DNA of 64,000 nucleotides. It comes from Calvatia gigantea (taxonomy: Eukaryota > Basidiomycota > Agaricomycetes > Agaricales > Lycoperdaceae). A model generated the notes under the pieces. The model was not told the DNA's origin, made no database searches, and worked only from the letters and a program-made list of their open reading frames with translations. A program made the position numbers and the translations under genes. Location: NCBI GenBank assembly GCA_025093985.1, contig JACAAK010000005.1, forward strand, positions 1,240,001 through 1,304,000. Direction: 5' to 3'. Shown in pieces: positions 1 through 64,000 of the stretch (its first letter is position 1; the number at the start of each line of letters is the position of its first letter).

Positions 1-2
1 GC

Positions 3-278
3 AAAAAGGCTACAAACTGGCTAGATGAGTCTGAATTGGAGGTTATGGTATGGCCCCCACAGTCTCCAGACCTTAATCCCATTGAACATCTCTGGACTCA
101 CCTCAAGAATAAGCTGGGAGAGTATGATACTCCTCCTGATAGCATGAATACCCTATGGGAGAGGATACAAAAGGAGTGGGATGACATAGAACCAGAAGTG
201 TGTCAGAATCTGATAGAGAGTATGCCTAGGAGGGTCCAGGCAGTTTTACAGGCCAAGGGAGCTTATACCAGGTACTAG
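3..278 (+). pseudogene. Tc1/mariner transposase, C-terminal fragment
   Basis: This is the C-terminal end of a DDE/D transposase, cut off by the window start. The frame is open from base 3 and stops at 276-278, giving about 91 residues. The diagnostic block WPPQSPDLNPIEHLW, just after the start, holds the third catalytic acidic residue (the E of NPIEHLW) typical of Tc1-like enzymes. Such transposases cut and paste DNA at TA dinucleotides. The remaining tail (KNKLGEYDT, WERIQKEWDDI) also fits the family. The DNA-binding domain and the first two catalytic residues lie outside the window, so activity cannot be judged. The sequence downstream is AT-rich and non-coding. I see no terminal inverted repeat. 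Confidence 0.85.
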
Positions 279-1203
279 AATACCCATTTTGTATATAAAT
301 TTCAAGAGGGACTATTATCCAGAGGATGTTGAGTTTGATTTCAACAACAATGCAATTGCCAACATCACAGGTGAACCAGTAGGATACATGATCTGAATAT
401 TCACTTGTAGATAAAATTCTTATTTTACTTCGCTACTTCGCTATAATAGCAAATTATGAAAACCTTTATATACTTGTACTTGTATTTAGAAAAAATTTCT
501 TTACTTGTTTTGAAATTTCTTTTTGAACTTAGAAAAATTTCTTTACAAAAAATAAAAAAAATGTTACACTCAAAAACTTATAAAATAAAAAATAAAAACT
601 TTAAAATTTCTTAAAAAGAAAAAATAGATGAGACATCTATGATAGAAAAGGATAATGTTATAAACTCACATATTTACTTAGATAATACAAGGTCTAGGAC
701 ACCTTCAAAGACTAGCTTGTATCTAGACAGACCTAGAACATAGCCAGACTTACCTAGAACTTAATACATATAAATAGCACAGCTTATGTCATAATTCAAA
801 GTCATACCACTTTGAAGTCATACAACATTTGAATACCATATATATACAAGTAACATATCAATACAGTACAATACAATAGTACACCATTGTAGTATATAAA
901 CCCCTCAACTTGACCAGTAGACCCCATCATTTCTACTTGGTTAGGTGGAGACTCAATCTATAACTCTCAACACACTCTTACTCTCTACTCTTAAGATGTT
1001 GCTTCTAAAAATTACTAAGCGTACTTAATAAGACATTAAGGAGTTATACTCTGAGGATAGACCTCTGATTGTAAGACTTAAGAATATCCAAAGTAGTTGT
1101 ATTACTTTGTCTATTCTTTGAGCCTTCAAGAAGGAGTCCCCTTTGATATTATCTGCAGATAGATATCGGGTAGAATTAGAACTAATTCTATCTCACTATA
1201 ATA
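279..1203. other. AT-rich non-coding stretch, possible LTR-retrotransposon remnant
   Basis: No convincing gene. The first 370 bases are very AT-rich with A/T runs. A segment from 656 (TGTTATAA) to 972 (CTCAACA) has TG...CA ends and a TATATAAA box near 894, as an LTR would. It is followed by a short frame (about 1026-1197) with one internal TGA that could be decayed gag. No second LTR, primer-binding site or target duplication is visible, so this is only a weak suggestion. Confidence 0.3.
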
Positions 1204-3957
1204 CCAATCCTTAGACTGGGCAATGATGGTTCCATCTGTTAGAACATGTGACCATCTGATCTGTGACTTGTTTGGTACATGTTTGGTTAGTCACACCTCC
1301 CACATGTATATATAGGGTAGCACTACTCTGAATGAACTTAGGCTCTTACCTCTATCTTCTGTGTTTGTGTCTATGTCTGTGTCTGAGCTTTTTCTCTACC
1401 TATCCTTCACTCTCTCCTCTCTCTCTGTGTCTTTCCTGACACCATCATCTACATATGACAGAAGAGTAGTCCCCAGATGGGAGGCCTCTCTATCAAAGAG
1501 CCACATAAGCAGAGCTATATACAGGGCTGAGAGGACAGGGGGAAAGGGTGGAACCCTGCCCTACCCCCATGTCTGAGGGGAATGGTCTAGACTTGAAAGA
1601 ATCCCAGCAGTACTGGGTCTTTCATCCTACCAAATAGTGCACAAAGAACTTAACCAACTCTGGTGCGAATCCCTGCTTGTGGAGTATTGCTACCAGCATG
1701 TCATGGTGCAATAACAGGAAGAACTGTGCTATGTCAAATGTCATAACACTAGTCCAGAGACCCCTCGCCCAACCCACTCTGACAATGTGGGTAAGCATCA
1801 GGCCAGCATCTTTGGTGGATCTCTGAATAACACCTCTGAGCTGATTAGGGTAAAAGACCCTAAATTTGACAGAGTCAAACTGGAGCTCAGTCATGATCAT
1901 TTTCTCAAACAGCTTACCCAGTATGTTGAGAAGAACAATAGGCTGAAAGGCCTTGGGAGTGGAGTATGCAGGCTTGCCCAGCTTGGGGATGATAACTGAC
2001 ATGGACTCCTTAAAATACTCTGGCCAGCACCTGAGGTGAACACAGGCACTGGCCAGATGTACAAAGACTAGCAGGGAGTCCTCTAACATGATCTGTTTGA
2101 GTATCCACTATGTAACATGGTTGGGGCCTGGAGCAGAGATTTTAGAGCAGATGGACAATGCATCCACCAACTCCTTGTCTGAAAAGTCGACCCAGCCCTG
2201 CCTCAGAAGGCCAGGGAGCAGATCAATGACAGAGGTATCACACTTCCACCCAGAGGCAGAATTATAAGTACCATAAAGGGCCTCCTACAGGGAGTCCATA
2301 GTATAACAAGGCTTCCCTCAGTAGGAAATAGCCTTGTACACAGGTAACTTGTATGCCTTGACCCATTCCATCAGGTCCCAGGGGTGCTTGTTATTTTCAG
2401 CAATTTTCTCAATCTTAGAGTCAAAGAAGTTGTGCTTCTTAAATGCAACAATACGTCGAAATGCCCTCCAGTCTACAGGGTCAGATGAGTCCCTGTGAGC
2501 CTGTAGAGTGGCCTTGCAATCCTCATCCCACCAGGGCTGAGACCTTGCTGATATGTACACCTCCACAGTGTGGCAATGCCACGCTGCAGAGAACACTGAC
2601 CTGATCACCAATGCTAGGACATTAACATTCCTCACTGAATTAAGGGGATGATCCTGAAGGCCATATACCCCTTCTCTGATCTCATCTAGGAACTGCAATT
2701 CTGCAGTCACTGCTAAGTTTTTGGGGAAAGCCCTTCTGACATTTGTAATGTCTTCAGGGCAGACAGGAATCATGATAGATAGCAGGTGATGGTCCGAAGT
2801 GCCTGTCAGATCTGATCTGATCTCAGGGCATGCAATGCACCATCTAAGATCAGAGATGAAGATCAGATCAATAACCAATTGGTTCTTGGTCGGATCTTGA
2901 GGAACATGAGTAGAAGCCCTGGAATCCGGCAACCAGATTTCAAGGCTGAGGTTATTAGCAGCTTCCAAGAGCTGCTGGGCAGGTCAGCAGTGATGCAGGA
3001 CATTATCATCCCACTCATGCAAATGGCAATTAAAATCACCTCCCATGTAGTGCATCTGGGGTAGAGAATCCTGCTTCTCATAGAGAAGCTTGATCGCAGT
3101 GTGCTCATCATTAGAATAGACATTCATGAAGTGGCAGTTCATGACTGTGATTGAAAATGGTAACAACCATCATATTCCAGTGATCAACGAGGTCCCGCCT
3201 CAGTAAGGGCCTCAACCTTCTGATCTGTGTGTAGGACATAGGCCATGACATGTGGTTGATCTCATTCCTCCACAGAGGAGGCCGGCCTCACCATATACAA
3301 CCACTCAGGGTGCTTAGGTGCTCCAATAACAGGTGCACCCTCAGCATCTAGTGATGAGAGGGCAGATCTGATCAGTTCACCAGGGCAGTTCCTAGATGAA
3401 GATGATGTTGAAGTTGTCTTTTTCAGACTCTAGCAATGTGTCCAATAACATGTAATTTTTGGCTACATTAAAGGACAGTATACATAATCTACCCTTCATA
3501 AAACACTTCAACACATCAGGCTCAGGGTTCATTGTGTGGATGCTGAATTGTTATCAGCAGTTCGTGACACCACCCTAGACAGACAGCATTCACTCATCTT
3601 TCGGTAATGCTCCTTGATCCACTCGGACTTGTACTGATAGTGCCAGAGCTGGCAGGAGTATGAGTCTGCATGATGATCACCTACTGCAGTTCAAGCACTT
3701 AAAGCAATGAGGGCAGGGTTGGCCCTCTGGAGTAGCCTTGGTGACATCCCAAGGATAGCAGCAGCCAGCAATGGTGCAATGGTTCTCAGCAGTATGAGGA
3801 CCAGCACAGATAGGACACCGATTCGAACACAATCAGCAAATAGTGGTGAGGTGACCCCAATACCAGCATCACTGGCACCAGGGCACACCCATGCAGGCAG
3901 AGGCCTGCTGAATACAGCAGGAATGGGTTTCAATCTGGACAGTGCACCCCACAAGAC
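1204..3957 (-). pseudogene. LINE copy A: decayed ORF1 end and ORF2
   Basis: This minus-strand LINE copy runs from the ORF1 zinc-knuckle region (about 3533-3957) through ORF2 endonuclease and reverse transcriptase to the region just after the YVDD motif (about 1204), where it meets AT-rich DNA. Recognisable blocks are the endonuclease segment with GGDFNCH (2984-3166 and 2318-2968) and the RT segment with KPGKP-like, PIVLLN and AFDIAQFF-like motifs (1622-2089). Frameshifts and stops break it into short frames, and it differs from the intact copies more than most others do. A solo LTR sits inside it at 1237-1441. The ORF2 C-terminus and 3'UTR are missing. Confidence 0.85.
1237..1441 (+). mobile_element. 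Solo LTR with 5-bp target duplication
   Basis: A 205-bp insertion interrupts LINE copy A. It begins TGTTAG and ends CTGACA, carries a TATATATA box near 1306-1314, and is flanked by the 5-bp direct repeat CCATC (1232-1236 and 1442-1446). Removing it and one repeat restores the LINE sequence seen in other copies (ATGATGG then CCATCATC). These are the hallmarks of a solo LTR left by recombination between the two LTRs of a retrotransposon. The short size and TGTTAG start resemble the Ty1/copia LTR at 6052-6320, but the two are not obviously the same family. Confidence 0.85.
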
Positions 3958-3982
3958 TGTTCAGCATCTGCACAACGAACCC

Positions 3983-4691
3983 CAAGCCAGCTGCTCGTGT
4001 GGTGCCACTCTTGAGGGGTGCTATCACATATTTGTTAGGTGTCCCTGGGGAGTGCTTCCGGCCCTGGCTGGTGGTGTTCCTTTCCTGGGCCTAGTTTGGG
4101 GCTCCTTAGGGGGTGAAGGCATAAAATAACGGGGGTAGGGTTCCTGGGTGGTGGTGTGGGTTCATTCTGCTCAGCTGCTTTCTTGGGTGCTGTCTAGGCA
4201 ACACTTCGAGTTGCCACCCTGCCTGCTGGGTTGTTCTGGATCGGGACTGGGCTGATTCCCTTTCATCCAGGAAGTTGGGGGTAAGACAGCTCCAAGTGGA
4301 GGCCCCTTGCGCTGGCTCTCCTGACTACACTTGTCCCTCCAAGGGCATCCAGCAGCCATTGTCACTGGGTCTGCCTCTTGAGGAATGATCAGGGCACTGC
4401 TACTCCAGTAGCGATGTGTCACTGGGTGTACACCACAAGACCTAGGGCAACTAGGTCTTCTTCAGTGTGATGGGCATTTCGAGAAGTCAGGGGAATTTAG
4501 CAAGTAGGGGGTGGTCCTGGTCTGGTCTGGATTTGTACTTGGGTTGGGTTGGGTTGCCTTTGAACAGTAGATTACTCTTAACTCATCAGACTTTGTAGTT
4601 AGGGGGTTTAGTACTCTGCTACATGTGGACTGCGATTGGGCACCTGCATTATAAATTGGTGCAAGCCTTGATATAAAAAAAAAAAAAAAAA
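3983..4691 (+). mobile_element. LINE copy B: 3'-terminal fragment with poly(A)
   Basis: Plus-strand, 5'-truncated LINE copy. It keeps the last ORF2 motif (CSCGATLEGCYHIFVRCP, about 3989-4042), the 3'UTR and a poly(A) tail at 4675-4691. The segment between the zinc-knuckle motif and the 3'UTR is deleted. The left boundary with copy A (about 3958-3983) contains a short stretch I cannot align, and no target duplication is visible. Confidence 0.75.
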
Positions 4692-5067
4692 GAGGGGCAT
4701 TGAGTTTCTTGCTGTCCCTTCCTCCGAGAAGTAGGAGTTCCACCATGCTGTCCACTGGCATGTCACCTCAGTTCCCTCAGGTTGCTTATGGCCTGAGGCC
4801 ATTCACTTCTATTGCCCTGCCTCCACAAGGAGGTGCAGTTGATGATGTTCTGGAGTCATGGTGCCAGCTGTACTCTACCTCTTCTTACAAGGGGCATAGC
4901 AATATGGATCTAGCCTCTGGGGTGGATCTGTCTATTCTGGGGAAGCCTGACCTACCTTTCTGGTGGGCCTTGGCTCCCTCATGTTAGTGGCTCTAATTTG
5001 CTATGCACGAGGGCCATGCATGCCATTACTGGTCATGCTCCGATTGGGTTCGTACCACATACGATTC
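4692..5067 (+). pseudogene. LINE copy C: ORF2 C-terminal fragment
   Basis: Plus-strand piece of ORF2 after the RNase H domain, equivalent to the family segment IEFLAVPSSEK through GPWLPH. An in-frame stop replaces the W of SEKWEF, and a frameshift lies near 4985. It ends abruptly at ACGATTC, where copy D begins with its T-run. It is probably the remains of an older copy that received the neighbouring insertions. Confidence 0.75.
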
Positions 5068-6051
5068 TTTTTTTTTTTTTAATTCAAGGCTTGTGCCAAT
5101 TTATAACGTGGTACCCAATCGCAGTCTACGTGTAGCAGAGTACAAACCCCCTAACTACAAAGTCTGATGAGTTAAGAGTAATCTACTGTTCAGAGGCAAC
5201 CCAACCCAACCCAAGTGTAAACCCAGACCTAGACCAGACCCCCCCCTACTTGCTAAATCCCCCAGTTTCCCGAAATGCCCATTACACTGTAGAAGACTCA
5301 GTTGCCCAGGTCTTGTGGTGTACACCCAGTGATACACCATGGCTGAGCAGAGCTCAGTGGTGGTGTCCTGATCATCCCACAAGCGGTGGGCCCAGCGGCG
5401 ATGGCAGCCAAGTGCCCAAGAGGGAACAGGTATAGTCAGGAGAGCCAGCGCAAGGACCCCCTGCTTGGAGCCACCTTACCCCCAACTTCCCAGCTGAAAG
5501 AGTATCAGGTCTAGCCCTGACCCAGAGCAACCCAGCAGGCAGGGTAGCAACTCGAAGTGCTGCCTAGATGGCGCCCAAGAAAGCAGCTAAGCAGGACAAA
5601 CCCGCACTGCCACCCAGGGACCCCTACCCCCATTATTTTATGCCTTTATCCCCTAGGAAGCCCCAAACCAGGCCCAGGAAAGAAGCACCACCAGCCAAGG
5701 CTGGAAGCACCCCCCAGAGACCCCACCCCTGTTGCCTTATGACTTCTCCACCCAGTAGGCCAGAAGATCAGTGACCCCACAGGAGCCCCCCACACACGCC
5801 AGCTCAACTGATCCTAGCATCATCTGGTCTGAATGCGAATGCCCCAGGATTCGCATTCAGGAAGTCAATCAGCTCACGAATGGTCTGAGGAGGTCTGTCA
5901 AGCTTCCTCTTGTGGTTAGGGCACCTGACAAATATGTGATAGCGCCCCTCAAGAGTGGTGCCACACGAATAGCCAACACTTTCATTAGGAAAGAATCGCA
6001 CATGGTATGACCCAATCAGAGCATGACCTGTGATGGCACGCATGGCCCTCG
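5068..6051 (-). mobile_element. LINE copy D: 3'UTR and ORF2 C-terminus
   Basis: Minus-strand LINE end. The T-run 5068-5080 is the complement of the poly(A) tail, 5081-5803 is 3'UTR, and 5804-6043 encodes the end of ORF2 (SCGTTLEGRYHIFVRCPNHKRKL to the C-terminus). The zinc knuckle has lost its first cysteine (YSCG instead of CSCG). The copy is interrupted at 6051 by the copia LTR, and its continuation beyond the copia fragment is not seen. Confidence 0.8.
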
Positions 6052-6320
6052 TGTTGAACGGTGTGCGTAGGGGATCGAAAGGGGAATGTAACAGCAGTTA
6101 AACGAAGTGTATTGGATGAGAACTGAAGGAGTAATTCCACAATTACTGTGGAACACTGTAAGAGACTAAAGGCCTCCAAAGCGTCCACAGGCAGCTACAA
6201 GTCCAACTGTCATGTGACAACAGTCACATGACCCAACCTCCGTCAGTGATAAGTCCACCTTTGCCTATACACTCTCTAATACAACTCTGTCACTGCTTAC
6301 TGACTGGGGCAAATCTAACA
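6052..6320 (-). mobile_element. Ty1/copia 3' LTR
   Basis: A 269-bp LTR read on the minus strand: it starts TGTTAGATTTG (6320 downward) and ends TTCAACA (6052). It is immediately preceded on the minus strand by a purine tract (AGGTCAGGGGGGTG), the expected polypurine tract for second-strand priming. It lies just downstream of a copia RNase H gene (6409-6777). It is inserted in LINE copy D. A perfect 10-bp inverted repeat with a 4-nt loop lies at 6209-6232 (GTCATGTGAC arms). The 5' LTR and most of the element are absent. Confidence 0.8.
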
Positions 6321-6408
6321 CACCCCCCTGACCTAGACAGTCTAGTGACAGGGAACAAGGAAAGGAGCAAGGCAGTCATCAAGGAATGTGTCTGAGAACA
6401 GGGAGTCA

Positions 6409-6777
6409 TCATGGAGTGAGTCCAAGGAGAGGAACAGCAAAGTTCATGGTCTTGGGATATACAGCCTTGGTCAGGATATCAGCCAATTGCTTGTCAGTGG
6501 AAACATAGACTGGGTTAATCAGGTTCTCGGAAACTGCATCTCGAAGCCAGTAATACCTCAGGTCAAGGTGCTTCATCCTGCCATGGTGCTCTGGGTTCTT
6601 AGCCACACTGATCCCAGACTTGTTGTCAATGAAGAGTGTCGAAGCAAGGGAAGGGGGATAACCAAACTCTGTCAGGATGTTCCTCATCCACATGATCTCC
6701 TTGCCTCCCTCAACTGCAGCAACATACTCTGCCTCAGTAGAGGACAGAGTCACAAAGGCCTGACGCTTAGAGGACCA
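6409..6777 (-). pseudogene. Ty1/copia Pol, RNase H C-terminal fragment
   Basis: C-terminal end of a copia polyprotein encoding the RNase H domain that removes the RNA template during reverse transcription. Visible motifs in order are LSSTEAEYVA (catalytic E), LFIDNKS (catalytic D), HGRMKHLDLRYYW (conserved H) and the family signature STDKQLADILTK. The frame is open to its stop, so this part is well preserved. Upstream Pol, integrase and gag are missing: the fragment is cut at 6777 where LINE copy E begins with its TTTA tail. With the adjacent PPT and LTR it is the 3' end of one copia element. Confidence 0.9.
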
Positions 6778-8977
6778 TTTTTATTTATTTATTTATTTAT
6801 TTATTTATTTCATGGCTTGCGCCAATTTATAATGCGGTGCCCGATTGCAGTCCACGTGTAGCTAAGTACAAAGCCCCAACTACAAAGTCCGATGAGTTGA
6901 GAGTAATCTACTGTTCAGAAGCAACCCAACCCAACCCAAGCGCTAACCCAGACCAGACCAGACCACCCCCTACTGGCTAAATCCTCCAGTTCCCCGAAAT
7001 GCCCATCACACTGAAGAAGACCCAGTTGCCCAGGTCTTGTGGTGTACACCCAGTGACACACCGTCGCCGCGCGACGGTGCCCTGATCATCCGTCAAGAGG
7101 CAGACCCAGCAGCAGTGGTGGCCGAGTGCCCTCAAGGGGACAAGTGTAGTCAGGAGAGCCAGTGCAAGGAGCCCCCGCTTGGAGCTGCCTTACCCCTAGC
7201 TTCCCAGATGAAAGGGTATCAGCCCAGTCCCGATCCAGAGTAGCCCAGCAAGCAGGGTAGCAACTCGAGGCGTCATCTGGACAGCACCCAAGAAAGCAGC
7301 TTAGCAGAACAAACCCGTACCGCCACCTGGGGACCCCACCCCCGTTGTTTATGCCTTTGCCCCCCGCAAAGCTCCCAACCAGGCCCAGGAAAGGAGCACC
7401 ACCGGCTGAGGCCAGAAGCACCCCCCAGGGACCCCACCCCTGTTGCCTTACAACTTCCCCACCCAGTAGGCCGGAAGACCAACGACCCCGCAGGAGCCCC
7501 CCGCACGTGCCAGCTCAGCCGATCCCAGCATCATCCGGTCTGAACGCAAAGGCCCCAGGGTTTGCGTTCAGGAAGTCAATCAGCTCACGAATGGTCTGAG
7601 GAGGTCTGTCAAGTTCTCTTTTGTGGTTGGGACACCTGACAAATATGTGATAGCGCCCCTCAAGAGCGGCACCACATGAGCAGCCAATGCCTTTGTTAGG
7701 AAAGAATCGCACTCGGTACGACCCAATCAGAGCATGACCTGTGACGGCACACACGGCCCTCGCACATAGCGAGTTAGAACCACCAACATGAGGGAGCCAA
7801 GGCCCACCAGAAAGGTAGGTCAGCTTCCCTGGAATAGATGGGTCCGCCCCGGAGGCGAGATCCATGTTGCTATGCCCCTTGTAAGAAGAGGTGGAGTACA
7901 GCTGACGCCATGCCTCCAGAACATTGTCGACCACCTCCTTGTGCAGGCGGGCAATAGAAGTGAACAGCCTCAGGCTGTAAGCAACCTGAGGGAACGAGGT
8001 GACATGCTGGTGCACAGTATGGTGGAACTCCCACTTCTCGGAAGAAGGGACAGCGAGGAATTCAATGCCCCTCCGGGGATCCCCAGAGAGCCATCGCTTA
8101 AGCGCCACACACACCCCTTGGGACAGCATCTGCCCAGAATGTGTAGACAGATCAACTGTGAGCTTCGCTGATGCAATAGAATCAGTGAATACACATATGA
8201 GCCTGACATCATCCTGCTTAAGAGCAAAATGAATGCCAAGTGCAATGGCCATGAGCTCAGCATCAGGTGCTGTAACTCAACCTGCCACACGAGTGATCTC
8301 ACGGAGACACTCATGCTGGCGGTATACATGGGCGGACGAGACTGCCTGGAACTTGCCATGAAGTGGCAGACTTGCGTCCGTCGCCATATAGACAATCCCG
8401 AGGTCCTCTCTGCACTCCCTAAGGCGCACGTTGAGAGCATACATATGCTCGGGGTCAGTATTGCCCTCCGCATTGAGTTTCACCTCCATGAATAACACCT
8501 GGTCAGGGTGGCAGTCCATCAGGCGGTATCCGGGCCGGTTAGTTGAAGCCATAGGCTCAAACTCCTCAACGAGGTTTACCAGGTTGGCATCAGCCTGGAT
8601 CAGAGAGCCTTTAGTCTTCTTGTGAGTAGCAGGAGACATAAGACTGATGGAGTGAGTATGCAGCTTAGCAGACCCAGAATACTCAGGGCTCATAAGGGCC
8701 CTGAGGGGATGGTTAGGTGACAGGGTCTTAATCCTGTAGTCTGACCTGACAGCAAGCTTCTGTATGTGAAGCTGGATGGGTATGAGACCCGCGAATGACT
8801 CTGTGGCCCCAGTAGGGGCAGTCCGGAATGCACCTGTGATCCACAGGGCCACCCATCTCTGCATGACATTCAGGCTCTTAAGGGCTGCTTTACAGTGGGA
8901 TCCCTTGAAGAACCAGAGTTTGAAGCCGTATGTCACAATAGGCACAACACATGACCGATAGAGGAGGCGCTTCTGCA
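6778..8977 (-). mobile_element. LINE copy E, part 1: tail, 3'UTR, ORF2 C-terminus
   Basis: 3' part of a nearly full-length minus-strand LINE. The tail at 6778-6810 is a (TTTA)n repeat, (TAAA)n on the sense strand, instead of a plain poly(A). The 3'UTR follows to 7514, with the family hairpin near 7060-7078, then ORF2 coding sequence from 7515. The copy is interrupted at 8977 by intact copy F and resumes at 15839, with a 14-bp duplication of the target (GAGGCGCTTCTGCA at 8964-8977 and 15839-15852). Confidence 0.9.
7515..8977 (-). pseudogene. LINE copy E ORF2: RNase H and zinc-knuckle region
   Basis: C-terminal third of ORF2 (EN-RT-RNase H protein). RNase H acidic motifs are seen (MATDAS, AELMAI-like, VFTDSIAS), followed by the C-terminal knuckle CSCGAALEGRYHIFVRCP. 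One in-frame TGA at 8277-8279 replaces the CGA arginine codon of GRVTAPDAE, splitting the frame. The upstream part of the same ORF continues after copy F, at 15839. Confidence 0.9.
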
Positions 8978-9102
8978 ACACCTTCCTTTTCCAGCAACCA
9001 CCACCATCAACGGGGCGGTTACTGTAGTCTAGTCGCATCGAATACACCGCAACCCCAACGCTTGGCTAGGGCACGTCCCTAGTTGCTGATCTACTCGCTG
9101 GT
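8978..9102 (+). promoter_or_regulatory. LINE 5'UTR, probable internal promoter (copy F)
   Basis: 125 bp between the element start and the ORF1 ATG, conserved in copies H (24139), K (29006) and O (57147). Since LINEs must carry their own promoter inside the transcribed region, this is where one would lie. No TATA box is seen. A motif GGGCACGTCCCTAG occurs about 36 nt before the ATG; it contains the near-palindrome GGGCACGTCCC. Promoter function is inferred from position only. Confidence 0.5.
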
Positions 9103-11208
9103 ATGAGCTGCAGGCCACCCAGCTCATCAAACGACCCGTGGGCTGACGACCCGGTCCCGCCGCAATCGTCCCCCGACCCGATCGCTCGTATTCCGGGTGT
9201 GGGCTCCCAGCAGCCACAACCCCGCTACCAAACCCGCGCCTTGACCCAGGCCTCTTCTGGGGAGGGCACGCGCCAACGGTATGCCACCGTCCCGATCACG
9301 GCACGGCCGCCATCATCAACCTCCTCGAGTGGAACCGCCCGACCTTGGTCCCGTGCTCCCTCTCGTGCTACTTCCCCCTCTCCTGTGCCAATGGAGGTGG
9401 CGGACTCTTTCGACGATGACGAGGACGAGGTAGTGGCCCCTGGGGCTGCTGCTTCTGCGATCGCCACCGATCCCCCTGGGAGCTCCGCTGGCAGAGATAT
9501 GTCAGTGGAGTCGTTCAGCGATTTGGAGTATGCTCCATCCGTGGCGGCGTTGGCAGGTGACGAAGAACACCTCGCTGTGGACGTCCAGGATGCAGCCGAA
9601 TCCCTGCACAACCTGTCCTCCTGGCTCAGGTCTGTGCATGCTATGCCGCTCAGCGCGGAATCTACCACAGTGGTACTGGGCGCCGCCTTGGCATTTGTCC
9701 AGTCCCTGTCTAACAATGGCTGGTTGGATTGCTCTCCAACTGGTCAATCTAATCCGAGTTGGCTCGGGGGTCACGCTGTGGCCAACATTGCCTCTCGCTA
9801 CGCTCGTCCCCTGCCAGACAGGAGAGCTACTCCCCCACCTCGGCCATCTGGCTCGGGCGATGTTGACGCTGATATGGGAGGCTCCATGCCTAGATCCGGC
9901 AGATCGAAGCCGGCTAGAGCTCCCGCACCACCACCTCCGTTTCAGCCCGTCCATCCTGCTCGCCGCGAGCGGGATCTTGTCGAGTCGATCCGAAAGAACG
10001 CAGAGGCAAAGCGCCTTGCTCTGCAGCAGCAACGGAGGAGTGCGCCGGTCCAACCTGGTCCGGTGCGCCCTCTTAACATCACCAAGAAGAAGAAGGCAGT
10101 GCCATCCTCGTACGCACAGACGCTATCTTCCTCTGGCAAGGGCAAGTCTGCCCAGATCCCTGTGGTCACAGCTGTGTGCGTTGCGCAGTCGTTCCCAGAG
10201 CTTGAACCCAAGCGAGTCATAGCTATGGCTCGTGAGGCTGAACCCTCGGCGCAAGGCAAGTCCAAGCGCCCTGACAATGTCACGGCGGGTCCCAACCATC
10301 GACAACTTCTCATGACTGCGGTCGCTGTGCCGGAAGGTGCCCCCTGCCCTCAGACTAACCACTTTGTTGAAGTTATCAACAGAGGCCTTGTGCAAGCTCA
10401 GGTCCGCTGCAGGATCGAGTCGGTTCACTCGAGCATGGCCAATTCTTGGTCGTTGCTCACTAACTTCACCCCCACCCCGAAGGATGTCGCCATCATAGAC
10501 GAGTGGGCTCATAAGGCAGTTGCTGAGGGCGTTAAGCTCCAGCTCCGTGTCCCCGACTCCACATCCTACATCAGGATCGTGGATATCCCTTTTATCGATG
10601 AACTTGGCCGCAAGGCCATGACTGTCGAACGCCTCCTGGGCCATCTGTCGAAGTCTCCGCATCGCGAGGACTTCGCCATGCTGTCTCATACCCCGCGCAT
10701 CTCGCGCAACTCTGCCAGCTCTGACACTTGCACAGCTTGGCTCGACTTAGCCAACTTGAAAACTGGCACCCAGATGAAGCGCCTCGTGGGGCGCACCGTC
10801 CAGATTGGAACGCACTCCTGCCGCGTGCAGCAGGCTTCCGCCCGTACTGGGGTCCCCTGGTGTCAGCGCTGCTGGTACTGGGGCCACCCCACTGCTATCT
10901 GTCGATCCCGGTCGAACAGGTGCCCTATCTGCGCTGGGCCTCACACGTCTGAGAACCACTGCACTGTTGCCGGCTGTTGTCATCCGAAGGATCTCAACAA
11001 GGCCACCCCTGAGGGACAACCATGTCCCCACAAGTTCAAATGTCTTAACTGCAGTGGAGAACACCGTGCCGACTCTCACTCGTGCCAGCTTTGGCGCCAC
11101 CGGTATGAGGCCGAGTGGATCAAAGAGCACTACAGAAAGGTGAGTGAACGCCGTCTCGCAAGGATGGCATCACGATCCGCTGATAACACTTCAGCATCCA
11201 CGCAATGA
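9103..11208 (+). CDS. LINE ORF1 protein with CCHC zinc knuckles (copy F)
   Basis: 701-residue nucleic-acid-binding protein that would package LINE RNA into a ribonucleoprotein. The N-terminal half is low-complexity and rich in Ser, Pro and Ala, with an acidic patch (DSFDDDEDEVV) and a basic patch (NITKKKKAV) that may be a nuclear signal. Residues about 400-520 form an ordered region (ending YIRIVDIPFIDELG) like the RRM-type domain before the knuckles of fungal LINE ORF1 proteins. Three knuckles follow: CQRCWYWGHPTAIC, a CPICAGPH variant and CLNCSGEHRADSHSC. The ATG is the first after the conserved 5'UTR. The stop overlaps the ORF2 start in ATGA. Confidence 0.9.
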   Translation: MSCRPPSSSNDPWADDPVPPQSSPDPIARIPGVGSQQPQPRYQTRALTQASSGEGTRQRYATVPITARPPSSTSSSGTARPWSRAPSRATSPSPVPMEVADSFDDDEDEVVAPGAAASAIATDPPGSSAGRDMSVESFSDLEYAPSVAALAGDEEHLAVDVQDAAESLHNLSSWLRSVHAMPLSAESTTVVLGAALAFVQSLSNNGWLDCSPTGQSNPSWLGGHAVANIASRYARPLPDRRATPPPRPSGSGDVDADMGGSMPRSGRSKPARAPAPPPPFQPVHPARRERDLVESIRKNAEAKRLALQQQRRSAPVQPGPVRPLNITKKKKAVPSSYAQTLSSSGKGKSAQIPVVTAVCVAQSFPELEPKRVIAMAREAEPSAQGKSKRPDNVTAGPNHRQLLMTAVAVPEGAPCPQTNHFVEVINRGLVQAQVRCRIESVHSSMANSWSLLTNFTPTPKDVAIIDEWAHKAVAEGVKLQLRVPDSTSYIRIVDIPFIDELGRKAMTVERLLGHLSKSPHREDFAMLSHTPRISRNSASSDTCTAWLDLANLKTGTQMKRLVGRTVQIGTHSCRVQQASARTGVPWCQRCWYWGHPTAICRSRSNRCPICAGPHTSENHCTVAGCCHPKDLNKATPEGQPCPHKFKCLNCSGEHRADSHSCQLWRHRYEAEWIKEHYRKVSERRLARMASRSADNTSASTQ

Positions 11209-14200
11209 ACCCCGAACCTAACGAGTTGAAGCATTTCGTGAAGGGTAGATTATGTATACTGTCTTTTAATGTAGCTAAGAACTATGCATTATTGGACGCT
11301 TTGCTAGAGTCTGAGAAAGATAACTTCGACATCGTGTTCGTCCAGGAACCTCCCTGGCAAACAATAAGATCCGCCCCCTCGACGCTTGACGCTGAGGGTG
11401 AGCCTGTCATCAGAGCACCTAAGCACCCTGAATGGTTGTATATGGTGAGGCCGGCCTCCTCTGTGGAGGAACGAGATCGATCCCGTGTTATGGCTTATGT
11501 CCACACACGGATCAAGAGACTGAGGCCCTCGCTAAGGAGGGATCTTATTGATCACCAGGATGTGATGGTTGTTACCATCTTTAACCACGGCCGTGAATGC
11601 CATCTCATGAATGTCTATTCTGACGATGAGCACACTGCGATTGGGCTTCTCTATGAGAAGCGTGATTCTCTACCCCAGATGCATTACATGGGAGGCGATT
11701 TCAATTGCCATTCGTGTGAGTGGGACGATAACGTTCCGCATCACCACCGACCCGCCCAGCAGCTCGTGGAAGCTGCTGATGACCTCGGCCTCGGGATCTG
11801 GTTGCCAGATTCCAGGGCTTCTACACATGTACCTCGAGATCCGACCAAACGCCAATCGGTGATTGATCTGATCTTTATCTCCGATCTCAGGTGGCGCATC
11901 GCGCGTCCCCAGATCAGATCGGATCTGACGGGCCCATCGGACCATCATCCGCTGTCTGTCACGATCCCTATCCGCCCTGAAGACATCACGAATGTCAGAA
12001 GGGCCTTTCCCAAGAACTCGGCAGTGACTGCAGAATTGCAGTTCCTGGATGAGATCAGAGAAGGGGTGTATGATCTACGGGATCATCCCCTTGCTTCAGC
12101 GTGGGACGTTAATGTCCTGGCATCGGCTATTGGGTCAGTGTTCTCTGCAGCGTGGCATCGCCACACTGTGGAGGTGCACATATCCGCAAAGTCTCAGCCC
12201 TGGTGGGATGAGGATTGCAGGGTCGCCCTTCAGGCCCACAGGGATTCCTTGGACCCTGCGGATTGGAAGGCATTTCGACGCGTTGTGGCGTCTAAGAAGC
12301 GCAAATTCTTTGATGAGAAGATCGAGGAAATTGCTGAGACCAACAAGCACCCTTGGGACCTTATGGAATGGGTCAAGGCGCGCAAGTTACCCACGTGCGA
12401 GGCTATCTCCTACCAGGGGGAGCCTTGTCACACTATGGACTCCCTCTGGGAGGCCCTTCACGGTACCTACAACTCCGCTTCCGGGCGGGAGTGTGATACC
12501 CCCGTTATTGATCCGCTCCCTATGCTACCGCGGTGGGAATGGGTGGACTTCTCAGATAAGGAGCTGGTGGACGCGTTGTCTGCCTGCTCTAAGGTCTCTG
12601 CGCCGGGCCCTGACCACGTTACGTGGAGGATGCTTAAACAGATCGTGCTTGGGGATGCCCTGCCGGTCTTTGTACGTCTAGCTAGCGCCTGTATTCGTTT
12701 AGGTTGCTGGCCGGAGTATTTTAAAGAATCTATGTCAGTCATTATCCCTAAGCCGGGTAAGCCTGCATATTCTATGCCCAAGGCCTTTAGGCCTATAGTT
12801 CTTCTCAACACGCTGGGCAAGCTGTTTGAGAAAATGATTGCAACTAGGCTCCAGTTTGACTCTGTCAAATTTCACCCTAATCAGCTCGGAGGTGTGATCC
12901 AACGATCCACTGAAGATGCTGGCCTAATGCTGACCCACATCGTAAGAGCGGGTTGGGCTAAGGGCCTCAGGACTAGCGTTGTGGCATTTGACATAGCGCA
13001 GTTCTTTCCGTCATTGCACCATGATATACTGGTTGCAATACTTCACAAGCAAGGATTTGCCCCTGAGTTGGTCGAGTTCTTTGCGCACTATCTGGTAGGA
13101 CGGAAGACCCAGTACTGCTGGGATTCTTTCAAGTCCGAACCATTTCCATTGGATGTGGGGGTAGGGCAGGGATCTGCCCTCTCTCCCGTCCTGTCGGCCT
13201 TATACATAGCTCCGCTAATGTGGCTTTTCGACAGGGAGGCGTCATGTCTAGGGATGACTCTTCTGTCATACGTCGATGATGGTACCATCATTGCCCAGTC
13301 GAAAGACTGGGGATCTAACCTTGTGGCTCTTAAGGAGGCATATGGTATTATATTCAGGCTCTTTGAGCACTTTGCCTTGGTACTTGAACACGACAAGTCT
13401 GAGGTCTTTCACTTCTCCCGTAAGCACGGAGATGATAATCCACTGATAGATCTGGGCTTTGCCCCGTTTACTGGTGACACGCCGCTCCGGCCCAAGCCCT
13501 ATTGGAGGTATTTGGGCTTCTACTTCGACCGTGCCCTTACTTTTAAGGAGCATGTTCACTATTACTCTACTAAAGCACTTTCTACGGTGAAAGCCATGAA
13601 GATGCTTGGTAATTCTATGAGGGGCTTGTGGCCTATGCAGAAGCGCCTCCTTTATCGGTCATGCATTGTCCCTATTGCGACGTATGGCTTTAAACTCTGG
13701 TTCTTCAAGGGTTCCCGCTGTAAGGCGGCCCTTAAGAGCCTGAACGTCATGCAAAGACAGGCGGCCCTGTGGATTACAGGTGCTTTCCGGACTGCTCCTA
13801 CTGGGGCCACGGAGTCATTTGCGGGTCTCATACCCATCCAGCTTCACATACAGAAGCTTGCTGTCAGGTCAGACTACAGGATTAAGACCCTGTCACCTAA
13901 CCATCCCCTCAGGGCCCTTATGAGCCCTGAGTATTCTGGGTCTGCTAAGCTGCATGCTCGCTCTATCGGCCTTATGTCTCCTGCAATTCGCAGGAAGACT
14001 AAAGGCTCTTTAATCCAGGCTGATGTCAACCTGGTAAACCTCATCGAGGAGTTTGAGCCTATAGCTTCAATTAATCGGCCCAGATACCGCCTGATGGATT
14101 GCCACCCTGACCAGGTGTCGTTTATGGAGGTGAAACTCAATGTGGAGGGTAACACCGACCCCGAGCATATGCATGCTCTCAATGCGCGCCTTAGGGAGTG

Positions 14201-15098
14201 CAGAGAGGACTTCGGGATTGTTCATATGGTGACAGACGCAAGTCTGCCGCTTCATGGCAAGTTCCAGGCAGTTTCATCTGCCCATGTCTATCGCCAACGG
14301 GAGTGTCTCCGGGAAATCACTCGCGTGGCAGGCCGAGTTACAGTACCTGATGCTGAGCTCATGGCCATTGTACTTGGCATTCACTTTGCTCTTAAGCAGG
14401 GTGACGTCAGGCTCATACGTGTATTCACTGACTCCATTGCATCAGCGAAGCTCGCAGTTGATCCGTCTACACATTCTGGGCAGATGCTATCCCAAGGGGT
14501 GTGTGTGGCGCTGAAACAGTGGCTCTCTGGGGATCCCCGGAGGGACATTGAATTTCTCGCTGTCCCTTCTTCCGAGAAGTGGGAGTTTCACCATGCTGTT
14601 CACCAGCATGTCACCTCGTTCCCTCAGGTCGCTTATGGCCCGAGGCCATTCACTTCTATTGCCCGCCTGCGCAAGGAGGCGGTCGATGATGTTCTGGAGT
14701 CATGGCGCCAGCTGTACTCTACCTCTTCTTATAAGGGGCGTAGTAATATGGATCTCGCCTCTGGGGCGGACCCATCTGTTCCGGGGAAGCCGACCTACCT
14801 TTCTGGTGGGCCCTGGCTCCCTCATGTTAGCAGCTCTAACTCGCTCTGTGTGAGGGCCATGCGTGCTGTTACTGGTCATGCTCCGATTGGGTCGTACCGA
14901 GTACGATTCTTTCCTACTGAAAGCGTTGGCTGTTCGTGTGGCACCGCTCTTGAGGGGCGTTATCACATTTTCGTCTGGTGTCCCAACCACAAGAGGAAAC
15001 TTGACAGACCTCCTCAGACCATTCGTGAGCTGATTGACTTCCTGAACGCAAACCCTGGTGCTTTTGCGTTCAGACCAGATGATGCTGGGATCGGCTGA
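11205..15098 (+). CDS. LINE ORF2: endonuclease, reverse transcriptase, RNase H (copy F)
   Basis: 1,297-residue polyprotein performing target-primed reverse transcription. Order of domains: an APE-type endonuclease in the first 250 residues (VQEPPW, GGDFNCH, SDHHPL), a reverse transcriptase at about 450-720 (FRPIVLLN, AFDIAQFFPSLHHD, GQGSALSP, SYVDDG), an RNase H at about 1010-1110 (TDAS, AELMAI, FTDSIAS) and a C-terminal knuckle (CSCGTALEGRYHIFVWC). This order fits Tad1/I-type LINEs. The ATG overlaps the ORF1 stop, suggesting reinitiation. Compared with copy K it lacks three residues (GVF in VKFGVFHPN), a 9-bp in-frame deletion between TTT repeats in the RT fingers/palm region; effect unknown. 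Confidence 0.93.
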   Translation: MNPEPNELKHFVKGRLCILSFNVAKNYALLDALLESEKDNFDIVFVQEPPWQTIRSAPSTLDAEGEPVIRAPKHPEWLYMVRPASSVEERDRSRVMAYVHTRIKRLRPSLRRDLIDHQDVMVVTIFNHGRECHLMNVYSDDEHTAIGLLYEKRDSLPQMHYMGGDFNCHSCEWDDNVPHHHRPAQQLVEAADDLGLGIWLPDSRASTHVPRDPTKRQSVIDLIFISDLRWRIARPQIRSDLTGPSDHHPLSVTIPIRPEDITNVRRAFPKNSAVTAELQFLDEIREGVYDLRDHPLASAWDVNVLASAIGSVFSAAWHRHTVEVHISAKSQPWWDEDCRVALQAHRDSLDPADWKAFRRVVASKKRKFFDEKIEEIAETNKHPWDLMEWVKARKLPTCEAISYQGEPCHTMDSLWEALHGTYNSASGRECDTPVIDPLPMLPRWEWVDFSDKELVDALSACSKVSAPGPDHVTWRMLKQIVLGDALPVFVRLASACIRLGCWPEYFKESMSVIIPKPGKPAYSMPKAFRPIVLLNTLGKLFEKMIATRLQFDSVKFHPNQLGGVIQRSTEDAGLMLTHIVRAGWAKGLRTSVVAFDIAQFFPSLHHDILVAILHKQGFAPELVEFFAHYLVGRKTQYCWDSFKSEPFPLDVGVGQGSALSPVLSALYIAPLMWLFDREASCLGMTLLSYVDDGTIIAQSKDWGSNLVALKEAYGIIFRLFEHFALVLEHDKSEVFHFSRKHGDDNPLIDLGFAPFTGDTPLRPKPYWRYLGFYFDRALTFKEHVHYYSTKALSTVKAMKMLGNSMRGLWPMQKRLLYRSCIVPIATYGFKLWFFKGSRCKAALKSLNVMQRQAALWITGAFRTAPTGATESFAGLIPIQLHIQKLAVRSDYRIKTLSPNHPLRALMSPEYSGSAKLHARSIGLMSPAIRRKTKGSLIQADVNLVNLIEEFEPIASINRPRYRLMDCHPDQVSFMEVKLNVEGNTDPEHMHALNARLRECREDFGIVHMVTDASLPLHGKFQAVSSAHVYRQRECLREITRVAGRVTVPDAELMAIVLGIHFALKQGDVRLIRVFTDSIASAKLAVDPSTHSGQMLSQGVCVALKQWLSGDPRRDIEFLAVPSSEKWEFHHAVHQHVTSFPQVAYGPRPFTSIARLRKEAVDDVLESWRQLYSTSSYKGRSNMDLASGADPSVPGKPTYLSGGPWLPHVSSSNSLCVRAMRAVTGHAPIGSYRVRFFPTESVGCSCGTALEGRYHIFVWCPNHKRKLDRPPQTIRELIDFLNANPGAFAFRPDDAGIG

Positions 15099-15533
15099 GC
15101 TGGTGCGCATGGGGGGTCCCTGCAGTGTCGCTGGTCTTCTGACCTACTGGGTGGAGAAGTCGTAAGGCAACAGGGGTGGGGTCCCTGGGGGGTGCTTCTG
15201 GCTTCGGCTGGTGGTGCTCCTTTCCTGGACTTGGTTGGGGGCTTCGCGGGGGGCGAAGGCATAAAATAATGGGGTTGGGGTCCCCGGGTGGCAGTGCGGG
15301 TTTGTCCTGCTCAGCTGCTTTCTTGGGCGCCATTTACACAGCGCTTCAAGTTGCTACCCTGCTTGCTGTGTTGCTCTAGATCAGGACTGGGCTGATACCC
15401 TTTCGCTTGGGAAGTTGGGGGTAAGGCGGCTCCAAGCGGGGGCTCCTTGCGCTGGCTCTCCTGACTACACCTGTCCCCCTGAGGGCACTTGGCCGCCATT
15501 GCTGCTAGGTCTGCCTCTTGAGGGATGATCAGG

Positions 15534-15556
15534 GCACCGTCGCAGCGCGACGGTAC
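15534..15556 (+). other. Conserved 3'UTR hairpin (copy F)
   Basis: A 10-bp stem (GCACCGTCGC with GCGACGGTAC, one mismatch-type pair) around a 3-nt loop in the LINE 3'UTR. The same hairpin is present in other copies with paired base changes: CCGTCGC/GCGACGG here, CCGCCGC/GCGGCGG in copy K. It lies about 280 nt upstream of the poly(A). It may be an RNA structure recognised by the ORF2 protein. Confidence 0.7.
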
Positions 15557-15838
15557 GTCACTGGGTGTACACCACAAGACCTGGGCAACTGGGTCTTCTT
15601 CAGTGTGATGGGCATTTCGGGCGACCAGGGGATTTAGCAAGTAAGGGGGGGTCTGGTTTGGTCTGGGTGGGTGTTATGCCTGGCTTGGGTTGGGTTGGGC
15701 TCCTTCTGAACAGTAGATTACTCTTAACTCATTGGACTTTGTAGTTGGGGCGTTGTACTTAGCTACACACGGACTGCGATCGGGCACTGCGTTATAAATT
15801 GGTGCAAGCCATGAATTAAAAAAAAAAAAAAAAAAAAA

Positions 15839-16937
15839 GAGGCGCTTCTGCATAGGCCACAAGCCCCTCGTAGAGTTACCAAGCATCTTCATGGCTTTCA
15901 CCATAGAAAGTGCCTTGGTAAAGTAGTAGCAAACATGCTCCTTGAAAGTAAGGGCATGGTCGAAGTAGAAGCCCAAGTACCTCCAATAGGGCTTGGGCTG
16001 GAGCGGCGTATCACCAGTGAATGGGGCAAAGCCCAGGTCAATTGGTGGATTATCATCCCCATGCTTACGGGAGAAGTGAAAAACCTCAGACTTGTCATGT
16101 TCAAGTACCAAGGCGAAATGCTCAAAGAGCCTAAATATAATACCATATGCCTCCTTAAGAGCCACAAGGTTGGACCCCCAGTCCTTAGACTGGGCAATGA
16201 TGGTACCATCATCGACATATGACAGGAGGGTCATCCCTAAGCATGATGCCTCCCTGTCGAAAAGCCACATTAGCGGAGCTACTGTATGTATAAGGCTGAC
16301 AGAACAGGGGAGAGGGCAGAGCCCTGCCCTACCCCCACATCCGATGGAAACAGCTCGGACTTAAAAGAATCCCAGCAATACTGGGTCTTCTGTCCTACCA
16401 AGTAGTGCGCAAAGAACCCGACCAACTCAGGGGCGAATCCTTGCTTGTGAAGTATTGCAACCAACATATCATGGTGCAACAATGGGAAGAACTGCGCTAT
16501 GTCAAAGGCCACAACGCTAGTCCTGAGGCCTTTAGCCCAACCCGCCCTCACGATGTGGGTTAGCATCAGGCCGGCATCTTCGGTGGACCGTTGGATCACA
16601 CCTCCGAGCTGATTAGGGTAAAAGACCCCAAATTTGACAGAGTCAAACTGGAGCCTAGTCGCGATCATTTTCTCAAACAGCTTACCCAGCGTGTTGAGAA
16701 GAACTATAGGCCTAAAGGCCTTGGGTGTAGAGTATGCAGGCTTACCCAGCTTAGGGATAATGACTGACATAGATTCTTTAAAATACTCCGGCCAGCAGCC
16801 CAGACGAACACAGGCGCTAGCTAGACGTACAAAGACCGGCAGGGCATCCCCAAGCACGATCTGTTTGAGCATCCTCCACGTAACGTGGTCGGGGCCCAGA
16901 GCAGAGACCTTAGAGCAGGCAGACAATGCATCCACCA

Positions 16938-16941
<4 letters not shown>
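15839..16941 (-). pseudogene. LINE copy E, part 2: ORF2 reverse transcriptase
   Basis: Continuation of copy E ORF2 across the RT core. From 16935 down it reads VSALGPDHVTW, FRPIVLLN, AFDIAQFFPLLHHD, GQGSALSPVLSALYI, then after a break MWLFDREAS, LLSYVDDG and the thumb region to 15839. The break is a 5-bp insertion at 16281-16287, where the family sequence GCTATG reads GCTACTGTATG. This TA-CTG-TA pattern is a Tc1/mariner excision footprint and shifts the frame. The part ends at 16941, where copy G starts with its T-run. Confidence 0.9.
16281..16287. other. Tc1/mariner excision footprint (TACTGTA)
   Basis: Other copies of this LINE read GGAGCTATGTATAAGG here. Copy E reads GGAGCTACTGTATGTATAAGG-like sequence, that is TA + CTG + TA in place of a single TA. 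Tc1-like elements duplicate TA on insertion, and their excision commonly leaves three terminal bases between two TAs; CTG/CAG is the classical remnant of ends beginning CAG. A chance 5-bp insertion is possible but would rarely have this form. Confidence 0.75.
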
Positions 16942-16976
<35 letters not shown>

Positions 16977-19900
16977 TGGCTTGCGCCAATTTATAACGCG
17001 GTGCCCGATTGCAGTCCGCGTGTAGCTAAGTACAAAGCCCCAACTACAAGGTCCGATGAGTTAAGAGTAATCTAGTGTTCAGAAACAGTCCAACCCAACC
17101 CAAGCACTAACCCAGACCAGACCGGACTATCCCCTACTTGCCCAATCCCCCGGTTCCCCGAAATGCCCATCACATTGAGGAAGACCCAGTTGCCCAGGTC
17201 TTGTGGTGTACACCCAGTGACGCATCGCCGCAAAGCGGCGGTGCCCTGATCATCCCTCGAGAGGCGGACCCAGCGGCAGCGGCGGCCGAGTGCCCTCAGG
17301 GGGACAGGTGTAGTCAGGAGATCCAGCGCAAGGAGCCCCCGCTTGGAGCCACCTTACCCCCAGCTTCCCAAGTGGAAGGGTATCAGCCCAGTCCCGACCC
17401 AGAACAACACAGCAGACAGGGTAGCAACTCGAAGCGCCGCCTAGACGGTGCCCAAGAAAGCAGCTTAGCAGGACGAACCCGCACCGCCACCCGGGGACCC
17501 CACCCCCGTTATTTTACGCCTCCGCCCGCCACGAAGCCCCCAGCCAGGCCCAGGAAAGGAGCACCACTAGCCAAGGCCAGAAGCACCCCCCAGGGACCCC
17601 ACCCCTGTTGCCTTACAACTTCTCCCCCCAGTAGGCCAGAAGACCAGCGACCCCGCAGGAGCCCCCCACGCGCGCCAGATCAACCGATCCCAGCATCATC
17701 TGGTCTGAACGCAAAGGCCCCCGGGTTTGCATTCAGGAAGTCTACCAGCTCACGAATGGTCTGGGGAGGTCTGTCAAGTTCCCTCTTGTGTTTGGGACAT
17801 CTGACGAAAATGTGATAGCGCCCCTCAAGAGCGGCGCCACACGAGCAGCTAACGCTTTCATTAGGAAAGAATCGTACGCGGTACGACCCAATCGGAGCAT
17901 GACCTGTAACGGCACGCACGGCCCTCGCACAGAGCGAGTTAGAGCCGCTAACATGAGGGAGCCAAGGCCCACCAGAAAGGTAGGTCGGCTTCCCCGGAAC
18001 AGTCAGGTCCGCCCCAGAGGCGAGATCCATATTACTACGCCCCTTATAGGAAGAGGTAGAGTACAGCTGACGCCATAACTCCAGAATATCATCGACCGCC
18101 TCCTTGCGCAGGCGGGCAATAGAAGTGAATGGCCTCGGGCCATAAGCGACCTGAGGGAACGAGGCGACATGTCGGTGAACGGCATGGTGGAACTCCCACT
18201 TCTCGGAAGAAGGGACAGCGAGGAATTCAATGCCTCTCCGGGGATCCCCAGAGAGCCATTGTTTAAGCGCCACACACACTCCCTGGGACAGCATCTGCCC
18301 GGAGTGTGTAGACGGATCAACCACAAGCTTCGCTGACGCAATAGAGTCAGTGAATACCCGTATAAGCCTGACGTCACCCTGCTTAAGAGCAAAATGAATG
18401 CCAAGTGCAATGGCCATGAGCTCAGCGTCAGGCGCTGTGACTCGGCCTGCCACACGAGTGATCTCCCGAAGGCACTCCCGCTGGCGGTAGACGTGGGCAG
18501 ACGAAACTGCCTGGAACTTGCCATGGAGCGGCAGACTTGCGTCCGTCGCCATATGGACAATCCCGAGGTCCTCCCTGCACTCCCTAAGGCGCGCGTTGAG
18601 AGCATACATGTGCTCGGGGTCGGTGTTACCCTCCGCATTGAGCTTCACCTCCATGAACGTCACCTGCTCAGGGTGGCAGTCCATCAGGCAGTATCCGGGT
18701 CGATTAATTGAAGCCATAGGCTCAAATTCCTCGACGAGGTTCACCAGGCTGGCATCAGCCTGGATTAAAGAGCCTTTAGTCCTCTTGCGAACCGCAGGAG
18801 ACATAAGGCCGATAGAGCGAGTGTGCAGTTTAGCAGACCCAGAGTATTCAGGGCTCATAAGGGCCCTGAGAGGGTGGTTAGGTGACAGGGTCTTAACCCT
18901 GTAGTCCGACCTGACAGCAAGCTTCTGTATATGAAGCTGGATAGGTATGAGACCCGCGAACAACTCCGCGGCCCCAGTAGGAGCAGTCCGGAAAGCACCT
19001 GTAATCCACAGGGCCGCCCGTCTCTGCATGACATTCAGACTCTTAAGGGCCGCCTTACAGCGAGAGCCCTTGAAGAACCAGAGTTTGAAGCCATACGTCG
19101 CAATGGGAACGACACACGACCGATAGAGGAGGCGCTTCTGCATAGGCCGCAAGCCCCTCGTAGAATTACCAAGCATCTTCATGGCTTTCACCGTGGAGAG
19201 CGCTTTAGTAGAGTAATAACGAACATGCTCCTTGAAAGTAAGGGCGCGGTCGAAGTAGAAGCCCAAGTACCTCCAATAAGGCTTGGGCCGGAGCAGCGTA
19301 TCACCGGTGAATGGGGCAAAGCCCAGGTCTATTGGCGGATTATCATCCCCGTGCCTACGGGAGAAGTGAAAGACCTCGGACTTGTCGTGTTCAAGTACCA
19401 AGGCGAAGCGCTCAAAGAGCCTAAATATAATACCATACGCCTCCTTAAGAGCCGCAAGGTTAGATCCCCAGTCTTTCGACTGGGCAATGATGGTGCCATC
19501 ATCGACATATGACAGAAGAGTCGTCCCCAGACGAGACGCCTCCCTGTCGAAAAGCCACATTAGCGGAGCTATGTATAAGGCCGACAGGACGGGAGAGAGG
19601 GCAGATCCCTGCCCTACCCCCACATCCGATGGGAATGGCTCAGACTTGAAAGAGTCCCAACAGTACTGGGTCTTCCGTCCTACCAGGTAGTGCGCAAAGA
19701 ACTCGACCAACTCAGGGGCGAATCCTTGCTTGCGGAGTATTGCCACCAGCATATCGTGGTGCAAAGATGGAAAGAACTGCACTATGTCAAAAGCCACAAC
19801 GCTAGTCCTGAGGCCCTTGGCCCAACCCGCTCTTACGATGTGGGTCAGCATCAGGCCAGCATCCTCAGTGGATCGTTGGATCACACCTCCGAGCTGATTA

Positions 19901-20692
19901 GGGTGAAAGACCCCAAATTTGACTGAGTCAAACTGGAGCCTAGTCGCGATCATTTTCTCAAACAGCTTACCCAGCGTGTTGAGAAGAACTATAGGCCTAA
20001 AGGCCTTGGGCGTAGAGTATGCAGGCTTACCCGGCTTAGGGATAATAACCGACATAGATTCTTTGAAATACTCTGGCCAGCAACCTAAACGAATACAGGC
20101 GCTAGCTAGACGTACGAAGACCGGCAGGGCATCCCCAAGCACGATCTGTTTGAGCATCCTCCACGTAACGTGGTCGGGGCCCGGCGCAGAGACCTTAGAG
20201 CAGGCGGACAGCGCGTCCGTCAGTTCCTTGGCTGAGAAGTCCACCCATTCCCATTGCGTTAGCATAGGGAGCGGGTCAATAACGGGGGTATCACACTCAC
20301 GCCCGGAAGCGGAGTTGTAGGTACTGTGAAGGGCCTCCCATAGGGAGCCCATAGTGTGACAAAAGAATTTGCGCTTCTTAGACGCCACAACACGTCGAAA
20401 TGCCTTCCAGTCCGCAGGGTCTGAAGAATCCCTATGGGCCTGAAGGGCGACTCTGCAATCCTCATCCCACCAGGGTTGAGACTTTGCGGAAATGTGCACC
20501 TCCACAGTGTGGCGATGCCACGCTGCAGAGAACACCGACCCAATGGCCGATGCCAGGACGTTAACATCCCGAGCTGAATTAAGGGGATGATCCCGAAGAC
20601 CATACACCCCTTCTCTGATCTCATCCAGGAACTGCAATTCCGCAGTTGCTGCCGAGTTCTTGGGGAAAGCCCTTCTGACATTCATAGGGGTA
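16942..20692 (-). mobile_element. LINE copy G: 5'-truncated
   Basis: Minus-strand LINE inserted in copy E ORF2. T-run 16942-16970 (tail), 3'UTR to 17679, ORF2 from 17680 to about 20690, where it is truncated in the linker between endonuclease and RT (NVRRAFPKNS). Copy E resumes after it at GGGGTATCA, about 85 bp further along than where it was interrupted (GAGCTC). The insertion therefore came with a target deletion instead of the usual duplication. Confidence 0.9.
17680..20690 (-). CDS. LINE ORF2, N-terminally truncated, otherwise open (copy G)
   Basis: About 1,000 codons are open from NVRRAFPKNS to the normal C-terminus. The RT (AFDIVQFFPSLHHD, SYVDDG), RNase H (MATDAS, FTDSIAS) and C-terminal knuckle (CSCGAALEGRYHIFVRC) are intact; the endonuclease is missing. 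An in-frame deletion of about 38 codons joins ASKKRKFF directly to CHTMGSLWEAL near 20352-20366, with a short CAA repeat at the joint. The truncated enzyme could not nick targets, so the copy is expected to be dead despite its open frame. Confidence 0.85.
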
Positions 20693-21983
20693 TCAACTCC
20701 TGCCCGGAAGCGGAGTTGTAGGTACTGTGAAGGGCCTCCCACAGGGAGTCCATAGTGTGACAAGGCTCCCCCTGGTAGGAGATAGCCTTGCATGCGGGCA
20801 ACTTGCGCGCCTTGACCCATTCCATAAGGTCCCAAGGGTGCTTGTTGGTCTCAGCAATTTCCTCAATCTTCTCATCAAAGAATTTGTGCTTCTTAGATGC
20901 CACAATGTGTCGGAATGCCTTCCAGTCTGCAGGGTCCGAAGAGTCCCTGTGAGCCTGAAGGGCGACCTTGCAATCCTCATCCCACTAGGGCTGAGACTTC
21001 GCAGATATGTGCACCTCCACAGTGTGGCGGTGCCACGCTGCAGAAAACACTGACCCAATAGCCGATGCCAGGACATTAACATCCCGTGCTGAATTAAGGG
21101 GATGATCTCAAAGATCATACACCCCTTCTCTGATCTCGTCAAGGAACTGCAATTCTGCAGTCACTGCCGAGTTCTTGGGAAATGCCCTTCTGACATTTGT
21201 GATGTCTTCAGGGCGGATAGGGATTGTGACAGACAGCGGATGGTGGTCCGATGGGCCCATCAGATCTGATCTGATCTGGGGATGCACGATGCACCACCTG
21301 AGATTGGAGATGAAGATCAGATCAATCACCGATTGGCATTTGGTTGGATCTCGAGGTACATGTGTAGAAGCCCTGGAGTCTGGAAGCCAGATCCCAAGGC
21401 TGAGGTCGTTGGCAGCTTCCAATAGCTGCTGGGCGGGTCGGTGGTGATGTGGAATGCCGTCGTCCCACTCACACAAATGGCAATTAAAATTGCCTCCCAT
21501 GTAATGCATCTGGGGTAAAGAATCACGCTTCTCATAGAGAAGCTTGATTGCAGTGTGCTCATCATCAGAATAAACATTCATGAGATGGCGCTCGTGGCCG
21601 TGATTGAAGATGGTGACAACCATCACATTCCGGTGATCAATGAGGTCCCGCCTCAGCGAGGGCCTCAGTCTCTTGACCCGTGTGTGGACAAATGCCATGA
21701 CACACGGTTGATCTCATTCCTCTGCAGTGGAGGCCGGCCTCACCATATACAACCACTCAGGGTGCTTAGGTGCTCCAATGACAGGATCACCCTCGGCGTC
21801 AAGCGTCGAGGGGGTGGATCTTATCGTTCGCCAGGGCAGCTCCTGGACGAAAATGATGTCGAAGTTGTCTTTCTCAGACTCTAGCAGTGTGTCCAATAAC
21901 ATGTAATTCTTTGCTACGTTAAATGACAATATACGTATTTTACCCTTCACGAAACGCCTCAACTCGTCAGGCTCGGGGTTCAT
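20693..21983 (-). pseudogene. LINE copy E ORF2 N-terminus: endonuclease
   Basis: Encodes the APE-type endonuclease and the linker to RT: FVQELPW, GGNFNCH (family GGDFNCH, so the catalytic D is changed to N) and SDHHPL. Three nonsense changes break it: TGA for CGA at 21714-21716 and 21108-21110, and TAG for TGG at 20985-20987. Starts with ATG at 21983, overlapping the ORF1 stop as in the intact copies. Confidence 0.9.
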
Positions 21984-24085
21984 TGCGCGGATGCTGAAGT
22001 ATTATCAGCGGATCGTGACACCATCCTTGAGAGATGGCGTTCACTCACCTTTCTGTAGTGCTCTTTGATCCACTCGGCCTCATACCGGTGGCGCCAAAGC
22101 TGGCATGAATGGGAGTCAGCGCGGTGTTCACCACCGCAGTTGAGACACTTGAATTTGTGGGGACACGGTTGTCCCTCAGGGGTAGCCTTGTTGAGATCCT
22201 TGGGATGACAACAGCCGGCGACGGCACAGTGGTTCTCAGAGGTGTGAGGCCCAGCGCAGATAGGGCATCTGTTCGACCGAGATCGACAGATAGCAGTGGG
22301 GTGGCCCCAGTACCAGCAACGTTGACACCAGGGGACCCCGGTACAGGCGGAGGCCTGCTGCACATGGCAGGAGTGCATTCTGATCTGGACGGTGCACCCC
22401 ACAAGATGCTTCATCTGGGTGCTGGTCTTAGAGTCGGCTAGGTCGAGCCAAGCTGTGCAGGTGTCAGAGCTGGCAGAGTTGCACGAAATGCGCGGGGTAT
22501 GAGACAGCATGGTGAAGTCCTCGCGGTGCGGAGACTTCGACAGATGGCCCAGGAGCCATTTGACGGTCATGGCTTTGCGGCCGAGTTTATCGATGAATGG
22601 AATATCCACAATCCTGATATAGGACATGGAGTCGGGGACACGGAGCTGGAGCTTAACGCCCTCAGCAACTGCCTTATGGGCCCACTCGTCGATGATGGCA
22701 ACATCCTTAGGAGTGGGGGCGAAGTTGGTGAGCAACGACCAAGAGTTGGCCGTGCTTGAGTGAACCGACTCGATCCTGCAGCGGACACGAGCTTGTACAA
22801 GACCTCTGTTGATGATCTCAACAAAGTGATTAGTCTGAGGACGGGGAGCACCTTCCGGCACAGCGACTGCTGTCATGAGGAGCTGTCGGTGGTTGGGACC
22901 AGCCGTGACATTGTCAGGGCGCTTGGACTTGCCTTGTGCCGAGGGTTCAGCCTCACAAGCCATGGCTACGACTCGCTTGGGTTCAAGCTCTGGGAACGAC
23001 TACGCAACGCGCACTGCCATAACCACAGGGACTTGGGCAGACTTGCCCTTACCAGAAGAAGATAGCGTCTGTGCATACGAGGACGGCACCGCCTTCTTCT
23101 TCTTGGTAATATTGAGGGGGCGCACCGGACCAGGTTGGACTGGTGCACTCCTCCGCTGCTGCTGCAGGGCAAGCCACTTTGTCTCTGTGTTCTTTCGGAT
23201 CGACTCAATGAGATCCCACTCACGGTGAGCAGGACGGACAGGCTGAAACGGAGGTGGTGATGCGGGAGCTCTGACCGGCTTCGATCTGCCGGATCTAGGC
23301 GTGGGGCCTCCCATATCTGCATCAACATCGCCCAAGCCAGACGGCCGAGGCGGAGGAGTAGCTCTCCTGGCTGGCAGGGGTTGAGCATAGCGAGAGGCAA
23401 TGTTGGCCACAGCGTGACCCCCGAGCCAACTCGGATTAGATTGACCAGTTGGAGAGTGATCCAACCAGCCATTGTTAGCCAGGGACTGGACAAACACCAA
23501 GGCGGTGCCCAGTACCACTGTGGTAGATTCCGCATTAAGCAGCATAGCATGCACGGACCTGAACCAGGAGGCCAGGTTGTGCAGGGATTCGGCTGCGCCT
23601 TGGATGTCCACAGTGAGGTGTTCTTCGTCACCTGCCAACACCGCTACAGATGGAGCATACTCCAAATCGCCAAACGACTCCACTGACATATCTCTGCCAG
23701 CGGAGCTCCCAGGGGGATCAGTGATGATCGCAGATGCAGCAGCCCCAGGGGCCACCACCTCGTCCTTGTCATCATTGAAAGGGTCTGCCATCTCCATTGG
23801 CGCAGGAGAGGGGGAGGTAGCACGAGAGGGAGCATGGGACCGAGGTCAGGCGGTTCCACTTGAGGAGGTTGTTGATGGCGGCTGTGCTGTGATCGGGACA
23901 GCGGCGTACTGTTGGCGCGTGCCCTCCCCAGCAGATGCCTGGGTTGAGGTGCAGGTTTGATAGTGGGGTTGTGGCTGCTGGGAGCCCACACCTGGAATAT
24001 GAGCGATCAGGTCAGGGGACGATTGCGGCGGAACCGGGTTGTCAGCCCACAGGTCGTTTGATGAGCTGGGTGGCTTGCGGCTCAT
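21980..24085 (-). pseudogene. LINE copy E ORF1 with two nonsense codons
   Basis: Full-length equivalent of the 701-residue ORF1. It is readable throughout except for a TGA replacing CGA at 23846-23848 and a TAG replacing CAG at 23000-23002. The three knuckles are preserved (CQRCWYWGHPTAIC, CPICAGPH, CLNCGGEHRADSHSC). Both stops are C-to-T type changes; the rest of the gene is colinear with copies F and K. Confidence 0.92.
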
Positions 24086-24138
24086 ACCAGTGAGTAGTTC
24101 AGCAACTAGGGACGTGCCCTAGCCAAGAGTTGGGGTTG

Positions 24139-24487
24139 CAACACCTTCCTTTTCCAGCAACCACCACCATCAACGGGGCAGTTACTGTAATCTAGTCGTA
24201 TCGAATACACCGTAACCCCAACTCTTGGCTAGGGCACGTCCCTAGTTGCTGAACTACTCGCTGGTATGAGCCGCAAGCCACCCAGCTCATCACACGACCC
24301 GTGGGCTGACGACCCAGTCCCGCTGCAATCGTCCCCTGACCCAATTGCTCGTATTCCGGGTGTGGGCTCCCAGCAGCCACAACCCCGCTACCAAACCCGC
24401 GCCTCAACCCAGGCCTCCTCTGGGGAGGGCACGCGCCAACGATACGCCGCCATACCGATCATGACACGGCCGCCATCATCGACCTCC
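24139..24487 (+). mobile_element. LINE copy H: 5'UTR and start of ORF1
   Basis: Plus-strand LINE start: 5'UTR from about 24139 (ACACCTTCC) and ORF1 from ATG 24266 (MSRKPPSSS) for 74 codons to RPPSSTS, where copy I begins with its T-run at 24488. The 5' end abuts the 5'UTR of copy E in opposite orientation. The remainder of copy H is not found in the window. Confidence 0.85.
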
Positions 24488-25792
24488 TTTTTTTTTTTTT
24501 TTTTTTTAAATCATGGCTTGCGCCAATTTATAACACGGTGCCCGATCGCAGTCCGCGTGTAGCTAAGTACAAAGCCCCAACTACAAAGTCCGATGAGTTA
24601 AGAGTAATCTACTGTTCAGAAGGAGCCCAACCCAACCCAAGCCAGGCGCAATGCCCACCCAGACCAAACCAGACCCCCCTTACTTGCTAAATCCCCCAGT
24701 CGCCCGACATGCCCATCACACTGAAGAAGACCCAGTTGCCCAGGTCTTGTGGTATACACCCAGTGACGCACCGCCGCAAAGCGGCGGTGCCCTGATCATC
24801 CCTCAAGCGGCGAGCCCAGCGGCAACGGCGGCCAAGCGCCCGGGAGGGGACAGGTGTAGTCAGGAGAGCCAGCGCAAGGAGCCCCCGCTTGGAGCCGCCT
24901 TACCCCTAACTTCCCAAGTGAAAGGGTATCAGCCCAGTCCTGATCCAGGGCAACACAACAGGCAGGGTAGCAACTCGAAGCGCCGCCTAGACGGTGCCCA
25001 AGAAAGCAGCTGAGCAGGACGAACCCGCACAGCCACCCGGGGACCCAACCCCCGTTATTTTATGCCTTCGCCCCCCACGAAGCCCCAACCAAGCCCAGGA
25101 AAGGAGCACCACCAGCCGAAGCCAGAAGCACCCCCCAGAGACCCCACCCCTGTTGCCTTACGACTTCTCCACCCAGTAGGTCAGAAGACCAGCGACACCG
25201 CAGGGACCCCCCACGCGCCAGCTCAACCAATCCCAGTATTATCTGGTCTGAACGCAAACGCCCCGGGGTTCACATTCAGGAAATCAATTAGCTCACGAAT
25301 GGTCTGAGGAGGTCTGTCCAGTTCCCTCTTGTGGTTGGGACACCTGACAAAGATGTGATAGCGCCCCTCGAGAGCGGCGCCACACGAGCAGCCAATGCCT
25401 TCGTTAGGAAAGAATTGTACGCGGTACGACCCAATCGGAGCATGACCTGTGACAGCACGCATGGCCCTCGCACAAAGCGAGTTAGAGCCGCTAACATGAG
25501 GGAGCCAGGGCCCACCAGAAAGGTAGGTCGGCTTCCCCGGTACAGATGGATCCGCCCCGGAGGCAAGGTCCATATTACTACGCCCCTTATAAGAAGAGGT
25601 AGAGTACAGCTGATGCCATGACTCCAGAACATCGTCGACCGCCTCTTTACGCAGGCGGGCAATGGAAGTGAATGGCCTCAGACCATAAGCGACCTGAGGG
25701 AACGAGGTAACATGCCGATGAACAGCATGGTGAAACTCCCACTTCTCGGAAGAAGGGACAGCAAGGAATTCAATGCCCCTCCGGGGAGTGCT
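24488..25792 (-). mobile_element. LINE copy I, part 1: tail, 3'UTR, ORF2 C-terminus
   Basis: T-run 24488-24507, 3'UTR 24508-25222 with the hairpin near 24769-24790, then the ORF2 C-terminal region (from RRGIEFLAVPSSEK through CSCGAALEGRYHIFVRC to the stop at 25223). It ends in a scrambled segment at 25793. I assign 26815-27069 and 35873-38750 to the same copy because their ORF2 positions fit; this joining is inference. Confidence 0.75.
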
Positions 25793-25926
25793 GTAACTCG
25801 ACCTGCCACACGAGTGATCTCCCGGAGGCACTCCCGCTGGTGATAGACATGGGCAGATGAAACTGCCTGGAACTTGCCATGGAGCGGCAGACTTGCGTCT
25901 GTCGCCATATGGACAATCCCGAGGTC

Positions 25927-25959
<33 letters not shown>

Positions 25960-26814
25960 TGGCTTGCGCCAATTTATAACGCGGTGCCCGATCGCAGTCC
26001 GCGTGTAGTTAAGTACAAAGCCCCAACTACAAGGTCCGATGAGTTAAGAGTAATCTAGTGTTCAGAAACAGTCCAACCCAACCCAGCACTAGCCCAGACC
26101 AGACCGGACTATCCCTACTTGCCCAATCCCCCGGTTCCCCGAAATGCCCATCACATTGAGGAAGACCCAGTTGCCCAGGTCTTGTGGTGTACACCCAGTT
26201 GACGCAATCGCCGCAAAGCGGCGGTGCCCTGATCATCCTCGAGAGGCGGACCCAGCGGCAGCGCGGCCGAGTGCCCTCAGGGGGACAGGTGTAGTCAGGA
26301 GATCCAGCGCAGGAGCATTGCTGAGACCAACAAGCGCCCCTGGGACCTTATGGAATGGGTCAAGGCGCGCAAGTTGCCTGCGTGCGAGGCTATCTCCTAT
26401 CAGGGGGAGGCACACTATGGACTCCCTTGGGAGGCCCTTCACGGTACCTACAACTCCGCTTCCGGGCGGAGTGTGATACCCCCGTTATTGATCCGCTCCC
26501 TACGCTGACGCGGCGGGAATGGGTGGACTTCTCAGCCAAAGAACTGGTGGACGCGTTATCCGCCTGCTCTAAGGTCTCTGCGCCGGGCCCCGACCACGTT
26601 ACGTGGAGGATGCTCAAACAGATCGTGCTTGGGGATGCCCTGCCAGTCTTCGTACGTCTAGCTAGCGCCTGTATTCGTTTAGGTTGCTGGCCGGAGTATT
26701 TTAAAGAATCTATGTCAGTTATTATCCCTAAGCCGGGTAAGCCTGCATATTCTACACCCAAGGCCTTCAGGCCTATAGTACTTCTCAACACGCTGGGTAA
26801 GCTGTTCGAGAAAA
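25793..26814. other. Scrambled, indel-rich patch of LINE pieces
   Basis: About 1 kb that breaks copy I ORF2. It holds (a) 25794-25927, identical to 26931-27069; (b) T-run 25928-25953 and 3'UTR to 26312, a near copy of 27070-27450 but with several 1-bp gains and losses; (c) 26313-26814, a plus-strand ORF2 piece (ETNKRPWDLMEWVKARKLPACEA to TLGKLFEKM) also carrying small deletions. About 80 bp of ORF2 are lost at the joint. This looks more like an assembly patch from unpolished sequence than a biological insertion. Confidence 0.65.
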
Positions 26815-27067
26815 TGAACTACAAGCTTCGCTGACGCAATAGAGTCAGTGAATACACATATAAGCCTGACGTCATCCTGCTTAAGAGCAAAATGAATGCC
26901 AAGTGCAATGGCCATGAGCTCAGCATCAGGTGCTGTAACTCGACCTGCCACACGAGTGATCTCCCGGAGGCACTCCCGCTGGTGATAGACATGGGCAGAT
27001 GAAACTGCCTGGAACTTGCCATGGAGCGGCAGACTTGCGTCTGTCGCCATATGGACAATCCCGAGGT

Positions 27068-27069
<2 letters not shown>
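26815..27069 (-). pseudogene. LINE copy I, part 2: ORF2 RNase H piece
   Basis: ORF2 fragment reading MATDASLPLHGKFQAVSS to FTDSIASAKLVV, the RNase H core. It ends at GAGGTCC (27069), where copy J inserted. The 15-bp target ACAATCCCGAGGTCC (27055-27069) recurs at 35873-35887 with one mismatch, showing that copy I continues there. Confidence 0.85.
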
Positions 27070-27110
<41 letters not shown>

Positions 27111-28999
27111 TGGCTTGCGCCAATTTATAACGCGGTGCCCGATCGCAGTCCGCGTGTAGTTAAGTACAAAGCCCCAACTACAAGGTCCGATGAGTTAAGA
27201 GTAATCTAGTGTTCAGAAACAGTCCAACCCAACCCAAGCACTAGCCCAGACCAGACCGGACTATCCCCTACTTGCCCAATCCCCCGGTTCCCCGAAATGC
27301 CCATCACATTGAGGAAGACCCAGTTGCCCAGGTCTTGTGGTGTACACCCAGTGACGCATCGCCGCAAAGCGGCGGTGCCCTGATCATCCCTCGAGAGGCG
27401 GACCCAGCGGCAGCGGCGGCCGAGTGCCCTCAGGGGGACAGGTGTAGTCAGGAGATCCAGCGCAAGGAGCCCCCGCTTGGAGCCACCTTACCCCCAGCTT
27501 CCCAAGTGGAAGGGTATCAGCCCAGTCCCGACCCAGAACAACACAGCAGACAGGGTAGCAACTCGAAGCGCCGCCTAGACGGTGCCCAAGAAAGCAACTT
27601 AGCAGGACGAACCCGCACCGCCACCCGGGGACCCCACCCCCGTTATTTTACGCCTCCGCCCGCCACGAAGCCCCCAGCCAGGCCCAGGAAAGGAGCACCA
27701 CTAGCCAAGGCCAGAAGCACCCCCCAGGGACCCCACCCCTGTTGCCTTACAACTTCTCCCCCCAGTGGGCCAGAAGACCAGCGACCCCGCAGGAGCCCCC
27801 CACGCGTGCCAGATCAACCGATCCCAGCATCATCTGGTCTGAACGCAAAGGCCCCCGGGTTTACATTCAGGAAGTCTACCAGCTCACGAATGGTCTGGGG
27901 AGGTCTGTCAAGTTCCCTCTTGTGTTTGGGACATCTGACGAAAATGTGATAGCGCCCCTCAAGAGCGGCGCCACACGAGCAGCTAACGCTTTCATTAGGA
28001 AAGAATCGTACGCGGTACGACCCAATCGGAGCATGACCTGTAACGGCACGCACGGCCCTTGCACAGAGCGAGTTAGAGCCGCTAACATGAGGGAGCCAAG
28101 GCCCACCGGAAAGGTAGGTCGGCTTCCCCGGAACAGTCGGGTCCGCCCCAGAGGCGAGATCCATATTACTACGCCCCTTATAGGAAGAGGTAGAGTACAG
28201 CTGACGCCATAACTCCAGAATATCATCGACCGCCTCCTTGCGCAGGCGGGCAATAGAAGTGAACGGCCTCGGGCCATAAGTGACCTGAGGGAACGAGGCG
28301 ACATGTCGGTGAACGGCATGGTGGAACTCCCACTTCTCGGAAGAAGGGACAGCGAGGAATTCAATGCCTCTCCGGGGATCCCCAGAGAGCCATTGTTTAA
28401 GCGCCACACACACTCCCTGGGACAGCATCTGCCCGGAGTGTGTAGACGGATCAACCACAAGCTTCGCTGACACAATAGAGTCAGTGAATACCCGTATAAG
28501 CCTGACGTCACCCTGCTTAAGAGCAAAATGAATGCCAAGTGCAATGGCCATGAGCTCAGCGTCAGGCGCTGTGACTCGGCCTGCCACGCGAGTGATCTCC
28601 CGAAGGCACTCCCGCTGGCGGTAGACGTGGGCAGACGAAACTGCCTGGAACTTGCCATGGAGCGGCAGACTTGCGTCCGTCGCCATATGGACAATCCCGA
28701 GGTCCTCCCTGCACTCCCTAAGGCGCGCGTTGAGAGCATACATGTGCTCGGGGTCGGTGTTACCCTCCGCATTGAGCTTCACCTCCATGAACGTCACCTG
28801 CTCAGGGTGGCAGTCCATCAGGCGGTATCCGGGTCGATTAATTGAAGCCATAGGCTCAAATTCCTCGACGAGGTTCACCAGGCTGGCATCAGCCTGGATT
28901 AAAGAGCCTTTAGTCCTCTTGCGAACCGCAGGAGACATAAGGCCGATAGAGCGAGTGTGCAGTTTAGCAGACCCAGAGTATTCAGGGCTCATAAGGGCC
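27070..28999 (-). mobile_element. LINE copy J: 5'-truncated insertion in copy I
   Basis: T-run 27070-27104, 3'UTR to 27813, and ORF2 from 27814 up to the codons of ALMSPEYSG (about 28990), where it is truncated. Its target duplication is ACAATCC(C/T)GAGGTCC at 27055-27069 and 35873-35887. Copy K later inserted exactly at its 5' junction and separated the two duplicates by almost 9 kb. The ORF2 remnant (about 395 codons, RNase H and knuckle) is open but lacks EN and RT. Confidence 0.88.
27814..28999 (-). pseudogene. LINE copy J ORF2: RNase H and C-terminus
   Basis: Open from ALMSPEYSG to the normal stop. RNase H residues are intact (MATDAS, AELMAI, FTDSIVS), as is the C-terminal knuckle CSCGAALEGRYHIFVRC. 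Apparent upstream extension of this frame (MYSIRLDYSN...) is only the complement of the copy K 5'UTR. The product lacks EN and RT, so it is non-functional as a retrotransposase. Confidence 0.85.
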
Positions 29000-29005
29000 A
29001 CAATC

Positions 29006-29128
29006 ACCTTCCTTTTCCAGCAACCACCACCATCAACGGGGCGGTTACTGTAGTCTAGTCGTATCGAATACACCGCAACCCCAACGCTTGGCTAGGGCAC
29101 GTCCCTAGTTGCTGATATACTCGCTGGT
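29006..29128 (+). promoter_or_regulatory. LINE 5'UTR, probable internal promoter (copy K)
   Basis: 123-bp leader starting ACCTTCCTTTTCCAG, conserved with copy F apart from a few substitutions. It ends at the ORF1 ATG (29129). Promoter role is inferred from the element biology, not from a recognised motif. Confidence 0.5.
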
Positions 29129-31234
29129 ATGAGCCGTAGGCCACCCAGCTCATCAAATGACCCGTGGGCTGACGACCCGGTCCCGCCGCAATCGTCCCCC
29201 GACCCGATCGCTCGTATTCCGGGTGTGGGCTCCCAGCAGCCACAACCCCGCTACCAAACCCGCGCCTCGACCCAGGCTTCCTCTGGGGAGGGCACGCGCC
29301 AACGATACGCCGCCGTCCCGATCACGGCACGGCCGCCATCATCAACCTCCTCGAGTGGTACCGCCCGACCTCGGTCCCGTGCTCCCTCTCGTGCTACCTC
29401 CCCCTCTCCTGCGCCTATGGAGATGGCGGATTCTTTCGACGATGACGAGGACGAGGTAGTGGCCCCCGGGGCTGCTGCTTCCGCGATCGCCACCGATCCC
29501 CCTGGGAGCTCCGCTGGCAGAGATATGTCAGTGGAGTCGTTCGGCGATTTGGAGTATGCTCCATCCGTAGCGGCGTTGGCAGGTGACGAAGAACACCTCG
29601 CTGTGGACGTCCAGGGCGCAGCCGAATCCCTGCACAACCTGTCCTCCTGGTTCAGGTCCGTGCATGCTATGCCGCTCAGCGCGGAATCTACCACAGTGGT
29701 ATTGGGCGCCGCCCTGGCGTTTGTCCAGTCCCTGTCTAACAATGGCTGGTTGGATCGCTCTCCAACTGGTCAGTCTAATCCGAGTTGGCTCGGGGGTCAC
29801 GCTGTGGCCAACATTGCCTCTCGCTACGCTCGTCCCCTGCCTGACAGGAGAGCTACTCCCCCGCCTCGGCCATCTGGCTCGGGCAATGTCGACGCTGATA
29901 TGGGAGGCTCCACGCCTAGATCCGGCAGATCGAAGCCGGTTAGAGCTCCCGTACCACCACCTCCGTTTCAGCCCGTCCGCCCTGCTCGTCGTGAGCGGGA
30001 TCTTGTCGAGTCGATCCGAAAGAACGCAGAGGCGAAGCGCCTTGCCCTGCAGCAACAACGGAGGAGTGCCCCGGTCCAACCTGGCCCGGTGCGCCCTCTT
30101 AACATCACCAAGAAGAAGAAGTCGGTGCCGTCCTCGTACGCGCAGACGCTATCTTCCTCTGGTAAGGGCAAATCTGCCCAGATCCCTGTGGTTACGGCCG
30201 TGCACGTTGCGCAGTCGTTCCCGGAGCTAGAGCCCAAACGAGTCGTAGCTATGGCTCGGGAGGCTGAACCTTCGGCGCAAGGCAAGTCCAAGCGCCCCGA
30301 CAATGTCACGGCTGGTCCCAACCGTCGACAACTCCTCATGACTGCGGTCGCCGTGCCGGAAGGTGCCCCCCGCCCTCAGACCAACCACTTTGTTGAAGTT
30401 ATCAACAGAGGCCTCGTGCAAGCTCGCGTCCGCTGCAGGATCGAGTCGGTTCGCTCGAGCACGGCCAATTCTTGGTCGCTGCTCACTAATTTCGCCCCCA
30501 CCCCGAAGGATATCGCCATCATAGACGAGTGGGCTCATAAGGCGGTCGCTGAGGGCGTTAAGCTCCAGCTCTGTGTTCCCGACTCCACGTCCTACATCAG
30601 GATTGTGGATATCCCCTTCATCGACGAACTTGGGCGCAAGGCCATGACTGTCGAACGCCTCCTGGGCCATCTGTCGAAGTCTCCGCATCGCGAGGACTTC
30701 GCCATGCTGTCTCATACCCCGCGCATCTCGCGCAATTCCGCCAGCTCTGACACCTGCACAGCTTGGCTCGACTTAGCCGACTCTAAGACCGGCACTCGGA
30801 TGAAGCGTCTCGTGGGGCGCACCGTCCAGATTGGAACGCACTCCTGCCGCGTGCAGCAGGCTTCCGCCCGTACCGGGGTCCCCTGGTGTCAGCGCTGCTG
30901 GTACTGGGGCCACCCCACTGCTATCTGTCGATCCAGGTCGAACAGATGCCCCATCTGCGCTGGGCCTCATACCTCTGAGAACCACCGCGCCGTCGCCGGC
31001 TGTTGTCATCCTAAGGATCTCAACAAGGCTACCCCCGAGGGACAGCCATGTCCCCACAAATTCAAGTGTCTGAACTGCGGTGGCGAGCACCGCGCTGACT
31101 CTCACTCGTGCCAGCTTTGGCGCCACCGGTATGAGGCCGAGTGGATCAAAGAGCACTATAGAAAGGTGAGTGAACGCCGTCTCTCAGGGATGGCGTCACG
31201 ATCCGCTGATAACACTTCAGCATCCGCACAATGA
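29129..31234 (+). CDS. LINE ORF1 protein with CCHC zinc knuckles (copy K)
   Basis: 701 residues, same length as in copy F. Residues 1-300 are Ser/Pro/Ala-rich with an acidic run near 100 (DSFDDDEDEVV). A lysine cluster (NITKKKKSV) lies near 330. Residues about 400-520 form an ordered nucleic-acid-binding-type region. Knuckle 1 uses C587, C590, H595 and C600; knuckle 2 begins at C607-C610 (CPICAGPH); knuckle 3 uses C647, C650, H654 and C661. The protein is expected to bind its own RNA in the cytoplasm and help ORF2. The ORF1 stop and ORF2 start overlap in ATGA. Confidence 0.92.
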   Translation: MSRRPPSSSNDPWADDPVPPQSSPDPIARIPGVGSQQPQPRYQTRASTQASSGEGTRQRYAAVPITARPPSSTSSSGTARPRSRAPSRATSPSPAPMEMADSFDDDEDEVVAPGAAASAIATDPPGSSAGRDMSVESFGDLEYAPSVAALAGDEEHLAVDVQGAAESLHNLSSWFRSVHAMPLSAESTTVVLGAALAFVQSLSNNGWLDRSPTGQSNPSWLGGHAVANIASRYARPLPDRRATPPPRPSGSGNVDADMGGSTPRSGRSKPVRAPVPPPPFQPVRPARRERDLVESIRKNAEAKRLALQQQRRSAPVQPGPVRPLNITKKKKSVPSSYAQTLSSSGKGKSAQIPVVTAVHVAQSFPELEPKRVVAMAREAEPSAQGKSKRPDNVTAGPNRRQLLMTAVAVPEGAPRPQTNHFVEVINRGLVQARVRCRIESVRSSTANSWSLLTNFAPTPKDIAIIDEWAHKAVAEGVKLQLCVPDSTSYIRIVDIPFIDELGRKAMTVERLLGHLSKSPHREDFAMLSHTPRISRNSASSDTCTAWLDLADSKTGTRMKRLVGRTVQIGTHSCRVQQASARTGVPWCQRCWYWGHPTAICRSRSNRCPICAGPHTSENHRAVAGCCHPKDLNKATPEGQPCPHKFKCLNCGGEHRADSHSCQLWRHRYEAEWIKEHYRKVSERRLSGMASRSADNTSASAQ

Positions 31235-34200
31235 ACCCCGAGCCTGACGAGTTGAAGCGTTTCGTGAAGGGTAGATTACGTATTTTGTCCTTTAATGTAG
31301 CAAAGAATTATACATTGTTGGACACACTGCTAGAGTCTGAGAAAGACAACTTCGACATCATTTTCGTCCAGGAGCCACCCTGGCGAACGATTAGATCCGC
31401 CCCCTCGACGCTCGACGCCGAGGGTGAGCCCGTCATCGGAGCACCTAAGCACCCGGAGTGGTTGTATATGGTGAGGCCGGCCTCCACTGCGGAGGAGCGA
31501 GATCGACCGCGTGTTATGGCTTTTGTCCACACGCGGATCAAGAGACTGAGGCCCTCGCTTAGGCAGGACCTCATTGATCACCGGGATGTGATGGTTCTCA
31601 CCATCTTCAATCACGGTCGTGAACGCCACTTCATGAACGTCTACTCTGATGATGAGCACACTGCGATCAAGCTTCTCTATGAGAAGCGCGATTCTCTACC
31701 CCAGATGCATTACATGGGAGGCGATTTCAATTGCCATTCGCGTGAGTGGGACGATGGCGTCCCGCATCACCACCGACCCGCCCAGCAGCTTCTGGAAGCT
31801 GCCGACGACCTCGGCCTTGGGATCTGGTTGCCAGATTCCAGGGCTTCTACTCATGTACCTCGAGATCCGACCAAACGCCAATCGGTGATTGATCTGATCT
31901 TCGTCTCCGATCTCAGGTGGCGCATCGCGCGTCCCCAGATCAGATCGGATCTGACAGGCCCATCGGACCACCATCCGCTGTCTGTCACGATCCCTATCCG
32001 CCCTGAGGACATTACAAATGTCAGAAGGGCTTTCCCCAAGAACTCGGCAGCAACTGCGGAATTGCAGTTCCTGGATGAGATCAGAGAAGGGGTGTATGGT
32101 CTTCGTGATCATCCCCTTAATTCAGCTCGGGATGTTAATGTCCTGGCATCGGCCATTGGGTCGGTGTTCTCTGCAGCGTGGCATCGCCACACTGTGGAGG
32201 TGCACATCTCCGCAAAGTCTCAGCCCTGGTGGGATGAGGACTGCAGAGTCGCCCTTCAGGTCCATAGGGATTCTTCGGACCCTGCGGACTGGAAGGCATT
32301 TCGACGCGTTGTGGCGTCTAAGAAGCGCAAATTCTTTGATGAGAAGATCGAGGAAATTGCTGAGACCAACAAGCGCCCTTGGGACCTTATGGAATGGGTC
32401 AAGGCGCGCAAGTTGCCTGCGTGTGAGGCTATCTCCTATCAGGGGGTGCCTTGTCACACTATGGACTCCCTGTGGGAGGCCCTTCACGGTACCTACAACT
32501 CCGCTTCCGGGCGTGAGTGCGATACCCCCGTTATTGATCCGCTCCCTACGCTAACGCAACGGGAATGGGTGGACTTCTCAGCCAAGGAACTGACGGACGC
32601 GCTGTCCGCTTGCTCTAAGGTCTCTGCGCCGGGCCCCGACCACGTTACGTGGAGGATGCTCAAACAGATCGTGCTTGGGGATGCCCTGCCGGTCTTCGTA
32701 CGTCTAGCTAGCGCCTGTATTCGTTTAGGTTGCTGGCCAGAGTATTTTAAAGAATCTATGTCGGTTATTATCCCTAAGCCGGGTAAGCCTGCATACTCTA
32801 CACCCAAGGCCTTTAGGCCTATAGTTCTTCTCAACACGCTGGGTAAGCTGTTTGAGAAAATGATCGCGACTAGGCTCCAGTTTGACTCAGTCAAATTTGG
32901 GGTCTTTCACCCTAATCAGCTCGGAGGTGTGATCCAACGATCCACTGAGGATGCTGGCCTGATGCTTACCCACATCGTAAGAGCGGGTTGGGCCAAGGGC
33001 CTCAGGACTAGCGTTGTGGCTTTTGACATAGCGCAGTTCTTTCCATCATTGCACCATGATATGTTGGTGGCAATACTCCGCAAGCAAGGATTCGCCCCTG
33101 AGTTGGTCGAGTTCTTTGCGCACTACCTGGTAGGACGGAAGACCCAGTATTGCTGGGACTCCTTCAAGTCCGAACCATTTCCATCGGATGTGGGGGTGGG
33201 GCAGGGTTCTGCCCTCTCTCCCGTCCTGTCGGCCTTATACATAGCTCCGCTAATGTGGCTTTTCGACAGGGAGGCGTCACGTCTTGGGACGACTCTTCTG
33301 TCATATGTTGATGATGGCACCATCATTGCCCAGTCAAAGGACTGGGGGTCTAACCTTGTGGCTCTTAAGGAGGCATATGGTATTATATTCAGGCTCTTTG
33401 AGCGCTTCGCCTTGGTACTTGAGCATGACAAGTCTGAGGTCTTCCACTTCTCCCGTAAGCACGGGGATGATAATCCACCGATTGACCTGGGCTTTGCCCC
33501 GTTCACTGGTGATACGCCACTCCGGCCCAAGCCTTATTGGAGGTATTTGGGCTTCTATTTCGACCGCGCCCTTACCTTCAAGGAGCACGTTCGTTACTAT
33601 TCTACTAAAGCACTCTCCACGGTGAAAGCCATGAAGATGCTTGGTAATTCTACGAGGGGCTTGCGGCCTATGCAGAAGCGCCTCCTTTATCGGTCGTGTG
33701 TTGTTCCGATTGCGACATACGGCTTTAAACTCTGGTTCTTCAAGGGCTCTCGCTGTAAGGCGGCCCTTAAGAGTCTGAACGTCATGCAGAGACGGGTGGC
33801 CCTGTGGATTACAGGTGCCTTCCGGACTGCCCCTACTGGGGCCGCGGAGTCATTCGCGGGTCTCATACCTATCCAGCTTCATATACAGAAGCTTGCTGTC
33901 AGGTCGGACTACAGGATTAAGACACTGTCACCTAACCATCCTCTCAGGGCCCTTATGAGCCCTGAATACTCTGGGTCTGCTAAATTGCACACTCGTTCTA
34001 TCGGCCTTATGTCTCCTGCGATCCGCAAGAAGACTAAGGGCTCCTTAATCCAGGCTGACGCCAGCCTGGTGAACCTCGTCGAGGAATTTGAGCCTATGGC
34101 TTCAATTAATCGACCCGGATACCGCCTAATGGACTGCCACCCTGACCAGGTGTCGTTCATGGAGGTGAAACTCAATGCGGAGGGTAACACCGACCCTGAG

Positions 34201-35133
34201 CATATGTATGCTCTCAATGCGCGCCTTAGGGAGTGCAGGGAGGATCTCGGGATTGTCCATATGGCGACGGACGCAAGTCTGCCGCTCCATGGCAAGTTCC
34301 AGGCAGTTTCGTCTGCCCATGTCTACCGCCAGCGGGAGTGCCTTCGGGAGATCACTCGCGTGGCAGGCCGAGTTACAGCACCTGATGCTGAGCTCATGGC
34401 CATTGCGCTTGGCATTCATTTTGCTCTTAAGCAGGATGACGTCAGGCTTATACGGGTATTCACTGACTCTATTGCGTCAGCGAAGCTTGTAGTTGATCCG
34501 TCTACGCACTCCGGGCAGATGCTGTCCCAGGGAGTGTGTGTGGCGCTCAAACGATGGCTCTCTGGGGATCCCCGGAGGGGCGTTGAATTCCTCGCTGTCC
34601 CTTCTTCCGAGAAGTGGGAGTTCCACCATGCTGTTCACCGGCATGTTACCTCGTTCCCTCAGGTCGCTTATGGCCCGAGGCCGTTCACTTCTATTGCCCG
34701 CCTGCGCAGAGAGGCGGTCGATGACGTTCTGGAGTCATGGCGTCAGCTGTACTCCACCTCTTCCTACAAGGGGCACAGTAATATGGATCTTGCTTCCGGG
34801 GCAGATCCATCTGTTCCGGGGAAGCCGACCTACCTTTCTGGTGGGCCCTGGCTTCCTCATGTTAGCGGCTCTAACTCGCTGTGTGCGAGGGCCGTGCGTG
34901 CCGTTACTGGTCATGCTCCGATTGGGTCGTACCGTGTACGATTCTTTCCGAACGAAAGCGTTGGCTGCTCGTGTGGCGCCGCTCTCGAGGGGCGCTATCA
35001 CATTTTCGTCAGGTGTCCCAACCACAAGAGGGAGCTTGACAGACCTCCTCAGACCATTCGTGAGCTGATCGACTTCCTGAACGCGAACCCTGGTACTTTC
35101 GCGTTCAGACCAGATGATGCTGGGATCGGCTGA
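31231..35133 (+). CDS. LINE ORF2: endonuclease, reverse transcriptase, RNase H (copy K)
   Basis: 1,300 residues, apparently complete. Endonuclease: E48 in VQEPPW, GGDFNCH 163-169, SDHHPL 245-250. Reverse transcriptase: FRPIVLLN 528-535, D599 in AFDIAQFF, GQGSALSP 657-664, YVDD 692-695. RNase H: D1013, E1054 and D1079 (TDAS, AELM, FTDS); the usual final GNxxAD box is not recognisable. C-terminal knuckle: C1246, C1248, H1257, C1262. The enzyme nicks chromosomal DNA and primes cDNA synthesis on LINE RNA. Translation probably depends on reinitiation after ORF1. Confidence 0.95.
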   Translation: MNPEPDELKRFVKGRLRILSFNVAKNYTLLDTLLESEKDNFDIIFVQEPPWRTIRSAPSTLDAEGEPVIGAPKHPEWLYMVRPASTAEERDRPRVMAFVHTRIKRLRPSLRQDLIDHRDVMVLTIFNHGRERHFMNVYSDDEHTAIKLLYEKRDSLPQMHYMGGDFNCHSREWDDGVPHHHRPAQQLLEAADDLGLGIWLPDSRASTHVPRDPTKRQSVIDLIFVSDLRWRIARPQIRSDLTGPSDHHPLSVTIPIRPEDITNVRRAFPKNSAATAELQFLDEIREGVYGLRDHPLNSARDVNVLASAIGSVFSAAWHRHTVEVHISAKSQPWWDEDCRVALQVHRDSSDPADWKAFRRVVASKKRKFFDEKIEEIAETNKRPWDLMEWVKARKLPACEAISYQGVPCHTMDSLWEALHGTYNSASGRECDTPVIDPLPTLTQREWVDFSAKELTDALSACSKVSAPGPDHVTWRMLKQIVLGDALPVFVRLASACIRLGCWPEYFKESMSVIIPKPGKPAYSTPKAFRPIVLLNTLGKLFEKMIATRLQFDSVKFGVFHPNQLGGVIQRSTEDAGLMLTHIVRAGWAKGLRTSVVAFDIAQFFPSLHHDMLVAILRKQGFAPELVEFFAHYLVGRKTQYCWDSFKSEPFPSDVGVGQGSALSPVLSALYIAPLMWLFDREASRLGTTLLSYVDDGTIIAQSKDWGSNLVALKEAYGIIFRLFERFALVLEHDKSEVFHFSRKHGDDNPPIDLGFAPFTGDTPLRPKPYWRYLGFYFDRALTFKEHVRYYSTKALSTVKAMKMLGNSTRGLRPMQKRLLYRSCVVPIATYGFKLWFFKGSRCKAALKSLNVMQRRVALWITGAFRTAPTGAAESFAGLIPIQLHIQKLAVRSDYRIKTLSPNHPLRALMSPEYSGSAKLHTRSIGLMSPAIRKKTKGSLIQADASLVNLVEEFEPMASINRPGYRLMDCHPDQVSFMEVKLNAEGNTDPEHMYALNARLRECREDLGIVHMATDASLPLHGKFQAVSSAHVYRQRECLREITRVAGRVTAPDAELMAIALGIHFALKQDDVRLIRVFTDSIASAKLVVDPSTHSGQMLSQGVCVALKRWLSGDPRRGVEFLAVPSSEKWEFHHAVHRHVTSFPQVAYGPRPFTSIARLRREAVDDVLESWRQLYSTSSYKGHSNMDLASGADPSVPGKPTYLSGGPWLPHVSGSNSLCARAVRAVTGHAPIGSYRVRFFPNESVGCSCGAALEGRYHIFVRCPNHKRELDRPPQTIRELIDFLNANPGTFAFRPDDAGIG

Positions 35134-35568
35134 GCTGGCGCGCGTGGGGGGTCCCTGCGGTGTCGCTGGTCTTCTGACCTACTAGGTGGAGAAGTCGCAA
35201 GGCAACAGGGGTTGGGTCCCTGGGGGGTGCTTCTGGCCTTGGCTAGTGGTGCTTCTTTCCTGGGCCTGGTTAGGGGCTTCGTGGGGGGCGGAGGCGTAAA
35301 ATAACGGGGGTGGGGTCCCCGGGTGGCAGTGCGGGTTCGTCCTGCTAAGCTGCTTTCTTGGGCACCGTCTAGGCGGCGCTTCGAGTTGCTACCCTGCCCG
35401 CTGTGTTGCTCTGGATCAGGGCTGGGCTGATACCCTTTCACTTGGGAAGTTGGGGGTAAGGTGGCTCCAAGCGGGGGCTCCTTGCGCTGGCTCTCCTGAT
35501 TACATCTGTCCCCTCTCGGGCGCTTGGCTGCCGCTGCCGCTGGGCTCGCCGCTTGTGGGATGATCAGG

Positions 35569-35591
35569 GCACCGCCGCAGAGCGGCGGTGC
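35569..35591 (+). other. Conserved 3'UTR hairpin (copy K)
   Basis: Perfect 10-bp stem GCACCGCCGC / GCGGCGGTGC with a 3-nt AGA loop, same position in the 3'UTR as in copy F. The stem differs from copy F by a matched pair (C-G here, T-A there), which supports selection on the RNA fold. Confidence 0.72.
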
Positions 35592-35872
35592 GTCACTGGG
35601 TGTACACCACAAGACCTGGGCGACTGGGTCTTCCTCAGTGTGATGGGCATTTCGGGCAACCGGGGGATTTGGCAAGTAAGGGGTGGTCTGGTCGGGTCTG
35701 AGTTAGTGCTTGGGTTGGGTTGGGCCGCTTCTGAACAGTAGATTACTCTTAACTCATCGGACCTTGTAGCTGGGGCTTTGTACTTAGCTACACGCGGACT
35801 GCGATCAGGCACCGCGTTATAAATTGGCGCAAGCCATGATTTAAAAAAAAAAAAAAAAAAAAATAAGGGCCA

Positions 35873-38750
35873 CAATCCTGAGGTCCTCCCTGCACTCCCT
35901 AAGGCGCGCGTTGAGAGCATACATATGCTCGGGGTCAGTGTTACCCTCCGCATTGAGCTTCACCTCCATGAACGACACCTGCTCAGGGTGGCAGTCCATC
36001 AGGCGGTATCCGGGTCGATTAATTGAAGCCATAGGCTCAAACTCCTCGACGAGGTTCACCAGGTTGGCATCAGCCTGGATTAAGGAGCCCTTAGTCTTCT
36101 TGCAACTCGCAGGAGACATAAGGCCGATAGAACGAGTGTGCAGTTTAGCAGACCCAGAATATTCAGGGCTCATAAGGGCCCTGAGAGGATGGTTAGGTGA
36201 CAGGGTCTTAATCCTGTAATCCGACCTGACAGCAAGCTTCTGTATATGAAGCTGGATAGGTATAAGACCCGCGAATGACTCTGCGGCCCCAGTAGGAGCA
36301 GTCCGGAAAGCACCTGTAATCCACAGGGCCACCTGTCTTTGCATGACGTTCAGGCTCTTAAGGGCCGCCTTACAGCGAGAGCCCTTGAAGAACCAGAGTT
36401 TAAAGCCATATGTCGCAATGGGGACAACACATGACCGATAAAGGAGGCGCTTCTGCATAGGCCGCAAGCCCCTCGTAGAGTTACCAAGCATCTTCATGGC
36501 TTTCACCGTAGAGAGTGCTTTAGTAGAGTAATAACGAACATGCTCCTTGAAAGTAAGGGCACGGTCGAAGTAGAAGCCCAAATACCTCCAATAAGGCTTG
36601 GGCCGGAGCGGCGTATCACCAGTGAACGGGGCAAAGCCCAGGTCAATTGGTGGATTATCATCCCCGTGCCTACGGGAGAAGTGAAAGACCTCGGACTTGT
36701 CATGCTCAAGTACCAGGGCGAAGCGCTCAAAGAGCCTGAATATAATACCATATGCCTCCTTAAGAGCCACAAGGTTAGATCCCCAGTCCTTCGACTGGGC
36801 AATGATGGTGCCATCATCGACATATGACAGAAGAGTCGTCCCCAGACGTGACGCCTCCCTGTTGAAAAGCCACATTAGCGGAGCTATGTATAAGGCCGAC
36901 AGGACGGGAGAGAGGGCAGATCCCTGCCCCACCCCCACATCCGATGGAAATGGTTCGGACTTGAAAGAGTCCCAGCAGTACTGGGTCTTCCGTCCTACCA
37001 GGTAGTGCGCAAAGAACTCAACCAACTCAGGGGCGAATCCTTGCTTGCGGAGTATTGCCACCAGCATATCATGGTGCAATGACGGGAAGAACTGCGCTAT
37101 GTCAAAAGCCACAACGCTAGTCCTGAGGCCCTTAGCCCAACCCGCTCTTACAATGTGGGTCAGCATCAGGCCAGCATCCTCAGTGGATCGTTGGATCACA
37201 CCTCCGAGCTGATTAGGATGAAAGACCCCAAATTTGACAGAGTCAAACTGGAGCCTAGTCGCGATCATTTTCTCAAACAGCTTACCCAGCGTGTTGAGAA
37301 GAACTATAGGCCTAAAGGCCTTGGGTGTAGAATATGCAGGCTTACCCGGCTTAGGGATAATAACCGACATAGATTCTTTAAAATACTCCGGCCAGCAACC
37401 TAAACGAATACAGGCGCTAGCTAGACGTATGAAGACCGGCAGGGCATCCCCCAGCACGATCTGTTTAAGCATCCTCCACGTAACGTGGTCAGGGCCCGGC
37501 GCAGAGACCTTAGAGCAGGCAGACAACGCGTCCACCAGCTCCTTGGCTGAGAAGTCCACCCATTCCCGCCGCGTTAGCGTAGGGAGCGGATCAATAACAG
37601 GGGTATCACACTCACGCCCGGAAGCGGAGTTGTAGGTACCGTGAAGGGCCTCCCATAGGGAGTCCATAGTGTGACAAGGCTCCCCCTGATAGGAGATAGC
37701 CTCACATGCAGGCAACTTGCGCGCCTTGACCCATTCCATAAGGTCCCAAGGGCGCTTGTTGGTCTCAGCAATTTCCTCAATCTTCTCATCAAAGAATTTG
37801 CGCTTCTTAGACGCCACAACGCGTCGAAATGCCTTCCAGTCCGCAGGGTCCGAAGAATCCCTATGGGCCTGAAGGGTGACTCTGCAATCCTCATCCCACC
37901 AGGGTTGAGACTTTGCGGAAATGTGCACCTCCACAGTGTGGCGATGCCACGCTGCAGAGAACACTGACCCAATGGCCGATGCCAGGACGTTAACATCCCG
38001 AGCTGAATTAAGGGGATGATCACGAAGACCATACACCCCTTCTCTGATCTCATCCAGGAACTGCAATTCCGCAGTCGCTGCCGAGTTCTTGGGGAAAGCC
38101 CTTCTGACATTCGTGATGTCTTCAGGGCGGATAGGGATCGTGACAGACAGTGGATGGTGGTCCGACGGGCCTGTTAGATCCGATCTGATCTGGGGGCGCG
38201 CAATGTGCCACCTGAGATCGGAGATAAAGATCAGATCAATCACCGATTGGCGCTTGGTCGGATCTCGAGGTACATGAGTAGGAGCCCTGGAATCTGGTAA
38301 CCAGATCCCAAGGCCAAGGTCGTCGGCAGCTTCCAGGAGCTGCTGGGCGGGTCGGTGGTGATGCAGGACACCATCGTCCCACTCACGCGAATGGCAATTG
38401 AAATCGCCCCCCATGTAATGCATCTGGGGTAGAGAATCGCGCTTCTCATAGAGAAGCTTGATCGCAGTGTGCTCATCATCAGAATAGACATTCATGAAAT
38501 GGTGTTCACGGCCGTGATTGAAGATGGTAAGAACCATTGCATCCCGGTGATCAACGAGGTCCCACCTAAGCGAGGGCCTCAGTCTCTTGATCCGCGTGTG
38601 GACAAAAGCCATGACACGCAGTCGATCTCGCTCCTCTGCAGTAGAGGCCGGCCTCACCATATATAACCACTCAGGGTGCTTAGGTGCTCTGATGACAGGC
38701 TCACCCTCGGCATCGAGCGTTGAGGGGGCGGATCTAATCGTTCGCCAGGG
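35873..38750 (-). pseudogene. LINE copy I, part 3: ORF2 endonuclease to RT
   Basis: Long open ORF2 segment from the start of the endonuclease (WRTIRSAP, 38750) to RECREDLRIV (35873), including GGDFNCH, SDHHPL, FRPIVLLN, AFDIAQFF, GQGSALSP and SYVDDG. No stop is seen within it. The N-terminal 50 residues of ORF2 and all of ORF1 are missing: at 38750 the sequence switches to plus-strand 3'UTR (copy L). The C-terminal part of the same copy lies at 26815-27069 and 24488-25792. Confidence 0.85.
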
Positions 38751-39188
38751 TTCGCTTGGGAAGTTGGGGGTAAGGCGGCTCCAAGCGGGGGCTCCTTGCA
38801 CTGGCTCTCCTGACTACACCTGTCCCCCTGAGGGCACTTGGCTGCTGTTGCTGCTAGGTCTGCCTCTTGAGGGATGATCAGGGCACCGTCGCGCTGCGAC
38901 GGTGCGTCACTGGGTGTACACCACAAGACCTGGGCAACTGGGTCTTCTTCAGTGTGATGGGCATTTCGGGCGACCGGAGGATTTAGCAAGTAAGGGGGGG
39001 TCTGGTTTGGTCTGGGTGGGTGTTATGCCTGGCTTGGGTTGGGTTGGGCTCCTTCTGAACAGTAGATTACTCTTAACTCATTGGACTTTGTAGTTGGGGC
39101 GTTGTACTTAGCTACATGTGGACTGCGATCGGGCACCGCGTTATAAATTGGCGCAAGCCATGAATTAAAAAAAAAAAAAAAAAAAAAA
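38751..39188 (+). mobile_element. LINE copy L: 3'UTR-only fragment with poly(A)
   Basis: 438 bp made of the last part of the LINE 3'UTR, with its hairpin at 38883-38905 (GCACCGTCGC stem) and a 22-nt poly(A) at 39167-39188. It is a severely 5'-truncated insertion. Both flanks are minus-strand ORF2, but of different regions (start of EN on the left, after RNase H on the right), and no target duplication is found, so a deletion or rearrangement accompanied it. Confidence 0.85.
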
Positions 39189-39594
39189 TAGAAGTGAACG
39201 GCCTCGGGCCATAAGCGACCTGAGGGAACGAGGTGACATGCCGGTGCATAGCATGGTGGAACTCCCACTTCTCGGAAGAAGGGACAGCGAGAAATTCAAT
39301 GCTCCTCTGGGGATCCCCAGAGAGCCATCGTTTAAGCACCACACATACCCCTTGGGACAGCATCTGCCCAGAATGTGTAGATGGATCAACCGCGAGCTTC
39401 GCTGATGCAATAGAATCAGTGAACACATGTATGAGCCTGACATCATCCTGCTTAAGAGCAAAATGAACACCAAGTGCAACGGCCATGAGCTCAGCATCAG
39501 GTGCTGTAACTCGACCTGCCACGTGAGTGATCTCATGGAGACACTCACACTGGCGATAGACATGGGCAGATGAGACTGCCTGGAACTTGCCATG
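39189..39594 (-). pseudogene. LINE copy M, part 1: ORF2 RNase H region
   Basis: ORF2 fragment from HGKFQAVSSAHVYRQ to RPFTSI. It is continuous with 46272-46966 once the Ngaro-like element (39595-46272) is removed: the joint restores the family codons SLPLHGKFQ exactly. Confidence 0.9.
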
Positions 39595-39747
39595 GATTAG
39601 AGATCTGCCACTAATGAGGTACGAGTGACGGCAGCAGAGTGCTGTCTTTGTAGGACCAGTCACGGTCACGAAGGACAGCACTCCTGTCCTTCTACCTCAT
39701 CGGCGTGGCCTGGTCCTGCTCGCCTGTCCTCAGGCTCTCGCTTTTCT
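39595..39747 (+). repeat. Ngaro-like split repeat A1
   Basis: 153-bp left-end repeat, starting GATTAGAGATCTGCC and ending CTCGCTTTTCT. It matches A2 (45781-45933) with one difference (C/T near 39630). It contains a stem-loop, AGTGCTGTC paired with GACAGCACT, and probably the promoter. Confidence 0.95.
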
Positions 39748-39812
39748 ACACTGCTTCGCTATATTTATTTACCCTCGAGTCTCCTACTCTCTGGCAACAC
39801 TCACACGTCGCA

Positions 39813-40185
39813 ATGCCAGCCAATGAGGAACAAGACCAACAACCCCCCGACTACGCAGGGGAACAATACCTTGTAGCAAGGCAACAGCTGATGATAGGAA
39901 CCGGCCTATCCGAAGAAGAGGTCATCCTCCAACTCACAGAGGCCTGGACAGCAGCTCAGCATAGACGCCGGCAGCATGAGGAGGACCGAAACCAGCAACC
40001 CCCGAACGAGAGGGAACCCCAACCAGAGCCGCAGCCGGAACCACTGCCTCTTCCACCAGGGGACAAGAGGAGAGTACCCCGCATCGAAGAAGGACTCATG
40101 ATCTCCGACAAAAGGGCTCTCGAACCTTCAGACTATGCCCTCTCCAAGCTCCGTAAATTCCAGTACGTTGAGCTTTGGTACTTCA
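39813..40185 (+). pseudogene. Ngaro-like gag ORF, N-terminal part
   Basis: Starts at ATG 39813 (MPANEEQDQQPPDYAG) after the A1 repeat. The 124-codon segment is acidic and proline-rich (EPQPEPQPEP, LPLPPGDKRR) and ends in YVELWYFT, where a LINE fragment has been inserted. It shows no enzymatic motif; position and the downstream zinc-knuckle exon indicate gag. The reading continues after the insertion at 41188. Confidence 0.7.
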
Positions 40186-41187
40186 CGCGCCAAAGCTGGC
40201 ACGAGTGAGAGTCAGCGCGGTGCTCGCCACCGCAGTTCAGACACTTGAATTTGTGGGGACATGGCTGTCCCTCGGGGGTAGCCTTGTTGAGATCCTTAGG
40301 ATGACAACAGCCGGCGACGGCGCGGTGGTTCTCAGAGGTGTGAGGCCCAGCGCAGATAGGGCACCTGTTCGACCTGGATCGACAGATAGCGGTGGGGTGG
40401 CCCCAGTACCAGCAGCGCTGACACCAGGGGACCCCGGTACGGGCGGAAGCCTGCTGCACACGGCAGGAGTGCGTTCCAATTTGGACGGTGCGCCCCACGA
40501 GACGCTTCATCCGGGTGCCGGTCTTGGAGTCGGCTAGGTCGAGCCAAGCTGTGCAAGTGTCAGAGCTGGCGGAATTGTGCGAAATGCGCGGGGTATGAGA
40601 CAGCATGGCGAAGTCCTCGCGATGCGGAGACTTCGACAGATGGCCCAGGAGGCGTTCGACAGTCATGGCCTTGCGGCCAAGCTCGTCGATGAAAGGGATA
40701 TCCACGATCCTGATGTAGGACGTGGAGTCGGGGACACGGAGCTGGAGCTTAACGCCCTCAGCAACCGCCTTGTGAGCCCATTCGTCGATGATGGCGACAT
40801 CCTTCGGAGTAGGGGCGAAATTAGTGAGCAGCGACCAGGAGTTGGCCGTGCTCGAGCGAACCGACTCGATCCTGCAACGGACGCGAGCTTGCACGAGGCC
40901 TCTGTTGATAACTTCAACAAAGTGGTTGGTCTGAGGGCGGGGGGCACCTTCCGGCACGGCGACCGCGGTCATGAGGAGTTGCCGACGGTTGGGACCAGCC
41001 GTGACATTGTCGGGGCGTTTGGACTTGCCTTGCACCGAGGGTTCAGCCTCCCGAGCCATAGCTACGACTCGTTTAGGCTCAAGTTCTGGGAACGACTGCG
41101 CAACGCGCACAGCCGTAACCACAGGGATCTGGGCAGATTTGCCCTTACCAGAGGAAGATAGCGTCTGCGCGTACGAGGACGGCACTT
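40186..41187 (-). mobile_element. LINE ORF1 internal fragment inserted in Ngaro-like gag
   Basis: About 1 kb of LINE ORF1 in antisense, covering PSSYAQTLSS through the three zinc knuckles to HSCQLWR. It is open and very close to copies F and K, so the transfer is recent. It has neither a LINE 5' end nor a 3'UTR or poly(A), and only CAC is shared at the two joints. This suggests patch repair or template switching and not ordinary retrotransposition. Confidence 0.85.
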
Positions 41188-41640
41188 ACATGGCTGCAGA
41201 GAAGCTGCCCATCTGGGACTTCCCGCAAACCCCGACACACTTTCCTTCACATGCGTTGACAACGTGCTCGAGCTACAACCATCACGGGCAATCTCACACT
41301 CGAAGGACGTCATCCAAGATCAGCACCTCTCCTAGGCAGACATGACAGCGGCGAAGAATAACATGATGACCACATGCGTGGCTGTGGTGGTCGTGGTGGT
41401 CCGATGACTACCTCGTCCCGCTAATGAGATTCTACATCGCACTCGACACCCATCCGATTCGAAAGGAACGCCACGGTGACCAAGCTCTCCTCGCCTATCA
41501 GGCAGAAGTCCGTAGGAGCTGGCACCAAGAGATGCTGAAAGGAGAGGAACACAAGCTCTTCGACATCTCGATCATCAGTCAGGAGCGCCTAAAAGCCATC
41601 GAAGACAATCTTTACAAGCAACGCCGAGAGCAAACCCTAG
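41188..41640 (+). pseudogene. Ngaro-like gag ORF, middle part
   Basis: Continuation of gag after the LINE fragment. One frame reads VLELQPSRAISHSKDVIQDQHLS, a TAG at about 41333 (probably from TGG), then ADMTAAKNNMM. After a short low-complexity stretch the frame MRFYIALDTHPIRKERHGDQALLAYQAEVRRSW... (from 41424) follows, ending REQTLAE near 41645. A pyrimidine-rich, GT...AG-bounded stretch (about 41646-41818) may be an intron leading to the zinc-knuckle segment. The frames are damaged, so exact joins are uncertain. Confidence 0.55.
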
Positions 41641-41800
41641 CTGAGTCAGTTTTTCTCTCCTCATTTCCCAAAAACATGTGGCTCACCTTTTTCCTCTCCC
41701 CCCCCCTTTTCTGCCTTTTCCATATCTCCCCGCTCCAACCGCTCCAACCGCCCCACTCCGCTGCAAACCCTGCCTGCCGTGGTCTTGACTACTCAATGGG

Positions 41801-42319
41801 GTGATTAGTCTGACACAGGCGATCCACCTGGTGACGCCCAGAACTACACGTTATTCCAACCAAGCCAGGGCCCGCACCTCACAACGCAACCGCTCCCCTA
41901 GCCCCGCAGCAATGTCCTCCCTTCCCCGAAGGAGCCGCATGAAGAGAAGACGCTCTCCGTCACCACCTCCCTCAGACGAGGAGCTACAGTCCTCACCCTC
42001 CAAGAAGCAGGCCACCAAGAGGTCCTTTCGAAATCCATCCTCACATGTCTTCTCAGTCTGCCCCATGTGCCTCGGCCGCCAACAACATAATGTTGCAAAC
42101 TGCAGCGCCAGCCTTCGCTGGGATGGCAAAGAGAAAAACAGGTGCACTCGCAACCAGCGAGGACACCTCAAGGCCCCAGACGGCACCATTCTCTGCACCG
42201 ATTGGCAGAAGCCCCGAGGGTGCGACAACAACACCCATGACAAGAAGCACCAGTGCTCAGGGTGTGGGGCCACAGACCATGGAGCTCAGGACTGTCCTCG
42301 AGCACAAGCAATCATCTAA
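41801..42319 (+). CDS. Ngaro-like gag, zinc-knuckle region
   Basis: About 170 residues, basic in the first third (RRSRMKRRRSPSPPP). It has an upstream cysteine cluster (CPMCLGRQQHNVANC) and a canonical CCHC knuckle near the end (CSGCGATDHGAQDC), as expected for the RNA-binding end of a retroelement gag. The real N-terminus probably lies in the upstream gag segment through splicing or frame change; the annotated start is simply the open-frame limit. It overlaps the start of pol in another frame. Confidence 0.7.
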   Translation: MISLTQAIHLVTPRTTRYSNQARARTSQRNRSPSPAAMSSLPRRSRMKRRRSPSPPPSDEELQSSPSKKQATKRSFRNPSSHVFSVCPMCLGRQQHNVANCSASLRWDGKEKNRCTRNQRGHLKAPDGTILCTDWQKPRGCDNNTHDKKHQCSGCGATDHGAQDCPRAQAII

Positions 42320-44273
42320 TGTGCTCTCCCCTTACAAGCTAGGAGCCTGGACCAAGCACCTCGCTGCCTCAGGTCTCATGGCCAAATACCCATCCCTCTT
42401 GTCTATGTTACATAGTGGTTTCCTCGCAGGCATCCCACCTATCCTCGCTACTTACATTCCTGATAATCGTCCATCCTTAATTGATCACCTTGATGAATTC
42501 CAAAAAATAACTCAGTCAGAGTTCGAGAAGGGGAGATACCTCAGCCCCTTCTCGAAAAGTGAGGTCACAGAGCTAATCGGTCCTTTCCAAACCTCTCCAC
42601 TAAGCATCATCCCCAAACCAGGCAAACCTGGAAAGTTCAGGCTCATCCAGAACTTCTCACACCCACACTCGCTAAGTGCACCAGTAACTTTGATCAATAG
42701 TGTTATCCTCTCAGAAAACTACCCATGCACGTGGGGCACGTTCGGCACAGTGTCACTCTTGATCTGGCAGCTCCCACCCGGATCAGAGGGAGGCACTCGA
42801 GACGTCAAAGAAGCCTACTGAACAGTACCACTCCACCCTTCACAATGGCCAGGGATGGTTGTAAAATTAAATGGTGCTGACTCCTTCACAATTGACACCC
42901 AGAATGTGTTCGGCCTAGCCTCAGGAGCAGGTGTATATGGCTTAATTGCTGATGCAGGCGTTGACATTATGAGAGCAAACGGCCTTGGTCCAGTTACGAA
43001 ATGGGTGGATGATCACCTATTCCTCCGAATCCGTCGCAACTTCCTCACCGAGTACAACTTACTCAGAGCACAATTAGCACAAAAAATCGCCCGTAATGGA
43101 GGGCTCAGACACAACAAAGGGCGCCTCTGGTTCCGAGGGGACACAATGGACAATGGACGTTTCGAAGAATATGACAATGACAGTACCATTCCCATCATAG
43201 ATCAATTACCTCTCACAGCCCTACAACGTAACCAACATGATGCCCAATTCACCTATTCATTTGATGACATTGATATGCTCTCAGAAGAGCTAGGCATCCC
43301 TTGGGAACAAGAAAAGGACGTTCCATTCACCACTTCATTTCTTTTTATTGGGCTTGAATGGAACATCAAAGAACGTACAGTCGCTCTCCCTTCACCCAAA
43401 AGGAGAAAGTACCTGGCAGCCATTGACGAGTGGTTGAGTAAAACCACACATACCCTCGACGAAGCACAGAAACTCCATGGAAAACTCCTGCATGCCGCAC
43501 TTGTACTCACGAGTGGGCGCCCTTACCTAATCCACATTGAGGCTTTCCTAGCCGTTTTTCATAACTCTCCATTCAAACCACGCACACCTCAGAAAGCCCT
43601 CAACAATGACCTCCAATGGTGGATACAAGCACTCTCCCCAATCACAGTCGAGCGACCTCTCCCAGGACCAGTCATCGTCCTCGACACAGCAGCTTATTCC
43701 GATGCTAGCTCGGGAGTGGGCCTTGCAATTACCATCGGCAACCGTTGGCGAGCCTGGAGACTCCTCCCAGGTTGGAAAGCTAAAGGGAGAGATATTGGCT
43801 GGGCAGAGGCAGTGGCCTTCTACTTCCTTGCAGCAACAATCGCAGCTCAGCACCCAAATGGGGGCCACTTCAGACTCTACGGTGACAACCAGGGAGTGGT
43901 TGAAGGCTGGTGGAAAGGGAGGAGTCGAAATAAACCCTCAAACGAAGTCTTCAAATGGATCAACGAACTGGCTAAGGATTCTAGATCCTCCTTCTACACA
44001 CGATATGTCCCCAGTGAGTTCAACCCAGCAGATGGCCCCTCAAGAGGAAAGTATGAGAGCACGGCACTCCTCCTCCCAGCACCCCCTATCCCACATGCAC
44101 TCCGGCACTTCGTTGTGGACTTCAATCATCCCCTCCTACCCCTTGAACAGAAACTCGCCAGGGAGAGCAAGCTACCGCTCCCTAAACCAAAACCTCCCCA
44201 CCAGTCAAACCGAGCCCAAAACTTCCTTGACCAGCAAGCAGAGGACCTCGCGTCTCAGATCAAGACCTGGTAG
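42045..44273 (+). pseudogene. Ngaro-like Pol: reverse transcriptase and RNase H, one nonsense codon
   Basis: One frame of 743 codons, interrupted only by TGA at 42819-42821 in KEAY(stop)TVPLHPSQW, where related RTs have arginine (CGA to TGA). Coding probably begins near 42290 (SSNVLSPYKLGAW). RT motifs: SIIPKPGKPGKFRLIQNFSHP, GGTRDVKEAY, FGLASGAGVYG and the catalytic WVDDHLF (VDD at 43005-43013). The RNase H-like part follows (VLDTAAYSDASSGVG, GWAEAVAFYF, RLYGDNQGVVEGW, PSEFNPADGPSRG). No methyltransferase domain is seen. It would copy the element RNA into circular or linear DNA. Confidence 0.9.
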
Positions 44274-44280
44274 CCCTCAT

Positions 44281-45498
44281 CCAAAGATCGGACGTCCTTT
44301 ACAGGCTCGGACACAATCACTACCCCCTACCCCAGCCCCCTACAGTCCCATCCTCACCCCTACCCCATCCTCGCTACGTTTACATGTCCTCGCTAAAGAA
44401 CGGCTACTCAAATGGTTGCCAGCAAGACCACGACCAAATGCCGAAATTAGCTCACCCAATGCACAAATGCTCGTAACATTTAACACAGCACAGGACGAAG
44501 ACAGGTTGAGACACCTCCTCTCCCTCGGTTGGGACGAATCCACTCTCTCTACCTATGGTTCAGGCCTACTCGTATTTCATGTCTTCTGCGACTCCCGAGC
44601 TATTGACGAAGACCAGCGAGCACCCACTTCCTATCAACTCTTATCAACCTTCATCTCGAGCCTCGCAGGCTCTTACTCCCGAACCTCCATTTCGAATTAC
44701 ATAAATGGGCTAAGGGCATGGCACATTCTACACAGAATGACATGGGAAACCAATGAGGCAGAGCTCGAAGTCCTACTCCGCACCTGCCTGAAGACAGCCC
44801 CGAGTTCCTCCAAAAAGGCCAAACGAGCACCATGGACCATAGAGATCATTGAAAAACTCCGAGCGGAGCTTGACTTCTCTATCCACGAGCACGTCGCTGT
44901 ATATGCTTGCCTCACCACAGCCTTCTATGCCGCAGCACGACTTGGTGAACTTACAGTACCCAACCTGAAAGCCTTTGACCCGGCCAAACACCCCAAAACG
45001 TCGGACGTGCGTACAGAAGAAGATCGGAATGGTCTCACCTCCACGATCATTCACATCCCAAGCACAAAAGCGTCCCAGCACATAGGTGAAGACATATACT
45101 GGACTCAACAACGAGGCCTTTCAGACCCGAAAACGGCCTTCGACAACCATTTAGACTTCAACAAGCCCCCAGACGGAGCTCACCTCTTCTCCTACCCTCA
45201 CGGCTCCAGCCACCGCCCCCTCTCACGAAAAACCTTTCTGGACACCGTAAACAAGGCAGCACGAAAAGCAGGGCTCGAGCAACTCCATGGCCATGGCATC
45301 CGGATAGGTGCCACCCTCGAATACCTTTTACGGGGCCTCTCATTCGAAGCAATGAAGGTGAAAGGACGTTGGGCTAGCGACGCCTTCACAGGATACCTCA
45401 CAAACCACGCTCAAATCCTGGCCCAACACACACATGCAACCTCAGAGTTGCATGATTCCATTTCCCGGATCACCATCCCACAGCTCCGCCGCCGCTAA
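44281..45498 (+). CDS. Tyrosine recombinase of the Ngaro-like element
   Basis: About 405 residues ending RRR at 45498. The frame is open further upstream to 43606, but that part overlaps pol and is unlikely to be coding. N-terminal part: SAM-like core-binding domain (LLSLGWDESTLSTYGSGLL, SISNYINGLRAWH). Catalytic domain: arginine I in AARLGEL (44938), the HxxR box HGIR (H 45292, R 45301), tryptophan in GRWASDAF in the usual H/W place, and the nucleophile tyrosine in FTGYL (45394). It replaces an integrase, inserting circular DNA without target duplication. No obvious ATG start, so a frameshift or spliced mRNA is likely. No damage is seen. Confidence 0.9.
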   Translation, partial: PKIGRPLQARTQSLPPTPAPYSPILTPTPSSLRLHVLAKERLLKWLPARPRPNAEISSPNAQMLVTFNTAQDEDRLRHLLSLGWDESTLSTYGSGLLVFHVFCDSRAIDEDQRAPTSYQLLSTFISSLAGSYSRTSISNYINGLRAWHILHRMTWETNEAELEVLLRTCLKTAPSSSKKAKRAPWTIEIIEKLRAELDFSIHEHVAVYACLTTAFYAAARLGELTVPNLKAFDPAKHPKTSDVRTEEDRNGLTSTIIHIPSTKASQHIGEDIYWTQQRGLSDPKTAFDNHLDFNKPPDGAHLFSYPHGSSHRPLSRKTFLDTVNKAARKAGLEQLHGHGIRIGATLEYLLRGLSFEAMKVKGRWASDAFTGYLTNHAQILAQHTHATSELHDSISRITIPQLRRR

Positions 45499-45559
45499 CT
45501 CAACTACTTCAGTGGGTACCAATCTTTGGCTTGATGCGTCGAGACTAATTTTCCTGGGT

Positions 45560-45782
45560 ATCGCAGCCAAAACCCGGTACCCCCCGTCGTCCCTGCCAGG
45601 CAGGGAAGCCCTCTCAGGCTTTTGCCCATTAGTAGTTGCACACCTCACTCCGATCACACGTCGTATGCTATAGTTGTCACCTTTGCATTCTAGTCACCTC
45701 CTTTACATTGTCCCTAACTACCGAATTACCAAGTTTCCGCTTGCCTACAGCTCCGGAGTGGCCACGACAGGCCAGACAAAGA
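45560..45782 (+). repeat. Ngaro-like split repeat B1
   Basis: 223-bp repeat from ATCGCAGCC to CCAGACAAAGA, two differences from B2. It contains the palindrome CCCTGCC-A-GGCAGGG. It shares its final GA with the start of A2. Confidence 0.95.
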
Positions 45783-45933
45783 TTAGAGATCTGCCACTAA
45801 TGAGGTACGAGTGATGGCAGCAGAGTGCTGTCTTTGTAGGACCAGTCACGGTCACGAAGGACAGCACTCCTGTCCTTCTACCTCATCGGCGTGGCCTGGT
45901 CCTGCTCGCCTGTCCTCAGGCTCTCGCTTTTCT
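45781..45933 (+). repeat. Ngaro-like split repeat A2
   Basis: 153-bp internal copy of A1 (one mismatch), directly abutting B1. The B1/A2 joint (ACAAAGATTAGAG) is what a circularised element would have at its end-to-end junction. Confidence 0.95.
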
Positions 45934-46049
45934 CCCGCCCACCACTCCCTTTTTCCAACTCTGCACAGCAGGTATAGCCTGCGCAGACGACGTCACGAAG
46001 GAGCTACCTTCTTAAGCTGCTAGAACGTCGCGGAAGAACCCTCCCGCCC

Positions 46050-46272
46050 ATCGCAGCCAAAACCCGGTACCCCCCGTCGTCCCTGCCAGGCAGGGAAGCC
46101 CTCTCAGGCTTTTGCCCATTAGTAGTCGCACACCTCACTCCGATCACACGTCGTATGCTACAGTTGTCACCTTTGCATTCTAGTCACCTCCTTTACATTG
46201 TCCCTAACTACCGAATTACCAAGTTTCCGCTTGCCTACAGCTCCGGAGTGGCCACGACAGGCCAGACAAAGA
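46050..46272 (+). repeat. Ngaro-like split repeat B2, right end
   Basis: Right-terminal repeat matching B1 with two differences (45560-45782). It ends CAGACAAAGA directly against LINE copy M (GTGGCAGACTTG). The 116 bp between A2 and B2 (45934-46049) are unique and hold no gene. Confidence 0.95.
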
Positions 46273-46966
46273 GTGGCAGACTTGTGTCCATTGCCATATG
46301 GACAATCCCGAGGTCCTCTCTGCACTCCCTAAGGCGCACGTTGAGAGCATACATATGCTCGGGGTTGGTATTACCCTCCGCATTGAGTTTCACCTCCATG
46401 AACGACACCTGGTCAGGGTGGCAGTCCAGCAGGCGGTATCCGGGCCGATTAATTGAGGCCATAGGCTCAAATTCCTGTAGTCCGACCTGACAGCAAGCTT
46501 CTGTATGTGAAGCTGGATGGGTATGAGACCCACGAATGACTCTGTGGCCCCAGTAGGGGCAGTCCGGAATGCACCTGTAATCCACAGGGCCGCCCGTCTC
46601 TGCATGACATTCAGGCTCTTAAGGGCTGCTTTACAGTGGGATCCCTTGAAGAACCAGAGTTTGAAGCCATATGTTGCAATAGGCACAACACATGACCGAT
46701 AGAGAAGGCGCTTCTGCATAGGCCGCAAGCCCCTCATAGAGTTACCGAGCATCTTCATGGCCTTCACCGTAGAAAGTGCTTTGGTAGAGTAGTAATGAAC
46801 ATGCTCCTTAAAAGTAAGGGCACAGTCGAAGTAGAAGCCCAAATACCTCCAATAGGGTTTGGGCCGGAGTGGCATATCACCAGTGAATGGGGCAAAGCCC
46901 AGGTCAATCGGCAGATTATCATCCCTGTGCTTGCGGGAGAAGTGAAAAACCTCAGACTTGTCATGC
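46272..46966 (-). pseudogene. LINE copy M, part 2: ORF2 thumb/connection region
   Basis: Continuation of copy M after the Ngaro-like element: codons from PYWRYLGFYFD (46875) through MQKRLLYRSC, FKLWFFKGS, RTAPTG and EFEPMASINRPGYRL to SLPL at 46272. A deletion near 46475 removes about 60 codons (NLS...SDYRN joins to LQEFEPMAS in another frame). At 46966 the sequence is interrupted by the tRNA-headed element, whose 17-bp target duplication is CCTCAGACTTGTCATGC. Confidence 0.9.
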
Positions 46967-48037
46967 TTTTTTTTTTTTTTTTTTTTTTTTTACTTCATGG
47001 CTTGTGCCAATTTACGAAGTATAGGGCCCTCCCCTTTTGGGGAAGACCCTATTGACCTGTGCCCTTGCGGGACAGACACCAGCTATTACACTGGACCCCG
47101 GAATCAACTTAGACTCTAACCTGGCTTAGTCAACCAGGAGAACCGACAGAGGATTTAGTTCGCCCTTGAGCCAGGTCGTGGGAGACTGTCCCAGCCTGCT
47201 ACGGCCCTTGCTTCACTAGGGAGTTTATATAGAGCCCCAGCTACTAGAGTTTCCCGTTTCCAGGCAGGTGGTTCAATTTTTTGCCAACCGGCTTGGATCC
47301 CCACCTGTCCAAGGTCTCTGCCTTGCCCAGCAGCCAACCATATTGTGCATTCGTGGACATTGCCACGATATGGAGTTATTTCAGTATCTGCAGTTCCCCA
47401 GCCTAACACAGTGCAGCTGAACCAGCAACTTTTTTTCCCGGTACACACCGGTCTGCTAATGCCCAATTCCCACCGTTGCAGGCCACAGAGTACCTACTAC
47501 CGCTGACTAACAACCACTACTACTCTGGTTTATGCCGGCAGCACCCGGACCAGGATTTCATGGTGGATGGTGGTGTGGCCCATATTTGGACATTCCACTG
47601 TTTTTGTTACTATTCCCTCGCTTACTGTGCCCTATGCTTTCGCTCCCATAATGGGTACAACTAGATCTAGCAATTAAGATCCAGCCAATTTGGGCCCTGA
47701 TGAGGATTCCCCCTGCCCTCAGCCAGCCCAGATTTCAGAGGAGTTACACCCCATTCCCCAGATACCACCGAGATTTAACCTGACAGGAGATGCCACCTCC
47801 AGGGGATTGCCTACTTCCCACATTCAGGCCAGAGATCAAGACCCCCACCAAACATTCCCAGGACCTGATTTACCAAGTCTGAGAACCGAGCACATGACTG
47901 TAACACCTGATATGTCATGCACCTTTCCCTACTTTTAATGTACAGGGGTTGAGAGGGAGTCGAACCCTCAACATGTCTGGTAGCTGCACAGCCACCTTTT
48001 CCAGTCTTTGGTGGTGATACCACTGGGCTATGGAGGC
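46967..48037 (-). mobile_element. tRNA-headed SINE-like element with LINE 3' tail
   Basis: 1,071-bp retroposed element, read on the minus strand. The 5' end (48037) is exactly the edge of a 17-bp target duplication (CCTCAGACTTGTCATGC, 46950-46966 and 48038-48054). It starts GCCTCCA-TAGCCCAGTGG, a tRNA-like beginning with A box, followed by a B box, then a body of about 900 bp without known genes. The 3' end has a hairpin (47021-47052), then the last 20 nt of the LINE 3'UTR (46995-47014, one mismatch) and a 25-nt poly(A). The transcribed strand has no TTTT in more than 1 kb before the tail. These features fit a pol III-transcribed SINE using the LINE machinery. It is longer than typical SINEs and only one copy is seen here. 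Confidence 0.75.
47940..48037 (-). promoter_or_regulatory. tRNA-like head with pol III A and B boxes
   Basis: A-box match TAGCCCAGTGG at 48020-48030 and B-box match GGTTCGACTCC at 47956-47966, about 53 bp apart, with the A box beginning 8 nt from the element start. The B box sits in a perfect T-arm-like hairpin (GAGGG-TTCGACT-CCCTC). The 5' heptamer GCCTCCA is positioned like an acceptor strand, but its 3' partner is not preserved (TCAACCC), so this is a degenerate tRNA-derived promoter and not a functional tRNA gene. Confidence 0.7.
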
Positions 48038-48054
48038 CCTCAGACTTGTCATGC

Positions 48055-48229
48055 TCAAGTACCAAGGCGAAGCGCTCAAAGAGCCTGAATATAATACCAT
48101 ATGCCTCCTTAAGAGCCACAAGGTTAGAGCCCCAGTCCTTAGACTGGGCAATGATGGTGCCATCATCAACATATGACAGAAGGGTCGTGCCTAAGCGTGA
48201 CGCCTCCCTGTCGAAAAGCCACATTAGCG
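48055..48229 (-). pseudogene. LINE copy M, part 3: RT YVDD segment
   Basis: Minus-strand ORF2 piece with MWLFDREASRLGTTLLSYVDDGTIIAQSKDW and on to FALVLEHDKSE, continuous with part 2 across the SINE-like element. It ends at 48229 against plus-strand copy N. Confidence 0.88.
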
Positions 48230-48646
48230 CACACTGTCCAGATTGGAACGCACTCCTGCTGCATGCAGCAGGCCTCCGCCCGTACTGGGGTCCCCTGGTG
48301 TCAGCATTGCTGGTACTGGGGCCACCCCACTGCTATCTGTCGATCCCGGTCGAACAGGTGCCCCATCTGCGCTGGGCCTCATACCTCTGAGAACCACCGC
48401 GCTGTCGTTGGCTGTTGTCATCCTAAGGATCTCAACAAGGCTACCCCTGAGGGACAACCTTGTCCCCACAAATTTAAATGTCTTAACTGTGGTGGGGAAC
48501 ACCACACTGACTCCCATTCGTGCCAACTTTGGCACCACCAGTATGAGGCCGAGTGGATCAAAGAGCACTACAGAAAGGTGAGTGAATGTCGTCTCTCAAG
48601 GATGGCATCACGATCTGCTGATAACACTTCAGCACCCGTGCAATGA
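48230..48646 (+). pseudogene. LINE copy N ORF1, C-terminal zinc-knuckle fragment
   Basis: 5'-truncated ORF1 starting at HTVQIGTHSC and open to its stop at 48646. It keeps all three knuckles (CQHCWYWGHPTAIC, CPICAGPH, CLNCGGEHHTDSHSC). It overlaps the ORF2 start in ATGA as in the full-length copies. Confidence 0.88.
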
Positions 48647-51227
48647 ACCCCAAGCCTGACGAGTTGAAGTGTTTCGTGAAGGGTAGATTACGTATATTGT
48701 CATTTAACGTAGCAAAGAATTACACATTATTGGACACATTGCTAGAGTCTGAAAAAGACAACTTCGACATCATTTTCGTCCAGGAGCTACCCTGGCGAAT
48801 GATCAGATCCACCCCCTCGATGCTTGATGCCGAGGGTGAGCCTGTCATTAGAGCACCTAAGCACCCTGAGTGGTTGTATATGGTGAGGCCGGCCTCCTTT
48901 GTGGGGGAACGAGATCGACCCTGTGTTATGGCGTATGTCCACACACGGATCAAGAGACTGAGGCCCTCGCTAAGGCAGGACCTCATTGATCACCGGGATG
49001 TGATGGTTGTCACCATCTTCAATCACAGCCGCGAGCGCCATTTCATGAATGTTTATTCTGACGATGAGCACACTGCGATCAGGCTTCTCTATGAGAAGTG
49101 TGATTCTCTACCCCAGATGCACTACATGGGAGGCAATTTTAATTGCCATTCGCATGAGTGGGACGATAATGTTCTGCATCACCACCAACCTGCCCAGCAG
49201 CTCTTGGAGGCTACCGACGACCTTGGCCTTGGAATCTGGTTGCCAGATTCCAGAGCTTCTACGCATGTACCTCGAGATCCGACCAAACACCAATTGGTGA
49301 TTGATCTGATCTTTATCTCCGATCTTAGGTGGCGCATCATGCGCCCCAAGATCAGATCGGATCTGATGGGTCCATCGGATCACCATCCGCTGTCTGTCAT
49401 GATCCCTGTCTGCCCTGAAGACATCACGAATGTTAGAAGGGCATTCCCCAAGAACTTGGCAGCGACCGCAGAATTGCAGTTCCTGGATGAGATCAGAGAA
49501 GGGGTGTATGGTCTTTGGGATCATCCCCTTAATTCAGCACGGGATGTTAATGTCCTGGCATCGGCTATTGGGTCGGTGTTCTCTGCAGCGTGGCATCACC
49601 ATACTGTGGAGGTGCACATATCTGCAAAATCTCAGCCATGGTGGGATGAGGATTGCAACGTCGCCCTACGGGCCCACAGGGACTCTTTGGACCCTGTGGA
49701 CTGGAAGGCATTCCGACGCGTTGTAGCATCTAAGAAGCGCAAATTCTTCGATGAGAAGATCGAGGAGATTGCTGAGACCAACAAGTGCCCCTGGGACCTT
49801 ATGGAATGGGTTAAGGCGCGCAAGTTGCCCACGTGTGAGGCTATCTCCTACCAGGGGGAGCCTTGTCACACTATGGACTCCCTATGGGAGGCCCTTCACG
49901 GTACCTACAACTCCGCCTCTGGCTGTGAGTATGATACCCCCATTATTGATCTGCTCCCTACGCTTCTGCGGCGGGAATGGGTTGACTTTTAGGACAAAGA
50001 GCTGGTGGACGCACTGTCTGCCTGCTCCAAAGTCTCTGCTCCGGGCCCCGACCATGTTACGTGGAGGATGCTCAAACAGATCGTGCTTGGGGATGCCCTG
50101 CCGGTCTTCGTATGTCTAGCTAGTGCCTGTATTCATCTAGGCTGCTGGCCAGAGTATTTCAAGGAATCTATGTCAGTTATTATCCCTAAGCCGGGTAAGC
50201 CTGCATACTCTACGCCCAAGGCCTTTAGGCCTATAGTTCTTCTCAACACACTGGGTAAGCTGTTTGAGAAAATGATCGCGACTAGACTCCAGTTTGACTC
50301 TGTCAAATTTGGGGTCTTTCACCCTAATCAGCTTGGAGGTGTGATCCAATGATCCACTGAAGATGCTGGCCTGATGCTGACCCACATTGTAAGAGCGGGT
50401 TGGGCTAAGGGCCTCAGGACTAGCATTGTGGCATTTGACATAGCGCAGTTCTTCCCATCGTTGCACCATGATATGCTGGTTGCAATACTTCGCAAGCAAG
50501 GATTCGCCTCTGAGTTGGTCGAGTTCTTTGCACACTATCTGGTAGGATGGAAGACCCAGTATTGCTGGGATTCTTTCAAGTCCGAGCCGTTTCCATCAGA
50601 CATGGGAGTAGGACAGAGATCTGCCCTCTCCCCTGTCCTATTGGCCTTATACATAGCTCTGCTAATATGGCTTTTTGACAGGGAGGCATTACGTCTGGGG
50701 ATAACTCTTTTGTCATATGTCGATAATGGTACCATTATTGCCTAGTCTAAGGACTGGGGATCTAACCTTGTGGCTCTTAAGGAGGCATATGGTATTATAT
50801 TCAGGCTCTTTGAGCGCTTCGCCTTGGTACTTGAACATGACAAGTCTGAGGTTTTTCACTTCTCCTGTAAGCATGGGGATGATAATCCGCTGATTGACTT
50901 GGGCTTTGCCCCATTCACTGGTGATACACTGCTTCGACCCAAGCCCTATTGGAGGTATTTGGGTTTCTACTTCGACCGTGCCCTTACGTTCAAGGAGCAT
51001 GTTTGCTATTACTCTACCAAAGCACTGTCTATGGTGAAAGCCATGAAAATGCTTAGTAACTCGACGAGGGGCTTGCAGCCTATGCAGAAACACCTCCTCT
51101 ATCAGTCGTGTGTTGTCCCCATTGCGACATACAGCTTCAAACTCTGGTTCTTCAAGGGCTCCCGCTGTAAAGTGGCCCTTAAGAGCCTGAATGTCATGCA
51201 GAGACGGACAGCCCTGTGGATTACAAG
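48643..51227 (+). pseudogene. LINE copy N ORF2 with three nonsense codons
   Basis: ORF2 from ATG 48643 through endonuclease (GGNFNCH, family GGDFNCH; SDHHPL) and RT to VMQRRTALWIT (51227), where it is cut. In-frame stops: TAG at 49990-49992 (family TCA), TGA at 50350-50352 (family CGA) and TAG at 50743-50745 (family CAG). The RT metal motif is changed to SYVDNG. The RNase H, C-terminus and 3'UTR are missing. The copy is old and dead. Confidence 0.92.
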
Positions 51228-51723
51228 GGGCCAAACCCTGACAACCTGGCCCGTTCAGGTCCTGCATCAGCCATTAGCAGATCTCCACAGTGGTATTGGG
51301 CACCGCCCTGGCATTTGTCCAGTCCCTGGCTAACAATGGCTGGTTGGATCACTCCCCAACTGGTCAATCCAATCCGAGTTGGCTTGGGAGTCACACTGTG
51401 GCCAACATCGCCTCTTACTACACTCAACTCCTGCCAGTCAGGAGAGCTACTCCTTCACCCCGGCCATCTGGCTCGGGCAATGTTGATACCGACATGGGAG
51501 GCTCCATGCCTAGATCTGGTAGATCAAAGCCAGTTAGAGCTCCCACACTGCCACCTCTGTTTCAACCCATTTGTCCTGCTTGTCATGAGTGGGACCTCGT
51601 CAAGTCAATCCAAAAGAATGCAGAGGCAAAGCACCTCGCCCTGCAGCAGCAGCGGAGGAGTGCCCTGGTCCAACCTGGACCAGTGCGCCCTCTCAACATC
51701 ACTAAGAAAAAGAAGGCGATGCC
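51228..51723 (+). pseudogene. LINE ORF1 N-terminal/middle fragment
   Basis: Plus-strand ORF1 sequence joined directly after copy N ORF2, which is the wrong order for one element. It is clear from STVVLGTALAFVQSLANNGW (about 51285) to NITKKKKAM (51723), with a poorly matching start (51228-51284). It is a separate truncated copy or a rearrangement product. Confidence 0.8.
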
Positions 51724-52107
51724 ACCCAGTTGCCCAGGTCTTGTGGTGTACACCCAGTGACGCACCGTCGTGCTGCGATGGTGCCCTGATCATCCCTCAA
51801 GAGGCAGACCTAGCAGCAACGGCGGCCAAGTGCCCTCAGGGGGACAGGTGTAGTCAGGAGAGCCAGCGCAAGGAGCCCCCGCTTGGAGCCGCCTTACCCC
51901 CAACTTCCCAAGCGAAAGGGTATCAGCCCAGTCCTGATCTAGAGCAACACAGCAAGCAGGGTAGCAACTCGAAGCGCCGTGTAAATGGCGCCCAAGAAAG
52001 CAGCTGAGCAGGACGAACCCGCACTTTTTTTTTTTTTTTTTTTTTAAATCATGGCTTGCACCAATTTATAATGCGGTGCCCGATCGCAGTCCGTGTGTAG
52101 CTAAGTA
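51724..52107 (-). repeat. Duplicated LINE 3'UTR segment, copy 1
   Basis: Minus-strand 3'UTR piece, T-run (52025-52045) and the start of another 3'UTR. It is the same as 53164-53549 apart from T-run length. Reading out of it, sequence identity stops at 52107 and unrelated sequence begins. Confidence 0.85.
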
Positions 52108-52283
52108 ACCAAAAGTTTACCCAAGCGAGACAGAGCAGAGTATAGAAGAGCATTTGCTAAGTAGATTTCAACTGAGGATTAAGGCGAAGTAGTACAGTTT
52201 ATATACGCGAGGACAGTGATTCTACAAAAAGGGAACTACTACACTTCAGGTGCGGGCCAGGTATGGCCCTAGATAAAAACCGG
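52108..52283. other. Unidentified 176-bp sequence
   Basis: No match to the LINE, copia or Ngaro-like sequences in this window and no open frame of note. AT content is higher than in the neighbours. It may be part of another repeat. Confidence 0.4.
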
Positions 52284-53112
52284 GATGCTGGCCTGATGCT
52301 AACCCACATGGTAAAGCGGTGGCTAAGGGCCAAGGGATTGCAATGGAAACGAATAGCGCATTCCCAGATGCAACCATGATATGCTGGTGCAATACTTCAC
52401 AAGCAAGGATTCGCCCTGAGTTGGTGGAGTTCTTTGCACACTATTGGAGGAGAAGACCCAGTAATGCTGGGATTCTTTCAAGTGAGCGTTCCTCAGCTGG
52501 GGTAGGGCAGGACTCTCCCATTTCTCCCACTCCTAAGGTATACATAGCTCTGTATGGGCTTTTAGACAGTGAGGAGTTACGCTCCAGGGCATCCCCATCC
52601 ATGTCTATAATAGGACCATATTGCCCAGTCTAAGGACTGGGTCTAACCTTGTGGCTCTTAAGGAGGCATATGGTATTATATTCAGGCTCTTTGAAGGCTT
52701 CGCCTGTACTTGACATGACAAGTCCCAGTTTTCACTTCTCTATGGGAGATAATCCGCCTGGTGACCTGGGCTTTCCCTAACCGGGCACCCGGCCCAAGCC
52801 CTATTGGTATTTGGGCTCTACTTCCAGTGCCCTTACGTTCTGGGGTTCCCGTACTCACCAAGCTGTTATGGAACCCATGTACTGCTCCACTCGACCGGGG
52901 CCTCTTGCGGCCTCACACTGCTGAGAACCCTGTGCTGTCCCCGTTGCATCCCAAGGATCTCAACAAGGCTACTCCGGGGACAACCAAGTCCCCTTAAGTT
53001 CAAGTGTCTTAATGCAGTGGGAGCACTGTGCCGACTCTCATTCGTGCCAGCTTTGGCACCACCCGTATGAGGCCAAGTAGTCAAGGAGCACTATAGAAAG
53101 GTGAGTGAACGC
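52284..53112 (+). pseudogene. Indel-riddled LINE ORF2 and ORF1 pieces
   Basis: Plus-strand ORF2 (from AGLMLTH to the YLGFYF region, 52284 to about 52830), then ORF1 zinc-knuckle sequence (about 52850-53112, ending GTGAGTGAACGCCG). Alignment by eye to intact copies shows a gap every 10-20 bases, nearly all short deletions. That is unlike the substitution-type decay of other copies and looks like uncorrected sequencing error. Confidence 0.7.
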
Positions 53113-53549
53113 CGTACTTGCTAAATCCCCCGGTCGCCCGAAATGCCCATCACACTGAAGAAGACCCAGTTGCCCAGGTCTTGTGGTGTACACCCAGTGA
53201 CGCACCGTCGTGCTGCGATGGTGCCCTGATCATCCCTCAAGAGGCAGACCTAGCAGCAACGGCGGCCAAGTGCCCTCAGGGGGACAGGTGTAGTCAGGAG
53301 AGCCAGCGCAAGGAGCCCCCGCTTGGAGCCGCCTTACCCCCAACTTCCCAAGCGAAAGGGTATCAGCCCAGTCCTGATCTAGAGCAACACAGCAAGCAGG
53401 GTAGCAACTCGAAGCGCCGTGTAAATGGCGCCCAAGAAAGCAGCTGAGCAGGACGAACCCGCACTTTTTTTTTTTTTTTTTTTTTTTAAATCATGGCTTG
53501 CACCAATTTATAATGCGGTGCCCGATCGCAGTCCGTGTGTAGCTAAGTA
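53113..53549 (-). repeat. Duplicated LINE 3'UTR segment, copy 2
   Basis: Minus-strand 3'UTR fragment. From 53164 it repeats 51724-52107. The T-run at 53465-53487 begins a new minus-strand LINE end that continues beyond 53549. Confidence 0.85.
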
Positions 53550-54337
53550 CAAAGCCCCAACTACAAAGTCCGATGAGTTAAGAGTAATCTACTGTTCAGA
53601 AGGAGCCCAACCCAACCCAAGCCAGGCGCAATGCCCACCCAGACCAAACCAAGCCCCCTCCTACTTGCTAAATCCCCCGGTCGCCCGAAATGCCCATCAC
53701 ACTGAGGAAGACCCAGTTGCCCAGGTCTCGTGGTGTACACCCAGTGACGCACCGCCGCTGAGCAGCGGTGCCCTGATCATCCCACAAGCGGCGGGCCCAG
53801 CGGTGGCGGCGGCCGAGCGCCCAAAAGGGGACAGGTGTAGTCAGGAGAGCCAGCGCGAGGAGCCCCCGCTTGGAGCCACCTTACCCCCAACTTCCCAAGT
53901 GAAAGGGTATCAGCCCAGTCCTGATCCAGAACAACACAGTAGGCAGGGTAGCAACTCGAAGCGCCGCCTAGACGGTGCCCAAGAAAGCAGCTTAGCAGGA
54001 CGAGCCCGCACCACCACCCGGGGACCCAACCCCCGTTATTTAACGCCTTCGCCCCCCGCAAAGCCCCCAACCAAGCCCAGGAAAGGAGCACCACCAGCCG
54101 AGGCCAGAAGCACCCCCCAGGGACCCCACCCCTGTTGCCTTACAACTTCTCCCCTCAGTAGGCCAGAAGACCAGCGGCCCTGCAGGAGCCCCCCACGTGC
54201 GCCAGCTCAACCGATCCCAGCGTCATCCGGTCTGAACGCAAAGGCCCCCGGGTTCACGTTCAGGAAGTCTATCAGCTCACGAATGGTCTGAGGAGGTCTG
54301 TCAAGTTCCCTTTTGTGTTTGGGACACCTGACGAAAT
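53465..54337 (-). mobile_element. LINE 3' end: tail, 3'UTR, last ORF2 codons
   Basis: T-run 53465-53487, 3'UTR with the hairpin near 53746-53768, and the last 40 or so ORF2 codons from the stop at 54207 (RCPKHKRELDRPPQTIRELIDFLN). At 54338 it switches to unidentified sequence. Bases 53843-54272 are repeated at 54838-55267. Confidence 0.82.
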
Positions 54338-54837
54338 CCCCTGAGAAGTCAGATGTCAAGGGCATTTCCCAAAATCTGGCCCTTGGAATGTAGTTCACGA
54401 CAAGACAGGAAGGGGTTATGGCATTCGGGCCACCTTCAGGTCAGCAAGGAGTTAAGCCTCAGGCCAGCGTTGTAGTGTACTAGTACTAGCGTGCCAACTG
54501 TGGAAGTCCATTCTCGAAATAAAGACAGGTGGGATGTCAACGCCCTCGGGCCCAGGATTTTGCGCCACTTGATCTGGAATTTGCGTTGGTGCTTAAGAAT
54601 CATATATTCTGAAAAGCAATGGAGTTTCTAATACCAATAGCCTTGGTCTTCTGAAGAGCAATGAAGCAATTGCCTGTGCAAGGCTTCGCTATCAGGGTGT
54701 ACTTGCTCCACGCCTTCGGGGGCCTCCACGTGCTTAATCTGCTCATGAATAAGTCTGAACTCAAAGGAGGCGACTTGGTCGTCTGATAGGACATGGAGTC
54801 TCGTTGCATACCAATGCCTTGATAATACGTGTCTTGT
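54338..54837. other. Unidentified 500-bp spacer between duplicated LINE ends
   Basis: Not part of the LINE family. The longest minus-strand frame here (54600-54809, beginning MQRDSMSYQTTK) resembles nothing I recognise. The segment is bounded on both sides by the same LINE 3' end (430-bp direct duplication). It may be a fragment of host DNA or of another repeat. Confidence 0.4.
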
Positions 54838-56301
54838 AGGAGAGCCAGCGCGAGGAGCCCCCGCTTGGAGCCACCTTACCCCCAACTTCCCAAGTGAAAG
54901 GGTATCAGCCCAGTCCTGATCCAGAACAACACAGTAGGCAGGGTAGCAACTCGAAGCGCCGCCTAGACGGTGCCCAAGAAAGCAGCTTAGCAGGACGAGC
55001 CCGCACCACCACCCGGGGACCCAACCCCCGTTATTTAACGCCTTCGCCCCCCGCAAAGCCCCCAACCAAGCCCAGGAAAGGAGCACCACCAGCCGAGGCC
55101 AGAAGCACCCCCCAGGGACCCCACCCCTGTTGCCTTACAACTTCTCCCCTCAGTAGGCCAGAAGACCAGCGGCCCTGCAGGAGCCCCCCACGTGCGCCAG
55201 CTCAACCGATCCCAGCGTCATCCGGTCTGAACGCAAAGGCCCCCGGGTTCACGTTCAGGAAGTCTATAAGGGCCACACGAGCAGCTAACACTTTCAGTAG
55301 GAAAGAATCGTACGCGATACGACCCAATCGGAGCATGACCTGTAACGGCACGCATGGCCCTCGCGCAGAGCGAGTTAGAGCCGCTAACATGGGGGAGCCA
55401 AGGCCCACCGGAAAGGTAGGTCGGCTTCCCCGGAACAGTCGGGTCCGCCCCAGAGGCGAGATCCATATTACTACGCCCCTTATAGGAAGAGGTAGAGTAC
55501 AGCTGATGCCATGACTCCAGAACATCATCGACCGCCTCCTTGCGCAGGCGGGCAATAGAAGTGAACGGCCTCAGGCCATAAGCGACCTGAGGGAACGAGG
55601 TGACATGCCGGTGAACAGCATGGTGGAACTCCCACTTCTCGGAAGAAGGGACAGCGAGGAATTCAACGCCCCTCCGGGGGTCCCCAGAGAGCCATCGTTT
55701 AAGCGCCACACACACTCCCTGGGACAGCATCTGCCTGGAGTGCGTAGACGGATCAACTACAAGCTTCGTCGACGCAATAGAGTCAGTGAATACCCGTATA
55801 AGCCTGACGTCATCCTGCTTAAGAGCAAAATGAATGCCAAGTGCAATGGCCATGAGCTCAGCATCAGGCGCTGTAACTCGGCCTGCCACACGAGTGATCT
55901 CCTGGAGGCACTCCCGCTGGCGGTAGACATGGGCAGATGAAACTGCCTGGAACTTGCCATGGAGCGGCAGACTTGCGTCCGTCGCCATATGGACAATCCC
56001 GAGGTCCTCCCTGCACTCCCTAAGGCGCGCGTTGAGAGCATACATATGCTCGGGGTCGGTGTTACCCTCCGCATTGAGCTTCACCTCCATGAACGACACC
56101 TGCTCAGGGTGGCAGTCCATCAGGCGGTATCCGGGTCGATTAATTGAAGCCATAGGCTCAAACTCCTCGACGAGGTTCACCAGGCTGGCGTCAGCCTGGA
56201 CTAAGGAGCCCGTAGTCTTCTTGCGAATCGCAGGAGACATAAGGCCAATAGAGCGAGTGTGCAATTTAGCAGACCCAGAGTATTCAGGGCTCATAAGGGC
56301 C
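54838..56301 (-). pseudogene. LINE copy: 3'UTR piece and ORF2 RNase H to C-terminus, with deletion
   Basis: 3'UTR (54838 to about 55201), last ORF2 codons, an approximately 110-bp deletion at 55267 that removes part of the zinc-knuckle region, then open ORF2 from VALIDFLN back through CSCG, FTDSIAST and MATDAS to ALMSPEYSG (56301). The 5' truncation point (ATAAGGGCC on the plus strand) is the same as that of copy J. Confidence 0.8.
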
Positions 56302-56549
56302 TGGGACGAACCCACACTGCCACCCAGGGACCCCAACCCCGTTATTTTACGCCTTCGCCCCCTGCGAAGCCCCCAACCAAGTCCAGGAAAGGAGCACCAC
56401 CAGCTGAAGCCAGAAGCACCCCCCAGGGACCCCACCCCTGTTGCCTTACGACTTCTCCACCCAGTAGGTCAGAAGACCAGCGACACCGCAGGGACCCCCC
56501 ACGCGCGCCAGCTCAGCCAATCCCAGCATCATCTGGTCTGAACGCAAAA
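56302..56549 (-). mobile_element. LINE fragment: 3'UTR and last ORF2 codons
   Basis: Minus-strand 3'UTR lacking the tail, followed by the final ORF2 codons (AFRPDDAGIG complement), cut off at CTGAACGCAAA. It is joined at both ends to other LINE pieces without target duplications. Confidence 0.75.
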
Positions 56550-57146
56550 CCTAATCATCCCCTCAGAGCCCTTATGAGCCCTGAGTATTCTGGGTCTGCT
56601 AAGTTGCATACTCCATCGGTCTTATATCTCCCACTATTCGCAGGAAGACTAAGGGCTCCTTAATCCAGGCTGATACCAACCTGGTAAACCTCGTTGAGGA
56701 ATTTGAGCCTATGGCTTCAATTAATCGGCCCGGGTACTGCCTGATGGACTGCCACCCTGACCAGGTGTCATTCATGGAGGTGAAACTCAATGCAGAGGGT
56801 AATACCGACCCCGCGCATATGTATGCTCTCGATGCATGCCTTAGGGAGTGCAGGGAGGATCTCGGGATTGTCCATATGGTGACGGATGCAAGTCTTCCGC
56901 TTCATGGCAAGTTCCAGGCAGTCTCATCTGCCCATGTCTACCACCAACGTGGGTGTCTCAGGGAGATCACTTGCATGGCAGGCCGAGTTACAGCATCTGA
57001 TGCTGAGCTCATGGCCATTGCGCTTGGTGTTCATTTTGCCCTCAAGCAGGATGATGTCAGGCTCATATGCGTCTTCACTGATTCTATTGCATCGGTGAAG
57101 CTCGCAGTTGATCCGTGCACGCACTCCGGGCAGATGCTGTCCCAGG
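56550..57146 (+). pseudogene. LINE ORF2 fragment: thumb to RNase H
   Basis: Plus-strand ORF2 from NHPLRALMSPEYSG to STHSGQMLSQ-like codons. A frameshift lies near 56610-56650 (SAKLHTPSVLYLP). RNase H motifs remain (MVTDAS, AELMAI, FTDSIAS). It is interrupted at 57146 by copy O and does not resume within the window. Confidence 0.85.
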
Positions 57147-57879
57147 CAACACCTTCCTTTTCCAGCAACCACCACCATCAACGGGGCGGTTACTGTAATC
57201 TAGTCGCATCGAATACACCACAACCCCAATGCTTGGCTAGGGCACGTCCCTAGTTGCTGATATACTCGCTGGTATGAGCCGCAGGCCACCCAGCTCATCA
57301 AACGACCCGTGGGCTGATGACCCGGTCCCGCCGCAATCGTCCCCTGACCCGATCGCTCGTATTCCGGGTGTGGGCTCCCAGCAGCCACAGCCCCGCTACC
57401 AAACCCGCGCCTCAACCCAGGCCTCCTCTGGGGAGGGCACGCGCCAACAATACGCCGCTGTCCCGATCATGGCACGGCTGCCATCATCAACCTCCTCAAG
57501 TGGAACCGCCCGACCTCGGTCCCGTGCTCCCTCTCGCGCTACTTCCCCCTCTCCTGCGCCAGTGGAGATGGCGGACCCTTTCGACAATGACGAGGACGAG
57601 GTGGTGGCCCCTGGGGCTGCTGCTTCTGCGATCGCCACCGATCCCCCTGGGAGCTCCGCTGGCAGAGATATGTCAGTGGAGTCGTTCGGCGATTTGGAGT
57701 ATGCTCCATCCATAGCGGCGTTGGCAGGTGACGAAGAACACCTTGCTGTGGACGTCCAGGGCGCAGCAATCCCTGCACAACCTGTCCTCCTGGTTCAGGT
57801 CCGTGCATGCTATGCCGCTCAGCGCGGAATCTACCACAGTGGTACTGGGCGCCGCCTTGGCATTTGTCCAGTCCCTGTC
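57147..57879 (+). mobile_element. LINE copy O: 5'UTR and start of ORF1
   Basis: Full LINE 5' end (ACACCTTCC near 57149), 5'UTR and ORF1 from ATG 57274. ORF1 is readable to VDVQGAA, where a 2-bp loss (GCAGCAATCC for GCAGCCGAATCC, near 57767) shifts the frame; the family sequence continues to FVQSLS. It is interrupted at 57880 by copy P. Confidence 0.88.
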
Positions 57880-60512
57880 TTTTTTTTTTTTTTTTTTTTT
57901 TTTATATCATGGCTTGCGCCAATTTATAACGCGGTGCCCGATCGCAGTCCACGTGTAGCAAAGTACAAAGACCCTAACTACATTGTCTGATGAGTTAAGA
58001 GTAATCTACCTTTCACAAACAGCCCAATCCAGCCCAAGCCATTCCAGCCCAGCCTGACCCAAGCCGCCCCCTACTGAACAAACTACCCTGGTCGCCCGAA
58101 ATGCCCATCACACTGAGGAAGACCCAGTTGCCCAGGTCTTGTGGTGTACACCCAGTGACGCATCGCCGCAAGGCGGCGGTGCCCTGACCATCCCTCAAGA
58201 GGCGGACCCAGCGGCAGAGGCGGCCGAGTGCCCTCAGGGGGACAGGTGTAGTCAGGAGAGCCAGCGCAAGGAGCCCCCGCTTGGAGCCGCCTTACCCCCA
58301 ACTTCCCAAGTGAAAGGGTATCAGCCCAGTCCTGACCCAGAACAACACAGTAGGCAGGGTAGCCACTCGAAGCGCCGCCTAGACAGTGCCCAAGAAAGCA
58401 GCTTAGCAGGACAAACCCGCACCGCCACCCGGGGACCCCACCCCCGTTATTTACGCCTCCGCCCCCCATGAAGCCCCCAGCCAGGCCCAGGAAAGGAGCA
58501 CCACTAGCCAAGGCCAGAAGCACCCCCCAGGGACCCAACCCCTGTTGCCTTGCGACTTCTCCACCCAGTAGGTCAAAAGACCAGCGACAACGCAGGGACC
58601 CCCCACGCGCGCCAGCTCAGCCGATCCCAGCATCATCCGGTCTGAACGCAAAAGCACCAGGGTTCGCGTTCAGGAAATCAATCAGCTCACAAATGGTCTG
58701 AGGAGGTCTGTCAAGTTCCCTCTTGTGGTTGGGACACCTGACGAAAATATGATAGCGCCCCTCAAGAGCGGCACCACACGAACAGCCAACGCTTTCAGCA
58801 GGAAAGAATCGTACTCGGTATGACCCAATCGGAGCATGACCAGTAACGGCACGCACGGCCCTCGCACAGAGCGAGTTAGAGCCGCTAACATGGGGGAGCC
58901 AGGGCCCACCAGAAAGGTAGGTCGGCTTCCCCGAAACAGATGGGTCCGCCCCAGAGGCGAGATCCATATTACTACGCCCCTTGTAAGAAGAGGTAGAGTA
59001 TAGCTGGCGCCATGACTCCAGAACATCATCGACAGCCTCCTTGCGCAGGCAGGCAATAGAAGTGAACAGCCTCAGGCCATAAGTGACCTGAGGGAATGAG
59101 GTGACATGCCAGTGGACAGCATGGTGAAACTTCCACTTCTCAGAGGAAGGGACAGCGAGGAATTCAATGCGCCTCTGGGGATCTCCAGAGAGCCACTGCT
59201 TAAGCACCACACACACCCCTTGGGACAACATCTGCCCGGAATGTGTAGACGGATCAACTGCGAGCTTCGCTGACGCAATAGAGTCAGTGAATACACGTAT
59301 GAGCCTGACGTCATCCTGCTTGAGAGCAAAATGAATGCCAAGTGCAATGGCCATGAGTTCAGCATCAGGCGCTGTGACTCGGCCTGCCACACGAGTGATC
59401 TCCCGGAGACACTCCTGTTGGCGATAGACATGGGCAGATGAAACTGCCTGGAACTTGCCATGGAGCGGCAGACTTGCGTCCGTTGCCATATGAACAATCC
59501 CGAAGTCCTCCCTGCACTCCCTGAGGCGCGCGTTGAGAGCATACATATGCTCGGGGTCAGTATTACCCTCTGCATTGAGTTTCACCTCCATGAACAACAC
59601 CTGGTCAGGGTGGCAGTCCATTAGGCGGTATCCGGGCCGATTGATCGAAGCCATAGGCTCAAACTCCTCGACGAGGTTTACCAGGCTGGCATCAGCCTGG
59701 ATTAAGGAGCCTTTAGTCTTCTTGCGAATCGCAGGAGACATAAGACCGATAGAGCGAGTGTGCAACTTAGCAGACCCGGAATACTCAGGGCTCATGAGGG
59801 CCCTGAGGGGATGGTTAGGTGACAGGGTCTTAATCCTGTAGTCTGACCTGACAGCAAGCTTCTGTATGTGAAGCTGGATGGGTATGAGACCCGCGAATGA
59901 TTCTGCGGCCCCAGTAGGAGCAGTCCGGAACGCGCCTGTAATCCACAGGGCTGCCCGTCTCTGCATGACGTTCAGACTCTTAAGGGCCGCCTTACAGCGA
60001 GAGCCCTTGAAGAACCAGAGTTTGAAGCCGTATGTCGCAATGGGAACGACACACGACCGATAAAGGAGGCGCTTCTGCATAGGCCGCAAGCCCCTCGTAG
60101 AATTACCAAGCATCTTCATGGCTTTCACCGTGGAGAGTGCCTTAGTAGAGTAATAACGAACATGCTCCTTAAAAGTAAGGGCGCGGTCGAAGTAGAAGCC
60201 CAAATACCTCCAATAAGGCTTGGGCCGGAGTGGCGTATCACCAGTGAACGGGGCAAAGCCCAGGTCAATTGGTGGATTATCATCCCCGTGCCTACGGGAG
60301 AAGTGAAAGACCTCGGACTTGTCATGCTCAAGTACCAGGGCGAAGCGCTCAAAGAGCCTGAATATAATACCATATGCCTCTTTAAGAGCCACAAGGTTAG
60401 ATCCCCAGTCTTTCAACTGGGCAATGATGGTACCATCATCGACATATGACAGGAGAGTCGTTCCAAGACGTGACGCCTCCCTGTCGAAAAGCCACATTAG
60501 CGGAGCTATGTA
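57880..60512 (-). mobile_element. LINE copy P: tail, 3'UTR and ORF2 C-terminal half
   Basis: T-run 57880-57903, 3'UTR to 58616 (hairpin near 58162-58184), and ORF2 from the stop at 58617 up to IAPLMWLFDREAS (60509). It is interrupted there by copy Q inserted in the same orientation, so the N-terminal part lies outside the window. Confidence 0.9.
58617..60512 (-). pseudogene. LINE copy P ORF2: YVDD to C-terminus, open
   Basis: 630 open codons with SYVDDG, thumb region, RNase H (MATDAS, AELMAI, FTDSIAS) and CSCGAALEGRYHIFVRC. No stop is seen. Interrupted by copy Q within the RT. Confidence 0.88.
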
Positions 60513-63500
60513 TTTTTTTTTTTTTTTTTTTTTAAATCATGGCTTGCGCCAATTTATAACGCGGTGCCTGATCGCAGTCTGCGTGTAGCTAAGTACAAAG
60601 CCCCAACTACAAAGTCCGATGAGTTAAGAGTAATCTACTGTTCAGAAGGAGCCCAACCCAACCCAAGCCAGGCGCAATGCCCACCCAGACCAAACCAAGC
60701 CCCCTCCTACTTGCTAAATCCCCCGGTCGCCCGAAATGCCCATCACACTGAGGAAGACCCAGTTACCCAGGTCTCGTGGTGTACACCCAGTGACGCACCG
60801 CCGCTGAGTGGCGGTGCCCTGATCATCCCACAAGCGGCGGGCCCAGCGGCGGCGGCGGCCGAGCGCCCAAAAGGGGACAGGTGTAGTCAGGAGAGCCAGC
60901 ACGAGGAGCCCCCGCTTGGAGCCACCTTACCCCCAGCTTCCCAAGTGAAAGGGTATCAGCCCAGTCCTGATCCAGAACAGCACAGTAGGCAGGGTAGCAA
61001 CTCGAAGCGCCGCCTAGACGGTGCCCAAGAAAGCAGCTTAGCAGGACGAGCCCGCACCACCACCCGGGGACCCAACCCCCATTATTTAACACCTTCGCCC
61101 CCCGCAAAGCCCCCAACCAAGCCCAGGAAAGGAGCACCCCCAGCCGAGGCCAGAAGCACCCCCCAGGGACCCCACCCCTGTTGCCTTACAACTTCTCCCC
61201 TCAGTAGGCCAGAAGACCAGCGGCCCTGCAGGAGCCCCCCACGCGCGCCAGCTCAACCGATCCCAGCGTCATCCGGTCTGAACGCAAAGGCCCCCGGGTT
61301 CATGTTCAGGAAGTCTATCAGCTCACGAATGGTCTGAGGAGGTCTGTCAAGTTCCCTTTTGTGTTTGGGACACCTGACGAAAATGTGATAGCGCCCCTCA
61401 AGAGCGGTGCCACACGAGCAGCTAACGCTTTCAGTAGGAAAGAATCGTACGCGGTACAACCCAATCGGAGCATGACCTGTAACAGCACGCACGGCCCTCG
61501 CGCAGAGTGAGTTAGAGCCGCTAACATGGGGGAGCCAAGGCCCACCGGAAAGGTAGGTCGGCTTCCCCGGAACAGTCGGGTCCGCCCCAGAGGCGAGATC
61601 CATATTACTACGCCCCTTATAGGAAGAGGTAGAGTACAGCTGACGCCATGACTCCAGAACATCATCGACCGCCTCCTTGCACAGGCGGGCAATAGAAGTG
61701 AATGGCCTCAGGCCATAAGCGACCTGAGGGAACGAGGTGACATGCCGGTGAACAGCATGGTGGAACTCCCACTTCTCGGAAGAAGGGACAGCGAGGAATT
61801 CAACGCCCCTCCGGGGGTCCCCAGAGAGCCATCGTTTAAGCGCCACACACACTCCCTGGGACAGCATCTGCCCGGAGTGCGTAGACGGATCAACTACAAG
61901 CTTCGCCGACGCAATAGAGTCAGTGAATACCCGTATAAGCCTGACGTCATCCTGCTTAAGAGCAAAATGAATGCCAAGTGCAATGGCCATGAGCTCAGCA
62001 TCAGGCGCTGTAACTCGGCCTGCCACGCGAGTGATCTCCCGGAGGCACTCCCGCTGGCGGTAGACATGGGCAGACGAAACTGCCTGGAACTTGCCATGGA
62101 GCGGCAGACTTGCGTCCGTCGCCATATGGACAATCCCGAGGTCCTCCCTGCACTCCCTAAGGCGCGCGTTGAGAGCATACATATGCTCGGGGTCGGTGTT
62201 ACCCTCCGCATTGAGCTTCACCTCCATGAACGACACCTGCTCAGGGTGGCAGTCCATCAGGCGGTATCCGGGTCGATTAATTGAAGCCATAGGCTCAAAT
62301 TCCTCGACGAGGTTCACCAGGCTGGCGTCAGCCTGGACTAAGGAGCCCGTAGTCTTCTTGCGAGTCGCAGGAGACATAAGGCCGATAGAGCGAGTGTGCA
62401 ATTTAGCAGACCCAGAGTATTCAGGGCTCATAAGGGCCCTGAGAGGATGGTTGGGTGACAGGGTCTTAATCCTGTAGTCCGACCTGACAGCGAGCTTCTG
62501 TATGTGAAGCTGGATAGGTATGAGACCCGCGAACGACTCCGCGGCCCCAGTAGGAGCAGTCCGGAAAGCGCCTGTAATCCACAGGGCCGCCCGTCTCTGC
62601 ATGACATTCAGACTCTTAAGGGCCGCCTTACAGCGAGAGCCCTTGAAGAACCAGAGTTTGAAGCCATACGTCGCAATGGGAACGACACACGACCGATAAA
62701 GGAGGCGCTTCTGCATAGGCCGCAAGCCCCTCGTAGAATTACCAAGCATCTTCATGGCTTTCACCGTGGAGAGTGCTTTAGTAGAATAATAACGAACGTG
62801 CTCCTTGAAGGTAAGGGCACGGTCGAAGTAGAAGCCCAAATACCTCCAATAAGGCTTGGGCTGGAGCGGCGTATCACCAGTGAACGGGGCAAAGCCCAGG
62901 TCTATTGGTGGATTATCATCCCCGTGCTTACGGGAGAAGTGAAAGACCTCAGACTTGTCATGTTCAAGTACCAAGGCGAAGCGCTCAAAGAGCCTGAATA
63001 TAATACCATACGCCTCCTTAAGAGCCGCAAGGTTAGATTCCCAGTCTTTCGACTGGGCAATGATGGTGCCATCATCGACATATGACAGAAGAGTCGTCCC
63101 CAGACGAGACGCCTCCCTGTCGAAAAGCCACATTAGCGGAGCTATGTATAAGGCTGACAGGACGGGAGAGAGGGCAGATCCCTGCCCTACCCCCACATCC
63201 GATGGAAATGGCTCGGACTTGAAAGAGTCCCAACAGTACTGGGTCTTCCGTCCTACCAGGTAGTGCGCAAAGAACTCAACCAACTCAGGGGCGAATCCTT
63301 GCTTGCGGAGTATTGCCACCAGCATATCATGGTGCAACGATGGAAAGAACTGCACTATGTCAAATGCCACAACACTAGTCCTGAGGCCCTTGGCCCAACC
63401 CGCTCTTACGATGTGGGTCAGCATCAGGCCAGCATCCTCAGTGGATCGTTGGATCACACCTCCGAGCTGATTAGGGTGAAAGACTCCAAATTTGACAGAG

Positions 63501-63986
63501 TCAAACTGGAGCCTAGTCGCGATCATTTTCTCAAACAGCTTGCCAAGCGTGTTGAGAAGAACAATAGGCCTAAAGGCCTTGGGTGTAGAGTATGCAGGCT
63601 TACCCGGTTTAGGGATAATAACCGACATAGATTCTTTGAAATACTCTGGCCAGCAACCTAAACGAATACAGGCGCTAGCTAGACGTACGAAGACCGGCAG
63701 GGCATCCCCAAGCACGATCTGTTTGAGCATCCTCCACGTAACGTGGTCGGGGCCCGGCGCTGAAACCTTAGAACAGGCAGACAGAGCGTCCACCAGTTCC
63801 TTGGCTGAGAAGTCCACCCACTCCCGCCGTGTTAGCGTAGGGAGCGGATCAATAACAGGGGTATCACACTCACGCCCGGAAGTAGAGTTGTAAGTACCGT
63901 GAAGGGCCTCCCAGAGGGAGTCCATAGTGTGACAAGGCTCCCCCTGGTAGGAGATAGCCTCGCATGCGGGTAACTTGCGCGCCTTG
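60513..63986 (-). mobile_element. LINE copy Q: tail, 3'UTR and most of ORF2
   Basis: T-run 60513-60533, 3'UTR to 61252 (hairpin 60795-60817) and ORF2 from 61253. The match to the family stops at about 63986 (KARKLPACEA region). The last 14 bases, starting TGTTAAGC, do not match and may begin another insertion. Confidence 0.9.
61253..63985 (-). CDS. LINE ORF2, RT-RNase H part, open to the break (copy Q)
   Basis: About 910 open codons: FRPIVLLN, AFDIVQFFPSLHHD, GQGSALSP and SYVDDG for RT; MATDAS, AELMAI and FTDSIAS for RNase H; CSCGTALEGRYHIFVRC knuckle. The endonuclease region is not in the window. There is no internal stop, so this copy is young. Confidence 0.88.
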   Translation of the reverse strand, partial: KARKLPACEAISYQGEPCHTMDSLWEALHGTYNSTSGRECDTPVIDPLPTLTRREWVDFSAKELVDALSACSKVSAPGPDHVTWRMLKQIVLGDALPVFVRLASACIRLGCWPEYFKESMSVIIPKPGKPAYSTPKAFRPIVLLNTLGKLFEKMIATRLQFDSVKFGVFHPNQLGGVIQRSTEDAGLMLTHIVRAGWAKGLRTSVVAFDIVQFFPSLHHDMLVAILRKQGFAPELVEFFAHYLVGRKTQYCWDSFKSEPFPSDVGVGQGSALSPVLSALYIAPLMWLFDREASRLGTTLLSYVDDGTIIAQSKDWESNLAALKEAYGIIFRLFERFALVLEHDKSEVFHFSRKHGDDNPPIDLGFAPFTGDTPLQPKPYWRYLGFYFDRALTFKEHVRYYSTKALSTVKAMKMLGNSTRGLRPMQKRLLYRSCVVPIATYGFKLWFFKGSRCKAALKSLNVMQRRAALWITGAFRTAPTGAAESFAGLIPIQLHIQKLAVRSDYRIKTLSPNHPLRALMSPEYSGSAKLHTRSIGLMSPATRKKTTGSLVQADASLVNLVEEFEPMASINRPGYRLMDCHPEQVSFMEVKLNAEGNTDPEHMYALNARLRECREDLGIVHMATDASLPLHGKFQAVSSAHVYRQRECLREITRVAGRVTAPDAELMAIALGIHFALKQDDVRLIRVFTDSIASAKLVVDPSTHSGQMLSQGVCVALKRWLSGDPRRGVEFLAVPSSEKWEFHHAVHRHVTSFPQVAYGLRPFTSIARLCKEAVDDVLESWRQLYSTSSYKGRSNMDLASGADPTVPGKPTYLSGGPWLPHVSGSNSLCARAVRAVTGHAPIGLYRVRFFPTESVSCSCGTALEGRYHIFVRCPKHKRELDRPPQTIRELIDFLNMNPGAFAFRPDDAGIG

Positions 63987-64000
63987 TGTTAAGCGCAGGT

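Follow-up and report, generated by a model that had tools for sequence, protein, structure and literature searches.

What is the repeat at 46967–48037, on the minus strand of a LINE-rich stretch of the Calvatia gigantea genome, and what moves it? We analyzed a window of 64,000 nucleotides (by "the window," we mean this entire stretch), of which 54,167 bases (85%) are LINE-related. The repeat combines a tRNA-like head with a 3' end that resembles that of the surrounding LINE. We conclude, with high confidence, that it is a tRNA-like SINE and that it is most likely mobilized in trans by the resident LINE.

Eight copies with common ends

From 5' to 3', the element consists of a tRNA-like head, a ~0.9-kb body (47053–47952), a 14-bp hairpin, a 23-nt tail (46992–47014), and a poly(A) of 25 nt (46967–46991, as in the first-pass annotation), all on the minus strand. 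The 5' end is at 48037, or at 48040 if an adjacent AGG is counted. The host site is a copy of LINE ORF2, which is likewise on the minus strand.

We searched the 45.95-Mb assembly with the whole SINE, the head, or the body, and found the same eight copies with each query (eight first-look candidates per query, all eight of which were scored). The whole-SINE query also picked up a 46-nt tail piece of the LINE beside one of the copies. The copies are 96–98% identical to the window copy over ~1.05 kb. Each of them retains the 5' end, which is identical across all eight, and the seven copies with a tail share an identical 3' end. The element begins with AGGGCCTCC in five of the seven tailed copies, including L001 (whose AGG could be target); the variant starts are GGGGCCTCC in L004 and AGGCCTCC in L008.

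Seven of the eight copies are flanked by target duplications of 11–17 bp, with a different sequence at each site. Their lengths are 14–17 bp for L001, 11 bp (plus a shared A) for L002, 12 bp for L003, 14 bp for L004, 14 bp (12 of which match) for L005, 12 bp for L007, and 13 bp (12 of which match) for L008. In the window, the duplication is CCTCAGACTTGTCATGC, and it lies at 46950–46966 on the 3' or poly(A) side and at 48038–48054 on the 5' side. The 17-bp duplication that had been annotated is present as written, but it shrinks to 14 bp if AGG, which starts the element in other copies, is counted as part of the element (the first three bases on the 5' side, CCT, correspond to AGG and may be the element's own). 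The empty site for this insertion can be seen in a paralogous LINE copy in the same window. The poly(A) is 9–25 nt long across the seven tailed copies.

Because seven of the eight copies lie in or within ~31 kb of LINE tails (among the tails listed), we considered that several of them might be segmental duplicates of a single insertion into LINE-rich repeats. This is contradicted by the flanks and the duplications, which differ at all seven tailed copies, and by the differing lengths of the poly(A), so we give this explanation almost no weight. The first-pass annotation had predicted a family of copies with the same ends and different duplications, which is what we found, and the presence of eight copies disposes of the concern that the sequence might be single-copy.

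The copy without a tail, L006, breaks off at SINE position 1021, where it meets the poly(A) of a LINE in the opposite orientation. L006 has no visible target duplication, and a search for its lost tail did not find it. At L006 1456–1520, the LINE's poly(A) directly adjoins the inverted tail-less SINE, which might reflect either a nested insertion with loss of sequence or an inversion. We found no 5'-truncated copies of the SINE in the genome; by contrast, partial copies of the LINE are numerous in the window.

Relative to the majority sequence, each copy has 5 to 24 substitutions. The copies vary at 81 columns; 77 of these are C/T or G/A, and 48 of those 77 are at CpG (taking C and G as ancestral). 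This spectrum fits the decay of methylated CpG in a young family, and we infer that the family may be active at present.

A putative promoter in the head

The A box (TAGCCCAGTGG, 48020–48030, minus strand) has no mismatches in any of the eight copies, and the B box (GGTTCGACTCC, 47956–47966, minus strand) is exact in seven copies and has one mismatch in L005. In the window copy, both boxes fit the consensus A and B box motifs without mismatch, so the tRNA-like boxes that had been annotated stand. The B box had also been placed in a T-arm hairpin, and the predicted fold agrees: GAGGG-TTCGACT-CCCTC (47953–47969, minus strand) forms five base pairs with a 7-nt loop. The spacing of the boxes is 52–54 nt and varies with the copy and with the reading of the A box. 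Such a pair (an A box with at most one mismatch and an exact B box) did not arise in any of 2000 mononucleotide shuffles of the SINE, and the SINE's pair is unique on both strands of the 64-kb window even if one mismatch is allowed in each box. These motifs point to a putative internal pol III promoter at the SINE's 5' end.

ARAGORN did not identify any tRNA in the 64-kb window. Among the host's tRNAs (30 distinct sequences from 30 loci, among 62 tRNA hits), we found no convincing parent: the best match covered the T-arm alone and was equalled by 5 of 200 shuffles. A cloverleaf fold was not obtained for the head. With no convincing parent among these tRNAs, "tRNA-like" is safer than "tRNA-derived."

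Leaving aside the last 30 nt, the sense strand of all eight copies is free of runs of four or more Ts (T4+); their antisense strands have four to six such runs. The absence of sense T4 runs has P = 0.105 by mononucleotide shuffles and P = 0.55 by dinucleotide shuffles. The SINE has two runs of three or more Ts versus 9.4 expected from mononucleotide shuffles (P = 0.0014), and 20 runs of three or more As versus 11.4 expected. Since the lack of T4 is unremarkable by dinucleotide shuffles, we view the pattern of T runs as suggestive only. Pol III could traverse the entire SINE because there is no internal T4 run. Beyond the end of the match, the first T4+ run is 18 to 821 nt downstream in the seven tailed copies.

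The 3' end matches the resident LINE

Immediately before its poly(A), the SINE has 23 nt that correspond to the resident LINE's 3' end. The commonest form (TAAATTGGCGCAAGCCATGATTT) is found exactly in three of the seven tailed copies; compared to the commonest LINE tail, two other copies have one difference, one copy has two, and the window copy has three. So the annotation of a LINE-derived tail was correct, but the one mismatch in 20 nt that it gave is slightly fewer than we found for the window copy (3 of 23). Elsewhere in the window, there are 14 tail-like sites with up to three mismatches, and the average across 100 shuffles was 0. Across the genome, a 29-nt tail pattern has 158 exact sites, versus 0 for the reversed control. 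We examined 55 distinct tail contexts (from the retrieved loci and the window, leaving out contexts clipped by the end of a locus): 48 run into a LINE 3' UTR, seven run into the SINE, and none run into anything else. Patterns designed to find other families with the LINE tail returned six of the SINE copies or nothing. By this comparison, the SINE and a LINE from the same genome have 23 nt and a poly(A) in common. Furthermore, the base that follows the poly(A) is G at 31 of 45 LINE sites (3 of 48 were unscored) and at 6 of 7 SINE sites.

Joining to the LINE by chance is ruled out because seven copies have the same junction. We also considered that template switching might have joined a processed host non-coding RNA to the end of a LINE, as in the WEIRD-MGL chimeras (MINEs) of Magnaporthe, and that the result would not be a self-propagating SINE. 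The element is similar in length to a chimera of the WEIRD-MGL type. However, MINEs are described as carrying 5'-truncated portions of MGL, which are often long and can reach 5 kb, while the SINE's junction is at the same base in all seven tailed copies, which implies that one founder was recopied. The location of the A and B boxes at the extreme 5' end of the element also argues against a chimera, and we did not find a tail-less parent in the assembly. We consider this origin to be improbable.

The commonest tail is predicted to fold into a hairpin with the stem UAAAU/AUUUA, a 2-nt bulge, the stem UGGC/GCCA, and a GCAA loop. Across 19 tail variants, 150 of 171 pairs of the hairpin are retained. 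By itself, the shared hairpin is weak, as 11 of 200 shuffles fold equally well. In both the LINE and the SINE, a second hairpin lies 2–6 nt upstream of the tail, and the sequences of these second hairpins are unrelated; in the SINE, this is the 14-bp hairpin (47021–47052, minus strand, from fold prediction). The fold of the SINE's 3' end was not matched by any of 200 shuffles.

The candidate helper, a putative Tad1-type LINE according to the first-pass annotation, is represented in the window by two copies with open reading frames. The first copy (plus strand) has ORF1 at 9103–11208 (701 amino acids, with no Pfam hit and with a CCHC-like motif near the C terminus that was identified by pattern only), ORF2 at 11205–15098 (1,297 amino acids, with endonuclease and RVT_1 domains), and a 3' UTR with poly(A) at 15099–15838, with the shared tail at 15795–15838. 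The second copy (29129–35863, plus strand) has both ORFs open (701 and 1,300 amino acids, spanning 29129–35133) and also has the shared tail. ORF2 has no Pfam hit to RNase H at E = 0.001. The ten best of 228 relatives of the LINE's reverse transcriptase (120 were listed) are 57–64% identical, and those with names are from Cyclocybe aegerita and Candolleomyces. Thus, the nearest named relatives among the matches listed are LINEs from agaricomycetes.

The shared 23-letter end suggests that the SINE borrows the LINE's copying machinery. We propose that pol III would initiate at AGGGCC, 10 nt 5' of the A box, and would read through the entire SINE until halted by a chance run of Ts in the flanking DNA. 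The LINE's ORF2 protein would then bind the 3' end of the SINE RNA, which has the 23-nt GCAA-loop hairpin and the poly(A) in common with the LINE. Finally, ORF2 would nick a new site and prime reverse transcription on the poly(A), which would give rise to the 11–17 bp duplications. A tRNA-like SINE family of ~1.05 kb with the resident LINE as its helper is, by a wide margin, the explanation that we favor.

Another way to account for the tail is that it is historical, and that the helper recognizes only the poly(A) (a relaxed LINE, similar to L1) or is a different LINE. The poly(A)-only form of this idea overlaps with our preferred explanation, as the same LINE would still be the helper. According to a review, relaxed LINEs accept a poly(A) end, and the SINE does have one. 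Also, in a second retroposon on contig C9 (described below), part of the LINE's upstream hairpin is present along with a poly(A), and the terminal hairpin is missing. On the other hand, the tail is retained at the exact 3' end in all seven tailed copies, and the SINE's base preference after the poly(A) resembles the LINE's. So we consider a purely historical tail to be unlikely, and we prefer recognition of the shared hairpin and poly(A) by the resident LINE.

A block in the body is found in a second retroposon

Searching with the body alone did not yield any match in the genome beyond the eight copies, at the sensitivity of our search. The longest frame within the SINE that begins with ATG, GTG, or TTG has 105 amino acids; the three frames that we scanned had no Pfam hits, and the two that we compared to sequence databases had no relatives. 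We found no protein coding in the SINE. The concern that the body might derive from a host mRNA or from another element is thus put to rest at this sensitivity: an origin from a host mRNA or as a retrogene is unsupported in this genome.

No Rfam family above threshold explains the body, and the window has no match at gathering thresholds. With a permissive threshold, there is a match in the body to RF04191, a family of viroid-like hairpin ribozymes described from virus-like metatranscriptomes; short scans gave E = 4.1e-8 and 4.3e-9. When the whole window was scanned, the E value was 1.1e-4, and the next best for any family was 0.41. The match stems mainly from a stretch of 36 nt (47728–47763, minus strand), in which 34 of 36 positions of the SINE's majority sequence and 32 of 36 positions of the window copy are identical to the printed consensus; the best of 300 shuffles had 22. 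The stretch falls in columns that are unpaired in the RF04191 model. A functional hairpin ribozyme in the SINE is unsupported, given scores of 30–36 bits versus the gathering score of 210 bits and the block's location in unpaired columns.

We searched the genome for 28 nt of the block, with up to three mismatches, and obtained ten hits: eight in the SINE copies and two on C9 (the reversed control had none). The two sites on C9 lie in copies of another repeat, which are 91% identical over 382 nt (L096 88–464, or C9:307437–307813, and L097 150–531). The only significant similarity of this repeat to the SINE is the block (30 of 34 and 30 of 35 positions). Both copies have weak matches to RF04191 as well (E = 3.4e-4 and 0.003). 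A third copy on C9 (L098, ~125–295) is 5'-truncated, ends in poly(A), and is flanked by 14-bp duplications. Over 23 nt, it matches the upstream one of the LINE's two 3' hairpins (95.7%); it lacks the terminal hairpin. Given the block, the poly(A), and the piece of the LINE's hairpin, these copies represent a second retroposon that carries a different part of the LINE's end, with the block in its two longer copies.

We found no common fold for the block: the C9 copies fold unlike the SINE, and the fold of the SINE's stretch is equalled or bettered by 34 of 200 shuffles. Four pattern scans of viral contigs for the block returned 1, 0, 0, and 2 records, which we judged to be at the level of chance. 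Some SINEs of animals have conserved central domains, the CORE and V domains. We tentatively raise the idea, which is less likely than the alternatives taken together, that the 34-nt block (CCGGGGAATGGGGTGTAACTCCTCTGAAATCCGG), which makes up the 36-nt stretch together with two flanking bases, is a domain of this kind that moves among fungal retroposons and is also found in the viroid-like RF04191, in which case it might be a module that was exchanged between a retroposon and a viroid-like RNA. Hairpin ribozymes have been reported from RNA rather than DNA sequences, with hits in fungal, plant, and metazoan transcriptomes (PMC8216279), and the related Hairpin-meta1 is reported to be carried by ambiviruses from fungal transcriptomes (PMC10237039). 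The presence of the block in the SINE, the second retroposon, and a viroid-like family is a separate lead that can be tested.

Comparison to known SINE/LINE pairs

LINEs of the Tad1 group include MGL from Magnaporthe. The 3' end of Mg-SINE is similar to that of MGL, which was termed molecular mimicry (PMC2104539), and this ascomycete pair is included as a tRNA SINE and its LINE in a review's table (PMC3747384); we liken it to our SINE by description. The same table pairs SINE2-1_BG, a tRNA SINE from the ascomycete Blumeria, with the tail of Tad1-24_BG, a Tad1/HaTad-type LINE (PMC3747384). In Aspergillus fumigatus, which is also an ascomycete, the 3' end of AfuSINE2-1a resembles the 3' UTR of I-1_AF, a LINE of the Tad clade; however, the similarity is over positions 210–335, and the element is described as ending in ACT repeats instead of poly(A) (PMC5063351). 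The first-pass annotation regarded tail-sharing pairs as rarely described in fungi; pairs with Tad-type LINEs were already reported from Magnaporthe, Blumeria, and Aspergillus. In the literature that we searched, the fungal pairs are from ascomycetes only, with none from basidiomycetes, and within that literature our pair extends the tail-sharing strategy to Basidiomycota.

The Calvatia SINE is distinguished by its basidiomycete host and by a long body without T4 runs. A size of ~1.05 kb is large but has a parallel: mgsr1, a SINE from Magnaporthe, is reported to be 800 bp (PMC5063351). Eg-R1 from Blumeria is also a non-autonomous retroposon of the SINE-like class, but it is described as lacking A and B boxes, having an internal poly(T), and having no genomic poly(A) (PMC6022598), and the SINE is the opposite on each of these points. 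For the stringent LINEs UnaL2 (with UnaSINE1) and ZfL2, the ORF2 protein recognizes a stem-loop in the 3' tail (PMC4176376); these are fish LINEs from another clade, and the GCAA-loop hairpin of the Calvatia SINE is a prediction. With a young SINE, helper copies whose ORFs are open, and a single short RNA end common to both elements, the question of how a fungal LINE recognizes its template reduces to a 23-nt hairpin and a poly(A).

Genomic setting

LINE tails are confined to one zone per contig, and a zone can be up to ~240 kb (this describes the 100 of 158 exact tails that were listed, two of which are SINE tails, and all 56 of 56 sites for a rarer variant). In Agaricus bisporus, four families of HaTad-type LINEs are reported from all of the putative centromere clusters and only from those clusters (PMC7473861, whose main text never uses the term SINE). 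The Calvatia LINE resembles them in location, with one zone per contig among the listed tails. Since the HaTad LINEs of A. bisporus are restricted to those clusters, the LINE zones in Calvatia, among which is the window, are probably centromeres.

Five of the eight SINE copies are within 1.5 kb of LINE DNA. For two more, the distance to the closest LINE tail among those listed is ~17–18 kb (on C74) and 31 kb (on C4). The remaining copy, on C23 at 4.55 Mb, is ~3.1 Mb from the three LINE tails listed for its contig. The exact tails listed stop short of C23 and C74, so the distances on these two contigs are upper bounds. The combination of zone-bound LINE tails, among those listed, and a distant SINE copy may help to separate insertion preference from selection.

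We also noticed a DIRS-like element at 41800–45500 of the window, with reverse transcriptase/RNase H-like and tyrosine-recombinase-like frames. These assignments were made by eye, and the element has one weak Pfam hit that is below the cutoff. It is followed by direct repeats of 223 nt, which lie at 45560 and at 46050.
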